64,000 bases of DNA, from positions 1 through 64,000 of the forward strand of contig JAFGTT010000018.1 of assembly GCA_016933955.1 (NCBI GenBank), in the 5' to 3' direction. A program made the translations under genes and the position numbers. This DNA comes from Candidatus Zixiibacteriota bacterium. Its GTDB lineage: Bacteria > Zixibacteria > MSB-5A5 > GN15 > PGXB01. The notes under the pieces are model-generated. The model did no database searches. It was not told the origin of the DNA and worked only from the letters and a program-made list of their open reading frames with translations. Shown piece by piece: positions 1-64,000 of this stretch; the first letter of the stretch is position 1; the number at the start of each line of letters is the position of its first letter.

Positions 1-3
1 ATC

Positions 4-35
4 AAGTAACGTCAACGCCCGACCTGACGTTACTT
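4..35. repeat. 11-bp perfect inverted repeat
   Basis: AAGTAACGTCA at 4-14 is repeated as its exact reverse complement at 25-35, with a 10-nt spacer. No T-run follows, so it is not a standard terminator. It could be an operator or an RNA stem belonging to a gene left of the window. Function unknown. Confidence 0.5.
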
Positions 36-53
36 CAGGAACACCACCCAATC

Positions 54-83
54 AAAAGCCCCGCTAGCAATAGCGGGGCTTTT
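54..83. terminator. Bidirectional rho-independent terminator
   Basis: A perfect 13-bp stem (54-66 with 71-83) closes a GCAA tetraloop. The stem has an A-run on the left and a T-run on the right, so it can end transcripts from both sides. It probably ends a + strand gene lying left of the window. Confidence 0.8.
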
Positions 84-220
84 GTGTCTTGGTAGAATGG
101 TGCTTTGAGTTCAGCAATTATCCGAAATAGATAACAATCTTATATTACAAAATCAGAAAGCAGGAATCAACCGGTTTTATGATTTCCCAAAAAATACCGA
201 CAAAAGGGCTCCGGGGAAAG

Positions 221-247
221 AAAAAAGGCAGAAAGTTATTCTGCCTT
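221..247 (-). terminator. Terminator of the phosphohexomutase gene
   Basis: On the minus strand AAGGCAGAA pairs with TTCTGCCTT around a 5-nt loop, followed by at least four extra T residues. It lies about 20 nt past the stop codon of the mutase gene. Confidence 0.8.
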
Positions 248-268
248 AATATGTTATCGGAACAATGA

Positions 269-1609
269 TCAGTCCCGGACGATTTTAAGAATCTCGGCGA
301 CCTTTTTGTCGAGAAGCTCTTTTGTTTTTGCCTCGACATTGAGCCGCAATAGCGGTTCGGTGTTGGATGGTCTGAGGTTAAACCAGAAATCGCCGAAATC
401 CACCGTCAGACCATCGATTCGGTCCTGTTCCCCGCCGGAAAAGTGGTCGGCAATCTCCTCGATTTTATCGCGGGCCGATTCAACCTTGCTGTTAATCTCC
501 CCGGAACGAAAATATGGATCGATTTCGGCAATTTTTTGGTGAAGCGGTCGATCGCTTTTACTGAGAAGCTCCAGGCAAACCAGAAAGGCGATCAGTCCGG
601 AATCGGCAAACCAGTTATCGCGAAAATAAAAATGGCCCGAATGTTCGCCGCCGAAAATGGCGTTATGTTTTTTCATCAACGGTTTGATGAGGGCGTGGCC
701 GACCCGGGTACGGATGGCCTTGCCGCCCAGGCGTTCGACCAATTCCGGGACCGCTTTAGAACAGATCAGATTATACAGAATGGTCTCGCCGGGGTTTTTA
801 TTCAAGAGGCTTTCGGCCACCAGAGCCGTAACCATATCCCCCCCGACCTGTCGGCCATTTCGATCAACCAGAAACATCCGATCAGCGTCACCATCAAAAG
901 CCACACCGAAATCCGCTTTCTCGTCGGCGATTTTCTTTTGTAAATCGGCCAGGTTTTCGAGTTCTATGGGTGAAGCGGGGTGATGTGGAAAAGAGCCGTC
1001 CAGTTCAAAATAAAGAGGAATGAGTTTGACCGGCAGTCTCTCGAAGACCGGGGGCAGGGTTAATCCGGCCATGCCATTGCCGGCATCGACCACGATTTTG
1101 AAAGGTTTGATAACCGAGAGGTCGATGAATGACAGGCAGTGTTCGGCATAATCACCGGAGATATCTTTGCGGGCAATATTACCGCGCTGGGATGATTTAA
1201 CCAGGGTATCGTTGATGAGGGCATCCCGAATTTTATCCAGTCCGGCCTGACCGGAAAGCGGCAAGGCTTCCCTGCGGCAGACTTTGAAGCCGTTATATTG
1301 TTTGGGATTGTGGCTGGCGGTAATCATAACCCCGCCATCGTATCCATATTTTCCGACCGCAAAGTAGAGGCCGTCGGTGGAAACCAGACCCAGATCGACG
1401 ACATCCACACCGTGATCCAGAATGCCGCGGGCCAGAGCCTCGAACAACTCCGGTGATGAAATCCGCATATCTCTCCCGACCGCGATTGAGGTTGGTTTCA
1501 GGTAAGCCGCCAGGGCGTTGCCGATACGATAGGCAATATCGGTATTCAACTGATCGGGAACGATGCCACGAATATCATAAGCCTTAAAAATTGACTTGTC
1601 AAAATCCAT
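269..1609 (-). CDS. Phosphomannomutase/phosphoglucomutase
   Basis: Interconverts hexose 1- and 6-phosphates for cell-wall and exopolysaccharide sugar-nucleotide synthesis in the cytosol. The 446 residues match the alpha-D-phosphohexomutase family over full length. The phosphoserine loop TASHNP has its Ser at residue 99, the Mg-binding DGDADR lies near residue 240, the sugar-binding GGEHSGH is in domain 3, and the C-terminal phosphate-binding RPSNTEP is in domain 4. The ATG follows a GAGGAAACGAG purine stretch and a good sigma-70 promoter. It is monocistronic, divergent from the MFS gene, and has its own terminator. Whether it prefers mannose or glucose phosphates cannot be read from the sequence, so no symbol is given. 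Confidence 0.95.
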   Translation of the reverse strand: MDFDKSIFKAYDIRGIVPDQLNTDIAYRIGNALAAYLKPTSIAVGRDMRISSPELFEALARGILDHGVDVVDLGLVSTDGLYFAVGKYGYDGGVMITASHNPKQYNGFKVCRREALPLSGQAGLDKIRDALINDTLVKSSQRGNIARKDISGDYAEHCLSFIDLSVIKPFKIVVDAGNGMAGLTLPPVFERLPVKLIPLYFELDGSFPHHPASPIELENLADLQKKIADEKADFGVAFDGDADRMFLVDRNGRQVGGDMVTALVAESLLNKNPGETILYNLICSKAVPELVERLGGKAIRTRVGHALIKPLMKKHNAIFGGEHSGHFYFRDNWFADSGLIAFLVCLELLSKSDRPLHQKIAEIDPYFRSGEINSKVESARDKIEEIADHFSGGEQDRIDGLTVDFGDFWFNLRPSNTEPLLRLNVEAKTKELLDKKVAEILKIVRD

Positions 1610-1643
1610 CTCGTTTCCTCTGATTCGCTGTTTAGGGAGTTCA

Positions 1644-1673
1644 AATATATGACATAAAGGTCGGTTCCGTCAA
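1644..1673 (-). promoter_or_regulatory. Sigma-70 promoter of the mutase gene
   Basis: Read on the minus strand, a TTGACG -35 (1668-1673) is separated by 18 nt from a TATATT -10 (1644-1649). The start codon lies about 35 nt downstream. Confidence 0.6.
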
Positions 1674-1851
1674 TGGTTTTTCCCGGCCGGCTAATTCTTT
1701 CACTGGTCGGTGGGTGTATTTTATTTATCGACATATCCATTTAATATTTATCACGTATTTCAGGATTATGCCTGCCGGTGGTGGAATTTCTCATTATAAT
1801 CTGCAATTTTCATAGGCGCACGAGTCGTCATTTTGTTATCTTGAGCCGATT

Positions 1852-2994
1852 ATGGCTCTTGGAATCAACAGAGTATCCTTCCTTACAGTTGCCTTTTCAA
1901 ACTTTACTATCTGGATCGGATTTTATGCCTGGAGAATCATTTTCAATAATTTTGCAGTGGAGATTTTCGATGCGTCGCCAGCAGAGATCGGGATCATCCA
2001 GTCCGTGAGGGAAATTCCGGGATTGCTGGCTTTCGGGGCCGGGGCCCTGGCCCTGATTCTGACCGAATCCAAAATTGTCTCGATTTCGGTTATCCTGGTG
2101 GGGTTGGGATTAATCCTATCCGGCTTGGCTCCCTCTCTGGTTATTTTTGGCCTGGCCACTCTGGTTATTTCTTTCGGTCTTCATTATTTCGAACCGCTTA
2201 ATACGTCGCAACTGCTTCTTTTGGCTTCAGCCGACAATTATGGAAAAATCCAGGGTCGACTCCGATCGTGGGAATCAATTGCCGGTTTAACCGGGGGTTC
2301 CCTTGTCCTGATCCTGACCTTGTTTCTGTCATACCGGGCGACGTTTTACGCGGTTGGCGGATTAGTTTTACTGATAGGTTTGTACCTTCTGGCGGCTATT
2401 CCTCCTAATCGGGGTCTGGCTGAGAAGCGCAAATTGACGCTGAAGAAAAAATACTGGCTGTATTACACCCTGTATTTTCTTCGGGGTTGCCGCCGACATA
2501 TTTTCACGACTTTTGCCATATTTCTGCTGGTAAAAAATCATGGTCTGAATATCACCATGATTTCCGGGATCATTCTGGCCAATAATCTGATTACTATTTT
2601 TACCAATCGCTGGTTGGGAATACTCAGCGACCGATTGGGCGAGAGAGCGGTCATGGCGGGATGTTCTTTTATTCTTATTTTCATTTTTTCAGGCTATGCT
2701 TATGTTGATTATTTACCTCTCCTGATTATTTTCTACCTGATCGACAATATTTTATTCGGATCCTCGATAGCCCTGAAATCGTACTTGAGAAAAATTTCAA
2801 CCGGCGAAGATCTGACCGGTTGCCTGGCCATGGGAATGACGGCCAATCATATTACGGCCGTCGTTATTCCGGTTGCCGGGGGAGTGATCTGGGAATTATT
2901 CGGGTATACGGCGACATTTCTGATCGGCGCCGGCATTGTTCTGATTGATATGATTTTCGCCCTGCAACTTCCACGCAAGGGAGCATCTGATTGA
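1852..2994 (+). CDS. MFS-type transporter
   Basis: Integral inner-membrane protein of 380 residues with about eleven to twelve hydrophobic helices and little soluble sequence, as in major facilitator transporters. A short basic loop after helix 2-3 and a cytoplasmic segment around residues 185-200 (LAEKRKLTLKKKYW) separate two six-helix halves. The second half carries a D-R-x-G-x-R type loop (SDRLGER), typical of MFS loop 8-9. The substrate is unknown. It is divergent from the mutase and separate from the ior operon, which has its own promoter. The ribosome-binding site is weak (TTGAG), so the exact start is less certain. Confidence 0.8.
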   Translation: MALGINRVSFLTVAFSNFTIWIGFYAWRIIFNNFAVEIFDASPAEIGIIQSVREIPGLLAFGAGALALILTESKIVSISVILVGLGLILSGLAPSLVIFGLATLVISFGLHYFEPLNTSQLLLLASADNYGKIQGRLRSWESIAGLTGGSLVLILTLFLSYRATFYAVGGLVLLIGLYLLAAIPPNRGLAEKRKLTLKKKYWLYYTLYFLRGCRRHIFTTFAIFLLVKNHGLNITMISGIILANNLITIFTNRWLGILSDRLGERAVMAGCSFILIFIFSGYAYVDYLPLLIIFYLIDNILFGSSIALKSYLRKISTGEDLTGCLAMGMTANHITAVVIPVAGGVIWELFGYTATFLIGAGIVLIDMIFALQLPRKGASD

Positions 2995-3066
2995 TCGCGG
3001 TGTGCAACCCTGATTCCCGGTTGTTCTCTCATTGTCTGACAAAAATCCGGAAAATTCTCACGGGGG

Positions 3067-3095
3067 TTGCCTATTTGTTGTCATTCAATTATAAT
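3067..3095 (+). promoter_or_regulatory. Promoter of the ior-buk-ptb operon
   Basis: TTGCCT at 3067-3072, a 17-nt spacer, and a consensus TATAAT at 3090-3095. The predicted transcript start is about 40 nt before the iorA ATG at 3142. Confidence 0.7.
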
Positions 3096-3141
3096 ATGAC
3101 ATGAATTTTATCATCCAACTTATAAAATAGAGATTTATTAT

Positions 3142-4926
3142 ATGAAAAGATTACTATCCGGAAACGAGGCGGTTGCCCGAGGAACTTTCGAGGCCGGTGT
3201 AAAGCTGGCCTCGGCCTACCCCGGTACCCCCTCAACCGAAATACTTGAAACTATAGCCGAAGAATACCCCTCGATCTACGCCGAATGGTCACCCAATGAA
3301 AAAGTCGCATTCGAGGTCGGTATCGGAGCCTCCCTGGGAGGTGCACGCACGCTGGTGACCATGAAGCATGTCGGGCTCAACGTGGCGGCTGATCCGCTGA
3401 TGACGTTCGCCTATACCGGCGTCGGGCAGGGCGGATTTATTGTTATTTCCGCTGATGATCCCGAAATGCACTCCTCACAAAATGAACAGGATAACCGCCT
3501 GTTCGCGAAATTCGCCCAGATCCCTTTTCTGGAACCATCGGACAGCCAGGAAGCCAAAGATTTCATGCTGAAGGGATATGAAATCTCGGAAAAATTCGAT
3601 ACCCCGGTGATGCTTCGCCTAACCACCCGGATTTCCCATTCCAAAGGGATTGTCGAGGAATCCGATCCAATGGAGCCTCGGGCAGTCGGCTTTAAACGAG
3701 ATATGGAAAAGTTTGTGATGATTCCCTCGAATGCTAAAAAACGTCATGTGGTTTTGACCGAACGGTTGAAAAAACTGGCGGAGTATTCGGAAACGACCGA
3801 GTTGAATACGGTCGAGGAAAACGGCTCCGAAATAGGGATTATCACTGGCGGGATATCATACCAGTATGCCAAGGATAATCTGCCGGACGCCGACTATTTT
3901 AAGATTGGTTTCGGTTTCCCGCTTCCGCTGAAAAAGATCAGTAAATTTATCGAGTCGCACAAGCGGGTGATTATTGTCGAGGAGCTGGAGCCGTATTACG
4001 AGGAAATTATCCGGGCCGCCGGAATGAAGGTGGAGGGAAAAAAATATTTTTCCCGGCTCGGGGAATTGTCGCCGTACAAAGTCGGCCTGGGATTGAAAGA
4101 AGCCGGCTTGATTGATGAGATTAAGGGAGCCGAGATCGAAGCCGGCCCATTATTCCCGCGGCCGCCGGTATTATGTCCGGGATGCCCGCACCGGGGCGCT
4201 TTCATGGCGCTTAAAAAAGTCGGGGTAGCGGTAACCGGTGATATCGGCTGTTATACCCTGGCCATGCTTCCGCCCCTGCAAACGCTCGACAGCTGTATCT
4301 GTATGGGGGCTTCGATCGGAACTGCCATCGGGATGGAAAAAGTCGGCGGTTATGATAAGGGAGTGGTGGCGGTTATCGGTGATTCCACTTTCCTGCATTC
4401 CGGAATAACGGGTTTGCTCGATGCGGTTTACAATAAAAGCAATATTACCGTTATGATTCTGGACAACCGGGTAACGGCCATGACCGGCGGACAGCAACAC
4501 CCGGCCACCGGCTATACGCTGATGGGGGAAAAGACCCGGGCGGTTGACTTTACGGAATTATGCAAAGCTCTGGGAGTTGAATCGGTCCGGGTGGTGGATG
4601 CTTATGATCTGAAGGCCATGATCGATGTCATAAAAGAGGAGATGGCTCGGCCGGGGCCATCGGTGATTTTAACCAATCGTCCGTGTGTCCTGATGCCGAA
4701 GAGGATTATGGATCGACCCTATGTAGTCGATCCGGAGTTGTGCAACGGATGCACGGCCTGTTTCCGGATTGGCTGTCCGGCCATTATGCCATCGAAGGAA
4801 ATGACCAAACGGAACAAGCCCAAAGCGGTTATTGACCCGGTCCTGTGTACGGGATGCAGTCTTTGCGCCCAGGTGTGTAAACCCGAGGCGATTGTCCTGG
4901 CCGAAGAACCCGTGAGTGTAAAGTGA
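3142..4926 (+). CDS. iorA: Indolepyruvate ferredoxin oxidoreductase, alpha subunit
   Basis: Oxidatively decarboxylates aryl or related 2-oxoacids to acyl-CoA while reducing ferredoxin. The 594 residues have the family order: N-terminal pyrimidine-binding domain, a thiamine-diphosphate domain with CPGCPH near residue 345 and GDIGCYT near 364, and a C-terminal bacterial ferredoxin module. The first cluster motif is CNGCTAC...C near 533, with an insert before the last Cys. The second is CTGCSLCAQVC near 568. This is the usual full-length IorA. iorB follows after 8 nt, then butyrate kinase and two phosphotransacylases, which suggests that the acyl-CoA product is used for ATP synthesis. The exact 2-oxoacid range is an inference. 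Confidence 0.95.
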   Translation: MKRLLSGNEAVARGTFEAGVKLASAYPGTPSTEILETIAEEYPSIYAEWSPNEKVAFEVGIGASLGGARTLVTMKHVGLNVAADPLMTFAYTGVGQGGFIVISADDPEMHSSQNEQDNRLFAKFAQIPFLEPSDSQEAKDFMLKGYEISEKFDTPVMLRLTTRISHSKGIVEESDPMEPRAVGFKRDMEKFVMIPSNAKKRHVVLTERLKKLAEYSETTELNTVEENGSEIGIITGGISYQYAKDNLPDADYFKIGFGFPLPLKKISKFIESHKRVIIVEELEPYYEEIIRAAGMKVEGKKYFSRLGELSPYKVGLGLKEAGLIDEIKGAEIEAGPLFPRPPVLCPGCPHRGAFMALKKVGVAVTGDIGCYTLAMLPPLQTLDSCICMGASIGTAIGMEKVGGYDKGVVAVIGDSTFLHSGITGLLDAVYNKSNITVMILDNRVTAMTGGQQHPATGYTLMGEKTRAVDFTELCKALGVESVRVVDAYDLKAMIDVIKEEMARPGPSVILTNRPCVLMPKRIMDRPYVVDPELCNGCTACFRIGCPAIMPSKEMTKRNKPKAVIDPVLCTGCSLCAQVCKPEAIVLAEEPVSVK

Positions 4927-4934
4927 GGTGGATT

Positions 4935-5537
4935 ATGAATGAGGTTATCAATGTTCTGATAGTCGGGGTCGGCGGTCAGGGAGTCCTTCTGGCTTCGGAG
5001 GTTCTCTCGGAGATGGCCATGAAGGCCGGTCTCGATGTGAAAAAGTCGGAAGTCCACGGGATGTCGCAGCGGGGCGGAGTGGTCAGTTCCCATGTCAAAT
5101 TCGGTCCCAAAGTATATTCGCCGATTATTCCCTATGGTCAAGCCGATATATTAATTTCGTTCGAGCAAGCCGAGGCTCTGCGGGCGGTCGACTGGATAAA
5201 AAAAGACGGCCTGATAGCGACTTCACGGACCCGCCTGGTGCCGCCGATTACGGCCGGGGGGAAATTCAAATATCCCGATGATCCGGTGGCGGATCTTAAG
5301 AAGAAAGTCAAAAACGTGATTGCCATTGACGCCGATAAAATCGCCCTGGAGCTGGGGAATCCCCGGCTGGTCAATATTCTCCTTTTGGGGGTGGTTTCCA
5401 GCCGACTGGATTTCGAGATTTCGGTCTGGGAAGAAGCCATCCGGGCCCGGGTTAAAGCCAAGTTTGTCGATTTGAATCTGAAAGCGTTTGCCCGGGGCCG
5501 GGAACTGGCCAAGGAGTCGGCCGGGGCGGCCGTTTAG
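4935..5537 (+). CDS. iorB: Indolepyruvate ferredoxin oxidoreductase, beta subunit
   Basis: Partner of IorA and member of the pyruvate:ferredoxin oxidoreductase gamma-domain family; binds CoA and completes the active enzyme. The 200 residues open with the glycine-rich GVGGQGVLLAS and contain SEVHGMSQRGG, both hallmarks of this family. A reading frame from GTG at 4923 overlaps iorA, but GAGGTG at 4925-4930 is spaced correctly for the ATG at 4935, so that start is chosen. It is translationally close to iorA and 22 nt before buk. Confidence 0.93.
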   Translation: MNEVINVLIVGVGGQGVLLASEVLSEMAMKAGLDVKKSEVHGMSQRGGVVSSHVKFGPKVYSPIIPYGQADILISFEQAEALRAVDWIKKDGLIATSRTRLVPPITAGGKFKYPDDPVADLKKKVKNVIAIDADKIALELGNPRLVNILLLGVVSSRLDFEISVWEEAIRARVKAKFVDLNLKAFARGRELAKESAGAAV

Positions 5538-5559
5538 GCCATTAGCGGGGAGGGAAATT

Positions 5560-6627
5560 ATGCGGAAGGTGATAATCGTAATCAATCCCGGATCAACATC
5601 GACTAAAATGGCGTTGTTTGAAGAGAAAGCCCGGATGGTCGAGGAGGTAATCACGCATCCGGCCGATCAGCTGGCGGCTTTCGATAATGTCGCCGATCAA
5701 TTCGAGCTGCGGATGAAAAATATCGATGATTTTTTGACGGCCCAGAAGATCAATGAAAAAGAAGTTGTCGCGGTGGCCGGACGCGGGGCGCCTCTCAGAC
5801 CGCTGGATGGTGGCGTTTACCAGATCAACCGGAAGATGCTCGATGATCTCCGCGAAATGCGCTATTCCAACCATGCCTCCAATCTCGGAGCAATTATCGC
5901 CGACCATCTGGGGAAACGATACCATGTCCCGGCGGTTATTGTCGACCCGGTGACGATTGATAATTTCACCGACATTGCCCGTCTTTCAGGAATCCCGGAA
6001 ATAGAGCGGAAATGCCGGGCTCATGCTCTCAATATCAAGGAAGTCTGCCGCCGTCATTCCGAGACAATCGGGAAATCGCTCGAGCATTGCCGCTATGTGG
6101 CGGTCCATATGGGAGGAGGGATATCAATCGCGGCTCTTGATCGGGGGCGGATTGTTGATGTTAACGATGCTTTACTGGGGATGGGCCCGTATTCGCCGGA
6201 CCGGGCCGGCGCCCTGCCGATCGGGGCTCTGGTCAAACTGGCTTATTCCGGCCGTTACAGTGAAAAAGAGCTGATTACCCGATTATCACGGGAGTCGGGA
6301 TTAAAGGCATATCTCGGGGAATCGGATTTGCGCAAGGTGGAGCAGATGATCGAAAACGGTGACGACAGGGCGGCTCTTTATTTTTATGGCATGGCTTATC
6401 AAATCGCCAAGGAGATCGGGGCCTGTGCGGTGGTTCTTCGTGGGGAATTCGATGGTATTATTCTCACCGGCGGCATGGCCCGATCGGTAAAACTGGTAAA
6501 ATTATTACGGGATTATATCTCTTTTCTGGGCGAAGTCATCGTGGTTCCGGGCGAATTCGAAATGGAAGCGCTGGCGGCCGGAGCCCTGCGAGTTCTCAAT
6601 AAAACCGAAATCCCCAAAGAGTATTAA
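5560..6627 (+). CDS. buk: Butyrate kinase (acyl-phosphate kinase)
   Basis: Transfers phosphate from butyryl- or branched acyl-phosphate to ADP, the ATP-forming step of the pathway. The 355 residues equal the usual Buk length. The ASKHA-family signatures are NPGSTSTK at residues 9-16, the HMGGGIS loop near 183, and GMGPYSPDRAG near 205. The start at 5560 follows GGGGAGGG. A frame open further upstream overlaps iorB and has no better signal. It sits between iorB and ptb in one operon. Alternative names such as branched-chain fatty acid kinase would fit equally well. Confidence 0.93.
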   Translation: MRKVIIVINPGSTSTKMALFEEKARMVEEVITHPADQLAAFDNVADQFELRMKNIDDFLTAQKINEKEVVAVAGRGAPLRPLDGGVYQINRKMLDDLREMRYSNHASNLGAIIADHLGKRYHVPAVIVDPVTIDNFTDIARLSGIPEIERKCRAHALNIKEVCRRHSETIGKSLEHCRYVAVHMGGGISIAALDRGRIVDVNDALLGMGPYSPDRAGALPIGALVKLAYSGRYSEKELITRLSRESGLKAYLGESDLRKVEQMIENGDDRAALYFYGMAYQIAKEIGACAVVLRGEFDGIILTGGMARSVKLVKLLRDYISFLGEVIVVPGEFEMEALAAGALRVLNKTEIPKEY

Positions 6628-6654
6628 ACCCGGATTGACAGGAAGGGAGATGCT

Positions 6655-7614
6655 ATGGACGGTAAACCAATAACCTCTTCCGATCAAATTATCGAGTCGG
6701 CTATCAGACTGGCCCGAATAGCCGGGAAGAAAGTGGTGGCGGTCGCTGGGGCAAGCGATGTCGATGTTCTCGGAGCCCTGGCCTCGGCGCATGCCGATGG
6801 GATTCTCGAGGCGGCCCTTTTCGGCGAGAAGAATAAAATCGAAAAAGCGGCCGATGAGGGCGGGATCGATATCTCCGGTTTGGAGATCATGCCCGAAGCG
6901 GATGCCGCCGGGGCTGTATATGGGGCGGTTAAAATGGCCGCCGAGGGTCGAGCCGATATCATTATGAAGGGCTTTGTATCAACCTCGGCCCTGCTTAAAA
7001 CGGTTCTCTCCCGGGATTTCAGCCTTCGTACCAAAAACCTGGTTTCACACACTGCCGTTCTGGATATCCCCGGTTATCATAAACTGCTGTCGATGACCGA
7101 CGGGGGGATGGTGGTCCGGCCGAATTTCGATCAGAAAATTCAGATAATCGAAAACGCTGTATTGGTCGCCCGGGCGCTTGGTCTGATGCCGGTCCGGGTG
7201 GCTATATCCGGGGCATTTGACCAGGTCCGGGAGGATATGCCGTTGACGATCGAAAACAGCGAAATCAAAGCCCGGATCGAGATGGGAAATATGGAGGATG
7301 TAGTCATCCAGGGTCCGATGACATTCGATGCCGCCACATCCGCCGAGGTATGTAGAATCAAAGGTATTACCGGTCCGGTGGCCGGTCAGGCCGATATTTT
7401 CGTGGTCAACAGCATCGAGGAGTGTAATATCATTGCCAAAGCTTTGATTAATTTCGTCGAGGCGGTTTTTGCCGGAGTTATAGTCGGGGCCCGGGTGCCG
7501 ATCAGCCTGGTATCGAGGACCGATACCATCAAGAATAAAAAAGCCTCGGTGTCAATTGCCTGCCTGGTGGCGGAATACTACAAGCAGAGCGGTGTTATGG
7601 GAGGTGACCAATGA
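6655..7614 (+). CDS. ptb: Phosphate butyryl/acyl-transferase, copy 1
   Basis: Converts acyl-CoA plus phosphate to acyl-phosphate and CoA, feeding butyrate kinase. The 319 residues match the Pta/Ptb family: an N-terminal Rossmann-like part (VVAVAGASDVDVL), KGFVSTSALLK near 104, LVSHTAVLDIPGYHKL near 130, and a C-terminal SAEVCRIKGI...GQADIFVV. A GGGAG Shine-Dalgarno precedes the ATG. The stop overlaps the start of the second copy by 4 nt (ATGA), which indicates translational coupling. Confidence 0.9.
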   Translation: MDGKPITSSDQIIESAIRLARIAGKKVVAVAGASDVDVLGALASAHADGILEAALFGEKNKIEKAADEGGIDISGLEIMPEADAAGAVYGAVKMAAEGRADIIMKGFVSTSALLKTVLSRDFSLRTKNLVSHTAVLDIPGYHKLLSMTDGGMVVRPNFDQKIQIIENAVLVARALGLMPVRVAISGAFDQVREDMPLTIENSEIKARIEMGNMEDVVIQGPMTFDAATSAEVCRIKGITGPVAGQADIFVVNSIEECNIIAKALINFVEAVFAGVIVGARVPISLVSRTDTIKNKKASVSIACLVAEYYKQSGVMGGDQ

Positions 7615-8537
7615 TCAGATCCTTTGCCGAACTTGAGGACCAAGTTAAGTCCGGAAGTGATGGGAAGAAAGTCCCCCGGATGGGAATTATATATCCGCGC
7701 GGCGGGAAATGTCTCGAGGCGGCCACCGCCGCGGCCTCCGAGAAAACCGTAAAGGTCAGCCTGATTAGTCCCCGTGAGGCCATTGAGGATTGCATCGTCA
7801 GAGAGGGTTGCGACCTGTGCGGGATGGAAATAGTGAATGTTGACAGCCTTGAAGAGGCCGTCCGAACCGGTGTGAAAATGGCCCGCGCCGGGGAGCTTGA
7901 TTTTCTTTTAAAAGGTTCGGTCGGAACGAGGGAGCTTATCGATGTTCTTCTCCTTTCCGATACAGGCTTTGTGTCAGGAGGCGGGATTCTGTCGCATGTC
8001 GGAATCATGGAAACCGAGCGGTATCACAAGCTGATATTTATTACCGATGCGGCAGTCAACAACGAGCCGGATGCCAGTACTAAAATCGCCATCACGCGCA
8101 ATGCCGCCACGGTGGCCCGGAAACTGGGGGTGGAATCGCCCCGCGCGGCACTTCTGGCGGCCGTTGAAGCCATCTATCCGGCTGTCCCGGTGACGATGGA
8201 AGAAGCGGCTATAGCCAAGATGTCGGATCGGGGGCAGATTAAGGATGTCATTATCGATGGTCCGTTGTCTTTCGATGTAGCTATCAATGCCGAGGTGGCG
8301 CGATCAAAGGGTATTACCAATTCAGCAGTGACGGGCGAAACTGACATTTTTGTCGGCCCATCGATGGAAACGGCTAATGGCCTTTATAAGGCGATGGTGA
8401 TTTATGTCAGGGCCAGGGCGGCCGGTTTGATTTGGGGAGGGATAGCCCCGCTGGTAACCACTTTCGCGGCAGATCCGATCGAAAATGTGAGCAATTCAAT
8501 CAGGCTTGGAATATACCTTTCGCAAACCCGAGACTGA
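7611..8537 (+). CDS. Phosphate acyltransferase, copy 2
   Basis: A second, diverged member of the phosphate acetyl/butyryl-transferase family, 308 residues. It keeps the family landmarks KGSVGTRELID, ILSHVGIMETERYHKL and NAEVARSKGI...GETDIFVG, but differs clearly from copy 1, for example an aspartate/asparagine-rich AAVNNEPDAS where copy 1 has GGMVVRPNF. It overlaps copy 1 by 4 nt. It may have another acyl-chain preference or form a hetero-oligomer; both are inference. It is the last gene of the operon, and no clear terminator follows. Confidence 0.88.
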   Translation: MIRSFAELEDQVKSGSDGKKVPRMGIIYPRGGKCLEAATAAASEKTVKVSLISPREAIEDCIVREGCDLCGMEIVNVDSLEEAVRTGVKMARAGELDFLLKGSVGTRELIDVLLLSDTGFVSGGGILSHVGIMETERYHKLIFITDAAVNNEPDASTKIAITRNAATVARKLGVESPRAALLAAVEAIYPAVPVTMEEAAIAKMSDRGQIKDVIIDGPLSFDVAINAEVARSKGITNSAVTGETDIFVGPSMETANGLYKAMVIYVRARAAGLIWGGIAPLVTTFAADPIENVSNSIRLGIYLSQTRD

Positions 8538-8549
8538 GAACTTATTGTC

Positions 8550-8578
8550 TTGACACCAAATGATTTATGGTGTATTAT
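8550..8578 (+). promoter_or_regulatory. Near-consensus sigma-70 promoter
   Basis: A perfect TTGACA at 8550-8555, a 17-nt spacer and TATTAT at 8573-8578. The spacer carries an ACACCA...TGGTGT dyad (about 8553-8573) overlapping the -35, a plausible repressor site. The start codon of the lipoprotein gene is at 8744, leaving a leader of about 160 nt. Confidence 0.65.
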
Positions 8579-8743
8579 CCGGTATCAGCCGGTAGGCTGC
8601 GATCAAGATGACGGGTAATTAACTCACAACATTGCTTGACCCATTCTCGTCAAAAAAGAAGAATCATTTCGAATATATCCGGTTGATGCCGGTATATAGA
8701 TAAATTTTCGCATCATCAGAACATAAATAAGGAGGCTAAGAAT

Positions 8744-9367
8744 ATGGGGAAGCTATTGCTTGCCATGATGGTGGGTTGCGCCCTGCTGATGGCCGGGTGT
8801 AGCGGCGATGATAATGGTACCGGTGATAATAACAATCAGCCAATGACCGGTGATCCTCTGCCATTGGCTGTCGGTAACGCCTGGAGCGGTACCACGCGGA
8901 CCACCACAATCTATGATACCAGTACCGTTGATATAATTTATTTCGTGACGGCCGATAGTGTCGTGGGCGAGGAAAACTGGTATCTGATAAAGAGCAAGGC
9001 CAACGGAACGACCGGCCTTTTCGGCTGGTTTACGGTTCGCCAGGACGGCGTCTATGTAATTACTGCCGAGAATGATCTGGGGGTGGCGGAACCGCAAATG
9101 ATATTTAAATTTCCGGGGAAAGTCGGGGATAAGTATACTTCCAATCTCTGGGGGGCAACCTACACGATTGAAATCATAGCCCAAAATGTGAGTGTTACCG
9201 TTCCCCAGGGATTTCACGCCTGTTGCCAGTATGAATTGAGAGTCGGCCAGTCGGGATACTCGGGTATTTTTCTGGGGCCGAATACCGGTTTTGTCAAAAT
9301 GGAAACTTTTGGCAGCAGTTATTCCTATCATTCCAACTGGGAACTCGACACCCTGGTCCTCAAATAG
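8744..9367 (+). CDS. Lipoprotein of unknown function
   Basis: The 207-residue product starts with a lipoprotein signal peptide: hydrophobic residues 4-17, lipobox MAGC with the acylated Cys at 19, then an acidic/Asn-rich linker (GDDNGTGDNNN). The remainder is beta-rich (WSGTTRTTT, WYLIKSKANG, EFTV-like strands) with no catalytic motif I can name. It is probably anchored in the outer or inner membrane facing the periplasm. A strong AAGGAGG Shine-Dalgarno sits 7 nt before the ATG. It is transcribed alone from a near-consensus promoter and followed by a strong stem-loop. Confidence 0.8.
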   Translation: MGKLLLAMMVGCALLMAGCSGDDNGTGDNNNQPMTGDPLPLAVGNAWSGTTRTTTIYDTSTVDIIYFVTADSVVGEENWYLIKSKANGTTGLFGWFTVRQDGVYVITAENDLGVAEPQMIFKFPGKVGDKYTSNLWGATYTIEIIAQNVSVTVPQGFHACCQYELRVGQSGYSGIFLGPNTGFVKMETFGSSYSYHSNWELDTLVLK

Positions 9368-9386
9368 CCATTCTATCCCTTTGCCG

Positions 9387-9417
9387 CTCAGCCGCCGATC
9401 ATGATACGGCGGCTGAG
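9387..9417 (+). terminator. Strong stem-loop after the lipoprotein gene
   Basis: An 11-bp perfect GC-rich stem (9387-9397 with 9407-9417) around a 9-nt loop, 20 nt past the stop codon. No T-run follows, so it may stabilise the mRNA end rather than terminate by itself. Confidence 0.55.
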
Positions 9418-9546
9418 ACGGGGTATATAATTTCCTCTATAATTCAAGAAATCAAGCTGATTTACTGGAGCATACGGTTTTATATTGGCTTATGAAGGGC
9501 TAATGCTATATTATCCCGGATGGTAACCGATAAGTGTATTAATATC

Positions 9547-9560
9547 TATGTCATGACATA
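9547..9560. promoter_or_regulatory. 14-bp palindrome upstream of the patatin gene
   Basis: TATGTCATGACATA is a perfect palindrome about 100 nt before the patatin-like gene, inside an AT-rich intergenic stretch (9418-9656). It is a candidate operator for an unknown dimeric regulator. I see no convincing promoter hexamers next to it. Confidence 0.35.
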
Positions 9561-9656
9561 ATGTAATTAACGGGCATGAATTAGATCCTCGATCATATTA
9601 ATGTTGATAAGCTGTGGATAAGATGTTGCTAACAGTGAAAAGGATTGGGATAACAA

Positions 9657-10631
9657 TTGTCTAAACCGATCAAAGTTCTGGCTATTGACGGGGGCGGTAT
9701 CCGGGGGGTGATTCCCGCCACTATTCTGGCCGAAATTGAGCGTCGAACTGCCAAAAGAGTTTCCTCGATGTTCGATCTGATTGCGGGGACTTCAACCGGC
9801 GGCATCCTGGCCCTGGCCCTGGCCAAACCGAAAAAAGACAACCTTCCCGAATACCGGGCCTCGGATTTGACTTCGCTTTATGAGAAGAAGGGTGTCAGGA
9901 TTTTCTCCCGTTCGTTGTGGCATCGAATTCAGGCGGTCGGTAATATCGCGGAAGTGAAATATACATCGGAGGGGATCGAGAAGGTTCTCGAGGAGACGTT
10001 CGGTAAAACGCGACTGAGCGAATCGCTGACCGGGGTTTTGGTAACCAGTTATGATATCGAGCGGCAGAGGCCATTCATTTTTAAAAGCACCCAGGCCGTG
10101 TTGGATAAATCCAATGATTTTTATATGAAAGATGCTGCCCGCGCCACCTCGGCCGCACCCACTTTTTTTGAACCATGCAAACTTATGGCCAGCAGTCCGG
10201 CCGAATATTATGCCCTGATTGACGGATTGGTTTTTGCCAGTAATCCGGCCATGTGTGCCTTTGTCGAAGCCAAGAATATGTTTCCCGACCGGGATGAATT
10301 TCTGGTCGTGTCGCTGGGGACCGGCGCGGCCACCAGCCGGTATATTTACGATGATGTCAGAAAATGGGGTGCTATCCAGTGGACCCCGCCACTTCTGGAT
10401 GTGGTCCTTCATGGCATCAATATCACGGTCGATCACCAGATGAGTCTGCTTCTGCCCCCGTGCGGCGGACATGAGTGTTATTTCCGTTTCCAGGTGTCGC
10501 TGGATTCATCCAATGAGGCAATGGATGACACTTCACTGTCCAACATTCGAACGTTGAAACTCCTGGCCGAGGAATTAATTCGTAATCACGAAGATAAAAT
10601 GGATGAACTCTGTCAGCGATTGCTGGCTTGA
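9657..10631 (+). CDS. Patatin-like phospholipase
   Basis: Predicted Ser-Asp dyad lipid acyl hydrolase of 324 residues. The oxyanion-hole motif is DGGGIRG at residues 11-17 and the nucleophile elbow GTSTG has Ser near 46. The usual catalytic D-G-G/A appears as IDGL near residue 187, so the Asp is kept but the following Gly is replaced by Leu. There is no signal peptide. The start is taken as TTG at 9657, because translation there gives the typical family start MSKPIKVLAIDGGG and AAAGGA lies upstream at 12 nt, but the spacing is long. Patatins also occur in antiphage CBASS systems, but no cyclase or partner gene is adjacent, so a housekeeping or secreted-lipid role is equally possible. Confidence 0.88.
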   Translation: MSKPIKVLAIDGGGIRGVIPATILAEIERRTAKRVSSMFDLIAGTSTGGILALALAKPKKDNLPEYRASDLTSLYEKKGVRIFSRSLWHRIQAVGNIAEVKYTSEGIEKVLEETFGKTRLSESLTGVLVTSYDIERQRPFIFKSTQAVLDKSNDFYMKDAARATSAAPTFFEPCKLMASSPAEYYALIDGLVFASNPAMCAFVEAKNMFPDRDEFLVVSLGTGAATSRYIYDDVRKWGAIQWTPPLLDVVLHGINITVDHQMSLLLPPCGGHECYFRFQVSLDSSNEAMDDTSLSNIRTLKLLAEELIRNHEDKMDELCQRLLA

Positions 10632-10633
10632 TT

Positions 10634-11053
10634 TCAGACCCATATCCGGGCATAGTACTTGAGGCTGGCCAGGAATAATCCCCATCCGATCGTCAGATAT
10701 AAGGGTGAGAGATAAATCTTCGGGATCGGCAGATGGCGCAGGGCGTACCCCATAACCATCATGATCAGGACAATGAAATAGCTTCTGATATTCTGGAAGG
10801 CGAACAGACAGATTTTATCCTTTCCCGGAGCCTGTTGAAAAATCCGTACAATATTTCGTTTGGCCAGCTTCGAAAAACCCAGGCGATTGATCGGTATTCC
10901 CGCCACAACACCGATACTGAATGCCAGGATTGAACCATATCCGGCGGGTATCAGCCATGAAATCGCGGCGATCATTAAACCAATACCGACCAGCGACCAT
11001 ACCAGACCAGCCAGCAATACCAGGATTTTCCTGTCGACAGCGGGCGCTTTCAT
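10634..11053 (-). CDS. Small four-helix membrane protein
   Basis: Unrecognised 139-residue integral membrane protein. Hydrophobic segments lie at about residues 10-31, 37-55, 88-105 and 112-130. A basic stretch between helices 2 and 3 (KLAKRNIVRIFQQ) suggests a cytoplasmic loop. Its stop codon is 2 nt from the convergent patatin stop. No good Shine-Dalgarno is visible before the ATG. The function is unknown and no neighbour gives a clue. Confidence 0.7.
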   Translation of the reverse strand: MKAPAVDRKILVLLAGLVWSLVGIGLMIAAISWLIPAGYGSILAFSIGVVAGIPINRLGFSKLAKRNIVRIFQQAPGKDKICLFAFQNIRSYFIVLIMMVMGYALRHLPIPKIYLSPLYLTIGWGLFLASLKYYARIWV

Positions 11054-11123
11054 ATGTTTTAAGAACAGAATATTATGATATTTGTGTCAAGATATTCCTG
11101 AATTGAAATAGTGTTTGACTTAA

Positions 11124-11156
11124 GTAAAAGGCGGTACCGGTTGGCCGTACCGCCTT
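11124..11156 (-). terminator. Terminator of the S9 peptidase gene
   Basis: A 10-bp stem (11128-11137 with 11147-11156) with a 9-nt loop. On the minus strand it is followed by a short T-run. It lies 25 nt past the peptidase stop codon. Confidence 0.75.
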
Positions 11157-11181
11157 GATATAAATATATAAAATCCGGCTG

Positions 11182-13170
11182 TTATTTCATCACATGCATC
11201 ATAGTGAATACATAATTACTGGCCAGATCGTGAATGGTCTGGGCTTTCATGGCCGCCCCGTGACCGGCCTCGGTTTCCTCGTAATACCACACCTGTTTGC
11301 CCAAACGAGAGAGGACATAAGCAAAACGCCGGGGATCTGAGGGCGGGACCCGGGGATCGTTAAATCCGCCGGTGACCAGAATCGGTTTACTGACCTGCTC
11401 GGCATAGAAGATCGGGGCCACTTTGCGATTCAGATCGCCGCCCACCGGTCCGTATTCTTTCTCCCAGGACGGGATGAAGACCGGGTTGGAATTCAGGATG
11501 GTATGATCGGGATCGGATACACCCACCTCGGAAACGATACAGGCCACTTTATCGGAGCACTGGGTGGCCAGCCAATCGACAGTGTAGCCGCCGTATGAGG
11601 CTCCCCAGATGGCGATTTTATCGGGTTTCGACCAGCCCTCGTTGATCAGGTAATCGATAGCCGCCTCGTCATCCTTAAGAGCATTGAAACGCCCTTCCAG
11701 ATTGTCAGCCTGTTCATAGGCCGGGCCATAGCCCGATGAACCCCGGACATTGGGAAGCATATAAATAAATCCATTACTCAGGGCAAAAGCCATATTCCTT
11801 TGGAAATAGGGTCGGCTCTGGCCGGCCGGGCCGCCGTGATAATTGATGATGGCCGGATTGGTACCGTCTTTGGCGGCGTTTTTCGGGATATAGATAAAGG
11901 CCGGGATCATGGTCCCATCGTAGGATTTGTACTTGATTAATTCGACTTTGACATTTGAAAAATCATTTCCAAAAGTCGAAACCTTGCCTATTTGCTGCAG
12001 TTTGTTTTCACCCAATTTGAATTTGTAAGCGGTCGGCGGCATGGTCGGGGAAGAAAAATCAAAAACCACATCGCCGGAATCATTGCTGCCCATGCTGGAG
12101 ATAATTCCGATTTCGGTCTCCGGCATCGGAATTGGTTTGCCATTCAGATCAATAGCCGCCAGCCGGGAATAGCCTTCCGTGTTCAAGATCATAAACAGAC
12201 GGCCGCTTTTGCGGTCGAATCCCGATTTATCGATTTCCACCTTCGGATCATAGAGAACTCTGAATTCATTAGGTTTGGCGGGATCGAGCAGGCAGTACTT
12301 CAGAAATTCTTCCGGTTTGGATTTGATCGATGTCATGGTCAGGATTTTACCGTCTTTGGTAAATTGGGCGCCATTGAAAATGGCGGTATCGGAAAGAACC
12401 GTCATTTTATTGGCGGCCAGGTCGTACAGGCACAACTGCGACTCCGAGGCCGAGTAACTTCTCATAACGGTCATTTTACCCTTATAATAATCGCCGGGGA
12501 AAAAGACCCCAGGTTCGGTATAGATGGTATCAAGAATACCGGTTGACAGAGTATAGCGGGCAAAATGAATAGTCCGGCGATCGTACGGAACGACATAAAA
12601 TTGATCAGGATTGTCTTCATCAAAAAGCGGTCCGAAGAAGGCCGTTTTACGGTCCACCAGGAGCGGCCGGAATTTGCCGTCGCGGGAGAAATACCACAGG
12701 TCATGCATTTCATCGCCATGCTTGTAAACGCTGACAATGATAAAATCCCCGGACGGGTAAACGGCATAGTCAGAGATGGTAAATCCTTCTTCAGCCCAGT
12801 TATTGGGGGTTATCTGGATCGGCCAGCCCATAGGTTTGTCCATATAAAACAGGGCCGCGCTTTCCCCCGTCAGGCGCATCAGAAAATATATCCGCCCGGT
12901 ATTATCGATCTGGGGAGTGGTAATCATGTCGATACCCAGTAAAAAGGTCAGTTGGTTGACCGTAGGTTCCCAGTATTTCGACGATTCCAGCATATTCGTT
13001 GTCAGCGCTTTGGTGCTGTCGATGAAGGACATTATTTGGGTCGTATCTGTCATAACCCAGGAGTCGATTTCTTTGAGCAATCCTTCGACTTTCCCCGAAT
13101 TCTGTGCCGTGGCCATCGAAAATATAAGCACACCCAGTAAAACGGCCATGGCGATAGTTCTTGAAACCAT
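11182..13170 (-). CDS. Secreted S9 prolyl-oligopeptidase-family peptidase
   Basis: The 662-residue precursor has a signal peptide (residues 1-24, cut after ATA-like MATAQ), an N-terminal beta-propeller region, and a C-terminal alpha/beta hydrolase domain. The catalytic triad is visible: Ser525 in GASYGGY, Asp605 in FNDPRVPP and His637 in AGHGAAM. It cleaves peptides or acyl-peptides in the periplasm or outside the cell and would feed amino-acid catabolism. The ATG at 13170 is chosen because GGAGG lies 7 nt before it; a TTG four codons upstream would sit inside that site. It is close to the XRE cassette (37 nt) but has a different role. Confidence 0.93.
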   Translation of the reverse strand: MVSRTIAMAVLLGVLIFSMATAQNSGKVEGLLKEIDSWVMTDTTQIMSFIDSTKALTTNMLESSKYWEPTVNQLTFLLGIDMITTPQIDNTGRIYFLMRLTGESAALFYMDKPMGWPIQITPNNWAEEGFTISDYAVYPSGDFIIVSVYKHGDEMHDLWYFSRDGKFRPLLVDRKTAFFGPLFDEDNPDQFYVVPYDRRTIHFARYTLSTGILDTIYTEPGVFFPGDYYKGKMTVMRSYSASESQLCLYDLAANKMTVLSDTAIFNGAQFTKDGKILTMTSIKSKPEEFLKYCLLDPAKPNEFRVLYDPKVEIDKSGFDRKSGRLFMILNTEGYSRLAAIDLNGKPIPMPETEIGIISSMGSNDSGDVVFDFSSPTMPPTAYKFKLGENKLQQIGKVSTFGNDFSNVKVELIKYKSYDGTMIPAFIYIPKNAAKDGTNPAIINYHGGPAGQSRPYFQRNMAFALSNGFIYMLPNVRGSSGYGPAYEQADNLEGRFNALKDDEAAIDYLINEGWSKPDKIAIWGASYGGYTVDWLATQCSDKVACIVSEVGVSDPDHTILNSNPVFIPSWEKEYGPVGGDLNRKVAPIFYAEQVSKPILVTGGFNDPRVPPSDPRRFAYVLSRLGKQVWYYEETEAGHGAAMKAQTIHDLASNYVFTMMHVMK

Positions 13171-13207
13171 CAAAACCTCCAATGTTTGGTTGAATTTTTA
13201 TATTTGA

Positions 13208-13426
13208 CTACATTGTACAACCGAGCTCGTCCAGGCTGACATCGAGGGCATCAGCAAGTTTTACCAAATGCTTTAGAGTGGGTGTTTTGCCCTCTGGATG
13301 TCGGTTTAAATAGCGGCTTATGTTAGGCTGGTCGATGCCTGATTTTCTTGATAATTCTGGCTGATTCAAACCTTTTTCATCCATCAGCCGCCGGAGATTC
13401 TCAGATAATTTAATCTCAAATTTCAT
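13208..13426 (-). CDS. XRE-family HTH regulator (72 residues)
   Basis: A compact Cro/CI-type DNA-binding protein. The helix-turn-helix is NQPELSRKSGIDQPNISRYLN (split here as NQPELSRKSG and IDQPNISRYLN), residues about 20-43, followed by the usual LVKLADALDVSLDEL helix pair. There is no effector domain. Its ATG overlaps the stop of the upstream small membrane gene by 4 nt (ATGA), so it is translationally coupled. It is the last gene of a four-gene cassette. Confidence 0.85.
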   Translation of the reverse strand: MKFEIKLSENLRRLMDEKGLNQPELSRKSGIDQPNISRYLNRHPEGKTPTLKHLVKLADALDVSLDELGCTM

Positions 13427-13638
13427 TTCTTATCTAATTTATCCGCCTTTACGCCTATGGCTATCAGGCATATAATTCCGATGCCCACGAAAAATATTTT
13501 GAGTAGAGTAGTGCCCAATCCTCCGGAAGGAGATTCTATGATTTGTGGGGCGAAAACTACTCCGGCCGCGAAATAGGCGGATGCCATAAAAATAGCCAGG
13601 GCGATAATTTCACCGGATTGGTTATTATTTTTGGACAT
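13423..13638 (-). CDS. Small two-helix membrane protein (71 residues)
   Basis: Unrecognised. Two hydrophobic segments (about residues 10-30 and 44-62) are joined by a short loop (QIIESPSGGLG), with a charged C-terminal tail KADKLDKK. GGAGAG lies 8 nt before the ATG. It sits between the 32-codon membrane gene and the 72-residue XRE gene, overlapping the latter by 4 nt. It may be a toxin-like or signalling membrane peptide controlled by the flanking regulators; this is an inference from position only. Confidence 0.7.
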   Translation of the reverse strand: MSKNNNQSGEIIALAIFMASAYFAAGVVFAPQIIESPSGGLGTTLLKIFFVGIGIICLIAIGVKADKLDKK

Positions 13639-13662
13639 AAAAAGGCTCTCCGTAGTTCTATA

Positions 13663-13761
13663 TCAGAATAATCCTTTCCCCAAATAGTAGGCCGCCGCTA
13701 TTACCATGATGACGACTCCCCAGACGAGCTGGATTTTCAGCCAGCGAGGAAGATTATTCAT
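13663..13761 (-). CDS. 32-residue membrane peptide
   Basis: A short gene starting at ATG 13761-13759, inside the end of the upstream XRE gene (8-nt overlap), and ending at TGA 13665-13663. The product begins MNNLPRWLKIQL, continues as one transmembrane helix (VWGVVIMVIAAAYYLG) and ends GKGLF. AAAGGA lies just upstream of the ATG inside the XRE gene, which fits coupled translation. The positive-inside start and single helix resemble small membrane peptides of toxin or regulatory type. It fills the only gap in an otherwise gap-free cassette. Confidence 0.6.
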   Translation of the reverse strand: MNNLPRWLKIQLVWGVVIMVIAAAYYLGKGLF

Positions 13762-14146
13762 CCTTTCCCTTGTCTTTGGTCTTTTTTTTCAAACCGAGCA
13801 GGATTTCATCGACGGCTTTTTTCCGCCAGTCATCCTCGGGCAGGCTCAGATAAAGATCGAGGAATTCTTTGGCCTGAGGGTCAATTTCAATTCCGCCGGC
13901 GGTTTTTTTTTCAATGTCTTTCAGCCGCTCAATACCGGTTAATTCATAGAGGGTGACTCTGAAATAATCTGCATATTTAACCAGGATATCGATTCCGGGA
14001 TAGCGGGTTCCTCCCAAATGACATGCTATTGTCGATTGCGGAATCCCGGTAATTCGGGAAATTTCCTCCTGAGTTATGCCCCGCTGATCTTTCAAGTTAG
14101 TCAAATTTCGGGCAAAAATCTGAATATGGTCAGGTCGCACAAACAT
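13754..14146 (-). CDS. XRE-family HTH regulator with C-terminal extension (130 residues)
   Basis: First gene of the cassette. An N-terminal Cro/CI-type HTH (GITQEEISRITGIPQSTIAC, about residues 23-42) is followed by LVKYADYFRVTLYELTG and then about 50 residues rich in charge (LPEDDWRKKAVDEILLGLKKKTKDKGKDE) that could bind a partner or effector. No Shine-Dalgarno is visible. The ATG lies 2 nt from a 19-bp dyad and may be on a leaderless transcript. It is probably autoregulatory. Confidence 0.82.
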   Translation of the reverse strand: MFVRPDHIQIFARNLTNLKDQRGITQEEISRITGIPQSTIACHLGGTRYPGIDILVKYADYFRVTLYELTGIERLKDIEKKTAGGIEIDPQAKEFLDLYLSLPEDDWRKKAVDEILLGLKKKTKDKGKDE

Positions 14147-14148
14147 AA

Positions 14149-14167
14149 ATGTAACACAGTCTTACAT
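14149..14167. promoter_or_regulatory. Candidate operator of the XRE cassette
   Basis: ATGTAA and TTACAT, a perfect 6-bp dyad, are separated by 7 nt (CACAGTC). The dyad ends 2 nt before the start codon of the first XRE gene. Its position would let a dimeric regulator block transcription or translation. The AT-rich region upstream contains TTGTCA and TATATG hexamers 17 nt apart (minus strand, about 14176-14204) that could be the promoter. Confidence 0.5.
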
Positions 14168-14347
14168 GAAAACGCAAGATTTATTTCATATAAATAATAA
14201 TTTTCCGCTTGACAAAATATTGCATTTCAATTTAAATACCAATGATTTGTTTCAAATTTCCAATTACCAGGAAATCGATAGAAGATATTACAATAATGCC
14301 TTTATTTCCAGATATAAAATAAAAAATCGGGAATAACTCAAAACCGG

Positions 14348-17320
14348 TTATTGATCGGCGGGCCTTAGAATCACGGCCTGTCCATCGTGGCCGTTAATTA
14401 TGACTTCCAGGGGACGAGCCAAACGAACATGGCGTAGATTCCCGGTTTCCTGACTGACCGGCAGGGATTCCAGCCAGTTCCAGTCAATGAAATTCAATTC
14501 GTTAGTCCGGTTAACGGTTAAATACCCGATCTGAAAGGAAATCAGATTCTGGAAAAAATGGGTTCCGAATGAAGGTGTGACCGAGAAATCGCCATAAGCC
14601 GCTTCGATTATGACCCGGGCCGAGGAAATCTGGTCCCATTTGGCCGGTATTCCCAGCCACCGGTCGGCGGTACCCCATCGCCCCGGGCCAATCAGAAGGT
14701 ACGGCCGTTGACCGGCTTTCATCAATTCATTGAAGCGCCCGACCTCGACGGCCATCTCGCTCATCCGGGCCCGGTCGAAAGTGTCGGGTCGGACGTATAT
14801 AATATCCTGAATGTCATTGATGCGACCATGGCTCAAACAATCATCGCTCCGGCAAATAATCCTGTCATGATCGAGATCGGTCAGGGAGATACTCTCATGG
14901 GCGGCCTCAACGGCCATCGGGCGAATCTGAAGAAATCCGAATTCATCCGGTATTTTGGAATCGGCATGGAGTTCAGCGGCGAATTCGATCTCAACCGGGA
15001 AATTCATCCCGTTGCTCCCCAGACGGAGAAGAAACCTGATGATCTCATCGAGAGGGAAAATCCGGTTTTTCAGGATTGGGGCAAAGGTCACCAGTTTCAC
15101 CCCTTTCCGGTTAATGCCGTCGTACACCCGGTCATTTTCCCGGGAATAGGTCGAGCCGACAAATCCCATGGATCCATCCTCAACTGCCCGATCGATCTTG
15201 AACTGCATCAACCCGCTGCCGCCGTCGGGTGAAGGATGGACCGCGGGATTACTCATGTCAATGGCGAAGAAATCGTGCTGGGAGTTTTTAAAAAAGTCCT
15301 TGGTTGTCGAGAACTGCGGCAGAACCATGGGATTACTCGGTGAAAAATAAAGGCAATCGCCGCCTTCGACAATTGTTCGCCCCAGGCCAAGAGCGGCATA
15401 GGCAATACCTTCCTCCGGTTTAATATGCCCGATGGAATAGAAGTTGTATGATCGCGCAATTCCGGAAATCACCGGGTAGAAACTGCCGCGCCGGAGACTT
15501 CCAACCACCTTTTGAAGGATAACCGCCATTTTCTCTTCCTCGACCCGGTTGCCGGTAGTCTCGATATAATTCTTTGATTTTTTAAAGAAGGTCGAGGCAT
15601 AGATGTACTTAATAGCTTCCTCGAGCCGGCTAAGCCGTCCCCCCAGAGTCCGATGCCGGTTGGGGAGCATGTGAGTTTCATAAATTCCGGCGAAGGGCTG
15701 ATAGTGCGAATCCTCCAGAAGTGATGACGACCTGACCGCGAGTGGATATTTAATCACCTCGAGGATGGCCTTCAGGTCATCCGAGGTTTCTTTGGGGAGC
15801 TTACCGTTGACAAAGGCGGCAGCGATTTCATCATCGGAGTGATCGCCCAGGGCGAATTTAAGCAGGTTGTTTTTTTCGAGAAATTTGTCGAAGACCGAGG
15901 TTCCGACAATAAATGAAGGGGGGACGGTTATCCTGACTCCCTCGAAAATATCATAGACATTGTATCGCCGCAGAAGACGGTTGATAAAAGCCAGACCCCG
16001 CCCTTTACCTCCCAGTGAACCGTTACCGATTTTGACGAAATCGGTCTGGAGATCGAATTGGCGGCGGGAGAAATCAGAAACCATTCCCAGTTGTTTTTCA
16101 TGGCGGAAAGTCCGGAAAGTATCCATGAGGTATTGTCTCATGCTGGCGATATCGTTAAATTCCGTGACTTTTCTGGGGCGCAGGCGAACGGCCAGGTCGA
16201 ATTCCGTCCGGGCCATCAGCCAGTTGGAAAAATGATTGCGGTTACCGTGATGAATCAGCGACTCCTCCGGAACGGTTTCGAGGCACCGTTCCATTTCGTG
16301 ATAATTTTCGGCCCGGTCCACCTCGGTCCCGTCGGTCAGTCTGAAAACAAAATCGCCGAATCCGAAATTTAGCATGATAAAATTACGCAAGTCGGTTAAC
16401 AGAGTCCGGGCATTCTTATAAAGAAAAGCCACCTTTTTTTCGCGGGCCATCTCGGCGTACTTTCGATTGGATGACTGCAACAGGATAGGCAGATCGGGGA
16501 TTTCTTTTTTAATGGCCTCGGCCAGTTTCAGCCCGGCCTCTTTGTCCATGATATCGTTTCGAAAAAAGCTGACATCGGAGATAATTCCCAGGAGAAACTG
16601 ACGATATTTTTTAAACAACTGCCAGCCTTCTTCGAATGTTTCGGCCAGCAGGATTTTCGGCCGCGCTCTCATGCGCAGTAATTTATCGGGCTTATTCAGG
16701 CTCTCCGACATCAGGGCCTGGGTTTGTTCGACGATTTCGGTGTAGATTAACGGCAGATAGGCAGAATAAAACCGGACCGAATCCTCGATCAGGATAATAA
16801 CCCGGACTCCGACCAACCGGGTGTCGTTGTCGACATTTTTTCTATCTTCAACGAATTTGGCAATTGCCAGAAGGATATCGGACTCGCCGTTCCAGATGAA
16901 AGCTTTATCGATGGCGCGTTCGTAATTGGGATCCTGCCTGATAGCCAGTTCACGGGGATTGAAGGCCAGCAGAACGATCGGGATATCAGGGTCGATTTCC
17001 TTGGCCCTGAGACCGAAAGAGATGATATTGATGTCACTCAGCTTACGGAAGACCATGATCAGGTCGAACTTTTTTTGTTCCAGGAGCCGGAGCGCTTCCT
17101 CGCCGCTCGAAACCCGTTTGATCTGCGGAGCAAAAGTGAGATTATGTTCGGCGTATTCACTCGAAATCAGCTGGGCGATCTGGCCGTCTTCTTCGAGAAT
17201 GAATGAATCGTAAAGACTGGAGACCAGGAGAATATCCTTGACCCGGTACTGCATCAAAGAATCGAATCGGGCGAATCCCGATTCGTAGTCCTTGGGATCT
17301 ATGACAGGTTTCCGGATCAT
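14348..17320 (-). CDS. Receiver-like plus PPDK/PEP-synthase ATP-grasp domain protein
   Basis: A 990-residue cytosolic protein. The N-terminus holds two response-regulator-like folds: about residues 25-160 (ILLVSSLYDSF...SGEEALRLLEQKKFDLIMV) and about 170-320 (RVIILIEDSVRFYSAYL...LLGIISDVSF). The centre is the ATP-binding half of pyruvate phosphate dikinase/PEP synthase, with GGKGRGLA near 438 and RSSSLLEDS near 530. The phosphohistidine swivel and the PEP-binding barrel of true PEP synthase are absent, so it is not a complete PpsA. It may phosphorylate or bind another partner in response to a signal. No strong Shine-Dalgarno is visible; ATG at 17320 is preferred to the TTG three codons earlier. 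It appears monocistronic. Confidence 0.8.
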   Translation of the reverse strand: MIRKPVIDPKDYESGFARFDSLMQYRVKDILLVSSLYDSFILEEDGQIAQLISSEYAEHNLTFAPQIKRVSSGEEALRLLEQKKFDLIMVFRKLSDINIISFGLRAKEIDPDIPIVLLAFNPRELAIRQDPNYERAIDKAFIWNGESDILLAIAKFVEDRKNVDNDTRLVGVRVIILIEDSVRFYSAYLPLIYTEIVEQTQALMSESLNKPDKLLRMRARPKILLAETFEEGWQLFKKYRQFLLGIISDVSFFRNDIMDKEAGLKLAEAIKKEIPDLPILLQSSNRKYAEMAREKKVAFLYKNARTLLTDLRNFIMLNFGFGDFVFRLTDGTEVDRAENYHEMERCLETVPEESLIHHGNRNHFSNWLMARTEFDLAVRLRPRKVTEFNDIASMRQYLMDTFRTFRHEKQLGMVSDFSRRQFDLQTDFVKIGNGSLGGKGRGLAFINRLLRRYNVYDIFEGVRITVPPSFIVGTSVFDKFLEKNNLLKFALGDHSDDEIAAAFVNGKLPKETSDDLKAILEVIKYPLAVRSSSLLEDSHYQPFAGIYETHMLPNRHRTLGGRLSRLEEAIKYIYASTFFKKSKNYIETTGNRVEEEKMAVILQKVVGSLRRGSFYPVISGIARSYNFYSIGHIKPEEGIAYAALGLGRTIVEGGDCLYFSPSNPMVLPQFSTTKDFFKNSQHDFFAIDMSNPAVHPSPDGGSGLMQFKIDRAVEDGSMGFVGSTYSRENDRVYDGINRKGVKLVTFAPILKNRIFPLDEIIRFLLRLGSNGMNFPVEIEFAAELHADSKIPDEFGFLQIRPMAVEAAHESISLTDLDHDRIICRSDDCLSHGRINDIQDIIYVRPDTFDRARMSEMAVEVGRFNELMKAGQRPYLLIGPGRWGTADRWLGIPAKWDQISSARVIIEAAYGDFSVTPSFGTHFFQNLISFQIGYLTVNRTNELNFIDWNWLESLPVSQETGNLRHVRLARPLEVIINGHDGQAVILRPADQ

Positions 17321-17393
17321 ATGAAACAACTACGATAGATCGGCCGATTCCCATGATGAAATCAGGATATTGGGAATTACTCTCCGATCGGTG

Positions 17394-17434
17394 AAAAAAG
17401 ACATGGTGGGACAGCCGGGCTGTCCCACCATGTC
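17394..17434 (-). terminator. Terminator of gdhA
   Basis: A perfect 16-bp stem (17400-17415 with 17419-17434) with a 3-nt loop, followed on the minus strand by six T residues. It lies 34 nt past the gdhA stop. Confidence 0.85.
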
Positions 17435-17467
17435 GGGAAATTATCTATAACTGGTTTAGAAAGTATC

Positions 17468-18907
<1,440 letters not shown>

Positions 18908-19075
18908 TCATCAAATTTCCCCGATATTTATGCTTGACATGAACAATCGAAGGGATTACTTTCCCGACTCACTTAATCTGATAAAAAATATGAGAATTTT
19001 GCCACCGGCGGATAATTATCAGGACGGTCCGGGGGCCGTTATTTCAATTTACACCCACAATCTAAAGGAGGAATT

Positions 19076-20842
19076 ATGAGAAGTTATCGCACTAATTTCA
19101 GGAGTGCCGGATTATTATTTCTGGCGATTATGATTATGGGGTGGTTCGGCCCCGGGGTTCGGGCCGATCAGTCAGGCTCATGTCCGGTCCGTTTTGCTAT
19201 TCTCGGGGATCGCACGGGTAGCCATATAGAGGGAATCCATGAGCAGGTGATCGCCGAGGTTGTCCGGATGCGTCCGGATTTCGTTATAACGGTCGGCGAT
19301 GAGGTCGAGGGGTATGTCGATGATTCAGCCAGAATCATAGCTGAAAAGGAGGAATACAATACCATTATCAGTCCTCTGACCATGCCGTTCTATCATGTGC
19401 CCGGTAACCATGATATCTGGTCAGACCTGTCCGAAAAAATGTATCGCGAAATAATTGGTCCGCCTTATTATTCATTCAACCGGCAGGGTTTGCATATCGT
19501 GGTTCTCAATTACGGGCTGGCCGAAGTCAATGATTCTTTCCCGGCCGAACAGCTTACCTGGCTTGAAAATGATTTGAAGGCAAATCAGCAGGCCGATTAT
19601 ACTCTGGTCTTTTTCCACAAACCGTTCTGGCACGAGTATACTGCCAGGGGGAAAGCCCATCCGCTTCATGACCTGTTCGTGAAATACGGTGTCAATGCCG
19701 CTTTTTCAGGGCACTATCATGAATATTTCGCGGCCAATTACGATGGTGTCATGTATACCAATGTCGGCAGTTCCGGGGCCGATACCGATCCCGATCCGAC
19801 CGGCCTGGAGTACCACTTTATGTGGGTGACAGTTGACAGCACCGGAATTCACCCGGTCCCGATCAAGATGGGAGCTGTCCTGCCATGGGACCAGGTGACC
19901 GTGGCGGATCGACAGATCTATAATCCATTGCGGACATCGGGCTTGGAATTCAAAGGACAACTTCCGATTGGTGAGGATTTAAAAGCAATTCCATCCCCGG
20001 TGGATATAATTCTGAAAAATTCCTTCTCCCGATTCGCGCTTGATGATACGCTGCGCTGGGAAACTACCGACGGGTGGAAAATAACTCCGGAGATCATGCC
20101 GGTAACGGCGGCGGCCGGGATTGACGGTGATTTCGAATTTACGGCTGAATGCACCGGGCCGCTTTTCCCCTTGCCGGGAGTAGCGGTTAATTTCAATTAT
20201 GCGGCCGACAAGAAGGTGAAAGTCTCCAAGACCCTTACGGTGGCCCGCCAGGCGGAATGTTTGCCGGCCGGAAAAAAACCGAAAATCGACGGCGACATCA
20301 AAGAAAAATGCTGGGAATCTCCCCAAACGGTGTTGTTTAATTACGATGGTTCGGATATGACTCTGGAACCAACCAAATTTTTCTTCGCTTACGACAAGGA
20401 TAATCTTTATGTGGCCGCTTACTGCGCCGAAAGCACCCCAGATTCCATTCGATCCCTGGCCGACAAGCATGACGGGCCGGTGTATGCCGATGATTGTGTC
20501 GGGTATTTTCTGGAACCGTCTTTTGGAAGTGACAGCCTTTTTCAGATTTATTTCAATTCCGACGGAGTGGTTTATGACGCCAATTACTGGATCGGCGAAG
20601 ATGGCTGGCTTGACGGCAGCCGCGAGTGGAATGGCCAGTATGAAGTCAAGACCAACAAGGGTAACGGGTATTGGTCAATTGAAGCCCGGATTCCCCTGAA
20701 ACAGTTCGGATTGAAGATGGAATCGGGCAAGAAAATGCGTCTCAATTTCCGGCGCAAACAGCAGCATCTGAATGCTGTGGCTGACTGGCAGGTGCCGCTT
20801 GAATACGAGGCCAATACCTTCGGCCATCTGATCATGAAATAG
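19076..20842 (+). CDS. Secreted metallophosphoesterase with C-terminal CBM9-like domain
   Basis: The 588-residue precursor has a signal peptide (about residues 1-30). The calcineurin-like domain shows the metal ligands in order: GDRTG near 44, GDEVEG near 77, GNHD at 110-113, a later HKPF and GHYHEY near 217. It probably hydrolyses a phosphate ester in the periplasm or outside. From about residue 402 the sequence KIDGDIKEKCWE, FFFAYDKDNLYVAAY and IEARIPLKQFG is typical of family-9 carbohydrate-binding (DOMON-like) domains, so it may bind a sugar or haem-like ligand. AAGGAGG precedes the ATG. It is monocistronic with a following stem-loop. Confidence 0.87.
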   Translation: MRSYRTNFRSAGLLFLAIMIMGWFGPGVRADQSGSCPVRFAILGDRTGSHIEGIHEQVIAEVVRMRPDFVITVGDEVEGYVDDSARIIAEKEEYNTIISPLTMPFYHVPGNHDIWSDLSEKMYREIIGPPYYSFNRQGLHIVVLNYGLAEVNDSFPAEQLTWLENDLKANQQADYTLVFFHKPFWHEYTARGKAHPLHDLFVKYGVNAAFSGHYHEYFAANYDGVMYTNVGSSGADTDPDPTGLEYHFMWVTVDSTGIHPVPIKMGAVLPWDQVTVADRQIYNPLRTSGLEFKGQLPIGEDLKAIPSPVDIILKNSFSRFALDDTLRWETTDGWKITPEIMPVTAAAGIDGDFEFTAECTGPLFPLPGVAVNFNYAADKKVKVSKTLTVARQAECLPAGKKPKIDGDIKEKCWESPQTVLFNYDGSDMTLEPTKFFFAYDKDNLYVAAYCAESTPDSIRSLADKHDGPVYADDCVGYFLEPSFGSDSLFQIYFNSDGVVYDANYWIGEDGWLDGSREWNGQYEVKTNKGNGYWSIEARIPLKQFGLKMESGKKMRLNFRRKQQHLNAVADWQVPLEYEANTFGHLIMK

Positions 20843-20861
20843 ATTTTATCTGTATATCATT

Positions 20862-20894
20862 GAACCCGGCCGGGGAATTTACGCGGCCGGGTTC
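20862..20894 (+). terminator. Stem-loop terminator of the phosphoesterase gene
   Basis: An 11-bp perfect stem (20862-20872 with 20884-20894) around an 11-nt loop, 20 nt past the stop codon, followed by a short TTT. Confidence 0.6.
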
Positions 20895-20977
20895 GGTTTC
20901 CCGACAAAGTCACCGACTCTCCTCAAAACTATCTGACGAAGGTTGCCGGATGGCATGTTGATTCTTATATTGAATAG

Positions 20978-21997
20978 ATGGCTTTTACCGATTTCTTGAA
21001 TCTGTTTCACCTGCCTGTATTCGGCTGGGTGCTGGTCGAAGTATCGTCGCGATGCACCGCCTTATGTACCTACTGCCCGCATACAGTCTTCAAAGATATC
21101 TGGGAAGACCGTTTGATGGACCTCGATACCTTCCGGCGGCTGGTCCCGGTATTCAAAAAAAGCGGGCTGGTTTATCTCCAGGGGTGGGGCGAACCGTTTC
21201 TTAATCCGCACTTTTTCGATATGGTCAATATCGCCCGCGAGTGCGGCTGCCGGGTCGGCACTTCGACCAACGGCATGCTTCTCGACGATTCGAAAATATT
21301 GCGGATTATCGACAGCGGGCTCGATCTGTTAGCGTTTTCCCTGGCCGGGACCGGGGCAAGTAATGATAATTTACGCAGGGGAACAGAGCTGAAAAAAATA
21401 ATCGAAGTTATCGGAAAGATAAACGCGCGTAAGAAAGAAACCGGATCGGTCAAACCGGATATTCATATTGCCTATCTTCTGCTGAAATCGAGACTGGACG
21501 AGGTCGAACACCTGCCGGAGTTGATCGATAATCTCGGAATCAGCCAGGTAGTGATCAGCACTCTCGATTTTATCCCAGATGAAAAATTGGCTCTGGAAAC
21601 CATCGCGCCGCAAAACAGGGTCGAATACGATGCAATAAAAATCCGGCTGGATCGGGTGGTAATGGAGGCCGCGAGGATGGGAACCAGCATTTTTTATAAT
21701 CTCTATAATCCGGATCATACCCGTCAATTCTGCACCGAAAATATCCAACATTCGATGTTTGTAGCCTCGGATGGTACCGTCTCACCCTGTGTGTTTCTGA
21801 ATTTGCCCATGACCCGACCGGTTCTTGAAAATAAACGGGGTGAAACTATCTACCGCCGGGTGGAATTCGGTAATATCCACTCCCGTTCGCCGGTGGCAAT
21901 CTGGAACAGCCGCGAATACGGGCGATTTCGCAGGGGTTTCATGACCGGGAAGCCGGACCAATTCTGTCGGGCTTGTCCAAAAATGCGTATCGGCTGA
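20978..21997 (+). CDS. Radical SAM protein with SPASM-like C-terminus
   Basis: A 339-residue enzyme with the radical SAM cluster motif CxxxCxxC at Cys26, Cys30 and Cys33, a GWGEP loop (GGEP-like) near residue 70, and C-terminal cysteines in CTENIQ, SPCVF and CRACP that could bind auxiliary clusters as in SPASM/Twitch proteins. Such enzymes modify peptides, tRNA or small molecules by radical chemistry. No precursor peptide gene or partner is next to it, so the substrate is unknown. No Shine-Dalgarno is visible before the ATG; the short hydrophobic start (FTDFLNLFHLPVFGW) is probably part of the fold. Confidence 0.87.
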   Translation: MAFTDFLNLFHLPVFGWVLVEVSSRCTALCTYCPHTVFKDIWEDRLMDLDTFRRLVPVFKKSGLVYLQGWGEPFLNPHFFDMVNIARECGCRVGTSTNGMLLDDSKILRIIDSGLDLLAFSLAGTGASNDNLRRGTELKKIIEVIGKINARKKETGSVKPDIHIAYLLLKSRLDEVEHLPELIDNLGISQVVISTLDFIPDEKLALETIAPQNRVEYDAIKIRLDRVVMEAARMGTSIFYNLYNPDHTRQFCTENIQHSMFVASDGTVSPCVFLNLPMTRPVLENKRGETIYRRVEFGNIHSRSPVAIWNSREYGRFRRGFMTGKPDQFCRACPKMRIG

Positions 21998-22117
21998 TAT
22001 TATTTTCCTCCCATTATCTCTGCAACACCTCTTGCAATTTAACGTAATATTAACATATTAGAAAATCGTCAAGGTTTGGAAATTAATTGATTAACCACTT
22101 CTGACAGGGAGATGTAA

Positions 22118-24010
22118 ATGACCTCCAGCAAAACCATCAAATCGCTAACGCTTCTTGCATCACTTCTACTCGCCGTGATGGCTTTCGGGCCGGTTCTGGC
22201 GCAGGTCGATGAGGCTCCCACCCGGGACCAGATCGAAGATAAGTATAAATGGGATTTACGGGATTTTTACCCGTCCGATGAGGCCTGGGAAGATGCCTTC
22301 AAGGCGCTTGAAGCCCGGATACCCGATATGGAGAAATATAAGGGCAAGCTCGGTTCCGGCGATGAAATTCTCTATGAATGTCTGAATATGTCGGATTCGA
22401 TGAGTATTCTGGCCCACCGCCTGTATGTTTATGCCAATTTGAAACAGGATGAGGATAACCGGGTCGGCAAGTACCAGGAGATGAGCGACCGTATCCGCCA
22501 GCTTTATTCCTCGCTCTCCCAGGCGACCTCGTATATCGAGCCGGAAATCCTGACCATCCCGTATGAAAAAGTCGAAAAATTCATGGCCAAAAACCCGAAA
22601 CTGGCTATTTATCGTTTTTATTTGGAAGACATGTTCCGCCGCCAGGCCCATGTTTTGTCCGCGAAGGAAGAGAATATCCTGGCTCTGGCCGGGCCGGCCA
22701 CATCCGGGCCGGGGAAGATTTTCCGTATGATGGATGATGCCGATATCAAGTTCGGAAATGTAATTGACGAGGACGGTAACGAGATCGAGCTGACGCGCGG
22801 CCGCTATTCACTGCTTCTGCAATCGTCCAACCGCGAGGTCCGCCGCCAGGCCAGCGAAACCTATAACGACGCCTATAAGGGGTATATCAACACTCTCGGC
22901 GCCACCCTGGCCAGTTCCGTGGACGGCGATTTGTTTTACACCAAAGCTCGCGGTTATAACAACTGCCTGGACCGGTCGCTGGACGGCAACAATATCCCGA
23001 TCTCGGTTTTTTATAATCTGATCGAAACGGTCAGCAACAATCTGGAACCGCTTCACAAGTACACCGCCCTGCGCAAAAAAGCTCTCGGGGTGGATACCCT
23101 GTTCGGGTTCGATATGTATGTTCCTCTGGTCGAGGATGTCAAAAAGGAATACACGGTCGAGGAAGCCCGCGGATTGGTTCTGGAGGCTCTTAAACCGCTC
23201 GGCAAGGAATACCTGAGCAACCTGGAGATGGGCCTGGATTCGCGCTGGGTCGATTTTTATGAAACCCAGGGGAAAGGTTCCGGCGGTTACAGCTGGGGGA
23301 CCTATTCAGTTCACCCGGTGGTCCTGCTGAATTTCACCGGCTCGCTGGATAATGTTTTCACGCTGGCTCATGAGATGGGCCATGCCATGCATTCCTATTA
23401 CACCAACGCCAACGAACCGTATGTGTATGCCGGGCATTCACTGTTCACGGCCGAGGTGGCCTCGACCTGCAACGAAGCCCTGATGATAAAATATATGCTC
23501 GACCGGGCCAAAGACCGCAATGAGAAGCTATACCTGCTCAATTACTATATCGATCAAATTATCGGGACATTCTATGTCCAGGTCTTTTTCTCGGAGTTCG
23601 AGTTGAAGATTCACGAAATCGTGGAAAACGGCGGGGCACTGTCGCCGGACAAAATGCGCGAGATTTACCGCGAGATTTACCAGAAATATTACGGGTCGGA
23701 CTACTTTATTCCCGAGGGGCGCGATCTGGGGTGTCTCAGGATCGGGCATTTTTACCGGATGTATTATGTTTACCAGTATGCCACCAGTTACGCCGCCTCG
23801 CAGATGCTTTCGAGGATGATTATGGAGGGTAAGCCGGGAGCCCAGCAAGCGTACCTGGATTTTGTCAAAACCGGAACTTCCGCATACCCGATTGATATTC
23901 TCAAACGGGCCGGGATCGATATGACCACTTCGACCCCGGTGGAATATACTCTTAAGATTTTCTCGGAACTGGTGGATCAGTTCGAGGCATTGCTTCTTGA
24001 GGGGAAATAG
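22118..24010 (+). CDS. pepF: Periplasmic oligoendopeptidase F (M3B)
   Basis: Zinc metallopeptidase that cleaves oligopeptides. The 630-residue precursor has a signal peptide (about residues 1-29, ending VLAQ), unlike the common cytosolic PepF. The start of the mature part, YKWDLRDFYPSDEAWE, is the family's usual opening. The zinc motif HEMGH is at residues 418-422, followed by E-x-x-S-T-C-NE (EVASTCNE) supplying the third ligand. GGGAG lies before the ATG. A strong terminator follows. With the S9 and C1 peptidases it gives the cell an exported peptide-degrading set. Confidence 0.92.
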   Translation: MTSSKTIKSLTLLASLLLAVMAFGPVLAQVDEAPTRDQIEDKYKWDLRDFYPSDEAWEDAFKALEARIPDMEKYKGKLGSGDEILYECLNMSDSMSILAHRLYVYANLKQDEDNRVGKYQEMSDRIRQLYSSLSQATSYIEPEILTIPYEKVEKFMAKNPKLAIYRFYLEDMFRRQAHVLSAKEENILALAGPATSGPGKIFRMMDDADIKFGNVIDEDGNEIELTRGRYSLLLQSSNREVRRQASETYNDAYKGYINTLGATLASSVDGDLFYTKARGYNNCLDRSLDGNNIPISVFYNLIETVSNNLEPLHKYTALRKKALGVDTLFGFDMYVPLVEDVKKEYTVEEARGLVLEALKPLGKEYLSNLEMGLDSRWVDFYETQGKGSGGYSWGTYSVHPVVLLNFTGSLDNVFTLAHEMGHAMHSYYTNANEPYVYAGHSLFTAEVASTCNEALMIKYMLDRAKDRNEKLYLLNYYIDQIIGTFYVQVFFSEFELKIHEIVENGGALSPDKMREIYREIYQKYYGSDYFIPEGRDLGCLRIGHFYRMYYVYQYATSYAASQMLSRMIMEGKPGAQQAYLDFVKTGTSAYPIDILKRAGIDMTTSTPVEYTLKIFSELVDQFEALLLEGK

Positions 24011-24037
24011 GGCGGAAACGGGAAGTGATATTACACG

Positions 24038-24069
24038 GCCGGGGATCGGGCATGATCCCCGGCTTTTTT
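24038..24069 (+). terminator. Rho-independent terminator of pepF
   Basis: A perfect 10-bp stem (24038-24047 with 24054-24063), a 6-nt loop and six T residues. Confidence 0.88.
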
Positions 24070-24160
24070 CATAAAATCCTCGCGGGGCTGGACAATCGGG
24101 GCGTAATTTGTTATATATCGACTTGAAATAACTTTTAAACCCATCCTTACAGGAGTTTTT

Positions 24161-24670
24161 ATGAGGTTGTTCGTTGTATTCTTATCGGTGTTGTTTTTGA
24201 TGGGCATGGTGGCCTGCGCCGATAACCAGAAGACCAAGGATGAACCGGTCAAGGAAGCGACCGAAAAAATCGAAGCCGTTCAGCCGGACAGCGGAGCGGC
24301 TGGAATGGAGACGGAAATGGCTGAAGCCGACACCGTTACAACCGAATCAGGGCTGAAGTATATCGACCTCAAGGTGGGCGAAGGCGCCTCGCCGAAGAAG
24401 GGCGACAAGGTTAAGGTTCATTACACCGGCTGGCTGTTGGACGGCAAGAAGTTCGACAGCTCGGTGGACCGCGGTCAGCCGTTCGTTTTCTCGATCGGAA
24501 TGGGCCAGGTTATCAAGGGCTGGGATGAAGGCGTTATGAGCATGAAGACCGGCGGCAAACGCCGTCTGATTATCCCGCCCGAACTCGGTTACGGGGCGCG
24601 CGGGGCCGGCGGGGTGATTCCGCCCAACGCCACTCTGGTTTTCGATGTCGAGTTACTGGGCCTGAACTGA
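24161..24670 (+). CDS. FKBP-type peptidyl-prolyl isomerase lipoprotein
   Basis: Assists protein folding outside the cytoplasm by cis-trans isomerising proline bonds. The 169-residue precursor has a lipoprotein signal with Cys19 (MVAC), an acidic, Glu/Ala-rich linker to about residue 62, and a complete small FKBP domain: [33 protein letters not shown] and [11 protein letters not shown]. Aromatic and Asp residues of the active site are all present. GGAG precedes the ATG. It lies 65 nt before tRNA-Lys, whose promoter is separate. Confidence 0.93.
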
Positions 24671-24690
24671 CCTCCGGTGTAAAAAACCGG

Positions 24691-24718
24691 TTGACTTTGG
24701 GTCGCATTTTTATATTAT
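24691..24718 (+). promoter_or_regulatory. Promoter of the tRNA-Lys pair
   Basis: TTGACT at 24691-24696, a 16-nt spacer and TATTAT at 24713-24718, about 17 nt before the first tRNA base. Confidence 0.6.
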
Positions 24719-24735
24719 AGGGTCTTGTTTGTGGC

Positions 24736-24810
24736 GGGGGTGTAGCTCAGTGGTAGAGCATCTGCCTTTTAAGCAGAGGGTCGATGGTTCGATCCCATCC
24801 ACCCTCACCA
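24736..24810 (+). tRNA. tRNA-Lys (anticodon TTT)
   Basis: A complete cloverleaf. The acceptor stem GGGGGTG pairs with CACCCTC (one G-U), the D-arm begins TAGCTCAG, the anticodon stem TCTGC/GCAGA closes loop CTTTTAA with anticodon TTT, and the T-arm is GATGG/CCATC. The 3' CCA is encoded at 24808-24810. Confidence 0.95.
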
Positions 24811-24829
24811 TAAAAAAACAGACGAGAAT

Positions 24830-24902
<73 letters not shown>

Positions 24903-25028
24903 TTTTTTATTGTTTTCTTATAAAAGATAATCTTGAAATTGAAGAGAAGATTTGTTTAGGCATGAGTTATTGCCTTGATGGCTTTTACCAACCCGTTTGG
25001 TGGATTACATTGTTGCGTAGATGAAATA

Positions 25029-25051
25029 GTCAGGAGCGCGGGGCTCCTGAC
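25029..25051. terminator. 9-bp GC-rich stem-loop
   Basis: GTCAGGAGC (25029-25037) pairs perfectly with GCTCCTGAC (25043-25051) around a 5-nt loop, 12 nt past the stop of the AT-rich minus gene. No T-run follows. It may be a terminator of that gene or a copy of a dispersed palindromic repeat. Confidence 0.45.
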
Positions 25052-25063
25052 CTACCAAGACTA

Positions 25064-25651
25064 TTAAAGGTGAATATCTATTTCATCGCTTTCTGCAAAA
25101 TCTGGAAAAATGCGATAGCATTTAAAACGCCATTCATTTTCTTTTATTTTACCTACAACGAAAATCGCTCCATAGGGTACTTTTTTATCCTTTAAAACAC
25201 TTTTTAATTCATTGATATCAAACACAATATTGTTTTCAATGTTAATTATTAGGCAAATGGATGTATCTGTAGAAACCAGTAGTTTTTTGCTTAATATTTC
25301 TTTAAGAGCAGTAATTGCACTTCTATTGCCAAATGCTGGTACTCGCGTAATTTGGCATTTACTTAAATATGTTCTTGATGAATCCCCAATACATATATCT
25401 ATATCATCATCTGCAATTAGACTTTTATCTTTCAGGAGTCCAATAAGTGAAATCGAATTAATTTGATCCGGATTTCTGTTGGTCTTTTTTAAAGGAAAAC
25501 CTACCAGCGTATCAATTCCGTCTAAATCATTTATCATTTGAGATACTATAACACCAGCAAATAACTCCATGTATTTCTTATTGTCAAACAAATCTCGGTT
25601 TTGAAAACCAACGATTAAAATATCTTGCCGCTTATAATATATAACATTCAT
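25064..25651 (-). CDS. AT-rich hypothetical protein
   Basis: Unrecognised soluble protein of 195 residues. It has no signal peptide or membrane helix. It begins MNVIYYKRQDILIVGFQNRD and alternates hydrophobic strands with charged helices (ISLIGLLKDKSLIADDDIDICIGD; ICLIINIENNIVFDINELK, quoted in parts). GGTGG precedes the ATG at 25651; a TTG six codons earlier is an alternative. The base composition is visibly more AT-rich than all neighbours, with many AAA, TTT, ATA and AAT codons, and it lies next to the tRNA-Lys pair. That suggests recent transfer. No integrase or direct repeat of the tRNA 3' end is seen. Confidence 0.65.
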   Translation of the reverse strand: MNVIYYKRQDILIVGFQNRDLFDNKKYMELFAGVIVSQMINDLDGIDTLVGFPLKKTNRNPDQINSISLIGLLKDKSLIADDDIDICIGDSSRTYLSKCQITRVPAFGNRSAITALKEILSKKLLVSTDTSICLIINIENNIVFDINELKSVLKDKKVPYGAIFVVGKIKENEWRFKCYRIFPDFAESDEIDIHL

Positions 25652-25765
25652 GCCACCGATTTGATCCAAAATATAACTCCCTAGTAATAATACAAGTTAT
25701 GGTTAATACTGCATTTTATTAAATATATCCATTCGGTTAAAGTTATAATTAGTATTAAATAAGTC

Positions 25766-28129
25766 TCACCGGCAGTCCGGTGCGGGGCCGGATTTGTACA
25801 GGTAATTTATCAGATATGTGCCGTCAAGGATATTGATCTCGCCACTCCCGTTGACATCAGCCGCCCACATCGACGGCGGCGGCGGACCATCACGATACAG
25901 ATAATTAATCAGATAAGTCACATCGAGAATATTAATCGCGCCATTGCCGTTAACATCGCCGCATATAACCCCCGGACCGGAGGAGAGATTGAACAGCACC
26001 GAGATATTATCATAATAGTAATTGCCGACCGCCAGATCGAGATCGCCGTCGTTGTCCAGATCCGAGGCGCAGGACGAGGCGGGAGTGTCGCCGGTGCCGT
26101 ATTTGACCGGCTCGGCGAAAACGGCGGCGCTGTTGTTGGCATAGAAGGCGGCATGGAAACCATCCCAGCAGGTGACGATCAGATCGTTGTCGTTATCGCC
26201 ATCGAAATCTGCCCCGGTGAGAAACCAGGGATAGAAGTCGGTCTGGTAGATATTCGAAATATAGAAAGTTCCATCGCCGATATTGGGCAGGATCATCAGG
26301 TTGTCGGAGCCGTAATTGACCACGGCCAGATCGAGATATTTGTCATCATCAAAATCCATACAGACCAAACCGAACGGATTATAGCCGACAGTGTAATTCA
26401 CCGGCGGCCCGAAGGTCCCATCGCCGAGATTGGAAATGACTGAGACCGCATCGGAAAACCAGCAGGCGACCACCAGGTCGAGATCACCATCCTCGTCGAT
26501 ATCACCCACAGCCGAACATCCGGGACCATCGCCGACATCATAGCGAACGCCCGGCTGAAAAGTGCCGTCGCCGTTGCCCAAATAGATGGCGATTTTGGCG
26601 GAATCATAGCATGACACCGCCAGATCATCATGGCCATCGTGGTTGAAATCGGCAGTCGTGATGAAATTCGGCTGACCGGGAGTATAGAGTTGAAAAGCAT
26701 CGATAAATCCGCCGGAACCATCGCCGAATATGACCGTGACCGAATCGGCGCGGTAGGCGGGGATAGCCAGATCGAGACGGGTGTCGTGGTCATAATCGGA
26801 TATGGCCAGGCAGGCGGGGCCGTTGCCGGCCGGGTAATAGACCGGGGCGGCAAATGAGCCGCTGTCGATATTTTGCAGATACGAGATATCGTTACTTGAC
26901 TGGTTGGCGGTCACCAGGTCGTTGTCACCATCGGCATCGAAATCACCGGATGCGATATAAAGCGGGTATCCGCCGACCGGGTATATCGGCGGCTGATTGA
27001 ACAGCCCGGCGCCGGTATTACGGTACACCGAAAGATCATTGGTCCGCTCGTTGACATTGGCCAGATCGCAGTCGCCGTCGCCGTCAAAGTCGGCGGCGCA
27101 GGCGCCGAAGGGTTCCAGGCCGACATAGTAATCGACGGCCGAATCGAAATCCCCGTCACCGCGGTTGATCAAAATCGAGATTTTGTTGGTGGTCCGGTTG
27201 GTGACAGCCAGATCGAGATCATCATCCAGATCGAAATCGGCGGCGAAGACGGAGGTCGGTTTTTCGCCGGTAAAATAACTGACCGGGGATTTGAATGTCC
27301 AGTCGCCATTGTTGAACAGTACCAGGATATCATCGGAGCCGTAATTCCCCACCACCAGATCGGGGAACCGGTCGCCATTGAGATCGGCGGCGCAAAGATC
27401 GGTGGGGTAAAAACCGGCCGAAACATCGACAGCGTAATAAAACGAACCGGTGCCGTCATTATCCAGTAGAGTGATATCCATGGTGTACTGGTTGATTACG
27501 GCCAAATCGAAATCGGTATCGTTATCGAGATCGGCGGAGACGATATCGAGCGGGTTATCGCCGACCTGGTAGCCGGCGAGGGCGGCGAAAGTGCCATCGC
27601 CATTATTGAACATAACCCAGGCGCTGTCGCGGTACTGATCGGCAGTGGCCAGATCGTTGTCACCGTCGCCATCGAAATCGGCCGCCGTCACCGCCAGCGG
27701 AACACCTCCGGCGGGATAATTGACCGGGCTCTGGAAGGTGGCATCGCCATTATTCAAAAGGACACTGAGTTGGCCGTAATAGCAGTCATCGGCGACAATA
27801 TCGAAATCGGTGTCGCCATCGAGATCGGCCGCAATGATGGAGTGACCGCCATCGCCGATGTAGTACACCCCGGCCCGGATAAAAGTGCCGTCGCCGTTAT
27901 TCAGGAAGATGGTGACATTGGAATAACCGATGGACATGGTATTAAGCGCCGATACCGCCAGGTCCTGATCACCGTCGCCATCGAAATCGGCCGCGACGGC
28001 ATCGCGGGGAGCCGCAGTGCCGATGTCATAATCGATCCGGCTGTCGAAAAGCGGTTCGAATGAAAAGGCGCTGGCGGATAAGATGATAATTAATACAGGT
28101 AGAAAGAACTTCGCTAAGCAGTTGCGCAT
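25766..28129 (-). CDS. Secreted VCBS/FG-GAP repeat protein with C-terminal dockerin-like pair
   Basis: The 787-residue precursor has a signal peptide (about 1-23, ASAFS). The body is some fourteen repeats, each with a calcium-binding core of the type FDGDGDxDLAVxN and a linker ending in LNNGDGTF, which should form one or two beta-propellers. The last 65 residues are two dockerin-like EF-hand repeats (DVNGNGAINILDVTYLINYLY and DVNGSGEINILDGTYLINYLY, each with a calcium-binding Asp/Asn loop). It is probably exported, calcium-dependent, and surface or extracellular. GGGGGTG precedes the ATG. No cohesin gene is in the window, so the partner of the dockerin is unknown. Confidence 0.9.
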   Translation of the reverse strand: MRNCLAKFFLPVLIIILSASAFSFEPLFDSRIDYDIGTAAPRDAVAADFDGDGDQDLAVSALNTMSIGYSNVTIFLNNGDGTFIRAGVYYIGDGGHSIIAADLDGDTDFDIVADDCYYGQLSVLLNNGDATFQSPVNYPAGGVPLAVTAADFDGDGDNDLATADQYRDSAWVMFNNGDGTFAALAGYQVGDNPLDIVSADLDNDTDFDLAVINQYTMDITLLDNDGTGSFYYAVDVSAGFYPTDLCAADLNGDRFPDLVVGNYGSDDILVLFNNGDWTFKSPVSYFTGEKPTSVFAADFDLDDDLDLAVTNRTTNKISILINRGDGDFDSAVDYYVGLEPFGACAADFDGDGDCDLANVNERTNDLSVYRNTGAGLFNQPPIYPVGGYPLYIASGDFDADGDNDLVTANQSSNDISYLQNIDSGSFAAPVYYPAGNGPACLAISDYDHDTRLDLAIPAYRADSVTVIFGDGSGGFIDAFQLYTPGQPNFITTADFNHDGHDDLAVSCYDSAKIAIYLGNGDGTFQPGVRYDVGDGPGCSAVGDIDEDGDLDLVVACWFSDAVSVISNLGDGTFGPPVNYTVGYNPFGLVCMDFDDDKYLDLAVVNYGSDNLMILPNIGDGTFYISNIYQTDFYPWFLTGADFDGDNDNDLIVTCWDGFHAAFYANNSAAVFAEPVKYGTGDTPASSCASDLDNDGDLDLAVGNYYYDNISVLFNLSSGPGVICGDVNGNGAINILDVTYLINYLYRDGPPPPSMWAADVNGSGEINILDGTYLINYLYKSGPAPDCR

Positions 28130-28286
28130 ATGTCACCCCCAGGGTCACTGGTTTGGCGGTTCCGGCGATGAGTATCAGGGCGGCGGATTTCGATAACCCC
28201 ATGGTTATCATATAAAATATAATCTGATTTCGATTTTTGTCAATATCGGAATGAGATTACGGCTTTTGCGGTCTTAAACCGGGTAA

Positions 28287-29543
28287 TTATTCACCCTGAA
28301 TTTGCTCCAGCAGTTGCACGGCGTTTTCGTTTTCGGGATTCAATTCCAGGGATTTTTCGTAATTTTCAATAGCCCGAGTGGTGTCACCTTTAGCCAGAAA
28401 CGCCTCGCCCATGCTGTCGTAAACATTGGCCGATTCGGGGTAGGCCTCGATATTAAGCTCGAAAACGGCAATAGCCTCATCGATCATCCCGCGCCGAAGA
28501 AGCTGATAACCCAGAATATTCAGCTGATTTTCCTCGAAGTCATAGCGACCGGGATAATTGCGGCTGAGATAACGATAAACCCTGACGGCTTCATCGATAC
28601 CTTTTTCCACCAGCGCCCGGCTGACCGGGTCGCAGATGGAGGTGTAGCCGGGAGTGGCATCACGGTGAAGACTTTCGTAAACCGTTTGAAGCCACTGATC
28701 ATTGGACACAAATGGATATTTATTCCAGTCGGACCATCGGCTCAGAACCGAATCGACAATCATCTGTTCGGCGGTGCGGCCCCGGGCCATTTCACTCCGA
28801 ATCACCCGGATGCTTTCCTTGAGAGTGTCGTTGTACTGGAGCAGTTCGTTTTTGGTGAAATTGCCGCCATGCCCCGGAATATATATGGCATCATCGGGCA
28901 TCATGGCCGCGATCCGGTCAATGGTCCGGGTATAATTGACCACATTCCCGCCTGAGGTAATGTCGATATAGGGGAAACCCTCGGCGAAAAACAGGTCGCC
29001 CATGCAGATTGTTTTGTAGTCCGGCAGGTAAACGATTATATCGCCATCGGTGTGATTGTCGGGGAAATAAATTAGTTTCAGGGTCTGGTCATTGAAATAG
29101 ATGGTCATGGTATCACTGAAGGTGATTTCCGGCAGGCCCTCGGTCAGGTAGGGCGGGAGATGATAAAACTGGCCGCCGATCCTCAGGCGCGCTTTATCAT
29201 GGGCGACGATGATTATGTCATCGGGGAAATTCCGGTTGCCGCCGGTATGATCGGCATGCATGTGGGTATTGATAATGTATTTCACCTCGCCGTCACTGAT
29301 TTTGGCCAGGGATTCTTTGAGAACCTCGGTGGTGTTTCTCAGGCCGGATTCCACCAGCAGGATGCCCTCATTACCGGTTAAGGCGGTAACATTGATACGG
29401 AAAGCGCCGATACAGGTTATCCGGAAGAGATTATCATTGAGACGCGTGACCTCGGTGGCCGGTTCGGCTGCTTCATGCTGCGGCCGGACTTCCGGGGTAA
29501 TCAAAATCAGGATAATACATAGCACGAATAATATATTCTTCAT
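28287..29543 (-). CDS. Periplasmic metallo-beta-lactamase-fold hydrolase with TPR tail
   Basis: The 418-residue precursor has a signal peptide (about 1-21). The metallo-beta-lactamase domain carries THMHADHTGG near residue 93, a downstream H in DNHTDGD, and the Asp/His ligands GDLFF and PGHGG, so two zinc ions can bind. The C-terminal 100 residues contain TPR-like repeats (AIAVFELNIEAYPESANVY; AIENYEKSLELNPENENAV). The reaction is unknown; lactonase, thioesterase and beta-lactamase are all possible. GGAGG precedes the ATG. It precedes no operon partner directly but shares the strand with the thioredoxin-TPR gene upstream. Confidence 0.87.
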   Translation of the reverse strand: MKNILFVLCIILILITPEVRPQHEAAEPATEVTRLNDNLFRITCIGAFRINVTALTGNEGILLVESGLRNTTEVLKESLAKISDGEVKYIINTHMHADHTGGNRNFPDDIIIVAHDKARLRIGGQFYHLPPYLTEGLPEITFSDTMTIYFNDQTLKLIYFPDNHTDGDIIVYLPDYKTICMGDLFFAEGFPYIDITSGGNVVNYTRTIDRIAAMMPDDAIYIPGHGGNFTKNELLQYNDTLKESIRVIRSEMARGRTAEQMIVDSVLSRWSDWNKYPFVSNDQWLQTVYESLHRDATPGYTSICDPVSRALVEKGIDEAVRVYRYLSRNYPGRYDFEENQLNILGYQLLRRGMIDEAIAVFELNIEAYPESANVYDSMGEAFLAKGDTTRAIENYEKSLELNPENENAVQLLEQIQGE

Positions 29544-29673
29544 GATGGTAACCTCCGTTTAGCCGAGTTTATGCCATAACCGCAAAGCTGTCATGTCTTA
29601 AGTTCGGGATAGCCGGCATCGGGTAATTGTCTTTCCCGAAAAGTACAAAATCCTGATAAAAGGGTGCAACAAA

Positions 29674-29701
29674 AAAAGAGGAGGCCATCTCCTCCTCTTT
29701 T
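29674..29701. terminator. Bidirectional terminator
   Basis: A perfect 11-bp stem (29674-29684 with 29691-29701) flanked by an A-run on the left. On the minus strand it ends in T residues and would terminate the thioredoxin-TPR gene, whose stop is about 110 nt upstream. Confidence 0.75.
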
Positions 29702-29811
29702 ACCGGGTGAAAACCCGGACTCTATTTCAAAGTTGGAACCAATATCGTTAATTAAATTAGGTCGAAATAAGAGTTATGCTTGGATTTGGTTAAAACTACC
29801 GGAAAACCGCC

Positions 29812-30990
29812 TTATTCCTCCTGAATATTTTCCAGAAGGGTTTTGAAATACCGGGTGGTCGGGTCGGTCTCGACAGCCGCCTTATACATTGCCTCGGCCT
29901 GATCGCTATTACCCCGGGCCTCGCAAATTTGCCCGATAGTGGCCATAATCATAGCCCGAAATCTGTCTCCGGTGGCTCGTTGCAGGGCCTGACGGGCATA
30001 TGTCTCGGCCTCGTCGAGATGGATTTTTCGCTCCAGGCACCACCTGGCAAAGGCGAAATATTTTTCGGGATCTTTCTGCCAGTCCGGTCCCAGGGAAGTT
30101 TGCTGGATGACAATCGCCCCGGCGGTGTCATGCCGGGCATAAAGCGCCTGATCCCCCCGGAAAAGATCGTAGGCCGCAATCGATTCCTCGGTTTGGGTAG
30201 CTCTGGTCAGATCAAGCCCTTTCTGGAGGTAGGGAATCAACCAATCGGTCGTATTTTTATCACGGGCCAGCCGCCCCAGGATTTTGATAGCCATTATTTT
30301 ATCATTGCCAGAGATATTACCCGATACCAGGACGGAATCGGCCGAAGGCAGGACCTGATCGAACGGGATGGAATCTTTCCAGGCGGCATTGGCATAGTTT
30401 TTGAAAATATCAAAAGAAAAATCCTTTTTCTTTTCGCCCAACTGCCCGGCCCGCCGGTAATAATCAACCGCTTTGAGGTATTCCCCGATTTCGGAATTGT
30501 ACCCGGCCAGGTACAGAGCCTCGGCATAATCGGGGTTTTTCTCAAAACGGGCGGCTCTTTGATTGATGGTGATCGGGTCGGCCAGGGCCTTGTTGAGGGT
30601 GGTGATGAAACGATGCGGGCCGTTGTAGCCGATCCAGCGGCTGATGACATCACCATCGATATTCACCAGAATAAAAACCGGATAGGTCGTTCCGACATTA
30701 TACTGCCTGGCCAATTCGCCGCCTTCATCTCTTAGAACATCGAGCGGCAGATGCATCACTTTTGCCAGAGTCTGTTTCATCTGAGGATTCTGTCCGGCCT
30801 CCTGGTTGGCCTTTTCGCAGTATTCGCAATCCTCCCGATAGAATTCCATCAGGATCAGTTTGTTTTCTTTATGGGCCATGAATCGGGCCATTTTCAGAGT
30901 CCGGGGAGTCTGAGCCCATAAAATACTCTGCGCCGCCAGAAGTAAGAAAAGCGTTATTAAAAAAAATTTGAGAAGTCGGCCTGGTTTCAT
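29812..30990 (-). CDS. Exported thioredoxin-fold protein with TPR repeats
   Basis: The 392-residue precursor has a signal peptide (about 1-26, ending LWAQ). A thioredoxin-like domain follows with the active-site pair Cys55-x-x-Cys58 (CEYC) and the cis-Pro loop TYPVF near residue 101. The remaining 250 residues are helical with TPR-like segments (AEALYLAGYNSEIGEYLKAVDYY; AEAMYKAAVETDPTTRYF). It probably reduces or isomerises disulfides in periplasmic proteins, with the TPR part binding partners. The ribosome-binding site before the ATG is weak. A bidirectional terminator follows. Confidence 0.85.
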   Translation of the reverse strand: MKPGRLLKFFLITLFLLLAAQSILWAQTPRTLKMARFMAHKENKLILMEFYREDCEYCEKANQEAGQNPQMKQTLAKVMHLPLDVLRDEGGELARQYNVGTTYPVFILVNIDGDVISRWIGYNGPHRFITTLNKALADPITINQRAARFEKNPDYAEALYLAGYNSEIGEYLKAVDYYRRAGQLGEKKKDFSFDIFKNYANAAWKDSIPFDQVLPSADSVLVSGNISGNDKIMAIKILGRLARDKNTTDWLIPYLQKGLDLTRATQTEESIAAYDLFRGDQALYARHDTAGAIVIQQTSLGPDWQKDPEKYFAFARWCLERKIHLDEAETYARQALQRATGDRFRAMIMATIGQICEARGNSDQAEAMYKAAVETDPTTRYFKTLLENIQEE

Positions 30991-31165
30991 AAATAATATC
31001 CGGTTGGAATTTAATCAATTTGCTGAATTATACAACATTCTTAACCATTAAGTTAGACGAAAATCAATATTATTGAAATTTAGCCGTTGGTTCAATGAAT
31101 TGATGTTCTCCGCCGTATTAATCTTGAGAATAGAATTCAGGGGTCGAATCAATCAAGGAGATATT

Positions 31166-31945
31166 ATGAAAATTATTCTGTTTATGTTATTACTGGTATT
31201 TTTCGGGAGTGTTGCCGGGGCGGAAATTGTCACGGAAACCATTGAATATCGCCAGGGCAATACGGTTCTGGAAGGCTATCTGGCCTATGATAAAGCAATA
31301 ACCGGGAAACGACCGGGCGTGGCGGTGGTCCATGAATGGACCGGTATCAATGATTATACCAAGATGAGAACCGAAAAACTGGCCGGAATGGGATATGTGG
31401 CTCTGGCGGTTGATATTTATGGCAAAGGAATCCGGCCGCTAAATAGCGAAGAGGCCGCGGCCCAGGCCAAAATATATCGCAGTGATCGGCAATTGATGCG
31501 GGAGCGGATAAAAGCCGGAGTTGATTTTCTCAAAAAACAAAAGTTGGTCGATTCCATGCAGGTTGCGGCTATCGGTTACTGCTTCGGCGGCGGGGCGGTT
31601 CTGGAACTGGCCCGGTCGGGCGCGGCCGTTTCCGGAGTGGTCAGTTTCCATGGTAACCTGGATACGCCGAATCCTGACGATGCCCGCAACATCCGCTGTA
31701 AGGTGCTGGTTTTGCATGGCGCCGATGATCCCTATGTCCCGGCCGAACAGGTAACCGCCTTTCAGGCTGAAATGAGACAGGCAGGAGTGGATTGGCAGAT
31801 GATATTTTATGGGGGAGCGGTTCACAGCTTCACCAATCCCGGGGCGGGAGATGATCCTTCGCGAGGAACGGCTTATAATGCCTCGGCCGATCGGCGTTCC
31901 TGGCAAGCCATGAAGCAGTTTTTCGGTGAAATATTTAATAGATAG
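31166..31945 (+). CDS. Exported dienelactone hydrolase family protein
   Basis: A 259-residue alpha/beta hydrolase. The signal peptide is about residues 1-18 (VAGA). The catalytic triad is Cys139 in GYCFGGG, Asp near 187 in DDPYVP and His near 219 in VHSFTNP; a Cys nucleophile is the mark of this family. The start at 31166 follows AAGGAG; the frame extends 31 codons upstream without a site. The stop is 6 nt from the convergent dockerin gene. The substrate is unknown and need not be a dienelactone. Confidence 0.9.
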   Translation: MKIILFMLLLVFFGSVAGAEIVTETIEYRQGNTVLEGYLAYDKAITGKRPGVAVVHEWTGINDYTKMRTEKLAGMGYVALAVDIYGKGIRPLNSEEAAAQAKIYRSDRQLMRERIKAGVDFLKKQKLVDSMQVAAIGYCFGGGAVLELARSGAAVSGVVSFHGNLDTPNPDDARNIRCKVLVLHGADDPYVPAEQVTAFQAEMRQAGVDWQMIFYGGAVHSFTNPGAGDDPSRGTAYNASADRRSWQAMKQFFGEIFNR

Positions 31946-31951
31946 AAACTA

Positions 31952-32677
31952 TTATGGGCAGACAGGCGGATCGCCATCCTTGTAAAGGTACTTTATCAGG
32001 TAGGTAACATCAAGAATATTTATGACTCCGTTGCCGTCTTCATCGCCCGATTCGATCGGCGATGGGGCCTCGCCGTTCTTGTATAGATAGTTGACCAGAA
32101 AAGTAACATCGAGGATATTCAAAGCGCCGCTACCATCGGCATCGCCGCAAGTGGGGGGATATATAACTTCAACATTAAGAGAATCTCCAACACAGAAATA
32201 GCCGTTATCATTACCGAATAAAACGGTGGTATGCAACGGCAGAGCATACTGACCGGCGGTGTTGCATACCAGTGACAATTCCAGATCAAGGCTGTCGCCC
32301 GGATTGATATCATTGGTAATCGTGCCATCCGGATCAGTGATCACCCAGTAACAGGTCTTGTATTCGGAATAGACGGAATCGACCATTTCCTCAAAAACAA
32401 TTTCTACCGGATTGCCGTTTATTGTCACCGCGTATTCGGTGATTACGAATTCGGTTGGCAGATTGTCGGAAAAGTATAATCCCAATAACTCAAAATTCTC
32501 ATTGTTGACCAGATACCGGTTGATTGTCAGAGTATCGGCAGACGTTATAATATCAGCGGAAAGCGAATAATCGCTGTTAAAATTTGATCCGGCGGGATAA
32601 ACCTGGTCGTCGGCCCCAAGGGACTGTGCGGCCAGACATAATCCCACGATAAATATGGTCCCCGCAAATCTGGTCAT
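31952..32677 (-). CDS. Secreted protein with C-terminal dockerin-like pair
   Basis: The 241-residue precursor has a signal peptide (about 1-20, SLGA), a beta-rich region of about 140 residues similar to bacterial Ig-like or DUF-type adhesin modules (NNENFELLGLYFSDNLP; NPGDSLDLELSL), and a dockerin-like end: DADGSGALNILDVTFLVNYLY and DEDGNGVINILDVTYLIKYLY, each holding an EF-hand loop, then CP. It resembles the dockerin tail of the VCBS protein at 25.8 kb, so both probably attach to the same receptor. ATG 32677 gives the better signal peptide; an ATG four codons earlier is possible. Confidence 0.85.
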   Translation of the reverse strand: MTRFAGTIFIVGLCLAAQSLGADDQVYPAGSNFNSDYSLSADIITSADTLTINRYLVNNENFELLGLYFSDNLPTEFVITEYAVTINGNPVEIVFEEMVDSVYSEYKTCYWVITDPDGTITNDINPGDSLDLELSLVCNTAGQYALPLHTTVLFGNDNGYFCVGDSLNVEVIYPPTCGDADGSGALNILDVTFLVNYLYKNGEAPSPIESGDEDGNGVINILDVTYLIKYLYKDGDPPVCP

Positions 32678-32689
32678 AAAAATTTCCAT

Positions 32690-33062
32690 CCCCTATTTCG
32701 GAAAGACCGGTACGGCTTGTAAATCAAAGTAATTATAAAACTTATGGGAATAAAGTAATCAATTTTCGGGAATTATGCAAACCATTTTTGCCCGGGAAGA
32801 TCAACGGCTTTATCGGGATGTCCGAAATGACCTTCGGGCTTGACATTGGCATGGATTATGATTATTGTTGGCCGACATGATGGATAAGGGTTTCCGGGCC
32901 GACCCTTCCGACCGTCAAAAGATTATGACGGCGAAAACGTGAAAGGATCACAGGAATTCGCACATTTATTCTGAATCTTCCCGACAGACCACTCCAGCCC
33001 GAACGGCCTGACTGGTACCGATTAAGAATAGATACGGACAGGACATAATTTGGAGGTTTCTT
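32690..33062. other. Intergenic region with a promoter and small stem-loop
   Basis: No gene seen. A promoter-like TTGACA (32840-32845), 17-nt spacer and TATTGT (32863-32868) point right towards the FKBP lipoprotein gene, leaving a leader of about 190 nt. CCGTC...GACGG (about 32911-32931) can form a short hairpin in that leader. I see no known riboswitch pattern. Confidence 0.4.
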
Positions 33063-33560
33063 ATGAAATCGGCGACGAAAGGATTATTGTTTTTACTGAT
33101 TGCGATTCTGGCTTTCGGAGGTTGCAGCAGTCAGCGACGGGTTAAAGACGGCGACAAAGTCAAAGTGAATTACACCGGCCGGTTCGAAGACGGTGAGGAA
33201 TTCGATTCCTCACGGGACCGCGAACCGCTTGAGGTAACGATTGGTAGCGGCGATATTATCCCCGGATTCGAAATCGGCCTGCTGGGAATGGCGGTCGGCG
33301 AAACCAAAACCATCACCATTACCCCTGATGAAGCCTATGGTCAGGTTCGATCCGACCTGATTGCCACGATACCCAAAAGCCAATTCCCCCCGGATATGAA
33401 TCTGGTCGCGGGCCAGCAACTTCAATCGCAGCAGCCCGACGGACGGGTTATGACCGTGACGGTCAAAGAAGTCATGGCCGATTCGGTGACGATCGATGCC
33501 AACCATCCGATGGCCGGGAAGACGCTGTTGTTTGATGTGGAAGTAGTGGAAATCATGTAG
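33063..33560 (+). CDS. SlyD-like FKBP peptidyl-prolyl isomerase lipoprotein
   Basis: The 165-residue precursor has a lipoprotein signal with Cys21 (FGGC). The FKBP domain VKVNYTGRFEDGEEFDSS and IPGFEIGLLGMAVGETKTI is interrupted by an inserted flap (about 95-140, IPKSQFPPDMNLVAGQQL) as in SlyD-type chaperone isomerases. The usual SlyD His-rich metal tail is absent. It probably acts as a folding chaperone in the periplasm. GGAGG precedes the ATG. It differs in architecture from the smaller FKBP lipoprotein at 24.2 kb. Confidence 0.92.
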   Translation: MKSATKGLLFLLIAILAFGGCSSQRRVKDGDKVKVNYTGRFEDGEEFDSSRDREPLEVTIGSGDIIPGFEIGLLGMAVGETKTITITPDEAYGQVRSDLIATIPKSQFPPDMNLVAGQQLQSQQPDGRVMTVTVKEVMADSVTIDANHPMAGKTLLFDVEVVEIM

Positions 33561-33580
33561 TTATGAATTTCTCGGAAATA

Positions 33581-33612
33581 AAAAAGGCTCCGTAATGGCG
33601 GGGCCTTTTTTA
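33581..33612. terminator. Bidirectional terminator between the FKBP gene and lysS
   Basis: AAAAAAGGCTCCG (33581-33593) pairs with CGGGGCCTTTTTT (33600-33612), one mismatch or wobble, around a 6-nt loop. It has a U-run in both directions, so it ends both convergent genes. Confidence 0.85.
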
Positions 33613-33629
33613 TTTCCGGAATCTCCGGT

Positions 33630-35135
33630 TCAATTACCGCCCGGTTCGGATTCCTTTTCTTCCAGTTCGATTTCCGATTGTTCGATCGGTTTGAGTGACG
33701 GGAAGTAGATGACATCGCGGATGTTCTTACTGTCGGTCAAAAGCGCCACCATCCGGTCAATACCCAGTCCCAGGCCGGACATCGGCGGCATCCCGTATTC
33801 CATGCAGATTATATAATCTTCCTCGAGCATCATCGCTTCATCATCGCCCCGGGCGGCCAGTTCCTTTTGATCGAGCAGGCGGTTCTTTTGCTCGATCGGG
33901 TCGACCAACTCCGAATAGGCTTTAACCAGCTCCCATGAATTTATCACCACCTGGAACATATCCAGCCGGTCCGGATTATCATCCGTTTGGCGGGCCAGCG
34001 GGACCAGGATGCTGGGATGCATGGTCAGGAAGGTAGGCTGGATTAATTTGGGGCGGCTGTATTTTTTATACAGCGAATCGATCAGCGATCCCTGGCCGAC
34101 ATGTTTGTCCAGTTCGATATCGAGATTTCGCTTTTTAACTTCCTCTTTCAATTGCTCCAGGGTTGTAATAGTATCCAGGTCGATTCCGGTATCGCGAAGG
34201 ACCAGATCGCGGTAGGTAATTTCCTGCCATTCACCGGAGAAATCGATCTTTTCGCCCTGGTATTCTATTTCGAGCGACCCGGTAGTCTGTTTGACCATCG
34301 CCTGGATCATTTCCCGGATGAATTTCATGTTATCACGGTAATTCCAGTAGGCGACGTAATATTCCAGCATAGTGAATTCCTGGAGGTGCGATGGGTCGAT
34401 ACCCTCGTTGCGGAAACACTTCCCGATTTCGTACACTCGCTCATAACCGCCGACCATCAACCGTTTGAGATAAGTCTCCGGGGCGATTCGCAGGTACAGC
34501 GGGAGATCAAGAGCGTTATGATGGGTGACAAAGGGTCGGGCCGAGGCACCGGAGGAGGCCACCTGCAGAATAGGGGTTTCCACTTCGAAAAAACCATGCT
34601 CATCGAGATAACGGCGCATGAACCGGAGAATCTCATTTCGTTTGGCGAACCGTTCCATGGTTTCGCGATTGGAGATCAGGTCGAGATAACGCTGGCGGGC
34701 CTGCTGTTCCCGATCTATCAAACCGTGCCATTTTTCCGGAAGCGAGCGCAGGGCCTTAGCCAGCAGGCGGCATTCTTTGACATTGAGGGTTCGTTCGCCT
34801 TTTTGGGTGGTAAACATCACCCCCTTGATCCCGATATAATCGCCGACGTCGAGATGCTTGACCAGGAATTTATACAGGTCGGCCTCGATATTTCTGGCAT
34901 TGAGAGCGAACTGGACTTTTCCGGTGTGATCCTGGATATGGGCAAAAGTCAGTTTACCCATCACCCGAAAGGCGATAATCCGCCCGGCCGTGGAAACATT
35001 GTCGGTTCCATCGGGGACATTTTTCAACTCGGTACAGAAGTGTGTCTTATCGTATTTTTCCGGGTAACGCGGGGGAAACCTTTTCATCCATTCTTCCAGT
35101 TTTCCCAGGCGGACACCGTAATAATCTATTCCCAT
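33630..35135 (-). CDS. lysS: Lysyl-tRNA synthetase, class II
   Basis: Charges tRNA-Lys with lysine. The 501 residues have the OB-fold anticodon domain (about 55-150) and the class II catalytic core: motif 2 FRNEGIDPSHLQEFTMLEY and motif 3 GLGIDRMVALLTDS near the C-terminus, then YFPSLKP. The start MGIDYYG at 35135 follows GGAGG; the frame is open 14 codons further without a site. The two tRNA-Lys genes are 9 kb away. Confidence 0.96.
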   Translation of the reverse strand: MGIDYYGVRLGKLEEWMKRFPPRYPEKYDKTHFCTELKNVPDGTDNVSTAGRIIAFRVMGKLTFAHIQDHTGKVQFALNARNIEADLYKFLVKHLDVGDYIGIKGVMFTTQKGERTLNVKECRLLAKALRSLPEKWHGLIDREQQARQRYLDLISNRETMERFAKRNEILRFMRRYLDEHGFFEVETPILQVASSGASARPFVTHHNALDLPLYLRIAPETYLKRLMVGGYERVYEIGKCFRNEGIDPSHLQEFTMLEYYVAYWNYRDNMKFIREMIQAMVKQTTGSLEIEYQGEKIDFSGEWQEITYRDLVLRDTGIDLDTITTLEQLKEEVKKRNLDIELDKHVGQGSLIDSLYKKYSRPKLIQPTFLTMHPSILVPLARQTDDNPDRLDMFQVVINSWELVKAYSELVDPIEQKNRLLDQKELAARGDDEAMMLEEDYIICMEYGMPPMSGLGLGIDRMVALLTDSKNIRDVIYFPSLKPIEQSEIELEEKESEPGGN

Positions 35136-35262
35136 ACGAAACCTCCAGTCGCGGTATAATAATCGAATCCGATGCATAGATGTTAAGCAAACCGGGCCTT
35201 AAAATCAACGTCTAAGTTCCATCGGACGGTATTAATACGATTGAATCGGGCGGGGTCGGCAT

Positions 35263-35294
35263 AAAAAAGAGCGGGTGAAGAATTCTTCACCCGC
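35263..35294 (-). terminator. Terminator of the gltB-like/nuo-like operon
   Basis: A perfect 24-bp palindrome (35271-35294) forms a GC-rich hairpin. On the minus strand it is followed by TC and then six T. It lies 44 nt past the stop of the glutamate-synthase-domain gene. Confidence 0.85.
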
Positions 35295-35337
35295 CCCGCA
35301 TAAATCAACAGCCTTCAGAAATCAGAAGGCGGAAAGA

Positions 35338-36927
35338 TTAATCGGCATCGAGGATACTGACCGCCTCGGCCCTGTCAACATCCATAACGTAGGTAATCCC
35401 GCTTCTTTCGGCGGCCTCTTTGGTAAGAGCGCAGAGATCGTCGCGGGTCATATGTTCCAGCGAGAATTTCCGGGCTCCGGCCATCAACTGGCGAAGACCC
35501 TGGGCCAGGCGTTCATAGTAGGTATAAAGACCGATCGCACCGGCCGGGATTTTCGCGAATTCATTGTTACCCAGTTCATGACGAAGATCGGCGGCGGTGA
35601 CGAAAATCTCGTCGATGGTGCTTCCGAACCGTTCCACGTAAACCGGGAGTTGATGGGCATTGATAGCATTGCCGATGGTTTTGCCGACCATGGCGGCGGC
35701 AATCGGCGAACGCGCCATACCGATCATTTTTACGAACGGAGCGCCCAGGGCGAGGCCCTTGAAAATCTGATCCTCGAACGTGAACCCACCGGCCAGAACC
35801 AGCGGCGGGACATATTCGCCACGGTCGTGGAGCCTTTTGGTATATTCGTAAAGCATCGAGTGAAGTTCCACTGGCGGGATACCCCATTCATTCATCATGC
35901 GCCACGGGCTCATTCCGGTTCCGCCCCCGGCACCGTCCACGGTGAGCAGGTCGATGTTGTATTTCGAGGCGAACTTTATGGCCCGGGCCAGATCCGAGGG
36001 ACGGTACGCGCCGGTTTTCAGGAAAACATACTTGGCGCCGGCGGCCCGAAGTTCACCCACCCGCTGGGCAAAAGATTCCTCGGTCACCATGCCGACCCGG
36101 GAGTGACGCTCGAACTCCTTAAAAGCGCCATTCTCAAAGGCCTGAATGACTTCGGGATTGGTCGGATTGGGCAGGACCACATAGCCGCGCTGATAAAGCA
36201 GTTGGGCTTTTTTGAGGTCCTTGATCTTGACTTCGCCGCCGATATTTTTGGCGCCCTGGCCCCATTTTAATTCGACACAATGGACACCCAATTTCTCGAT
36301 GGCGTATTCCTGGGTACCCAGGCGGGTATCCTCGATATTGGCCTGAACGATAGTGGCCCCGTAGCCGTCGCGCTGATGATCCTGGTACAATTTAACCCGG
36401 CGTTTAAGATCGACCGTATCGATTACGCGGCCGTTGCCGTTGAATTTTGATTCCGGGTCCATACCGACGACATTCTCGCCGATTGTCAGACCGGTTCCTG
36501 CCAGGGCGGACCCGATGGCCAGACCTTCCCAGTTATTTTTGGCCACATCGGTTGATCCGATTCCGGGGATGATCCAGGGTAAACGGAATTTGACGCCCTT
36601 ATCGTGCCCGATCATAACCTCAAGCTTGACATTGGGGAAAATGGCCTTATCGCTGTCCTCTTCGATACCATGAGCGCCGACGGCGGTTCCCATGATATTG
36701 AAATGAGAATAATCAACCGGGTAATTTTTCTCCCCGGCGGTAGTGATAACGCCGAATGGCTGGGGGTAGATAACTTCATGACCGCGATAGGCCGATTTAC
36801 CGATTTCACACATCCCGATACACCCGTCCACGCAGGTAACACACATGCCGGAATTGGGGACAACCGAATCCTCGGTTCTGTTTTTGGTCAGGGTTGCCGC
36901 CGAAGCATTCACACGCGTAAATGACAT
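35338..36927 (-). CDS. FMN-binding glutamate synthase domain protein
   Basis: A 529-residue protein holding the FMN/3Fe-4S synthase barrel of GltB without the glutaminase or central domains, as in short GltB-like proteins. Visible landmarks are LTVDGAGGGTGMSPW, LVLAGGFTFEDQIFKGLALGA and PIAAAMVGKTIGNAINAH. An unusual N-terminal cysteine set GMCVTCVDGCIGMCE (about 27-41) could bind a cluster and pass electrons. The start follows GAGGAG. It ends an operon with NuoE-, NuoF-GltD- and NuoG-like iron-sulfur genes, so it may take electrons from NAD(P)H or ferredoxin. True glutamate synthase activity is uncertain, because no ammonia-donating domain is present. Confidence 0.85.
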   Translation of the reverse strand: MSFTRVNASAATLTKNRTEDSVVPNSGMCVTCVDGCIGMCEIGKSAYRGHEVIYPQPFGVITTAGEKNYPVDYSHFNIMGTAVGAHGIEEDSDKAIFPNVKLEVMIGHDKGVKFRLPWIIPGIGSTDVAKNNWEGLAIGSALAGTGLTIGENVVGMDPESKFNGNGRVIDTVDLKRRVKLYQDHQRDGYGATIVQANIEDTRLGTQEYAIEKLGVHCVELKWGQGAKNIGGEVKIKDLKKAQLLYQRGYVVLPNPTNPEVIQAFENGAFKEFERHSRVGMVTEESFAQRVGELRAAGAKYVFLKTGAYRPSDLARAIKFASKYNIDLLTVDGAGGGTGMSPWRMMNEWGIPPVELHSMLYEYTKRLHDRGEYVPPLVLAGGFTFEDQIFKGLALGAPFVKMIGMARSPIAAAMVGKTIGNAINAHQLPVYVERFGSTIDEIFVTAADLRHELGNNEFAKIPAGAIGLYTYYERLAQGLRQLMAGARKFSLEHMTRDDLCALTKEAAERSGITYVMDVDRAEAVSILDAD

Positions 36928-36962
36928 TGCTTTTTCTCCTCTATACTTTGGCTCTTTTATTT

Positions 36963-37640
36963 TCAATCTTTTCTTATTTCACAAGCGACACACGGTTTCA
37001 TATAGCACATCATGTCGTCAAATTTCTCTTTTTCCAGGCAAGGCGGGGCCAGGTTAGCGCAACCGCCGCAAATGGCTTTTTCCGGTTCGGTGAAGGTGCA
37101 CCGGAGTTCGCAGGCCGGGCAGACATAGATACATCCACCGCACAACCGGCAGACATCGGATTTGATGTCGAACGGCGTTCCCAGGGAACGGTTTTCCCCG
37201 CGACCCCGGAAGCCGATGGCACCGGCCATCATTTGTTCCTGACACATCCTCACGCATCGCCCGCAAAGGATGCAATCCTCATACTCCTGGCGAAAACGCT
37301 GTTGTTTGATTGCGTGGGCCGAGGCCAGATCCTGAATGGTCTTGGACTGCGGGCAGGAGGCCAGCAGAAGTTCCAGAATCATCCGGCGGGCTTTAACAAC
37401 GCGCGTCGATGCGGTTCGGACCTTAAGACCCTCCTGGGCCGGATAAGTACATGATGTCACCAGCCGCGAGTTGGGCGGATCACCTATTTCCACCACGCAG
37501 AGGCGGCAGGCACCGTAGGGCGTCAATCCTTCCATATGGCAGAGAGTCGGAATAGGGAAACCCAGAAACTGGGCCGCCTCGAGCAGGGTGGTGCCCTCTT
37601 CGACGGCGAGCTTGACTCCGTTTATGGTTAAATTAATCAT
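36963..37640 (-). CDS. [2Fe-2S]/[4Fe-4S] iron-sulfur protein, NuoG-N/HydA-N-like
   Basis: A 225-residue electron-transfer subunit. The N-terminus is a plant-type [2Fe-2S] ferredoxin (LCHMEG...GACRLC...TSC, Cys near 34, 45, 48 and 64). Then come two [4Fe-4S] motif sets, CILCGRCVRMC near 123 and CRLCGGCIYVC near 163, and an extra cysteine-rich tail CGGCA...PPC...CYMKPCVAC. This matches the N-terminal half of NuoG or the HydA iron-sulfur region but lacks a molybdopterin or H-cluster domain. Its ATG overlaps the stop of the NuoF-GltD gene by 4 nt, so it is a coupled subunit. Confidence 0.87.
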   Translation of the reverse strand: MINLTINGVKLAVEEGTTLLEAAQFLGFPIPTLCHMEGLTPYGACRLCVVEIGDPPNSRLVTSCTYPAQEGLKVRTASTRVVKARRMILELLLASCPQSKTIQDLASAHAIKQQRFRQEYEDCILCGRCVRMCQEQMMAGAIGFRGRGENRSLGTPFDIKSDVCRLCGGCIYVCPACELRCTFTEPEKAICGGCANLAPPCLEKEKFDDMMCYMKPCVACEIRKD

Positions 37641-40600
37641 ACTGTTTTACCTCCTGAGACCACCGCCGCTGCCTCCTTTTCGTTTTTTACCGCGCGGGTG
37701 AATTCCAGATCACAACGCAGGCATCGACAGGCTTCGCGCCGGGCTTCGCCCGTCGAAAGGGATTCCTCGACCTCGGCGAAATTGCGTTTCCGCCACTCAA
37801 CCGAAGCGCGCGGAGTTTCCGCCCGTTTCATTTGCTGTATTTCTTCAGGTTCTATTTTGACCGGTTCGACGTAGACACGGGGAAGATTGGGCCGATGGGC
37901 CTGTTTCAGTTCTTGACCTTTCAGGTACCGCTCGATCATGATAGCCGCCCGTTTTCCGGCCGCGATAGAATCGACCACGGTGTTCGGGCCGGTGACCACA
38001 TCGCCGGCGGCGAACACCCCGGGGCGGTTGGTCAGAAGCGTTTCCCGGTCAACCTTGACAGTGTCCCATTCGGTTGTTTCAATACCGCTGGAGTGCGCCG
38101 GGGCGATACAATCGGTTCCGGAATCCTCGCCGATAGCCACCACCAGAGTGTCCAGATCAACGCTGAATTCCGAGCCTTCGACCGGAAGCGGCCGCCGCCG
38201 GCCGCTGCTGTCAAGATCGCCCAGCCGATTGCGGAGGCAGACCAGCGAGGCCACGTGACCGTTTTTCTTGACAATCCGAACCGGCGTGACCAGAGTCTCG
38301 ATTTTGATTCCTTCCTGTTCGGCCGCTTCGATTTCCTCTTCGAAGGACGGCATTTCATTCCGGGTCCGGCGATAGAAAATCGTCACGCCGGAAACCTCTT
38401 TCTGGCGAAGAGCCATGCGGGCGGCATCGAAAGCGGAGTTCCCGCCGCCGATAATCCCGACCCGGCCTTTGGCTTTCTGTTGATTTTTCAAATTGAATGA
38501 TTTCAGGAATTCTATCGAGGGATAAACTCCTTCGGCATCCTCGTTCTCGATTTTTAGAGGCTTACTCTTGTGAGCTCCCATAGCCAGAAGGACTGCCTTG
38601 AAACCATCTTTGAATAAGCCATCCACGGTGAGTTTGGCACCAAGCGGCCGGTTGCAGATAACCTCGATATTGTCGTCCAGAAGAGAATCGATCTCTTTCT
38701 GGATAGTCTCGCGGGGAAGCCTGTAAGCCGGGATGGCGCAGGTTAACATGCCGCCGGGACAATCCTCGGCTTCGAACACGGTCACCCTGCAACCGCGAAG
38801 CGACAGATAGTGGGCCGTTGTCAGCCCCGCCGGTCCGGAACCGATGATAGCTACCCGTGGCGGTTCACCGTCGGTCCATACCTCGCGGATCGGGATATAG
38901 GTCGAAGGCTCGATCCGGTCGGTGATAAAACGTTTTAGCGAGCGAATGGCAATCGGATCGCCTCCCGAAGTCCCCGCTTTGCATCGCGACTCGCACGGAT
39001 GATGACAGACGCGGGCGCAAACTGACGGGAAGGGGTTGGCTTCGCGGATAACCGTGTAGGCCTTTTCATATTCACCTCCGGCGATATAAGCCACATAGCG
39101 CCAGGCCTCTGTTCCCAAGGGACAGGCCGACTGGCACGGAGCGCCGACCAGGTCATGACAGACGAAGGCCGAACACTTTTTCTCCCTGATATGCTCCTCA
39201 TATTCATGGCGGAAATATTTAAGGGTGCTGAGGACCGGGTTGGCCGCCGATTGACCCAGGCCGCACATGGAAGTATCCCGGACGACCACCGCCAGTTCCT
39301 CGAGCAGATCAAGATGTTCCATAGTGGCCACCCCGCGCGTGATATCATCGAGAATCTCGTACATCCGTTGCGTGCCCTTGCGGCAGGTGTAACATTTGCC
39401 GCAGGATTCATCTTTCAGGAAGCCCATGAAATATTTGGCGACATCAACCATGCAGGTATTATCATCCATGACAATCATGCCGCCGGAGCCCATAATCGAA
39501 CCGGCCCTGGCCAGATTATCATAGTCGATCGGCAGATCGAACATGCGGGCGGGGATACAGCCGCCGGAGGGGCCGCCGGTCTGAACGGCCTTTATTTTGC
39601 CGCCCCCGGAGGCGCCGCCGCCGATATCATAAACCACTTCGCCGATGGTAATTCCCAGAGGGACCTCGACCAGACCGGTATTCCTGATTTTTCCGACCAG
39701 CGAGAAAATCTTGGTCCCGGTATTGCCCGGAACACCCACTTTGGCGTACTCGGCCGCGCCCTTGTTAATGACATCGGGGATATTGGCCAGCGTTTCAACA
39801 TTGTTGATACAGGTTGGATGTCCCCAGAGACCTTTGGCGATCGGGTAGGGTGGCCGCTGGCGGGGTTCACCCATATGCCCTTCAATAGATCGAATCAGGG
39901 CCGTTTCCTCGCCGCAGACAAAAGCCCCGGCGCCACGGAAAATCTTGATATCGAACTTGATTCCGCATCCGAGGACATTGTCTCCAAGCAGGCCCATTTC
40001 CCGGGCCTGTCGTAGCCCGATCAGGCAATGCTTGATGGCCAGCGGGTATTCGCTGCGGACATAAATGTAACCCTTGGTGGCCCCAATGGCCAGGGCCGCG
40101 ATAATCATACCCTCAATTATGGCATGAGGATTTCCCTCGAGAACAGCCCGATCCATATAGGCCCCGGGATCGCCCTCATCGGCATTACAGATAATGTATT
40201 TTTCTTCGCCTTTGCGGCCGGAAGCCCGGGCAAACTGCCATTTCCTCCCGGTCGGGAAACCGGCTCCGCCGCGGCCTCTCAAACCCGAAGCGATCACCTC
40301 ATTGACGACCCATTCGGGATCATTCTTTAGGATTACTTTTTCAAGGGCTTTATAGCCGCCGTTTTCGATATAATCGAAAATCCGGATAGGATCGATTTTT
40401 TCATTTTTGCCAAGAATATTCCGGGTTTGCCGTCGGAAAAAAGGAATATCCTGTTTCTTTTCAATCGCTGTTCCGTTGACATCCCTATAAATCACTGCCT
40501 GAGCGACATAACCGCCCAGCGCGGCATCGATAACTTTGGGGATATCTTCCATTTTCAGTTTGGGATAGAAATGGCCGTAGGGTTCGACCACGATATAGGG

Positions 40601-40831
40601 ATTCATTTCACAGAAGCCGTGACATCCGGTTATTTTCAGATTAATCCGTTCTCTGAGGCTTCTTTCCAGGATATATCTTTTTACAATTCGGATAATATCA
40701 TTGACTCCGCTGGCCTGGGCCCCGGTATCGGCACTGATAACCAAGGTCGGTTTAACCTCTTGGATTTCATTATCGCTGATAATGCGGCGGCGGAAATCAA
40801 TCAATTCCTGAACCGTTTTTAGTTTTCTCAT
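37637..40831 (-). CDS. NuoF/HydB-like and GltD/NfnB-like fusion flavoprotein
   Basis: A 1064-residue fusion. Residues 1-125 form a thioredoxin-like domain with CHGFC (Cys70, Cys74), but the first Cys pair of the [2Fe-2S] site is Ser33/Ala38. Residues about 150-560 are NuoF/HydB: GRGGAGFPTG, NADEGDPGAYMDR, CGEETALIRS and the [4Fe-4S] ESCGKCYTC...C, binding FMN and NADH. From about 575 it continues as GltD: CQSACPLG, CARVCHHPCESRC, FAD loop GSGPAGLTTAHYL, and NADPH loop GGGNSAFDAAR. NADH and NADPH sites on one chain suggest bifurcation or transhydrogenation with ferredoxin. GGAG precedes the ATG. Which electron routes operate is inference. Confidence 0.92.
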   Translation of the reverse strand: MRKLKTVQELIDFRRRIISDNEIQEVKPTLVISADTGAQASGVNDIIRIVKRYILERSLRERINLKITGCHGFCEMNPYIVVEPYGHFYPKLKMEDIPKVIDAALGGYVAQAVIYRDVNGTAIEKKQDIPFFRRQTRNILGKNEKIDPIRIFDYIENGGYKALEKVILKNDPEWVVNEVIASGLRGRGGAGFPTGRKWQFARASGRKGEEKYIICNADEGDPGAYMDRAVLEGNPHAIIEGMIIAALAIGATKGYIYVRSEYPLAIKHCLIGLRQAREMGLLGDNVLGCGIKFDIKIFRGAGAFVCGEETALIRSIEGHMGEPRQRPPYPIAKGLWGHPTCINNVETLANIPDVINKGAAEYAKVGVPGNTGTKIFSLVGKIRNTGLVEVPLGITIGEVVYDIGGGASGGGKIKAVQTGGPSGGCIPARMFDLPIDYDNLARAGSIMGSGGMIVMDDNTCMVDVAKYFMGFLKDESCGKCYTCRKGTQRMYEILDDITRGVATMEHLDLLEELAVVVRDTSMCGLGQSAANPVLSTLKYFRHEYEEHIREKKCSAFVCHDLVGAPCQSACPLGTEAWRYVAYIAGGEYEKAYTVIREANPFPSVCARVCHHPCESRCKAGTSGGDPIAIRSLKRFITDRIEPSTYIPIREVWTDGEPPRVAIIGSGPAGLTTAHYLSLRGCRVTVFEAEDCPGGMLTCAIPAYRLPRETIQKEIDSLLDDNIEVICNRPLGAKLTVDGLFKDGFKAVLLAMGAHKSKPLKIENEDAEGVYPSIEFLKSFNLKNQQKAKGRVGIIGGGNSAFDAARMALRQKEVSGVTIFYRRTRNEMPSFEEEIEAAEQEGIKIETLVTPVRIVKKNGHVASLVCLRNRLGDLDSSGRRRPLPVEGSEFSVDLDTLVVAIGEDSGTDCIAPAHSSGIETTEWDTVKVDRETLLTNRPGVFAAGDVVTGPNTVVDSIAAGKRAAIMIERYLKGQELKQAHRPNLPRVYVEPVKIEPEEIQQMKRAETPRASVEWRKRNFAEVEESLSTGEARREACRCLRCDLEFTRAVKNEKEAAAVVSGGKTV

Positions 40832-40859
40832 TTGTCATTACTCCTCATATCTCACCGCA

Positions 40860-41711
40860 TTATTCGATTCCGGCGCCGCGCAGGTCAAGCATATGACCAT
40901 GGCACCCGCGCCGCGAACAAATTTGCACCACCCCGCCGCCGCGGACAATCATTGGGACCATCGGCGCTCCGCATTCGCCGCACCGGGCGCCGCCGGTCAA
41001 TTCCGCATGGCAATGGGGGCAGAACATTTGAACGATGGTGTCGGGGGGAATCTCGAATTCGGCTTCGACATTATAACTGCCGTAGACGCTCGACAGGGCC
41101 AGTCGGCCATGATTATTGCCGAATGAAATGGTTACCCGGATTGGAGGGTGACCGTCAATCCGATGCCTGGGATCAAGCAGGCTATGGTTACAATGGGCAC
41201 AGCTGACATCGAGCGGGAAGACCCGTTCATCGGTCTCGACCTCGATTCGGTCCAATCCCCGACGGGCTTTATCCAGAATGCCTTTGACCATTGAGGTTTT
41301 GACATTGGAGAAATAATGTCCATCGACTACGACCACCGGCCCGATGGCACAGGCACCCAGGCAGTTGACGGTTTCGAAGGTGAATTCACGATCGTCGGTA
41401 GTCTGACCGGCTCTGATACCCAGTTGATTTTCGATTTCACGGGCGATAGAGGGACCGCCCCGAACATGGCAGGCCGTTCCCAGGCAGGCCGAGATCAAAT
41501 GTTTACCGCGCGGCTTCAGGCTGAAAGCCTTATAAAAAGTAGCCACTCCGTAAATATCGACCAGGGACCGCCTGGTTTTCAGCGACACCTCTCTCAGCGC
41601 TTCCTCGGGAAGATAGCCGTATTTCGACTGTATATCACCCAGAATGGCGATAATACCCTCCCTTTCGTTTTCATGTTTTTTCAGGATACCCGAAATTTCG
41701 ACATGATCCAT
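40860..41711 (-). CDS. NuoE-like [2Fe-2S] subunit with C-terminal zinc-ribbon-like extension
   Basis: A 283-residue subunit. Residues 1-150 are the NuoE/HydC family: helical N-terminus, then the [2Fe-2S] ligands Cys76-x4-Cys81 and Cys117-x3-Cys121. After about 160 a non-standard region of 120 residues carries CAHC, CPHC, CGEC and a CSRRGC set resembling zinc ribbons; ordinary NuoE proteins stop near residue 160. The start MDHVEI at 41711 follows GGAAGG; another ATG ten codons earlier is possible. It is the first large gene of the operon, 28 nt before the NuoF-GltD gene. Confidence 0.87.
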   Translation of the reverse strand: MDHVEISGILKKHENEREGIIAILGDIQSKYGYLPEEALREVSLKTRRSLVDIYGVATFYKAFSLKPRGKHLISACLGTACHVRGGPSIAREIENQLGIRAGQTTDDREFTFETVNCLGACAIGPVVVVDGHYFSNVKTSMVKGILDKARRGLDRIEVETDERVFPLDVSCAHCNHSLLDPRHRIDGHPPIRVTISFGNNHGRLALSSVYGSYNVEAEFEIPPDTIVQMFCPHCHAELTGGARCGECGAPMVPMIVRGGGVVQICSRRGCHGHMLDLRGAGIE

Positions 41712-41767
41712 ATGGCTTAACCTTCCGTACAGTTGAATCATCTATACATTGACAAAATGGTTTGAAA

Positions 41768-41968
41768 TCAGCGGTAATACTCACAATGCCAGACTCCATC
41801 ATCGGGCCTGGGCCGGGTGCAGGTATCTCGAATGGCACAACTGACACAGAGCCCCTTGAATGGTTTTTGTGGTGAATGATTGTTGTTTGAGGATTTGGCT
41901 GTGTTTTGGGAATGACCGCGATGGCCATCATTCTTTTGATCTGGCGATGAAGATTTATCGTCAATCAT
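41768..41968 (-). CDS. Small cysteine-motif protein
   Basis: A 66-residue protein with a low-complexity polar N-terminus and a conserved-looking end: KGLCVSCAIRDTC...DDGVWHCEYY, with cysteines at 41, 44, 50 and 62. Four such ligands can hold zinc or an iron-sulfur cluster. I recall similar short proteins (CVNCENRDTC...GGVWHCEEY) next to Nuo/Hyd-like genes, but cannot check it here. It lies 56 nt before the NuoE-like gene on the same strand and is probably the first gene of that operon. The start is uncertain: ATG 41968 or GTG 41983; no clear ribosome-binding site. Confidence 0.7.
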   Translation of the reverse strand: MIDDKSSSPDQKNDGHRGHSQNTAKSSNNNHSPQKPFKGLCVSCAIRDTCTRPRPDDGVWHCEYYR

Positions 41969-42195
41969 GACATGGCACGGCACAAAACTCTAAATTGCGT
42001 GACCGGTGAAATCAGGGAGAATTTCTTACTTGAATTTGTTTGTACCGGAAGACTCTGGAATAAAATTAGCTTGACAGATTCTTTCCGGCGGCGCTTCTTA
42101 ATTACAAAGCGCTTTTAAACGAGAGACTCGACCTGTTCTCCCTCCATCAAGAATAGCAAGGAGTTTAAATGGGGAAGAAAAGGCTGGTCCCTCCT

Positions 42196-42211
42196 TTAAA
42201 AGCGCTTTTAA
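42196..42211. promoter_or_regulatory. 16-bp palindrome of LacI/CcpA operator type
   Basis: TTAAAAGCGCTTTTAA is a perfect palindrome with the central AAGCGCTT typical of LacI-family operators. A second partial copy, AAAGCGCTTTTAA, starts at 42106, 93 nt away. Two sites at this distance could loop DNA. No LacI-type gene is in the window. Confidence 0.45.
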
Positions 42212-42442
42212 TTAAGATAAATCTCCCTGATTACCTGTTTAATATTTGACCAATTATATAACAATAAGCGTGCCAAACATTTGATATATACCAGGGATGT
42301 TTTTTGCTGTTTCCCGCCCGTTGTACAGCGCGTTTATTTTATTGATAGACAATAGATTATAATGATTGAATGAAAAATACTGCGTATTTCTCGAAATGCT
42401 ACCGGTAAAACCGGCCTCATATATCTGAGGATAATCGTCCCG

Positions 42443-42461
42443 CCGGGGAAATATTCCCCGG
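42443..42461 (-). terminator. Stem-loop after the response-regulator gene
   Basis: CCGGGGAA pairs with TTCCCCGG around a 3-nt loop, 9 nt past the stop on the minus strand. No T-run follows. A second weaker hairpin, CCTCA...TGAGG, is at 42415-42430. Confidence 0.45.
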
Positions 42462-42469
42462 TCAAATAC

Positions 42470-43816
42470 TCAGGAGGGTTTGTCTTTGAATCCCTCCAAT
42501 TTTTTGCGGAGTGTCTTGCGATCGATCCCCAATATTTCGGCGGCCCTGGTTTTATTGCCATCAACTCCGGCCAGGACATTATGGATGTATTCGGCTTCAA
42601 TCTCTGCCAGAGATCGATCAAGCCCCGCCTCGCGGATAATGGAGAATCGCATCAAGGCCGGCAGGTCGGGGACATTGATAACATCATCATCGGTCATAAC
42701 CACCAGCCGCTGGATAACGTTCTCCAGTTCGCGAACATTGCCGGGCCAGTAGTAGTTTTTCAGAATATCCAGTGTTTCATCGGAAAATCTGGGGGTTGGT
42801 TTGCCGAATTCCTCGGCGAATTTGCGGGTGAAGTGATTGATCAGGAGAAAAATATCATCACCCCGCTCACGTAATGGGGGCACCGCGATAGTGATAACAC
42901 TGAGACGAAAAAACAGATCTTCACGGAAGGAACCTTTGTTGACAAGGTTGCGAAGGTCTTTATTGGTGGCGGCCAGAATCCGGACATCGACTTTTCTGGT
43001 TCGGCTGGCCCCAACCATGCAGACCTCCTTATCCTGTAATACCCGAAGCAGTTTAACCTGCATCGGCAGGCCGGTCTCGCTGATTTCGTCAAAAAAGATG
43101 GTGCCGCCTTCGGCGGTCTGAAAATACCCGGCGCGCGATTCAGTGGCCCCGGTAAAGGCCCCTTTGACATAACCGAATAGCTCGCTTTCCAGAAGACCCT
43201 CAGGAATACCACCGCAATTAACCGGCACCATGGGAGCCGAAGCCCGGGGACTGCTGTAATGAATAGCCCTGGCCACCAGTTCCTTTCCGGTTCCGCTTTC
43301 CCCGGTAATTAAAACCGTGGCCGAGGTCATAGCCGCTTTGGCAATCGACCGGAAAACATCCTGAAGAATCGGCGATTCCCCAATAATACCATAGCGGGAG
43401 CCGGATTTGGCGGTGGTCCTTGACCGGGCAATGCGCTGGGCTTTGAGTTTATCGAGAACCCGCCGCACCGCCGTGAATAATTCCTCGTCCGTAAACGGTT
43501 TGGGCAGGTATTCCTCGGCTCCGCTTTTAACCGCCTTGACTGCTCCGGTGACCGTGGCATGGCCGGTAATCATCATCACCTCGGTATCGCGAATATTTTC
43601 ACGGACATGCCGTATAAGATCAAGGCCGCTGACTTTCGGCATTTTCAGGTCGGTGATAACCAGATCGACCGGGGTGCCTTTTAAAAACTGGATGGCCTCC
43701 ATGACCCCTGTGGCGGTAAATACCTGGTAACCCTGCGATGACAGGTTTCGCTGAAGAATTTCGAGAGTATCCACAGCATCGTCGACCACCAGAATTGATG
43801 GTTTATCTTTAGTCAT
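42470..43816 (-). CDS. Sigma-54-dependent response regulator, NtrC/AtoC type
   Basis: Activates sigma-54 promoters after phosphorylation. The 448 residues comprise a receiver domain with phosphorylated Asp56 (ITDLKMP), an AAA+ domain with Walker A GESGTGKE, the sigma-54 contact loop GAFTGA and Walker B GGTIFFDEI, and a Fis-type HTH (TRAAEILGIDRKTLRKKL) at the C-terminus. The start at 43816 overlaps the kinase stop by 8 nt and has GGAG upstream, so the pair is co-translated. No perfect -24/-12 site is visible in the window for its target. Confidence 0.95.
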   Translation of the reverse strand: MTKDKPSILVVDDAVDTLEILQRNLSSQGYQVFTATGVMEAIQFLKGTPVDLVITDLKMPKVSGLDLIRHVRENIRDTEVMMITGHATVTGAVKAVKSGAEEYLPKPFTDEELFTAVRRVLDKLKAQRIARSRTTAKSGSRYGIIGESPILQDVFRSIAKAAMTSATVLITGESGTGKELVARAIHYSSPRASAPMVPVNCGGIPEGLLESELFGYVKGAFTGATESRAGYFQTAEGGTIFFDEISETGLPMQVKLLRVLQDKEVCMVGASRTRKVDVRILAATNKDLRNLVNKGSFREDLFFRLSVITIAVPPLRERGDDIFLLINHFTRKFAEEFGKPTPRFSDETLDILKNYYWPGNVRELENVIQRLVVMTDDDVINVPDLPALMRFSIIREAGLDRSLAEIEAEYIHNVLAGVDGNKTRAAEILGIDRKTLRKKLEGFKDKPS

Positions 43817-45578
43817 GCTCGATTTCTCCATTACCGGTAAAATGGTTGCCGTTAACCAGCGGCAGACAGACCTCGAAACGGGCTCCCTTTCCCGGCTCGC
43901 TATCGACCCCGATAGAGCCTCCGTGGCCCACCACTATTCCCTGAACCACCGCCAGCCCCAATCCGGTTCCCTCGTTGATATCCTTGGTGGTGTAAAAGGG
44001 CAGGAAAATTTTATCAATAACCTTTTTGTCGATACCGTGACCGGTATCGGCAACTATCAATAGTGCCTGGTCATCTTTAAGATCGGTTTCGATGGTCAGA
44101 TTACCGCCCCGGGGCATGGCTTGGATGGCATTGACGACCAGGTTAACCAAAACCTGGGATATCTGCCCGGCATCGGCCCGAATATCCGGCAAATCCGAGT
44201 AATATATCTGAGTCAGGATAATTCCGGCTTTAGCGCAACGGGATTCCAGAAGAAACAGGCTGTCTTTGATAATCCGATTGAGGTTGGTCGATTCTTTTTG
44301 AGCCGGAGCCTGTCGGGCAAATAGCATCAATTTTTTGACAATCTCGCGGGCATGGAGTGAGGCCGCCTCGATTTTTTCCAAATCCTGACCCACCTGGGCA
44401 GGTGTTTCCGGGTCCTTTCTGGCCAGCTGGGCGAATCCCAGGATACTGCCCAGCGGCTCGTTCAGCTCATGGGCCACTCCGGCCGCCAGTTGGCCAATGG
44501 TTGCCAGCCGGTCGGCATGCCGCAACTGCTCCTGGAGATTGATCTTATCTTCCTCGGCCTGGCGCCGTTCGATAATCATGGCGATTTCGGCGGCGACAGC
44601 ATCGATCAAGTCCCGTTCTTCGCGAAGAAACGCTCCTTCATCAAGTTCGGGCATGATTTTGACATAACCCACTTCGACCCGGCCGCGGCGAACTTCAAGG
44701 GAAATGATATCGGCACCGATTTTCTGAACACAACGGTCGAAACTGATGGTGGCATAACGGCGTCCATCCAGTTCGATCTGGGCCGCCGCTATTTCCGGAT
44801 GAAGCCAGCCCGGCGGCAGGAGTTGAACGCCTTCCCTTAGAATATCGTCAATCGATCGGTCCGGATTGGCCGCGGCCCGGGCAATCCGGTACAGGCAGGT
44901 CAGTTCCTTGACCCGTTCGCGCAGGGCGACCCGGGTACTCCGGTAGCTTATAGTCATCCCGAGGATGTGACTGATTTCCTCATAGGCTTCGACCAGTTCG
45001 TAAGTAAAATAATCGATTGGCCGCGCTTTTAAGATCAACAATCCCTTTTTGCCATCATCAGTTTCAAAGGGCATCAACGCTGTCGATTGAAAACCGGGAA
45101 AGAGTTCGCTTTTTATTTCAATCGAATCTTGTCCCCTGACGGGAATTCTGATACTTTCTCCCGCGAAATTAATACACAGACTTCCCTTATTGGCAACCAG
45201 CGGGGGAGATGGCACCAAGGAAATATCCGCCGCTTTCTGACAGATTATTTCAGTCGTATGGTCGCCGGTCAAACAGGGCAGACAAACTCTGTCGGCCGTT
45301 TTCAGGCAGGGGCGCGTCTCCAGATGAAAGGTCTCATCGATATTCCGGCCGCATATACAATGCAACATATCATTGTTCTGCCCCAGCCTAATTTCCAGCT
45401 CATCGCACTCCGAAAAATTAACCAGCAGAGAAGCTATTTTTCTCATAAAATCGGAACGGCGTAGTCTGCGATCGGCCAGCTGGAGAATCTGGTGTGAGAG
45501 GAAAATAAAATCCTTGGCCGATCTGGCTGATGGTCTGTTCCGGACTATTTCCGGCGGCCGGCTTTTTCGAGAAAACAT
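43809..45578 (-). CDS. Soluble GAF-domain sensor histidine kinase
   Basis: The 589-residue kinase has no transmembrane segment, so it senses a cytosolic signal. The N-terminal half contains one or two GAF-like regions; residues 74-113 hold six cysteines (74, 76, 91, 99, 102, 113) in a CxC...C...CxxC pattern that could bind metal or a redox cluster. The dimerisation/phosphoacceptor box GVAHELNEPLGS has His370. The ATPase domain has NLVVNAIQA, DTGHGI and GTGLGL. It is the partner of the overlapping response regulator. The DASS transporter and CBS gene upstream on the same strand may be linked targets. Confidence 0.9.
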   Translation of the reverse strand: MFSRKSRPPEIVRNRPSARSAKDFIFLSHQILQLADRRLRRSDFMRKIASLLVNFSECDELEIRLGQNNDMLHCICGRNIDETFHLETRPCLKTADRVCLPCLTGDHTTEIICQKAADISLVPSPPLVANKGSLCINFAGESIRIPVRGQDSIEIKSELFPGFQSTALMPFETDDGKKGLLILKARPIDYFTYELVEAYEEISHILGMTISYRSTRVALRERVKELTCLYRIARAAANPDRSIDDILREGVQLLPPGWLHPEIAAAQIELDGRRYATISFDRCVQKIGADIISLEVRRGRVEVGYVKIMPELDEGAFLREERDLIDAVAAEIAMIIERRQAEEDKINLQEQLRHADRLATIGQLAAGVAHELNEPLGSILGFAQLARKDPETPAQVGQDLEKIEAASLHAREIVKKLMLFARQAPAQKESTNLNRIIKDSLFLLESRCAKAGIILTQIYYSDLPDIRADAGQISQVLVNLVVNAIQAMPRGGNLTIETDLKDDQALLIVADTGHGIDKKVIDKIFLPFYTTKDINEGTGLGLAVVQGIVVGHGGSIGVDSEPGKGARFEVCLPLVNGNHFTGNGEIEHD

Positions 45579-45745
45579 GTTCTTTTCCGCTTTTAAACTG
45601 CTTCAAACGGCCGCAAGTGGCTGTTTTTATGGTATAGAATGCGCATAACTGCGGAAATGTCAAGAAGATTAATAGGTCCGCTGAGTTCCGGGGGATTGAG
45701 TCGATATATACCAAGGCGGACCTGTCCGATCCGCTTCAGGATGCT

Positions 45746-47566
45746 CTATGGCGCCAGGACAGTGTATTTGACAGCGGCGGAATCACACAATCCGGAAGCA
45801 TCACAGGCTTTCAGCCAAATTGCTTCGGTCCCGGTCCAGCCGGTGACGGGAATGTCAATGTTCATCACCCGTTGTTCGATCCGGACCATGAGATTTTCAT
45901 TGCCGGAGAAACTCCAATTGATTTCTTCAATTGGTTTATCATCGCTGATAAATGAATCGAGCGGGATATCGAGGAATTTTTCCCCGATCATGATTGTCTG
46001 ATCGGATATGGTAAGGATTTCAGGGGCTCGATTATCGATGGTAACCGGCATACCCATCAAGGGCCAGATAATCCAGACAAAAAGCCCCAGCACAATCAAA
46101 AGTAAAAGACTGGCGGGGATTCCGGCCATGAAAAATGTTCCGCTGGTAAACTGCCGGCTTTCATAGGCAATGGCATTAGGGGCGGCACCAACCAGAAGCA
46201 GGAACGGCATCCCGGCCACCGCCAGCGACGAAAACATGACCACTTCCGGGGCCACTCCGAGATAGGGTGCAATCACCAGCGCCACCGGGAGCGAGATGGC
46301 GATGGCGGCAACATTCATAATCAGGTTGGTCATAATCAGGATAAAGAGCGAAATACCCATGACGAATATAAACCAGTGAGCATCCTTGAGAATCGCCAGC
46401 CACTGGATAGCGATCCAGCTGGCGGCTCCGGTTTGCCAGAGACAGAAACCGATACTCATGGCCCCGCCGAACAGCAGGACGATATTCCAGGGAATTTCCT
46501 CCAGATCATCAATGGTCAGGATTTTCAAAAGAAAAAAGAGGAGAGTGGCGATCAGGATTACGGCGCTTTTATTCAAATCCTCGAGAAACGGGATAAAGGA
46601 GCGCAGACTCATAACGGCGATGGTGGCGAAGACAATCACCAGGGTCAGAATTTCCCGGCGAGTGATTCCACCCAGGTTGTTATTCAGGGTTTCGACTCTT
46701 TGGCGAAGGCCGGGGATAGTTTTTTGTTCCGGCTTGAACATAATCATCATCAATCCCCAGAGCAGAATAACCATGACCGCGCCGAGCGGAAACATGTATT
46801 CCGAGAGGCCGAAGAAGGTAATTTCGCGGCCGATAATACTTTTGAAAAAGCCAATTGCGACCGCCCCGCGGGCCGCTCCGAGTAGAGTGATAACGCTTCC
46901 TGCCCCAGCCACGAAAGCCATGCCGATAAAAAGCCCCTTGCCGAATTGGGTTGGCTTATCACCCTCATCGTAGAGCGAATAAATGGCCATCAGGAGGGGA
47001 AAGACAGCGGCGGCCACGGCCGTATGGGCCATAATCAGAGTCAACATGGCGGTCATGATAAAGCATCCCAGATAGATCATACTGGTTTTTTCGCCGACCA
47101 GCAGGAGCATTTTGTAGGCCATGCGTTTGGTCAATCCGGTTCGGGCAAAAGCCATCCCGATCACCACCGAGCCGACAATAAACCAAACCGAGGGGTCGAG
47201 AAAATCGGTGAAAGCCACCCGGGTGTCGCGGATCAGGAAAAGGGCCTGGATCACGCCAATGGCGATCCCGGTGACGCCGATGGGGATAACCTCGAACACC
47301 CACCAGACAGCGGCCAGGAAAAACAGCCCCAAGGCCGCCTTACCCTCGTAAGTTAAAACGAAATGCTGTCCTTTGGGATCTATGGCATCGGGCCAGTCAG
47401 GAGAAAAATAGACGATAGCGAAAAGAAAGAGCCCCAGAAAAATGAAGAACAGCCTTTTCCAGTCAAACTTACGGGTTACCCTGGCCAGGTAAATATCGCG
47501 CGGCATCGATGATGGTTCTTTGCCGCTCCCCCCGCGTTCGTCCCTGTCACGATACTTTCTGTACAT
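45746..47566 (-). CDS. DASS/SLC13-family anion transporter with periplasmic Ig-like tail
   Basis: A sodium- or proton-coupled carboxylate or sulfate transporter of 606 residues. An N-terminal cytoplasmic stretch (DRDERGGSGKEP) precedes about eleven to thirteen membrane helices with family features such as MAHTAVAAAVFPLLMAIY and GAAPNAIAY. The last 100 residues after the final helix are soluble and beta-rich (APEILTISDQTIMIGEKF; ISDDKPIEEINWSFSG), like Ig or cadherin modules, which ordinary family members lack. GGAGA precedes the ATG. The CBS gene ends 38 nt upstream, so the two are probably one operon. The substrate is unknown. Confidence 0.88.
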   Translation of the reverse strand: MYRKYRDRDERGGSGKEPSSMPRDIYLARVTRKFDWKRLFFIFLGLFLFAIVYFSPDWPDAIDPKGQHFVLTYEGKAALGLFFLAAVWWVFEVIPIGVTGIAIGVIQALFLIRDTRVAFTDFLDPSVWFIVGSVVIGMAFARTGLTKRMAYKMLLLVGEKTSMIYLGCFIMTAMLTLIMAHTAVAAAVFPLLMAIYSLYDEGDKPTQFGKGLFIGMAFVAGAGSVITLLGAARGAVAIGFFKSIIGREITFFGLSEYMFPLGAVMVILLWGLMMIMFKPEQKTIPGLRQRVETLNNNLGGITRREILTLVIVFATIAVMSLRSFIPFLEDLNKSAVILIATLLFFLLKILTIDDLEEIPWNIVLLFGGAMSIGFCLWQTGAASWIAIQWLAILKDAHWFIFVMGISLFILIMTNLIMNVAAIAISLPVALVIAPYLGVAPEVVMFSSLAVAGMPFLLLVGAAPNAIAYESRQFTSGTFFMAGIPASLLLLIVLGLFVWIIWPLMGMPVTIDNRAPEILTISDQTIMIGEKFLDIPLDSFISDDKPIEEINWSFSGNENLMVRIEQRVMNIDIPVTGWTGTEAIWLKACDASGLCDSAAVKYTVLAP

Positions 47567-47604
47567 AGGTTCTCCAATTATGGAAGGACCCCCGCCTTAC
47601 AGCA

Positions 47605-48138
47605 TCAGTCCTCAAGTAAATGCGCCACCTCGTTAAACACATCCACACTGCGGACCACACCGACCACCTTCTGTTGGTCGAGAACAGGCAGAAGGTTGAG
47701 GTCTTTGGTAATCATCTTGAAGATAATTTTAGCCAGGTGATCATTGATATCGACGGTCGAAACAATTGGTTGCATCACCTCGCTGACCGGGTGTTCGGCC
47801 TGTTCCCTCATGCCGCTGGCGATCTTACCATAGGCCAGTTCGACCAGGTTGGGATCGCCCTCGATATCGAACAGTTTGCGGCGATGGGGGACCGACATAA
47901 TTCGCATGAATTTCGGTTCCAGACCGCGCAGGATATCGCGGCGTCGGACAATTCCCAGCGGATGGTATTCCTCGTCGAAAACCAGCAGGGCTCGAGGCAG
48001 GGATTTCCGCCCATCAATATCAATTGAGGCATGTTCCATGATTTCTACGGCCTGGTGCAGGGTGGCAGTATGGAGAACATTAGGATACCGGTGAATGGGA
48101 ATCATAATATCCCCGGCTCTTTTAGACGTCAGGGTCAT
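47605..48138 (-). CDS. Two-CBS-domain protein
   Basis: A 177-residue cytosolic protein made of two CBS motifs (about 5-75 and 100-175), with the usual alternation VLHTATLHQAVEIM and VSTVDINDHLAKIIF and ILRG/VRSV-type strand ends. CBS pairs bind adenosine nucleotides and regulate partner proteins. ATG 48138 follows GGAGG; a TTG five codons earlier lies inside that site. It directly precedes the DASS transporter, which it probably gates or senses for. Confidence 0.87.
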   Translation of the reverse strand: MTLTSKRAGDIMIPIHRYPNVLHTATLHQAVEIMEHASIDIDGRKSLPRALLVFDEEYHPLGIVRRRDILRGLEPKFMRIMSVPHRRKLFDIEGDPNLVELAYGKIASGMREQAEHPVSEVMQPIVSTVDINDHLAKIIFKMITKDLNLLPVLDQQKVVGVVRSVDVFNEVAHLLED

Positions 48139-48303
48139 AGCTTCCTCCAGCAAAACGCCATATATACAGGCGTTATTTATATATTATTCCCGGCGAAAAA
48201 GCAAGAGGCGCAGGTCAGGATTTTGATAAAACAAGCAAAATATGCAAAAGACAAAAACGATGATTAGGATAAATTCTATTGATCAGCCGCACGGACGGAA
48301 ATA

Positions 48304-48322
48304 GGGCGCAATGGCCGCGCCC
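48304..48322 (-). terminator. Stem-loop after the C1 peptidase gene
   Basis: GGGCGC and GCGCCC pair around a 7-nt loop, 21 nt past the stop on the minus strand, without a strong T-run. Confidence 0.4.
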
Positions 48323-48342
48323 CTTATCAACCTGCAATCATA

Positions 48343-49812
48343 TCAATCCAGCCGATGCATCTGAGTGTTTGGATCCCACGGCGGAATAACCAGTGGTTTT
48401 TGATCATATATTTTCAGGATTTCTTCGGGGACATATTTTTTTTTCACGATGATTCCGTAAACATAATTATCGAACCAATCGTTGTACAAGGTCCAGTAGC
48501 CGTCTTTGCCCTTCTTATCACCCCAGCTGTTTTCGACCAGCCATTTGACCGGCTGGCCGTCGGCCGTATCGACTCCGAGGAAAACCATCATATGATTAGA
48601 AGTACTCTCGAAATAGCGAGCCATATCCTCCTTACTCATGGTCAGGTCGATATCGAACACGGTTCCATAATCGTAAATATTGCCGGCCATAATCCCGTCG
48701 TCGCTGTCCTGGTCATGGCCGACATCGCAGGCAAATACGACCGGCTCATCATTGAGGACCGAAGCCATGGCAATCTTTTTGAGATTATCGACCGGGACAC
48801 TGACATAGTGCAGATCATCGCGATCGTACATGTTCCGGGTATTTTGGGCCAGAATATGCCGGTAGTATTCCTGGGTGGGATTATCGAAGATATCGACATA
48901 TTCATCGAGATCGACCCCGACCACATCATGGTAGAAACTCAACGGCGTATAGGTTCCCGAGACGATTGTTTTTTTGTCTTTGGTATCGTTTTCGGGTGTG
49001 TCATTTTGCTTGGCGGAATCGATTTGGGCGGTATCCTTAGTTTCATAGCGCCATTCGAATTGAACAGGCGGCATGCCGAGATTCATCACCAGCAGTTTAT
49101 AAACATCGGCCAGCATTTTCTCCTTTTCGGTCCGCAGTTCGCTGACATTTGCGCCATCTTTGGCCATCCGTCTCAACCGGGCGGCATCGGAATGAAGCAG
49201 ACGTTCCAGGGGGTAATTGAGGTTCCATGAATTTTCGGAGCTGTTGGTTTCGGGCATAATTTCTTTGGGAACGACCCCGTATTTTTCAATCAGGTTCACC
49301 GCCCATTGCCAATAGCCGCCATCGCCGATCGGACGGCGGAGGAGCCCCTCCATCTCCCGGTCAAGCGGGTCCCGGTCGCGGAATTCAATCATAAATTCCA
49401 GAAAGGTATTGGCTTTTTCCATCTTGTCCCAGAAGGCCAGGTAATTCTGGGAAAATTCGAAATTATCGAGTTTATATTTTTCGACCATGACCGGGCGGAG
49501 AGTATTAAGGCTGGCGAAAATCCAGCAGCGGCCGGAGGCTTTCTGGTCGGTGATGCCCCGACTTTTAATTTTATGGCTGAACAGATTATTGTGATCCCGG
49601 AGAAGATCGCGGTTCAAGGCCAATTTACTGATGTTATTATTGGTGACAGCGTTATACATGGCCCGGAGATACGGATCCATAATGAACCGGGAACGAATAT
49701 TGTCGACCGTCTTCGGGGTCAGCGCCCCGTTTTCGCCGGCAAAGGCTAAACCTGTACAAAGCAGGCATAATGCCAGACCACTGGTTAAAATCGTAATCAG
49801 CCGTAATTTCAT
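48343..49812 (-). CDS. Exported C1-family (aminopeptidase C/bleomycin hydrolase) peptidase
   Basis: A papain-fold cysteine peptidase. The 489-residue precursor has a signal peptide (about 1-25, LAFA), unlike cytosolic PepC. The catalytic Cys96 is in GRCWIFA, the His is in NHMM and the Asn in ENSWG. The extended inserts (about 150-260) are typical of the bleomycin hydrolase family. AAGGAG precedes the ATG. It probably trims peptides in the periplasm alongside the S9 and M3 enzymes. Confidence 0.92.
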   Translation of the reverse strand: MKLRLITILTSGLALCLLCTGLAFAGENGALTPKTVDNIRSRFIMDPYLRAMYNAVTNNNISKLALNRDLLRDHNNLFSHKIKSRGITDQKASGRCWIFASLNTLRPVMVEKYKLDNFEFSQNYLAFWDKMEKANTFLEFMIEFRDRDPLDREMEGLLRRPIGDGGYWQWAVNLIEKYGVVPKEIMPETNSSENSWNLNYPLERLLHSDAARLRRMAKDGANVSELRTEKEKMLADVYKLLVMNLGMPPVQFEWRYETKDTAQIDSAKQNDTPENDTKDKKTIVSGTYTPLSFYHDVVGVDLDEYVDIFDNPTQEYYRHILAQNTRNMYDRDDLHYVSVPVDNLKKIAMASVLNDEPVVFACDVGHDQDSDDGIMAGNIYDYGTVFDIDLTMSKEDMARYFESTSNHMMVFLGVDTADGQPVKWLVENSWGDKKGKDGYWTLYNDWFDNYVYGIIVKKKYVPEEILKIYDQKPLVIPPWDPNTQMHRLD

Positions 49813-49937
49813 AATGACTCCTTAATGCCGGCAGGGAAATTGAAGCCCGTTTTTTTCAAATATAGGCCGGATCGATTCGATTGTCAAGGGAGGCGTATAG
49901 ATACGAGAGGTTATTTAATCCACTGCATCTTCAGATG

Positions 49938-50447
49938 TCAGGGGCGGTTTTTACGGAGGAAATTTCCTTTCGATTTTTCGATCACTTCAAGCGCCTCATC
50001 ACGCCCCATCCAGCCCTCAATCCCGGTCTTTTTTTGTTCCAACTCCTTGTAGATTCTGAAGAAATTCTCGATTTCCTTGAGCAGGTGGGGGGGAACCTGT
50101 TCCAGCTCCATAATATTGTTCCACATTGGATCGTTGATGGGAACGCAGAGGATTTTTTCATCGCTTCCCTTTTCGTCCCACATTTTGAAGACCCCCACCG
50201 GGCGGGCCTCGATCAGGCAACCGGGAAAGGTCGGCTCCCAGACCAGTACCAGAGCGTCGAGAGGATCGCCATCTTCGGCCAGAGTATCTATGATAAAGCC
50301 GTAATCGCTGGGATAATGAACTGCCGAGAAAAGCATCCGATCGAAGCAGATCATCTTCCGGACCGGATCGTACTCGTACCTATTGCGACTGCCTTTGATT
50401 ATCTCCACCATGACTTCGACAATAATTTCATACCCATCCGGTGACAT
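49938..50447 (-). CDS. ppa: Inorganic pyrophosphatase
   Basis: Hydrolyses pyrophosphate to phosphate, driving biosynthesis. The 169 residues match family I soluble enzymes: GSRNRYEYD, YPSDYGFI and the metal-binding DGDPLDALV, followed by a C-terminal helix pair. The start at 50447 follows AAAGGAG; the frame continues seven codons upstream from a TTG without advantage. It lies 29 nt from the TudS-YbgA gene on the same strand, possibly co-transcribed. Confidence 0.95.
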   Translation of the reverse strand: MSPDGYEIIVEVMVEIIKGSRNRYEYDPVRKMICFDRMLFSAVHYPSDYGFIIDTLAEDGDPLDALVLVWEPTFPGCLIEARPVGVFKMWDEKGSDEKILCVPINDPMWNNIMELEQVPPHLLKEIENFFRIYKELEQKKTGIEGWMGRDEALEVIEKSKGNFLRKNRP

Positions 50448-50476
50448 AGGAGACTCCTTTCCAACCAAGCCGGGTA

Positions 50477-51442
50477 TCAGACATGATTACGCAACATCAA
50501 TTCTTTCGGGTGCGGGTTAAGGTATATCTGGTCTTTGATGTACTCGATATTATGTTTTAAAACATAATGTTTTATAAGCGTCAGGGGAACGACCAGCGGT
50601 ACCAGGGCGCGATGGTAATCCTCGATAACCGATAAAATCGATTGCTTGTCATCGGAAGTAATTTTATTCTTTAGAAAGCCAAGAATATGCATCAGAACAT
50701 TGACATTCTTTTTAATCGTTGTCTTAACCCCGAGATTGTCCATGAATAACCGGCTGTATCGGTCCCGGAACTCAGTTGGGGGGAGGTCCTTGATCCTTGC
50801 CACCAATTGCCCCATTTCCCGGTAATGTTTCGGGCTGTGAGCCAGAAGCAGGTACTTGTGATTGGTGTGAAAATCAATCACCGACCGGCGGCTGAAACGA
50901 TCGTCGAACAATTGATTCAGCCGGGCATAGGCAAAAACCCGAACGATAAAGTTTTCTCTCAGGGCCGGATCGTTAAGCCGTCCTTCCTCCTCAACCGGGA
51001 GAAGCGGAGAATGTCGTATCAGGGCGGCGGCATAAAGACCTCGTCCGGTCCTAGCGGGAATGCTTTTACTGAACACTTTCACCCGTTCCATCCCGCAACT
51101 GGGGGAATTTTTTTTCAGGATGTACCCCGACAGATTTTCGCGCTTCAGCTTTTTGGTCCATTTAGCGGCAAAGCGATTCATCCGATCGGTCCAGTCACGA
51201 CGGCTTTTAATGCCGATCATACGCGGATTATCGGGAGAGCCTTCAAGTTGAACCGCCTCGCGCGGGACACTCATACCGACTTCAACCTCCGGGCAAACCG
51301 GGACAAAGTGGAAGTACTCCCCGAGAATATCAGTCAGATAGTGGTTCTGTTTATGCCCGCCATCGAAGCGGACTTTCTGACCCAGCAGGCAGGCGCTGAT
51401 ACCGATTCGAATTGATGATACCGATTTTCCGGCCGACACCAT
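50477..51442 (-). CDS. TudS-like (DUF523) domain fused to YbgA (DUF1722) domain
   Basis: The 321-residue protein joins two domains. Residues 1-150 are DUF523/TudS, whose members bind a [4Fe-4S] cluster with three cysteines and desulfurate thiouracil; Cys18 (SACLLG), Cys50 (VCPE) and Cys116 (SPSCG) are the expected ligands. Residues 165-310 are YbgA/DUF1722 (FHTNHKYLLLAHSPKHYREMG). This fusion is common in bacteria. AAGGGA lies before the ATG. It is the first gene upstream of ppa. The true substrate is unproven. Confidence 0.9.
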   Translation of the reverse strand: MVSAGKSVSSIRIGISACLLGQKVRFDGGHKQNHYLTDILGEYFHFVPVCPEVEVGMSVPREAVQLEGSPDNPRMIGIKSRRDWTDRMNRFAAKWTKKLKRENLSGYILKKNSPSCGMERVKVFSKSIPARTGRGLYAAALIRHSPLLPVEEEGRLNDPALRENFIVRVFAYARLNQLFDDRFSRRSVIDFHTNHKYLLLAHSPKHYREMGQLVARIKDLPPTEFRDRYSRLFMDNLGVKTTIKKNVNVLMHILGFLKNKITSDDKQSILSVIEDYHRALVPLVVPLTLIKHYVLKHNIEYIKDQIYLNPHPKELMLRNHV

Positions 51443-51662
51443 AGATAATCCCTTCTTTAGTTAATGTCCTGGATTATTTTCCGGATATACATCCAATTTA
51501 AACGATTCGGGAGGTATTCGAAAGGAAAAACGGTCGAGAGTGTCATTCCAAACAAGCGGGATAAAAAATCGCTCAATATCATAACCGGCATGGTTTAAAT
51601 TTTACTGCAATCGTCCGATATCTAAAACATAATGGGAAATGCTCACCGACAGGAAATGGATT

Positions 51663-52742
51663 ATGGCCAAGATAGATAACCTTTTGAAAATAGTCAAGTT
51701 AGCCGAAGCTTCTGACCTGCATCTGGTGGCCGGATCGGTCCCGATCATACGGGTCAATGGCGAACTCGAAAAAACCCGGCATCGGAATCTGTCCGAAGAG
51801 GATATTCGCCAGTTAATTTATGAGTTGTTATCTGATGATCAGATACGGCAATTCGAACGGACGGGCGATCTCGATCTGGCTCATGGAATAGATGGAGTGG
51901 GGCGATTTCGGCTGAATATTTATCGGACCAGCAAAGGATTGGCGGCCTCAATTCGACTTATCTCCGATGAAATCGCCGATCTGTCTTCGCTCGGCTTTTC
52001 CGAGGTAGCGGCCCGGCTGGCCGAAACCAAAGCGGGTCTGGTGCTGGTTACCGGTCCGACTAATTCGGGCAAGACAACCACTCTGGCGGCCATGGTCGAT
52101 CATATCAACACCAACTTTTCCAAACATATTATTACGCTTGAGGATCCGATTGAATATATTCACCAGCCGAAAAACTCATTGATTTCGCAACGCCAGATCG
52201 GCCTTCATTCGCAGACTTTTGCCTCGGGACTACGGGCCGCCCTGCGCGAGGATCCCGATGTTATCCTGGTCGGTGAAATGCGCGATACCGAAACCATCTC
52301 ACTGGCCGTAACGGCCGCCGAAGTCGGCCTGCTGGTGATGGGGACATTGCATACCTGCTCGGCGACAGCCACTATCGATCGCATCATCGATGTTTTTCCG
52401 TCCGATCAGCAGGCTCAGATTCGGATCATGCTGGCCGATTCTCTGGCAGGAATTATCTCGCAGCAATTATTACGACGGGCCAATGGAAGCGGTCGGGTAG
52501 TAGCTTATGAATTACTGTTGCAGAGCACTTCTATTTCAACCCAGATTCGTGAAGCCAAGACGCACCAGATTCAAACGGCCATTCAGACCGGAAGTAAGAA
52601 AGGTATGCGGCTTCTTGACAACCACCTGAGAAGCCTGGTCGAATCCGGAACCGTAACCGCCCGAGAGGCGGCCCGGGTGGCGGCCGACCCCGGCAGTTTT
52701 ATCGAAATGCCGATTCCTATGGAACATGAGGTGAAAGTGTAA
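51663..52742 (+). CDS. PilT-type twitching ATPase
   Basis: A hexameric AAA-like retraction ATPase for type IV pili. The 359 residues show the N-terminal SDLHLVAGSVPIIRVNG, Walker A GPTNSGKTTT near 130, the Asp box ITLEDPIEYIH, Walker B VILVGEMRD and the His box GLLVMGTLHT. The usual AIRNLIRE tail appears as THQIQTAIQTG. The start ATG 51663 has AGGAAATGG nearby; another in-frame ATG at 51639 is possible. The next gene begins 1 nt after its stop, so the mosaic protein is coupled to it. No pilin or pilus assembly genes are in the window. Confidence 0.9.
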   Translation: MAKIDNLLKIVKLAEASDLHLVAGSVPIIRVNGELEKTRHRNLSEEDIRQLIYELLSDDQIRQFERTGDLDLAHGIDGVGRFRLNIYRTSKGLAASIRLISDEIADLSSLGFSEVAARLAETKAGLVLVTGPTNSGKTTTLAAMVDHINTNFSKHIITLEDPIEYIHQPKNSLISQRQIGLHSQTFASGLRAALREDPDVILVGEMRDTETISLAVTAAEVGLLVMGTLHTCSATATIDRIIDVFPSDQQAQIRIMLADSLAGIISQQLLRRANGSGRVVAYELLLQSTSISTQIREAKTHQIQTAIQTGSKKGMRLLDNHLRSLVESGTVTAREAARVAADPGSFIEMPIPMEHEVKV

Positions 52743-52743
52743 T

Positions 52744-54885
52744 ATGGGGCAAGCGAACGGGAAAAAACGTCTCGATGAAATTCTGGTGGAAAAGGGATTG
52801 ATTTCCGAGGGGGAGATCAAGGAAGCGCTTCTTCGCCAGAAAGCCCGGGGCGGGAAATTCGGCTCACAACTACTGTACTATAGATATATCGATGAAACCG
52901 GATTGGTCGAGGCTCTCAAAACCCAGTTGGAATGCGAGGGTGTAGTACTCTCCGGTCTCGAAATTCCCGAAATTATAATCAAGCTGATTCCGCAGAAGGT
53001 GGCCGAGGTGCGCCGGGTGATTCCGTTCGATTACAATCCCGATGAGAATGTAATCAAGATTGCCTGTCCCGATCCCAACGATCAGAGCCTGATCAATGAA
53101 CTGAATTTCGTGGCCCGGGGCAAGAATGTAAAATTATACGTAGCCGCCGAAATCGCCATCACCACCGCCATAGCCCGTTTTTATCATGGTCAGGATATTA
53201 CTCTGGAGGATAATCTCCTTCTGGAAATCCCCGATATCGCTACTGATACCGGCCGGATTCCAACCCTCGAGGAATCCGCCGCGCCGGAATTGAACGAAAC
53301 CAATCGTCCGGCAATTCTTCTGGTGACCGACGAGATTTACACCGCGCCGCTTCTTCAATCCATCTTGGAACGGGATAACTATCGGGTGGTGATGACCGAT
53401 TCGGCCGATGACGCCTACGATATTATCGGCGATATGAAATTCCAGTCGATGCTGGTCAAAGATACTGTCCCTGGTGACTATTTACGATTGATTGACCGGG
53501 TGCGGAAAATTTCTCCGGGGACAACCGTTCGGTACTACGGTAATACCGCCTCGCTCCTGCTTCAAAAGGAAGCCATAACGGTCGAAAGCGATCTGCTTCA
53601 GCGTAATCTGGACCTGTTCACCTCGCTATTGTCGTCTAAATCCAAACTGCCGATCAATCATGGCGGCCAGGTGGGCCATTATACCGAAAAGCTCTGCCGT
53701 GAACTGGGGCTTCCCGAAAAGGATCGGATGCTGATCACCAACGCCGCCTACATTCACGATCTGGCCCGGTTTTATTACCACAGTGAGGAGGCCGAGGACA
53801 ACCGCAAGGTGGTGCAGTTGACTATCAAACTTCTGGCCTCTCTTAATTATCCCCCGGTGGTGCTGGAAATGTTGAAATCCATGTATCTCGACCTGAATGA
53901 TAAATACACCCGGCATTTACCGATTGAAATTCTGGGCGGGAATATTTTAACCATTGTCGATCTTTTCTGTGACAGCACCCTGCAGTACGACCGGTTATCG
54001 CTGGATCGCTTCGATGCCATCAGGAAAAAACTCCGCGATATGATCGGCAAGCTTTTCCTGGCCGAAGTGGTCGAGGCCTTTATCGATTTGATCCAGGAGG
54101 AGATACTCGATCACGACACCTCGCGAAACAATGGCCAGGTGATGATTTACTGCAAGGACCTGCTGTTATTGCAGCCGCTCGAGATGCGCCTTAAGAACGA
54201 AGGATTCCGGACCGTTTCACATACCTCGACTACCTCCTTTATAGACCTCTATAAGCGTTCCAGGCCGGATATCATGATTCTGGTGGTGGCGGGCGAATCG
54301 CATGGGATAACGCTGTTTATCGATGAGCTGACCGAGGGCGGAATTGAATTCGAAAAAACGCCTACATTCCTTCTGACCGATACCAGTTCCATATCGCGGT
54401 TGACTGGTCTGCTGGAACGAGGGGTCGAGGATATCATCGCCCGGGATAACAATCTCGATATGCTGGTCACCAAAATCAGTAAATTCCAGGCTCGCAGTAA
54501 AACGCGGGTCAATAAGAGCGATGAAGTGGCTGGAGGAACCTCGGGCGCCCGCGGACGGCTGGCGGATATGAATCTGATAGATTTACTTCAGGCGCTCGGT
54601 CCCAGTCTGAAAACTGTCAAAATATCTGTCATAAACAGTGCCGCCGAAGGTGACCGCCTGACTATTTATCTCGATCGGGGTTCTTTGAGTTTTGCGCAAC
54701 TGCGGGATCTGGTCGGGGCCGAGGCGGTTTACGAAGGGCTGACCTGGGGGGACGGAATCTGGACGGTGGAGCCAATTGGCCCGGAAAGTCTTCCTGCGCC
54801 CAACAATGATCTCTCCAACGAATCGATCCTGATGGAAGGATGCCGCTTGATGGATGAGAAACTTAAATCCGGCCAGTTGCTTTAA
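52744..54885 (+). CDS. Mosaic signalling protein: GspE-N, receiver-like, HD, DUF4388
   Basis: The 713-residue soluble protein is a chain of modules. Residues 1-165 are a GspE/MshE N-terminal domain (RLDEILVEKGLISEGEIKEAL), which in other proteins binds c-di-GMP. Residues about 190-270 resemble a receiver domain. About 300-440 is an HD-type domain (GHYTEKLCRELGL; HDLARF) that may be degenerate. About 460-580 is a second receiver-like region. The last 110 residues (GRLADMNLIDLLQALGPSLKT) are DUF4388/PATAN. It directly follows pilT and may set pilus activity. It lacks the ATPase of real GspE. Confidence 0.8.
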   Translation: MGQANGKKRLDEILVEKGLISEGEIKEALLRQKARGGKFGSQLLYYRYIDETGLVEALKTQLECEGVVLSGLEIPEIIIKLIPQKVAEVRRVIPFDYNPDENVIKIACPDPNDQSLINELNFVARGKNVKLYVAAEIAITTAIARFYHGQDITLEDNLLLEIPDIATDTGRIPTLEESAAPELNETNRPAILLVTDEIYTAPLLQSILERDNYRVVMTDSADDAYDIIGDMKFQSMLVKDTVPGDYLRLIDRVRKISPGTTVRYYGNTASLLLQKEAITVESDLLQRNLDLFTSLLSSKSKLPINHGGQVGHYTEKLCRELGLPEKDRMLITNAAYIHDLARFYYHSEEAEDNRKVVQLTIKLLASLNYPPVVLEMLKSMYLDLNDKYTRHLPIEILGGNILTIVDLFCDSTLQYDRLSLDRFDAIRKKLRDMIGKLFLAEVVEAFIDLIQEEILDHDTSRNNGQVMIYCKDLLLLQPLEMRLKNEGFRTVSHTSTTSFIDLYKRSRPDIMILVVAGESHGITLFIDELTEGGIEFEKTPTFLLTDTSSISRLTGLLERGVEDIIARDNNLDMLVTKISKFQARSKTRVNKSDEVAGGTSGARGRLADMNLIDLLQALGPSLKTVKISVINSAAEGDRLTIYLDRGSLSFAQLRDLVGAEAVYEGLTWGDGIWTVEPIGPESLPAPNNDLSNESILMEGCRLMDEKLKSGQLL

Positions 54886-54893
54886 ACCCTTAT

Positions 54894-54918
54894 TCGGCCG
54901 ATTTCTTGGCCGATTTTT
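54894..54918 (+). terminator. Terminator of the pilT operon
   Basis: TCGGCC (54894-54899) pairs with GGCCGA (54908-54913) around an 8-nt loop and is followed by five T residues, 8 nt past the stop codon. Confidence 0.7.
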
Positions 54919-54932
54919 CCCATAATTAATGG

Positions 54933-54990
54933 CCTCCATCATTCCGGGAAGGTCAGAAGGTCCACTGGGGGGCATGGAAATTGATGGAGG
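54933..54990. repeat. Long imperfect hairpin in the 54886-55204 intergenic region
   Basis: CCTCCATCATTCC (54933-54945) pairs with GGAAATTGATGGAGG (54976-54990), with a 2-nt bulge, around a 30-nt G-rich interior. It stands between the pilT-operon terminator and the promoter at 55068. It could be a small RNA element or a diverged repeat. The rest of this intergenic region holds the promoter and the TTACA-N7-TGTAA dyad (55036-55052); I see nothing else. Confidence 0.45.
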
Positions 54991-55067
54991 TCGTATGGTA
55001 GACTAAAATTAACTTACAAGAGTAATGACGAAGCCTTACAATTTTCGTGTAAATGGATGTTTTTTAT

Positions 55068-55099
55068 TTGACAAAATAACCCGGTATCCGGGCTATAAG
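55068..55099 (+). promoter_or_regulatory. Promoter with 20-nt spacer and central dyad
   Basis: TTGACA at 55068-55073 and TATAAG at 55094-55099 are 20 nt apart, too far for free sigma-70. The spacer holds the perfect dyad CCCGG-TAT-CCGGG (55080-55092). This matches MerR-type activated promoters, where the regulator twists long-spacer DNA. A MerR-family gene lies 1.3 kb away. The outer-membrane protein gene starts at 55205. Confidence 0.45.
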
Positions 55100-55204
55100 C
55101 CCCCAATGGTGTCCCCTCGCCAAAGGTCTTGTCTCAGAAATAATTATGATGTATATTTTAAAACCGAATTTACGTAAATTTAACCGGTGAGAGTGCAAGG
55201 CGAA

Positions 55205-56512
55205 ATGGCGAAAAAAACGTTAATCATTATACTTCTGATAAGCGGCGTTATCATGCAGTCGGTTGCCTCTGAAGAAACCGCAGAAAGAAATAACTTCAGG
55301 CATTTAAAAATATCGTTTTCGGAACGCCTGCGATTGGTGACCTGGGACAATACCATAACCCTGGCCGATTCAGCCGCCCAAACCACCACTTTTACCCGTC
55401 ACCGGACCAGCCTGATGGGGCAGTATTATCCTGATCCGAAAATGGAACTGGCCCTGAAACTGACCAACGAATTCCGCTATTATTTTATACCGGCCGACCG
55501 CGAATTCGAGATCGATGAGATTTTTGTCGATCAGCTTTATTTGAAATGGAATCTGAAAAAGCCGCTGGATGGGATTCTGACTCTTGGAAGACAGAATATT
55601 ATGCTGGGTGAGGGGTTTATCGTAATGGACGGACATCCTCTGGACGGTTCCCGCTCGATTTATTTCAATGCCGCGCGGTTCGACTGGCGGATAACTCCCG
55701 GGCATGAACTAACCGTTTTTTACAGCTATCAGGAAGAAATCGATGAATGGCTTCCGGTGATAAACGAAGTTGACCAGGTTTTGGTCGAGCAACCCGAGGA
55801 AGGGATCGGTTTGTATTATTCCGGCAGGATAAACCGCTATGATATCCAGGGGTATTATGTTCGGAAAAATGTCGATGCCAACAATATCGATACGCTAGCA
55901 TCGGAAATCAACACGATCGGGGGTCGGATTGTATCTCCATTGATTGAGAGTCTGTCGGTAACCGGCGAGGGAGCATTCCAGTTCGGCCAAGCGGGACAAT
56001 ATGATCGGGCCGCATTCGGGGGGTATTTTCATCTTGATTATAAAACGGTCTGGCCTTCGTATCTGCCGAAAATGATTCAGCTGGGAGTTATCTGCCTGAG
56101 CGGGGATAATCGGGCTACCGAGAAAGATGAAGGGTGGAATCCAATATTTGCCCGCTGGCCCAAGTGGAGCGAATCGTATATTTATACCCAGATCAAAGAG
56201 GACCGGGTGGCCTGGTGGACCAATCTGGCCTCGCTTTATGGCCGGTGCGATTTCGATTTCACTCCGAAGATTAACCTCAGTTTGCAATATCACCATTTGA
56301 TGGCTCCGCGGGTGGCGGACCCGGAATCGGCTTTTCCCGGCGGAGATGGACATAACCGCGGTAACCTTTTCATCGGCCTGTTGAAATTCGTCATCGATAA
56401 GAACTTGACTGGTCATTTTCTGTGGGAAGGTTTTCTGCCCGGCAATTATTATTTTCATGGAGCCGACGGATACAGCTGGGTTCGGGCCGAACTCCTTTTC
56501 AAGGTCGGATAG
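55205..56512 (+). CDS. Outer-membrane beta-barrel (alginate-export-like)
   Basis: The 435-residue precursor has a signal peptide (about 1-22, SVAS). The mature part is an alternation of amphipathic beta strands ending at an aromatic residue near the C-terminus (SWVRAELLFKVG), as in 16-18-strand barrels. LTLGRQNIMLGEGFIVMDGHPLDGSR is typical of the alginate-export (AlgE-like) family. It probably exports or takes up a small molecule or polysaccharide. The start ATG 55205 has AAGGCG 4 nt before it; an upstream GTG is less good. The last 14 nt overlap the convergent regulator gene. Confidence 0.83.
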   Translation: MAKKTLIIILLISGVIMQSVASEETAERNNFRHLKISFSERLRLVTWDNTITLADSAAQTTTFTRHRTSLMGQYYPDPKMELALKLTNEFRYYFIPADREFEIDEIFVDQLYLKWNLKKPLDGILTLGRQNIMLGEGFIVMDGHPLDGSRSIYFNAARFDWRITPGHELTVFYSYQEEIDEWLPVINEVDQVLVEQPEEGIGLYYSGRINRYDIQGYYVRKNVDANNIDTLASEINTIGGRIVSPLIESLSVTGEGAFQFGQAGQYDRAAFGGYFHLDYKTVWPSYLPKMIQLGVICLSGDNRATEKDEGWNPIFARWPKWSESYIYTQIKEDRVAWWTNLASLYGRCDFDFTPKINLSLQYHHLMAPRVADPESAFPGGDGHNRGNLFIGLLKFVIDKNLTGHFLWEGFLPGNYYFHGADGYSWVRAELLFKVG

Positions 56513-57434
56513 ACTTCAACTCCGTAATCAAACTATCGAGATCGTTTATCGGTATGGCTCCAATTTCAGCGAGAATCCCACGGTAGTTTTCAATTCCACG
56601 CCCGCCGGCAAGAATCGAAATATCGCCATTGAGTAGTTTTTTCAACCGACGCAGTTCCCGTACCAGAAGAGGATCATTTAAAGGATAAACAATACTCAGA
56701 ATGACTACTGGTGCTTCCCTTGTATTGGCGGCATGGGCAATATCATCGGCAGGCATATCCGGCCCGAGATAAATCGGCCGCCAGCCCTCGAATGAGGACA
56801 GAATTGCCGCAATCATTGCCCCGAATTCATGGGTCTGACCGCGAGGCGTGGTGGCTATTAGAACAGGGGCAGAATGGGATAATCTGAGAGAAGACATCAT
56901 CTCGCCCAGAAAAGTCCGAATAACCGCCGAAGCGAGATGCTCGTGAACAATTTTAAGACTGCCCCTGGCCCAGAGATTGCCAATTTCATACATCAGGGGC
57001 TGAATAACCTTTGTAATCAATACCCGCTGACTCAAATCAACCGAGGCGCGCAACAAAACCGCCTCCAGTTTGACGGAATCAAGTTCATGGATAGCCATAA
57101 TGCAATTTTCGATGATTTCGCGTAACGGTTGCCCCGCTCCCGGGCCATTCAACTTTGAATCCTGATAAGGTATGGATGGTGATTTGGAATTTTCACCCAG
57201 CATATTCCGGAGTTCTCCAGTCGATAAACCGGCAATCTGACTGATACTTTCGCCGGATTCAGTGGCCTGATGCAGCAGTTTCAGTTTTTCAATATCCTCA
57301 TCGGAATACAGCCTTTGGTTAGTACTCGATCGCTCCGGAAGGATAGCCCTGTAACGTCTCTCCCAAATCCTGATCAGATGGGGGGAGAGGCCGGTTTTTT
57401 TGGAGACGACTCTTATGGGGTGTTTTGCAATCAT
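56499..57434 (-). CDS. CarH-like MerR-family regulator with B12-binding domain
   Basis: The 311-residue protein has an N-terminal MerR HTH (VVSKKTGLSPHLIRIWERRY), a helical bundle, and a cobalamin-binding Rossmann domain. The light-sensing signature W-x9-EH is complete: Trp155, Glu165, His166. The cobalt-ligand loop THEFG has His202, and the downstream fold (VILSIVYPLNDP; ILAGGRGI) binds the nucleotide tail. In known CarH proteins adenosylcobalamin makes a DNA-bound tetramer that falls apart in light. Start ATG 57434 is chosen because the upstream TTG belongs to the promoter. It has 3 nt or less of leader. Confidence 0.9.
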   Translation of the reverse strand: MIAKHPIRVVSKKTGLSPHLIRIWERRYRAILPERSSTNQRLYSDEDIEKLKLLHQATESGESISQIAGLSTGELRNMLGENSKSPSIPYQDSKLNGPGAGQPLREIIENCIMAIHELDSVKLEAVLLRASVDLSQRVLITKVIQPLMYEIGNLWARGSLKIVHEHLASAVIRTFLGEMMSSLRLSHSAPVLIATTPRGQTHEFGAMIAAILSSFEGWRPIYLGPDMPADDIAHAANTREAPVVILSIVYPLNDPLLVRELRRLKKLLNGDISILAGGRGIENYRGILAEIGAIPINDLDSLITELKSIRP

Positions 57435-57435
57435 A

Positions 57436-57472
57436 ATGTACCATACATATATTATTGTCAAAGTTTTGTCAA
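57436..57472 (-). promoter_or_regulatory. Promoter/operator of the CarH-like gene
   Basis: On the minus strand TTGACA (57467-57472), 17 nt, then TATGTA (57444-57449), which overlaps the dyad ATGTA-CCA-TACAT (57436-57448). A second TTGACA copy (57456-57461) lies between. The transcript would start within a few bases of the ATG, so the mRNA may be leaderless. The dyad at the -10 is suited to autorepression. Confidence 0.55.
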
Positions 57473-57505
57473 GGTATATAATGTAAACTTGCTTTAAATT
57501 GTTCC

Positions 57506-57525
57506 TTGTTACAATAGTATAACAA
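57506..57525. promoter_or_regulatory. TTGTTA-N8-TAACAA dyad
   Basis: A 6-bp perfect dyad separated by 8 nt in the AT-rich region between the CarH-like gene and the divergent DUF378 gene. Possible operator for either gene. Confidence 0.35.
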
Positions 57526-57674
57526 TATAATTATGCCAATAGAAATTATAAACCATTGTAATATAATAAGATATTAAATATTCAAGATTCTTATACAATA
57601 TGGGAACAATAATTAGACATTTTCTGTTATGATAGTCATGGAAGACAGAAAACACTAATGAAGGAGGATTTAAG

Positions 57675-57896
57675 ATGAAATCGTTTAACATTATCGTGGC
57701 GGCGCTTCTGGTGATTGGCGGTCTGAATTGGGGGCTGGTTGGGCTTTTCAATTTTGATCTGGTCGAAAGCATTTTTGGCGACATGACTGCACTCAGTCGC
57801 ATTGTTTATGGCCTGGTCGGTCTCAGTGCCCTGTATCAGATAATCCAATTCAAGTCAATTCAGCAGCGCACAAACGTTGTTTCAGAAAGTAATTAA
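57675..57896 (+). CDS. DUF378 small membrane protein
   Basis: A 73-residue membrane protein. The first helix is rich in glycine and tryptophan (LLVIGGLNWGLVGLFNFDLV), the diagnostic segment of DUF378, and a second helix is at about 42-60. AAGGAGG precedes the ATG. It is divergent from the CarH-like regulator with a shared 240-nt region, so it could be a target. The function of the family is unknown. Confidence 0.87.
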   Translation: MKSFNIIVAALLVIGGLNWGLVGLFNFDLVESIFGDMTALSRIVYGLVGLSALYQIIQFKSIQQRTNVVSESN

Positions 57897-57920
57897 TCCG
57901 TAGGGCTGTGGTAATCAAAA

Positions 57921-57943
57921 GGGGCGGGCAATCAGCCCGCCCC
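57921..57943. terminator. GC-rich stem-loop between DUF378 and DUF4397 genes
   Basis: A 9-bp perfect stem GGGGCGGGC/GCCCGCCCC around AATCA, 24 nt past the DUF378 stop. On the plus strand no T-run follows; on the minus strand it is followed by TTTT. It may attenuate read-through into the next gene. Confidence 0.5.
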
Positions 57944-57984
57944 GAAAAGAGGAAAATCAATTTATTATTAAGAGGTATGGAAAG

Positions 57985-59307
57985 ATGTTAAGCAAAAGAA
58001 TTATTGCAGGATTTACAGCCATCGTTTTAGGTTTGATCTTTGTCGCCGGATGCAGTGATGATGACAATAATCCCATGAAATCTGTTTCTAAGATGACTTC
58101 ATCCATTCGTGTAATTCATGCCAGCTATGATGCGCCCGAGGTTGATATTCGGGTTGACGGAACCGTGGCCATCGGAGGACTTGGTTACGGGCAATCATCA
58201 GGATATGCCGAAATTTCTGATGGTGTGCGCAATATTTCGGTGACTCCGGCTGGTGCCAACTCACCGGTTGTGATTGAAGCCGATCTGGATCTTGAGGTAA
58301 ACACCTCATACACTGTCTTCGCAGTTAACAATCTCGGTTCGATTGAGCCGGTGGTGGCGGTTGATGATCGGTCGCAAGTGCAGAGCAAGGCCAAGGTTCG
58401 TTTTCTTCATGCTTCGCCTGATGCCCCGGCGGTGGATATTAAATTGAACAGCGGCGACGGTCCGACCGTGTTTGTCAATAAGGCCTTCAAGGATATTACC
58501 GAGTATGCCGAGGTAGATCCCGGTTCTTATACTTTTGTGGTAACCCCGTCCGGAGACAATTCCGAAGTTCTTATTTTTGAACCAATTAATGTCACTGCCG
58601 GTGTGATCTACACTGCGGTGGCTCATGGGACACTGGACAATACCGACCTTTATGATTTGGCAGTCCGCATTTTCGTGGACAACAACGATGGCGACCTGTT
58701 TGTGGATTTGAAGCCGGCTGTCACCAAAGTCCTGGTGGCCCATGCTTCCCCTGATGCACCGGGGGTGGATTTATTGATTGACGACCTAGTGATAAACAAT
58801 ACCTCTCTGACCTTTCCCAACAATACCGGCTATCTCGATGTAAATGCCGGTGATCGGGGAGTTAAAGTTAATGTCAGCGGAAGCATGACAACGGTTATTA
58901 ATGCCGGACTTAATCTTGATGCCGGTATGGCCTACTCCATTTTTGCAGTGAACAGCGTATCCAATATTGAGCCGCTGGTTCTGGTTGATGATCTGACGAC
59001 TCCGGCGGCCGGCATGGCTCATATTCGCTTCCTGCATCTTTCTCCCGATGCTCCGGCGGTAGATATTACCCTGACTGACGATACGGTGGTTTTTGGAAAC
59101 AAGGCTTTCAGAGATTATACTTCTTTTACACCGCTTAATGCCGGCTTGTATGATTTACAGGTAAGAGCCGCCGGGACTTCAATGGTCATCCTGAATCTGC
59201 CCGGAATCAATCTTGAGGATGGCAAGATTTATACTGTTTTTGCCAAAGGATTTCTGGCTGGCAGTGGTGACACAGCCATCGGGGCGGCGATCATTGTCAA
59301 TAACTGA
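57985..59307 (+). CDS. Lipoprotein with four DUF4397 repeats
   Basis: The 440-residue precursor has a lipoprotein signal with Cys23 (VAGC) and then DDDN. Four repeats of about 100 residues follow, each opening with a variant of RVIHASxDAPxVDI (RVIHASYDAPEVDI, RFLHASPDAPAVDI, VLVAHASPDAPGVDL, RFLHLSPDAPAVDI) and ending in YTVFA. This is the DUF4397 beta-sandwich, a surface or periplasmic module of unknown role. AGAGGT lies before the ATG. It is cell-envelope anchored. Confidence 0.92.
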   Translation: MLSKRIIAGFTAIVLGLIFVAGCSDDDNNPMKSVSKMTSSIRVIHASYDAPEVDIRVDGTVAIGGLGYGQSSGYAEISDGVRNISVTPAGANSPVVIEADLDLEVNTSYTVFAVNNLGSIEPVVAVDDRSQVQSKAKVRFLHASPDAPAVDIKLNSGDGPTVFVNKAFKDITEYAEVDPGSYTFVVTPSGDNSEVLIFEPINVTAGVIYTAVAHGTLDNTDLYDLAVRIFVDNNDGDLFVDLKPAVTKVLVAHASPDAPGVDLLIDDLVINNTSLTFPNNTGYLDVNAGDRGVKVNVSGSMTTVINAGLNLDAGMAYSIFAVNSVSNIEPLVLVDDLTTPAAGMAHIRFLHLSPDAPAVDITLTDDTVVFGNKAFRDYTSFTPLNAGLYDLQVRAAGTSMVILNLPGINLEDGKIYTVFAKGFLAGSGDTAIGAAIIVNN

Positions 59308-59344
59308 TATTTTATCTTCAATTTTTAGTGTAGATGGCAAATGG

Positions 59345-59375
59345 CCGATCTGATTTCGGATCGGTCGTTTGCTTT
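59345..59375 (+). terminator. Stem-loop after the DUF4397 gene
   Basis: CCGATC pairs with GATCGG around an 8-nt loop; an outer GCAAA/TTTGC pair (59337-59341 with 59368-59372) extends it. A short TTT follows. Confidence 0.5.
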
Positions 59376-59490
59376 GATGGTAATCGACACCACGAAGTCG
59401 AATCCCCGGGGCAATTGTCTATATTGGACCATCTCCGTATTTCGGCGAGTTTTGTGATTGTGGGTTATTACGATCAAAATTATCGTGTAA

Positions 59491-59506
59491 TGTGAAAAGA
59501 TTCACT
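59491..59506. promoter_or_regulatory. Crp/Fnr-type site upstream of the cytochrome operon
   Basis: TGTGA-AAAGAT-TCACT matches the Crp consensus TGTGA-N6-TCACA at nine of ten positions, and the Rex consensus at 14 of 18. Its centre (59498.5) is about 42 nt before the predicted transcript start, the class II activation position. Confidence 0.5.
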
Positions 59507-59534
59507 TGCGCCGGCCGATTAAATTTTTTATTAT
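59506..59534 (+). promoter_or_regulatory. Promoter of the multiheme cytochrome operon
   Basis: A TATTAT -10 (59529-59534) follows a poor -35 (TTGCGC, 59506-59511) at 17 nt. A weak -35 with an activator-type dyad over it suggests positive control. Confidence 0.55.
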
Positions 59535-59595
59535 TTAGAGCGAATTTGTCGATGTTTGCCAACATGAAAAACTTGCTTTGGGGTTAATAAAGGTC

Positions 59596-61524
59596 ATGGG
59601 AGTCATAAAATTATATTCAGCAATTTCTGTTTTATTGATTTTTTTAGTATTTGTGTCAGGTCCGGCGATGGCCGTGGAAAGCGCCGATTGTCTTGAATGT
59701 CATGAAAAGACCACCGGTGAGAAAGAGAGCGGTTACGACCGCGCCATGGCCATGTCGATCCATGACGGCCTGGAGTGCATCGATTGCCATACCGGGATCA
59801 GCGATCTGCCGCATGATGAAGACCTGCCGAAAGTTGATTGCGGTACCTGTCATGATGAGGCCGCCAGGATTTACACCCAGCACGGGCGGATGAGCCTGAA
59901 GGACGGCTACGATATTCCCGAATGTATTGATTGCCACGGCAAACATGATATCCTTCCAGCGGCCGATAAAAACTCGAGAGTGAATCCAATCAACCTTCCC
60001 GAAACCTGCGGCCGCTGTCATGATGATATCGATCTGACCAAACGTCATGATATTCTGTACGGCAAAGCGGTGGAGCTTTATAAAAGCAGTGTTCATGGTC
60101 AGGCCGCGCTGGGCGGGGTGTATGTGGCGGCCACCTGCAACGACTGTCATTCCACCGGGGGCACGGCCCACCGGATTCTCGGCCCCGGTAACCCGGAATC
60201 GTCGATCAATCATTTTAATATTCCGAAAACCTGCGGCAAGTGCCACCAGAATGTGGAAAACGACTATTGGGAAGGTATCCACGGCAAGCTGGTCAAGCGG
60301 GGGGAAACGGATTCCCCGGTCTGTACCGATTGCCACGGCGAGCACGGTATCATTTCACCGAGCAACCCGGAATCCCGGGTGAGTCCCTCACGGGTGGCCG
60401 AGGCAACCTGTTCTCCGTGCCATGAGTCGGCCCGTCTCAACGAAAAATACGGTATTCCATCGGGACGGTTGCAAACCTATGTGGACAGCTACCATGGCTT
60501 GAAAAGCAAGGCGGGCGACCTGACCGTGGCCAACTGCGCCTCCTGTCACGGGGCCCATCGCATTCTGCCGCACACCGATCCGACGTCCTCGATTTACCCG
60601 GCCAATCTCCAGGAAACTTGCGGCCACTGCCATCCCGGAATTACGGCGGAAATGGCCAAAACACCCATTCATAGTACCCCCGGAATATCCCAGACGCCGG
60701 TGGCCGGTATTGTCAAGAGTATTTATATCGTGGTAATTACTCTGATAATCGGTCTGATGGTGGTTCACTGGCTACTTGATTTGCGCAAGAAGCTCAAACA
60801 GGTCAGCGAAGGCGATCAGGTCAGGCGGATGACGATCGGCGAGGTCTGGCAGCATACGTTCCTGATGGTTTCCTTTATTGTTCTGGTCATTTCCGGATTC
60901 GCTCTCCGGTTTTATAATTCCTGGTGGGTCAATACCCTGTTCGGCTGGGAGGGCGGATTTCCTTTGCGGGGAATCATACATCGGGTCGCGGCCGTGGTTT
61001 TTGTCTTAACCGCTATCTGGCATGTGGTATATTTATTCTCACCGCGGGGCAAGCAATTCCTGAAGGATATGATGCCGGGTTTGAGAGATTTTCACGGCTT
61101 TGTGAAAACTATTCTGTACAATATCGGTATCGGCAAAATTAAGCCGGGATTCGGGCGTTTCAGCTATGTCGAGAAAGCGGAATACTGGGCCCTGGTCTGG
61201 GGGACAGTGATTATGATCATCAGCGGCTTTTTCCTCTGGTTCGACAATTTCGCGGTGGAATGGTTCCCCAAGGGATTTCTGGATGTGGTCCTGGTGATTC
61301 ATTATTATGAAGCCTGGCTCGCTTTCCTGGCCATTCTCATCTGGCATATGTATTCGACCATCTTCAATCCCGATGTATACCCCATGAATCCTTCCTGGTA
61401 CACCGGCAAGATGCCCAGGAGAATGTACGAACATGAACATGCCGAAGATTTGAAACTGACGGGAACACCGACAATTACCCCGGATGAAAATAAAAGCGGG
61501 GATATGCCCGATCATAAAGGCTGA
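59596..61524 (+). CDS. Eleven-heme cytochrome c fused to a membrane b-type cytochrome
   Basis: The 642-residue precursor has a signal peptide (about 1-27, PAMA). Residues 30-360 contain eleven CxxCH heme sites (CLECH, CIDCH, CGTCH, CIDCH, CGRCH, CNDCH, CGKCH, CTDCH, CSPCH, CASCH, CGHCH). After a helix at about 378-400 comes a four-helix b-type cytochrome with His residues in pairs (IIHRVAAVV...AIWHVVYLF; VIHYYEAWL...ILIWHMYSTIF) that can hold two b hemes. This layout resembles Geobacter CbcL, which moves quinol electrons to periplasmic cytochromes. AAAGG is very close to ATG 59596; TTG 59578 is an alternative start. Confidence 0.88.
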   Translation: MGVIKLYSAISVLLIFLVFVSGPAMAVESADCLECHEKTTGEKESGYDRAMAMSIHDGLECIDCHTGISDLPHDEDLPKVDCGTCHDEAARIYTQHGRMSLKDGYDIPECIDCHGKHDILPAADKNSRVNPINLPETCGRCHDDIDLTKRHDILYGKAVELYKSSVHGQAALGGVYVAATCNDCHSTGGTAHRILGPGNPESSINHFNIPKTCGKCHQNVENDYWEGIHGKLVKRGETDSPVCTDCHGEHGIISPSNPESRVSPSRVAEATCSPCHESARLNEKYGIPSGRLQTYVDSYHGLKSKAGDLTVANCASCHGAHRILPHTDPTSSIYPANLQETCGHCHPGITAEMAKTPIHSTPGISQTPVAGIVKSIYIVVITLIIGLMVVHWLLDLRKKLKQVSEGDQVRRMTIGEVWQHTFLMVSFIVLVISGFALRFYNSWWVNTLFGWEGGFPLRGIIHRVAAVVFVLTAIWHVVYLFSPRGKQFLKDMMPGLRDFHGFVKTILYNIGIGKIKPGFGRFSYVEKAEYWALVWGTVIMIISGFFLWFDNFAVEWFPKGFLDVVLVIHYYEAWLAFLAILIWHMYSTIFNPDVYPMNPSWYTGKMPRRMYEHEHAEDLKLTGTPTITPDENKSGDMPDHKG

Positions 61525-61535
61525 TCGTAATAGAT

Positions 61536-62177
61536 ATGGGCGGGAATAACAGGCGGCAGTTGATTCCGGCCGGGATAATGGCGGCGGCTCTGCTTGTTGG
61601 CTGGATATGGCTCCCGGTTTTGCCGGCCGCGGGGCAATTGATCAATGATTGTCTGACCTGTCATGAAGACCCCAACCTCACCGGCGAGCGGGATGGCCGG
61701 CAGATTTCCGTTTATCTCGATATCGGAAAATACCGGAAGTCGATGCATGGTGAAATGGAATGTATCGACTGCCACAGCGACCTTGACGGGGTAGAGGATT
61801 TTTCCCATACCGAACGACTGGAACCGGTCGATTGCGGTCTTTGTCATGTTGAAATCGCGGAAATATACAACGGCAGTCTCCACGGCCGGGCGGTGAAAGA
61901 GGGGGGCAGGCTGGCCCCGAGATGCGCCGATTGTCACGGCGCCCATGATATTCTGGCCGTTTCTTCACCCGATTCCCGGGTGACCAAATTCAATATACCT
62001 TTTGTCTGCAGTCGCTGTCACAAGGAAGGAACGGCCGTTTCGGAAACGTATGATATCCCGCAGGACAGTATCCTCATCCATTATTCGGAGTTGATTCATG
62101 GGGTGGGGCTGTTTAAGCAGGGTTTGACGGTAACGGCAGTATGTTTAGTTTCTGTATATGAAAGAAAAATACTATGA
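61536..62177 (+). CDS. Five-heme cytochrome c, truncated
   Basis: The 213-residue precursor has a signal peptide (about 1-32) and five CxxCH sites (CLTCH, CIDCH, CGLCH, CADCH, CSRCH). It follows the pattern of the neighbouring eleven-heme protein, where the segment DSYHGLKSKAGDLTVANC leads directly into ASCHGAHR. Here the matching SELIHGVGLFKQGLTVTAVC is followed by LVSVYERKIL and a stop. The sixth heme site and everything after it are missing, so this looks like a deletion of the 3' part. Its stop overlaps the next gene by 4 nt. Confidence 0.82.
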   Translation: MGGNNRRQLIPAGIMAAALLVGWIWLPVLPAAGQLINDCLTCHEDPNLTGERDGRQISVYLDIGKYRKSMHGEMECIDCHSDLDGVEDFSHTERLEPVDCGLCHVEIAEIYNGSLHGRAVKEGGRLAPRCADCHGAHDILAVSSPDSRVTKFNIPFVCSRCHKEGTAVSETYDIPQDSILIHYSELIHGVGLFKQGLTVTAVCLVSVYERKIL

Positions 62178-63685
62178 AAAAATTGAAATTCCCGCGACTG
62201 GCCTATAACTGGTTGAGCGGAATAGGGATTGTCGGCGCCGTCATAACCATTCTCCTGATGACTTTTCTTTATGTGATCGGGATATTTACCCGGGTTACCA
62301 ATCCTTATCTGGGGATATTTCTTTACATGGTTCTGCCTCCGATCCTGGTGGTCTCGCTGTTGCTTATTCCTCTGGGGATGTTTCGAACCTGGCGACGGGT
62401 CCGGAAAACCGGGGAGGTCAGCTATCCCAGCTGGCCCTATGTGGACCTGAATCAGAAAAGCCACCGTAATGCCGCCCTGGTATTCATTCTCGGCACCGGA
62501 TTGTTTGTCCTGGTCAGCGCCGTGGGGGGATACGAAGCCTATCATTATTCCGAATCGGTCGCTTTTTGCGGTAAGACTTGCCATACGGTCATGAAACCGG
62601 AGTTCACAGCATACCAGAATTCACCTCATGCCCGGGTGGCCTGCGTGGCCTGTCATGTCGGTCCGGGGGCGGACTGGTTCGCAAAATCGAAAATATCGGG
62701 GCTTTATCAGGTTTATGCCGTCATAGCGAATGTTTACCCGAGGCCGATTGAAACCCCGATTAGAAATCTTCGTCCGGCCCGGGAAACCTGCGAGCAGTGT
62801 CATTGGCCGGCCAAGTTTTTCGGAGGCCAGCAACGCGTTTTCAACCATTACATGTATGATCATGATAATACCCGCTGGTCGATCAATCTGCTGGTTAAAA
62901 CCGGCGGTGGTAACCCCGAAGTCGGTCGTCCCTCCGGTATCCACTGGCATACCTTCCTGACCAATAATATCGAGTACATCGCCCGTGACCGGCAATTGCA
63001 GAATATCCCCTGGGTCAGGGCCACCAATATCGAAACCGGGAAAGCAACGGTTTACCGGGACAAGGAGAATCCGTTGAGTGATGAGGAAATCGCGGCCGCA
63101 ACTCCGCGCCGGTTCGACTGCATGGATTGCCACAATCGCCCCAGTCATATATATCATTCTCCGGATTATGACGCCGATATAGCCATGGAGGCCGGACGGA
63201 TCAATACGACTCTACCGGATATCAAGCAAGTTGCGGTCAAAGCGATGGCGGCCAAATATGAGAATGATACGGCCGCTACCAACGGTATCGCGGGAGCCAT
63301 TACCGAATATTACCGCGATCATTATCCGGAAATAATTAAAACCCGTCCGGATGATATCAACGATGCTATCGCCGCGGTGCAGGATAAGTATGCACAGAGT
63401 ATTTTCCCGGAGATGAAAGTCCGCTGGGAGGTTTATCCCGATAATATCGGCCATTTTATCAGTCCCGGATGTATGCGCTGTCACACCGGTAGCCTGACCA
63501 CCGAGGACGGCCATATCCTTTCCCGTGACTGTACTATCTGTCATACGATTATTTCGCAGGGAAAAGACGGTGCAACCGTTATGGCGACTTCGCCCGATGG
63601 TCTTGAGTTTGTTCACCCGGAAGATATTGACGAAGCCTGGAAAGAAATGAATTGCAACGAGTGCCACAGCGGCACTCAACCATAG
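62174..63685 (+). CDS. Membrane-bound NapC/NirT-type multiheme cytochrome c
   Basis: The 503-residue protein has three N-terminal hydrophobic helices (about 15-40, 47-68, 98-118), so it is anchored in the inner membrane. The first heme site near residue 132 is CGKTCHTVM, a CxxxCH with a nearby Met as in NrfH/NapC-like sites; then six CxxCH (CVACH, CEQCH, CMDCH, CMRCH, CTICH, CNECH), seven in all. It probably accepts quinol electrons and passes them to the other cytochromes. It starts inside the truncated cytochrome gene (ATGA overlap), with no clear ribosome-binding site. Confidence 0.87.
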   Translation: MKKLKFPRLAYNWLSGIGIVGAVITILLMTFLYVIGIFTRVTNPYLGIFLYMVLPPILVVSLLLIPLGMFRTWRRVRKTGEVSYPSWPYVDLNQKSHRNAALVFILGTGLFVLVSAVGGYEAYHYSESVAFCGKTCHTVMKPEFTAYQNSPHARVACVACHVGPGADWFAKSKISGLYQVYAVIANVYPRPIETPIRNLRPARETCEQCHWPAKFFGGQQRVFNHYMYDHDNTRWSINLLVKTGGGNPEVGRPSGIHWHTFLTNNIEYIARDRQLQNIPWVRATNIETGKATVYRDKENPLSDEEIAAATPRRFDCMDCHNRPSHIYHSPDYDADIAMEAGRINTTLPDIKQVAVKAMAAKYENDTAATNGIAGAITEYYRDHYPEIIKTRPDDINDAIAAVQDKYAQSIFPEMKVRWEVYPDNIGHFISPGCMRCHTGSLTTEDGHILSRDCTICHTIISQGKDGATVMATSPDGLEFVHPEDIDEAWKEMNCNECHSGTQP

Positions 63686-63726
63686 TGATTATTGGTCTTG
63701 AGGTGGTTTGATTTCGCGGTCGGATT

Positions 63727-64000
63727 TTATTTCTTCAAACGATTGTGAAGCTCCAGCCAGTCGCGCATCTCCCGGACATTTTTAGCCATGTACCAGCGGC
63801 CGTTGGCAAAAACGCCATAATCGGCTCCCATCATGGCCGCCGCGAACCGGGTGGAATTGACATAGAACAACCACTGCTCGGTCCATTGTTTCTCGATAGC
63901 CTCATCGAAAATAATCGATCCCTGGGGTAAACCCAGGGCTAATCCCTCGGTCCAGATGGTGGTCATCAGATCGGTGGCCTGCCAGGTCATTTCATTGGTC
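63727..64000 (-). CDS. Partial hypothetical protein (C-terminal end)
   Basis: The open frame runs off the right edge of the window: codons beyond an internal ATG at 63990 continue as TNE to 64000. About 91 residues are seen, ending LELHNRLKK. The part is soluble and rich in Trp, Ala and Met (AIEKQWTEQWLFYVNSTRF; GADYGVFANGRWYMAKN), without a motif I know. It is convergent with the cytochrome operon. No function can be given. Confidence 0.6.
   Translation of the reverse strand, partial: TNEMTWQATDLMTTIWTEGLALGLPQGSIIFDEAIEKQWTEQWLFYVNSTRFAAAMMGADYGVFANGRWYMAKNVREMRDWLELHNRLKK

Follow-up and report, generated by a model that had tools for sequence, protein, structure and literature searches.

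Five minus-strand genes at positions 35338-41968 of the window (the whole stretch of 64,000 nucleotides that was analyzed) encode, in this order, a Cys protein, a NuoE/HydC-like subunit, a NuoF/HydB-GltD fusion, a HydA-N-like iron-sulfur protein, and a GltB-type FMN barrel (genes 1-5; Table 1). We tentatively propose that they specify a Bfu/Stn-like complex that may couple NAD(H), NADP(H) or ferredoxin, and glutamate/2-oxoglutarate plus ammonium. This reading is possible, at somewhat less than an even chance, and we infer the assembly, the electron route, the substrate, the coupling, and its direction. The first-pass annotation had claimed the five-gene set, and all five ORFs were located where it had placed them; genes 3 and 4 overlap by four bases. 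Its further claim, a soluble and hitherto undescribed complex related to HydBC and Nfn that has sites for NADH and NADPH and an FMN subunit of the GltB type, was supported.

Table 1. Positions of the genes, modules, and upstream elements in the window.
Feature	Position	Strand	Basis
Gene 1, 66-aa 4-Cys protein	41768..41968	-	ATG 41968, stop 41770-41768
Gene 2, NuoE/HydC/BfuC-like [2Fe-2S] subunit	40860..41741	-	PF01257 1.9e-45
Gene 3, NuoF/HydB/BfuB-GltD fusion, 1064 aa	37637..40831	-	Complex1_51K, NADH_4Fe-4S, Fer4_20, Pyr_redox_2
Gene 3 NuoF/BfuB module, residues 1-560	39154..40831	-	Ligands mapped on 7t2r_B (phmmer)
Gene 3 GltD module, residues 561-1064	37640..39153	-	Closest solved chains, Cys conservation
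Gene 4, HydA-N/NuoG-N/BfuA-like Fe-S subunit, 225 aa	36963..37640	-	Fer2_4, Fer4_7
Gene 5, GltB-type FMN barrel, 529 aa	35338..36927	-	PF01645 1.3e-12, hhalign; ATG at 36927 probable
Sigma-54 -24/-12 promoter-like site TGGCACGCTTATTGT, upstream of operon	42261..42275	-	Pattern match
NtrC-type sigma-54 response regulator, conserved upstream neighbour	42470..43831	-	PF00158 6e-68
Sensor histidine kinase, regulator's partner	43809..45578	-	PF00512 and PF02518

Subunits and cofactor sites

The NuoF module of gene 3 contains an NAD(H)/FMN site and was nearest to HydB of proven bifurcating enzymes in both phmmer and Foldseek comparisons. The Pfam matches of the gene were PF01512 (8.5e-45), PF10589 (3.3e-33), and, below the curated cut-off, PF10531 (2.6e-4). 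When the single-chain AlphaFold2 model (pLDDT 86.6, pTM 0.83) was compared using Foldseek, the N half led to HydB/StnB and the C half to StnC/NfnB. The B1 cluster is represented by C477, C480, C483, and C523. Alignment to 7t2r_B, with C438, C/T476, H525, C531, and C536 of the A. mobile enzyme as reference, placed the B2 ligands at C460, H547, C553, and C558, with T498 at the variable position. These C/H/C/C ligands were conserved in 79 out of 79 sequences, which included both forms of the chain described below. The His/Cys ligands of B2 have been proposed to function in Bfu-type bifurcation, and NuoF homologues that do not bifurcate lack B2-B5 (PMC9304861). Two of the four Cys of the N-terminal [2Fe-2S] site (B5) are present in the fusion of the window, and two to four across the long form; the bifurcating StnB also lacks two N-terminal [2Fe-2S] Cys (PMC7483475). 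A reported in-frame TGA in gene 3 orthologues raised the possibility of selenocysteine or readthrough, which was rejected because the aligned region contained no internal stop.

The C-terminal GltD module has FAD and NADP(H) Rossmann folds, and the YRRT motif of the NfnB type, expected for NADP(H), is conserved. Its closest solved chains were 9bov_A, 9n5u_A, and 8oh5_C, followed by NfnB. C566, C570, C1037, and C1040 as well as C605, C609, C613, and C617 make up two [4Fe-4S] sites; their distribution over the two particular clusters is putative. The C-terminal ferredoxin domain of HydB (IPR017896; B3/B4) is absent from the fusion of the window, and Fer4_20 and Pyr_redox_2 of GltD are found instead.

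Across genomes, the NuoF chain occurs in two forms, either with GltD (long) or with the canonical HydB 2x[4Fe-4S] ferredoxin domain (short), and both forms keep the same set of partner genes. The NuoF tree requires six or more switches between the two domains, and a tree of genes 4 and 5 requires five or more. Because both forms keep the B2 ligands and the same partners and differ in the C-terminal module, GltD occupies the docking place of ferredoxin. That swaps have repeatedly left a second carrier module in place suggests that the two carriers are needed jointly. As GltD replaces the ferredoxin domain, ferredoxin is probably not a substrate of the window's form; only for the sister form, which retains the domain, is it the likely partner. 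Thus, of the ferredoxin/NADH/NADPH enzyme proposed initially, the NADH and NADPH sites were retained and ferredoxin was dropped as a probable substrate of the window's form.

Gene 4 encodes one [2Fe-2S] and two [4Fe-4S] sites and a C-terminal extension with eight Cys, and across 91 sequences each of the 21 Cys showed a conservation of at least 90%. Its best solved relative was 9mqx_A (3.3e-37).

For gene 5, the sole Pfam match was Glu_synthase (PF01645, 1.3e-12, 48 bits), and the search gave no match to FMN_dh, IMPDH, or DHO_dh. Local hhalign against the GltB FMN domain yielded a probability of 98.6 and an E value of 5.3e-16 over 338 columns with 22% identity. The gene 5 profile did not match GltS among PDB sequences, so the relation to GltB rests on Pfam and hhalign, and these sequence comparisons point to a remote link. 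E151, Q224, K227, K304, and GGTG-SP are kept in alignment with the GltB FMN domain, and the positions aligned with Glu, Gln, and Lys of GltB are invariant. An N-terminal CxxCxxxCxxxC (C29, C32, C36, C40) is likewise invariant, and no Cys were found at the positions aligned with the [3Fe-4S] motif of GOGAT. Identity among 40 aligned sequences from many phyla was 72-84%. The absence of a glutaminase part, claimed earlier, was borne out: gene 5 consists of the FMN domain only, without a GATase domain. Foldseek assigned it an FMN-type TIM barrel, with alpha-hydroxyacid oxidases as the nearest solved folds. Members of that family carry an SNHGxRQ-type His/Arg motif. Gene 5 lacks this motif and an FMN_dh match, and an assignment as alpha-hydroxyacid oxidase was not favoured.

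The gene 2 product has a thioredoxin-like [2Fe-2S] domain (PF01257, 1.9e-45) and a zinc-ribbon-like C-terminal region with eight Cys; conservation was 90% or more for the [2Fe-2S] Cys as well as for eight others. Its best PDB chains in phmmer were HydC of bifurcating hydrogenases. Gene 1, which is below the length limit of the ORF list, encodes GLCVSCAIRDTC...GVWHCEYYR with four Cys. Homologues with the Cys motif were detected by tblastn in 55 out of 94 related loci, mostly immediately upstream of gene 2, and the product is possibly an accessory or metal-binding protein.

Conservation and gene neighbourhood

Ninety-four loci from many phyla, all with the gene 5 FMN protein, were fetched. Gene 4 was present in 93 and the NuoF gene in 91 of them, with the losses mostly at contig ends; the single locus lacking gene 4 lies at a contig edge. 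Genes 2-5 were linked in loci of many phyla of anaerobic bacteria, and the cluster was nearly unchanged. Recurrence of the gene order in dozens of phylogenetically scattered loci is far beyond chance. Homologues of the fusion scattered without partner genes, which according to the first-pass annotation would speak against a complex, were looked for, and none were found in the 94 loci or in the window's phylum, in which each fusion occurs in a genome with gene 5, one contig break excepted. Two cases had the appearance of scattered partners. In one genome (G025), this was rejected, as a scaffold gap (a run of N) with overlapping ends lies within gene 3; in the other (G095), the contig ends shortly past the fusion.

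GDH was the commonest metabolic family among the neighbours in 84 loci. It adjoins the operon in about 12 of them, on either side and with two different GDH types, and no glutaminase family was among the commonest neighbour families. A link to glutamate, among the substrates suggested initially, is independently supported by the recurrent GDH neighbours; a role of glutamine is improbable, as no glutaminase turned up. A missing GOGAT was rejected as an explanation, since canonical GltB2 was patchy both with and without gene 5 and no clear anti-correlation was seen.

Proposed ports and alternative readings

In the proposed mechanism, genes 1-5 would encode one soluble iron-sulfur/flavin complex resembling Bfu and Stn, with an FMN core served by three ports. 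NAD(H) would react at the FMN of the NuoF module (port 1). A second carrier would react at the module that ends this chain, which is of the FAD/NADP(H) kind (GltD) in the window's form and of the ferredoxin kind in its sister, and would be reached via the C1 and B2 clusters (port 2). A third substrate would react at the FMN of the GltB-type barrel (port 3), which may be wired to the core by the gene 4 clusters together with the N-terminal Cys4 of gene 5. At this port, 2-oxoglutarate + NH4+ + 2e- <-> glutamate, without a glutaminase, would be the most likely reaction. An example of coupling would be 2 NADH + NADP+ + 2-oxoglutarate + NH4+ -> 2 NAD+ + NADPH + glutamate, and the reverse direction might operate in amino-acid fermentation. 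The potential of 2-oxoglutarate/glutamate is about -120 mV. The physiological potentials are -280 mV for NADH, -380 mV for NADPH, and -500 mV for ferredoxin (PMC9304861). With these potentials, the reaction as written for 2 NADH is exergonic. Bifurcation by the window's complex is putative. Several observations stand against the proposal: B3/B4, which are part of the published Bfu definition, are missing from the window's form, whose B5 is incomplete; the link between gene 5 and GltB is remote, with alpha-hydroxyacid oxidases as nearest folds; GDH adjoins the operon at a minority of loci; and the three GDH-type genes of the window's genome leave the need for a second glutamate enzyme unexplained.

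More broadly, though doubtfully, the complex might be a widespread and hitherto undescribed energy-coupling glutamate enzyme, with a Bfu-type core, a second port swapped between ferredoxin and NADP(H), and a third port for ammonium-dependent formation or oxidation of glutamate, such that glutamate metabolism would drive, or be driven by, NADH <-> NADPH/ferredoxin transfer. If this is right, flavin-based electron bifurcation would gain a further architecture and a class of third substrate, that of GltB-type FMN chemistry, and the glutamate metabolism of many uncultured anaerobes would lie at an energy-coupling site. That a ferredoxin module has repeatedly been exchanged for a GltD/NADPH module at one port, while all partners stayed, is a natural experiment: core behaviour is expected to be alike in both forms and the carriers to differ, so the role proposed for the B2 cluster and the C-terminal arm in Bfu bifurcation becomes directly testable.

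It is unlikely that the same three-port Bfu/Stn-like complex acts on another 2-oxo, imino, or unsaturated acid or on a carrier protein at gene 5. The remote relation to GltB, the loss of the [3Fe-4S] motif and gain of the N-terminal Cys4, fold neighbours that are generic FMN barrels, and commonest neighbour families without glutaminase would fit such a substrate, but GDH neighbours recur, PF01645 was matched to the exclusion of FMN_dh, IMPDH, and DHO_dh, and the positions aligned with Glu, Gln, and Lys of GltB are invariant.

A non-bifurcating oxidoreductase, in which NADH and NADPH (or ferredoxin) independently feed the FMN barrel as in ordinary NAD(P)H-glutamate synthase, is also unlikely. 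The invariant B2 His/Cys ligands of both forms argue against it, given that B2-B5 are lacking in non-bifurcating NuoF homologues (PMC9304861), as does the swapped yet retained second carrier module, which suggests a joint need for both carriers. However, a third substrate of high potential needs no thermodynamic coupling, the long form lacks the B3/B4 ferredoxin clusters and has an incomplete B5, and the FAD of GltD in Stn does not bifurcate (PMC10482914). Finally, two separate enzymes that share no more than their transcription, one a BfuABC-like transhydrogenase and the other a stand-alone FMN enzyme, would agree with structure predictions that cover single chains, but this is very improbable, since gene 4 accompanies gene 5 in all loci except the one at a contig edge, its conserved 8-Cys extension would be superfluous for a plain BfuA, and the gene 5 Cys4 is conserved as expected of a wire between them.

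Related complexes and operon control

According to the Bfu definition (Schut et al. 2022, PMC9304861), the long form of the window has the Nuo51 FMN, SLBB, and NADH_4Fe-4S domains and the B2 ligands, and lacks the ferredoxin-type domain (B3/B4) and a four-Cys B5; without the B3/B4 domain, it was not filed as a strict Bfu member. In contrast, the short form agrees with the same definition in the domains of BfuA, BfuB, and BfuC: at two loci (L076 and L048), Nuo51, SLBB (just under the cut-off), NADH_4Fe-4S, and the ferredoxin domain were all present, gene 4 had Fer2_4 and Fer4_7, and the gene 2 homologue aligned.

With Stn/Nfn-Bfu (StnABC of Sporomusa ovata; NfnABC of Thermococcus sibiricus and Caldicellulosiruptor), the window's set shares the NuoE-like and NuoF-like core, NAD(H) and NADP(H), a GltD of the Stn type with the CxxC of the first cluster at its C-terminal end, and a NuoF subunit whose N-terminal [2Fe-2S] site is incomplete, as in StnB. 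However, the GltD of Stn lies within the BfuA/StnC chain and StnB retains the ferredoxin domain, whereas here GltD replaces that domain on BfuB, gene 4 (225 aa) contains neither GltD nor an FdhF-like part, and an FMN subunit of the GltB type is added. The combination that defines StnABC, GltD and NuoG fused in StnC and StnB with B3/B4, was thus not found in the window. No NfnA-like partner (FAD and [2Fe-2S]) was noticed among genes 1-5.

Wor-Bfu (the electron-bifurcating tungsten aldehyde oxidoreductase, Type 2 Bfu; PDB 9mqx) has a BfuABC core with a short BfuA and an extra catalytic subunit, as here, but the extra subunit of the window is a GltB-type FMN barrel instead of a tungstopterin enzyme, and its BfuB is fused to GltD. 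The bifurcating [FeFe]-hydrogenase HydABC shares the HydB- and HydC-like core with B1/B2 ligands and the N-terminal part of HydA, whereas the window's complex has neither the H-cluster domain nor the B3/B4 ferredoxin domain. GltBD, the NADPH-glutamate synthase, likewise combines a GltD-type FAD/NADPH module with a GltB-type FMN barrel; a barrel homologous to the synthase domain of GltB is present in the window, but GATase and the [3Fe-4S] motif CxxxxxCxxxxC are missing, GltD is fused to NuoF, and an NADH/NuoEF core lies between. A search in the main text of open-access journal papers brought up none that describes a NuoF-GltD fusion accompanied by a GltB-type subunit.

The NtrC-type regulator upstream belongs to regulation, outside the enzyme itself. 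An Rfam search of the operon leader gave nothing meaningful. The sigma-54 regulator/kinase family was found in 47 of 84 loci, and the sigma-54 promoter pattern occurred upstream in 19 of 77 loci versus 0.7% of random windows.

Gene content and conservation of the cluster

ORF positions and domain searches confirmed the five minus-strand genes described in the first-pass annotation. They lie on contig 18, from a genome of 3.38 Mb. In the species collection, its nearest named relatives belong mostly to Candidatus Zixiibacteriota.

Genes 1-5 and other features of the window
Feature	Position	Strand	Description
Gene 1	41968-41768	-	66-aa protein, four Cys
Gene 2	41741-40860	-	NuoE/HydC-like, additional C-terminal 8-Cys region
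Gene 2 extension	40860-41230	-	8 Cys, zinc-ribbon-like
Gene 3	40831-37637	-	1064 aa; NuoF/HydB module joined to GltD module
Gene 4	37640-36963	-	Match to HydA/NuoG N-terminal part
Gene 5	36927-35338	-	Sole domain: Glu_synthase FMN barrel
-24/-12 site	42275-42261	-	TGGCACGCTTATTGT; pattern search upstream of the operon
Leader	42090-42220	-	Two AAAAGCGCTTT-type palindromes, opposite orientation
Regulatory genes	42470-45578	-	Sigma-54 response regulator, histidine kinase
GDH and neighbour	14348-18862	-	NADP-type GDH (17468-18862) beside a 993-aa protein
Metabolic genes	3142-8537	+	Indolepyruvate:ferredoxin oxidoreductase alpha, butyrate kinase, phosphate butyryltransferase (phosphotransbutyrylase)

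The cluster is a conserved unit. Among 94 loci with gene 5, gene 4 was present in 93, gene 3 in 91, and gene 2 in 80, in unchanged order, and the missing partners mostly reflected contig ends. Of the phylum's 133 genomes, 60 carry gene 5, and almost all full-length matches were 71-85% identical. A scan of the species collection yielded at least 587 matching stretches, and the 80 kept were from Zixibacteria, Planctomycetota, Ignavibacteriota, Calditrichota, Latescibacterota, KSB1, Bacteroidota, Acidobacteriota, Myxococcota, Thermodesulfobacteriota, Spirochaetota, and others. The first-pass annotation had proposed a new bifurcating complex, and fusion homologues scattered without the partner genes would have spoken against it. 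Such scattering was not seen in the phylum, because chains matching the fusion over both halves sit in genomes that also carry gene 5. The two exceptions were ruled out as fusions without partners: G095 is explained by a contig end, and G025 by a scaffold gap within gene 3.

Two small elements were also noted. The 8-Cys extension of gene 2 is kept on the NuoE-like subunit across phyla. Gene 1 and a protein of another locus (L045:3993-4343) belong to a small-protein family encoded upstream of gene 2 with the motifs GLC-x2-C-x5-C...HCEEYR; these are doubled in some members, and the doubled L045 protein had no Pfam match.

Two forms of gene 3 and the family of gene 5

The AlphaFold2 model of gene 3 was good (pLDDT 86.6, pTM 0.83). 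Its N half resembles HydB/StnB of bifurcating enzymes, the best match being a tungsten aldehyde oxidoreductase (9mqx_B), followed by T. kivui HydB, the Nfn-ABC B subunits of Caldicellulosiruptor and T. sibiricus, and T. maritima HydB; its C half resembles NfnB and the GltD part of StnC-type subunits. The gene 5 model (pLDDT 74.5, pTM 0.79) predicts an FMN-type TIM barrel, with alpha-hydroxyacid oxidases and IPP isomerase II as the nearest solved folds. By sequence, gene 5 belongs to the GltB family, as shown by a Pfam match (PF01645) and by hhalign (probability 98.6, E 5e-16, 338 columns): the GltB-barrel Glu, Gln, Lys, and GGTG-SP positions are kept, and none of the three GltB [3Fe-4S] Cys is found at the aligned positions.

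The NuoF module runs into GltD in 61 loci (long form) and into a canonical HydB-type 2x[4Fe-4S] ferredoxin domain in 19 loci (short form, mostly 616 aa), and genes 2, 4, and 5 are of the same families with both. A tree of the NuoF module only required 11 changes between the forms, at least six of which were forced by well-supported branches; for genes 4 and 5, the numbers were 10 and at least five. Long-form G115 and short-form G117 are sisters within one family (support 100/93), and a short-form member, G080, belongs to the window's own family. Repeated swapping between two carrier-docking modules would explain this most simply. G000 (contig 15, 174471-177518; L138) additionally encodes a canonical 617-aa BfuB together with a BfuA of 258 aa and a small Fe-S protein; these probably form a further Bfu enzyme.

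The short form has the domains of the published Bfu-family definition, along with a catalytic subunit not mentioned in the Bfu paper (PMC9304861). Replacement of the ferredoxin domain puts the window's form outside this definition. Nor is it Stn, in which GltD is located on a different chain. We found no prior description of this complex in the open-access literature searched.

Fe-S ligands and proposed mechanism

To map its ligands, gene 3 was aligned by phmmer with 7t2r_B, the NiFe-Bfu subunit of A. mobile. The B2 ligands of that enzyme, C438, C476/Thr, H525, C531, and C536 (PMC9304861), correspond to C460, T498, H547, C553, and C558. In both forms, C460, H547, C553, and C558 are invariant (79 of 79 sequences), and position 498 is Thr, Ser, or Cys, with Ala in two. 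At the N-terminal [2Fe-2S] site (B5), most members, the window's protein among them, retain two of the four Cys, as does StnB of an enzyme shown to bifurcate (PMC7483475). In the long-form GltD, C566, C570, C609, C613, C617, C1037, and C1040 never vary and C605 is almost invariant, a conservation pattern pointing to two GltD-type [4Fe-4S] sites; as in StnC, the CxxC of the first cluster lies at the module's C-terminal end. All 21 Cys of gene 4 are at least 90% conserved, including eight within a C-terminal extension. Gene 5 conserves a CxxCxxxCxxxC motif, and these patterns suggest the putative clusters of both proteins.

The complex probably works with three ports, namely the NuoF FMN, the gene 5 FMN, and the C-terminal arm of gene 3. 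NAD(H) would react at the NuoF FMN, B1 and gene 4 would connect to the gene 5 FMN, and C1 of gene 2 together with B2 would lead to the arm, ending at FAD/NADP(H) in the window's form or, in the short form, at ferredoxin. Glutamate is a candidate substrate, and the core coupling is likewise putative. Formation of glutamate from 2-oxoglutarate and ammonium has a potential of about -120 mV. NADP+ in cells is at about -380 mV (PMC9304861). NADH-driven glutamate formation would thus supply sufficient energy to lift a second electron pair to NADP+; with ferredoxin as the second carrier, the balance would be near zero and the reaction therefore reversible.

Metabolic neighbours and regulation

GDH genes adjoin the operon in about 12 of 84 loci, which span roughly eight phyla; they lie on either side and are of two distinct types. 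When 80 neighbouring proteins were scanned with Pfam, GDH was the most frequent family (10, compared with well under one expected from about 2.4 GDH per genome), followed by PPDK_N (8) and Lon (3). The window's GDH, indolepyruvate:ferredoxin oxidoreductase, and butyrate kinase/phosphotransbutyrylase set fits amino-acid fermentation, and its genome had no strong canonical GltB match. PEP synthase-like PPDK_N genes lie beside the operon in about 10 loci (e.g. L037:2637-4835, L061:10890-13643, and L063:12407-13855), and the window's 993-aa protein is like these neighbours.

A sigma-54 response regulator and/or kinase is located near the operon in 47 of 84 loci, mostly directly upstream, and a -24/-12 site precedes the operon in 19 of 77 loci versus 0.7% of random windows. 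The window's regulator and kinase accompany the operon across phyla. The leader palindromes, which follow the sigma-54 site and precede gene 1, are possible operators or a stem-loop. The N-terminal segment of the histidine kinase (ELTCLY...PPGW) had no Pfam match; several PPDK_N neighbours start with a similar CLY...PPGW-type segment, which suggests a shared signal.

Follow-up and report, generated by a model that had tools for sequence, protein, structure and literature searches.

CarH is known chiefly as a light switch for carotenoid genes. The locus described here raises the question of what a CarH-like protein senses and controls in a member of the Zixibacteria whose genome, a 3.38-Mb draft assembly that is 96.6% complete, yielded no phytoene synthase. 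The locus lies in a stretch of 64,000 nucleotides (64 kb), referred to as the window. We consider it probable that the protein is a CarH/LitR-type, adenosylcobalamin (AdoCbl)-dependent light-sensing repressor, which would act through two operator arrays, O1 and O2, and in light would allow expression of its own gene and of a divergent DUF378-DUF4397 gene pair.

The carH-like gene occupies 56499-57434 on the minus strand (ATG 57434-57432, stop 56501-56499) and encodes 311 residues. At its 3' end the gene shares 14 bp with a convergent gene for an outer-membrane protein (55187-56512, plus strand), so that carH is monocistronic here. On its other side, an intergenic region of about 240 bp leads to a divergent gene for a DUF378 small membrane protein of 73 residues (57675-57896, plus strand). 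A co-directional gene for a probable lipoprotein with four DUF4397 repeats (57985-59307, plus strand) follows 89 bp after DUF378. Beyond it lies a cluster of multiheme c-type cytochrome genes (59578-63685, plus strand), the first of which carries a formate-dehydrogenase-gamma-like membrane domain; the cluster suggests anaerobic or extracellular electron transfer.

Domain organization and predicted fold

The protein comprises a MerR DNA-binding domain (residues 7-70), a four-helix B12-binding_2 domain (109-176), and a Rossmann B12-binding domain (about 190-311). The corresponding Pfam families, MerR_1, B12-binding_2 (PF02607), and B12-binding (PF02310), are arranged as in CarH. MerR_1 is matched with an E value of 4.5e-15, and the recognition helix motif RxWERRY is present as R22-I-W24-E-R-R-Y28. 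The top phmmer match is Thermus thermophilus CarH (E 1e-27), with 31% identity across 277 aligned positions, and the nearest PDB sequences are Thermus CarH and its variants.

An AlphaFold model was built from 54 aligned homologues. It has a mean pLDDT of 92.7, with disorder confined to the interdomain linker (residues 83-99). The best structural matches of the model are Thermus CarH chains with bound AdoCbl, and the sensor domain superimposes on Thermus CarH with a Z score of 24.1 and an rmsd of 2.4 Å over 198 residues. On the sensor domain, CtMerR of Chloracidobacterium and photocobilins rank lower, at Z 22.5, and domains from methyltransferases and methionine synthase lower again, at Z 16-19.

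The preliminary description had proposed a CarH-type B12/light regulator from Trp155-x9-Glu165-His166 and His202. The reading frame is real, and W155, E165, and H166 of the Wx9EH motif and H202 lie at those positions. None of the 54 homologues departs from E165, H166, or H202, and W155 is nearly invariant among them. All elements of the signature published for light-responsive B12 domains, GxxW, EH, GxxH, and GxxxP (PMC11796333), are found, as G152xxW155, E165H166, G199xxH202, and G224xxxP228. The B12 motif of class I LitR, searched for as HxxG-x41-SxT/V-x22-27-GG, is present with spacing HxxG-x41-SxV-x27-GG (H202, G205, S247-x-V249, and G277-G278), in which the His is the lower ligand. Domain order, Wx9EH, the lower-ligand His, the spacing of the B12 motif, and RxWERRY are all common to the class I LitR protein of T. 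thermophilus, CarH (LitR). Assignment to the CarH type is thus supported by domains, signature, and fold, with which the neighbourhoods and the operator agree. The score against the NCBIfam CarH equivalog NF052513 is 127 bits, below the curated cut-off of 400, so the protein is a divergent member of the CarH/class I LitR type and not a strict equivalog. It is best filed as a putative repressor of that type with a little-described predicted regulon.

Departures from Thermus CarH

The signature had also been called complete. This holds for the photosensing core, but the equivalents of four other Thermus residues, His132, Arg176, Gly160, and Glu175, are replaced. His132, the upper cobalt ligand of Thermus CarH in the light state, corresponds to Ala156. 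Arg or Gln is usual here across the clade, Ala or Ser also occurs, and His is rare. Arg176, which forms the dimer salt bridge R176-D201 in Thermus, is Thr201, with the Asp kept as D226. Gly160 of the Thermus tetramer interface is Arg184, with Gly192 kept as G217. Such salt-bridge and tetramer partner residues vary among characterised CarH members (PMC9304148). Glu175 is Gln200, with loss of the acidic residue that precedes the ligand His in the D/ExH motif; Gln is found in 56 of 66 homologues. Gln200 is taken as variation and not as a defining feature, because the GxxH element of the published signature needs no acidic residue (PMC11796333).

CtMerR of Chloracidobacterium thermophilum (8JBS/8JBT) shares the sensor fold and the full light signature, and it too has no His at the 132 position, with Arg in place of the Ala156 found here. 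It is reported to pass from tetramer to monomer in light (PMC11796333), so that His132 is not a defining residue of the class. CtMerR differs in its sensor domain, which is 24% identical, and in its DNA-binding domain, which is reportedly divergent and expected to recognize a different site.

With His132 and Arg176 replaced by Ala156 and Thr201, an exact copy of the Thermus oligomer switch is impossible. Reports on the H132A variant of Thermus CarH conflict, describing it in light either as dissociating or as remaining mostly a tetramer (PMC10442372). The photosensing core, as judged from its residues, is thus intact, but the way in which it is predicted to act on the oligomer state cannot match that of Thermus CarH in every detail. 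The clade-wide loss of His132 bears on a live dispute over the need for bis-His ligation in the CarH photoswitch.

Predicted operators and their conservation

The DNA sites of CarH proteins are tandem repeats of 11 bp, nnnnTnnACAn, lying over promoter elements (PMC9304148). The predicted operator O1 (57456-57472, minus strand) consists of two perfect tandem 11-bp repeats, TTGACAaaactTTGACA, with units at 57472-57467 and 57461-57456. The whole 64-kb window contains just three perfect tandem pairs, of which O1 is one. O1 overlaps the -35 element of the predicted carH promoter (57433-57461, minus strand; TTGACA-17-CATTAT, 10/12, a consensus match only), this element being the second O1 repeat. 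It also overlaps a predicted plus-strand promoter that faces DUF378 (57455-57482; TTGTCA-16-TATAAT, 11/12, likewise a consensus match only). The predicted operator O2 of the DUF378 operon (57592-57619, plus strand) lies 83 bp upstream of DUF378 and is composed of TATACA, GGAACA, and TAGACA, separated by atatg and ataat. It has 11 of 12 consensus letters at 11-bp spacing. GGAACA of O2 (57603-57608) sits 19 bp before a TATGAT on the plus strand (57628-57633).

The promoter next to the ATG that the preliminary description had noted thus exists, but its -10 element overlaps the ATG. The suggested leaderless mRNA is not borne out, because the best promoter would start transcription inside the reading frame; a leaderless start would require a weaker -10 element, is not conserved, and is at odds with the Shine-Dalgarno-like leaders of some relatives. 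A dyad beside the ATG had been put forward as the binding site. TGTA-CCA-TACA is present at 57437-57447, but the 240-bp intergenic region holds four dyads of equal size, so that this one is no more than expected by chance. The dyad at 57436-57448 was rejected as operator in favour of the tandem repeats at 57456-57472 and 57592-57619, which fit the CarH code and are conserved. A tandem array of 11-bp TnnACA repeats, as predicted at O1 and O2, is almost certainly the true operator, and Thermus CarH has an operator of the same tandem 11-bp TnnACA kind.

Allowing at most one mismatch, the triple pattern has nine matches genome-wide, including O2, and about 6e-4 are expected per 240 bp. Genome-wide, there is no clear enrichment of such triples (nine versus five in a reversed control), and the matches include arrays that resemble DnaA boxes (TTATCCACA); no further targets are therefore claimed. 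At the photolyase gene of the source genome (G000), two perfect repeats lie 118 bp upstream, and the triple is weak (10/12, shuffle P 0.06). No array was found at the photolyase gene in the two other carH genomes scanned in which it is distant from carH (G026 and G044).

Conservation of the predicted operator is the strongest new evidence of the analysis. In carH genomes of the same family and order, DUF378 promoters score 9-12 of 12 consensus letters, mostly at least 11; the weakest regulator-bearing cases, G030 and G054, score 9/12, no better than shuffles. In G037, an array is also found at a DUF378 gene on a contig separate from carH; the second DUF378 gene of this genome was left out of promoter scoring. 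The best DUF378-promoter score in four genomes with DUF378 and without the regulator is 7-8, the level of shuffles. Among 47 CarH-like loci outside Zixibacteria, 18 reach at least 11/12 at a period of 11 bp, and no locus does so at periods of 7-10 or 12-17 bp. At a threshold of at least 10/12, 36 of these loci are recovered at period 11, against at most seven at any other period. As a positive control, the scan recovers the known Thermus operator at 12/12.

Predicted target module and probable inducing signal

Of the 60 genomes examined, 11 encode a full-length relative of the protein. DUF378 is present in 10 of the 11 carH genomes and in 4 of the 49 others (Fisher 1.4e-7, kinship not corrected). 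In 9 of the 11 it is divergent from carH and is followed by DUF4397 or FAS1 lipoprotein-like genes; in many relatives the DUF4397 gene is replaced or joined by fasciclin (FAS1) proteins. Outside Zixibacteria, 72 loci collected with the same profile have FAS1 nearby in 18 cases, and FAS1, DUF378, or DUF4397 in 25. FAS1 was not found in the source genome, and a FAS1 target was rejected there.

The divergent target of Thermus CarH is crtB, whereas here the predicted one is DUF378-DUF4397, in a genome without phytoene synthase. A carotenoid target was rejected on this ground, and the predicted target is a membrane/surface-protein module. The conserved predicted sites suggest that the regulator controls its own gene and the DUF378-DUF4397 pair, not pigment genes. 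In a literature search that mostly left subscription papers aside, and that included DUF378 papers and FAS1 combined with CarH or LitR, no link of CarH to DUF378, FAS1, or DUF4397 was found; this target appears to be little described. The comparative evidence for this different target, the DUF378-DUF4397/FAS1 module, is strong and offers these uncharacterised families a first testable role in a light or photo-oxidative response.

The neighbours of carH in relatives include light-damage genes. A photolyase-family gene is present in 9 of the 11 carH genomes and in 8 of the 49 others (6.7e-5, kinship not corrected). Downstream of carH lie photolyase in five genomes, UvdE in one, and TspO, one gene further, in one. 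These are often accompanied by genes for an SRPBCC protein, an NAD(P)-binding protein, and RudS, the last as part of the carH-photolyase operon. Thermus carH is adjoined by phr and uvsE; here, a photolyase/UvdE neighbourhood is seen only in relatives. Pseudomonas class II LitR regulons (PplR/PmlR) likewise include a light-inducible set, with photolyase, RudS, and a short-chain dehydrogenase, close to a LitR/CarH regulator (PMC9758184, PMC11417400). Class II LitR has the helix bundle only and works with a LOV photoreceptor, whereas the present protein has both B12 domains. RudS genes occur in light-responsive operons (PMC11417400), and in Mycobacterium kansasii phrB, tspO, and a pair of FAS1 genes are among those induced by light (PMC9861118). 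In the window, a RudS-type protein, a 2-thiouracil desulfurase (PF04463) fused to DUF1722, is encoded at 50480-51442 (minus strand), about 5 kb from carH. No 11-bp repeat array was found in its upstream region, and it was rejected as a carH target. At another locus (L058 of genome G034, 4391-7957), photolyase, an SRPBCC protein, and DUF378 lie inside 3.6 kb; CarH was not detected in that genome and the repeats are absent, so the module either outlives loss of the regulator or predates it.

The preliminary description had advised a search for carotenoid or photolyase genes elsewhere in the genome and had thought a light or B12 sensor unexpected should the organism live in dark anoxic sediment, so that it might respond to B12 or another signal. 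Phytoene synthase is absent, as noted, and one photolyase-family gene was recovered, on another contig and followed by an SRPBCC protein gene. The genome also encodes two CobA/BtuR adenosyltransferases and contains reading frames that by eye resemble methylmalonyl-CoA mutase, so that AdoCbl should be available; a PduO-type adenosyltransferase was not found in it. Cytochrome bd is present and no heme-copper oxidase was found in the genome, which suggests low-oxygen life, though not absence of oxygen or light. The objection therefore loses its force: the genome has photolyase and cytochrome bd, relatives link carH to photolyase, UvdE, or TspO, and light is the likeliest signal.

In the dark, AdoCbl would be held between the helix bundle (Trp155 and Glu165) and the Rossmann domain, with His202 as lower ligand. 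The AdoCbl-bound protein would oligomerize and bind the tandem repeats, O1 covering the promoter of carH itself and O2 that of DUF378-DUF4397, and both would be kept off. Light would break the Co-C bond and dissociate the oligomer, and carH and the DUF378-DUF4397 genes would come on. The induced genes would be part of a photo-protection response, joined in relatives by DNA photolyase, UvdE, TspO, and FAS1 proteins, and the DUF378/DUF4397 products may protect the cell envelope.

The main alternative is a sensor of AdoCbl availability, in which repression would track cobalamin and light would have no bearing in the organism's habitat. To our knowledge, every characterised CarH requires AdoCbl for DNA binding, so that CarH reports B12 as well as light. 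The missing His132 and the respiratory gene set would also suit this alternative. We regard it as unlikely, because the neighbours in relatives are light-damage genes and not genes of B12 uptake or synthesis, because the photoreceptor residues that hold the adenosyl group are conserved as Trp155 and Glu165, and because the source genome itself has a photolyase.

It is less probable still that the protein acts as a MerR-type activator by twisting a DUF378 promoter with a long spacer. The 19-bp spacing in O2 is typical of MerR-activated promoters, and GGAACA recurs in the DUF378 promoters of many relatives, but judged by eye its distance to TATGAT varies among them. Tandem direct repeats over -35 elements are, moreover, a known repressor design (PMC9304148). 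A repressor that works without B12, like Myxococcus CarA, and is freed by some other signal or protein would fit the altered oligomer interface and the Gln in place of the acidic residue of ExHxxG, but it is just as improbable since the Trp of Wx9EH is absent in CarA (PMC9304148) and kept here as Trp155. A CarS-type antirepressor was not noticed among the neighbouring genes.

Returning to the light-sensing repressor, the regulator is of a known kind, and its divergent clade may already be contained in database mining for B12 photoreceptors. We propose, tentatively and with more doubt than confidence, that a broad CarH-like clade with Gln for Glu175 and Arg, Gln, or Ala for His132 extends over Zixibacteria, Latescibacterota, Acidobacteriota, Gemmatimonadota, and other phyla, that many of its members are linked to DUF378/FAS1/DUF4397 membrane/surface proteins and not to carotenoid genes, and that DNA release in this clade would proceed without bis-His ligation, possibly as a low-oxygen switch.

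A separate variation is seen in the marine gammaproteobacterium Litoricola and its relatives (L152, L156, L157, L159, L160, L161, and L164). Their CarH homologues have Thr for the key Trp and keep the EH pair and the ligand His. The 11-bp repeats score 10/12 at these loci, and it is possible, from these sequences, that light sensing was lost and DNA binding retained.
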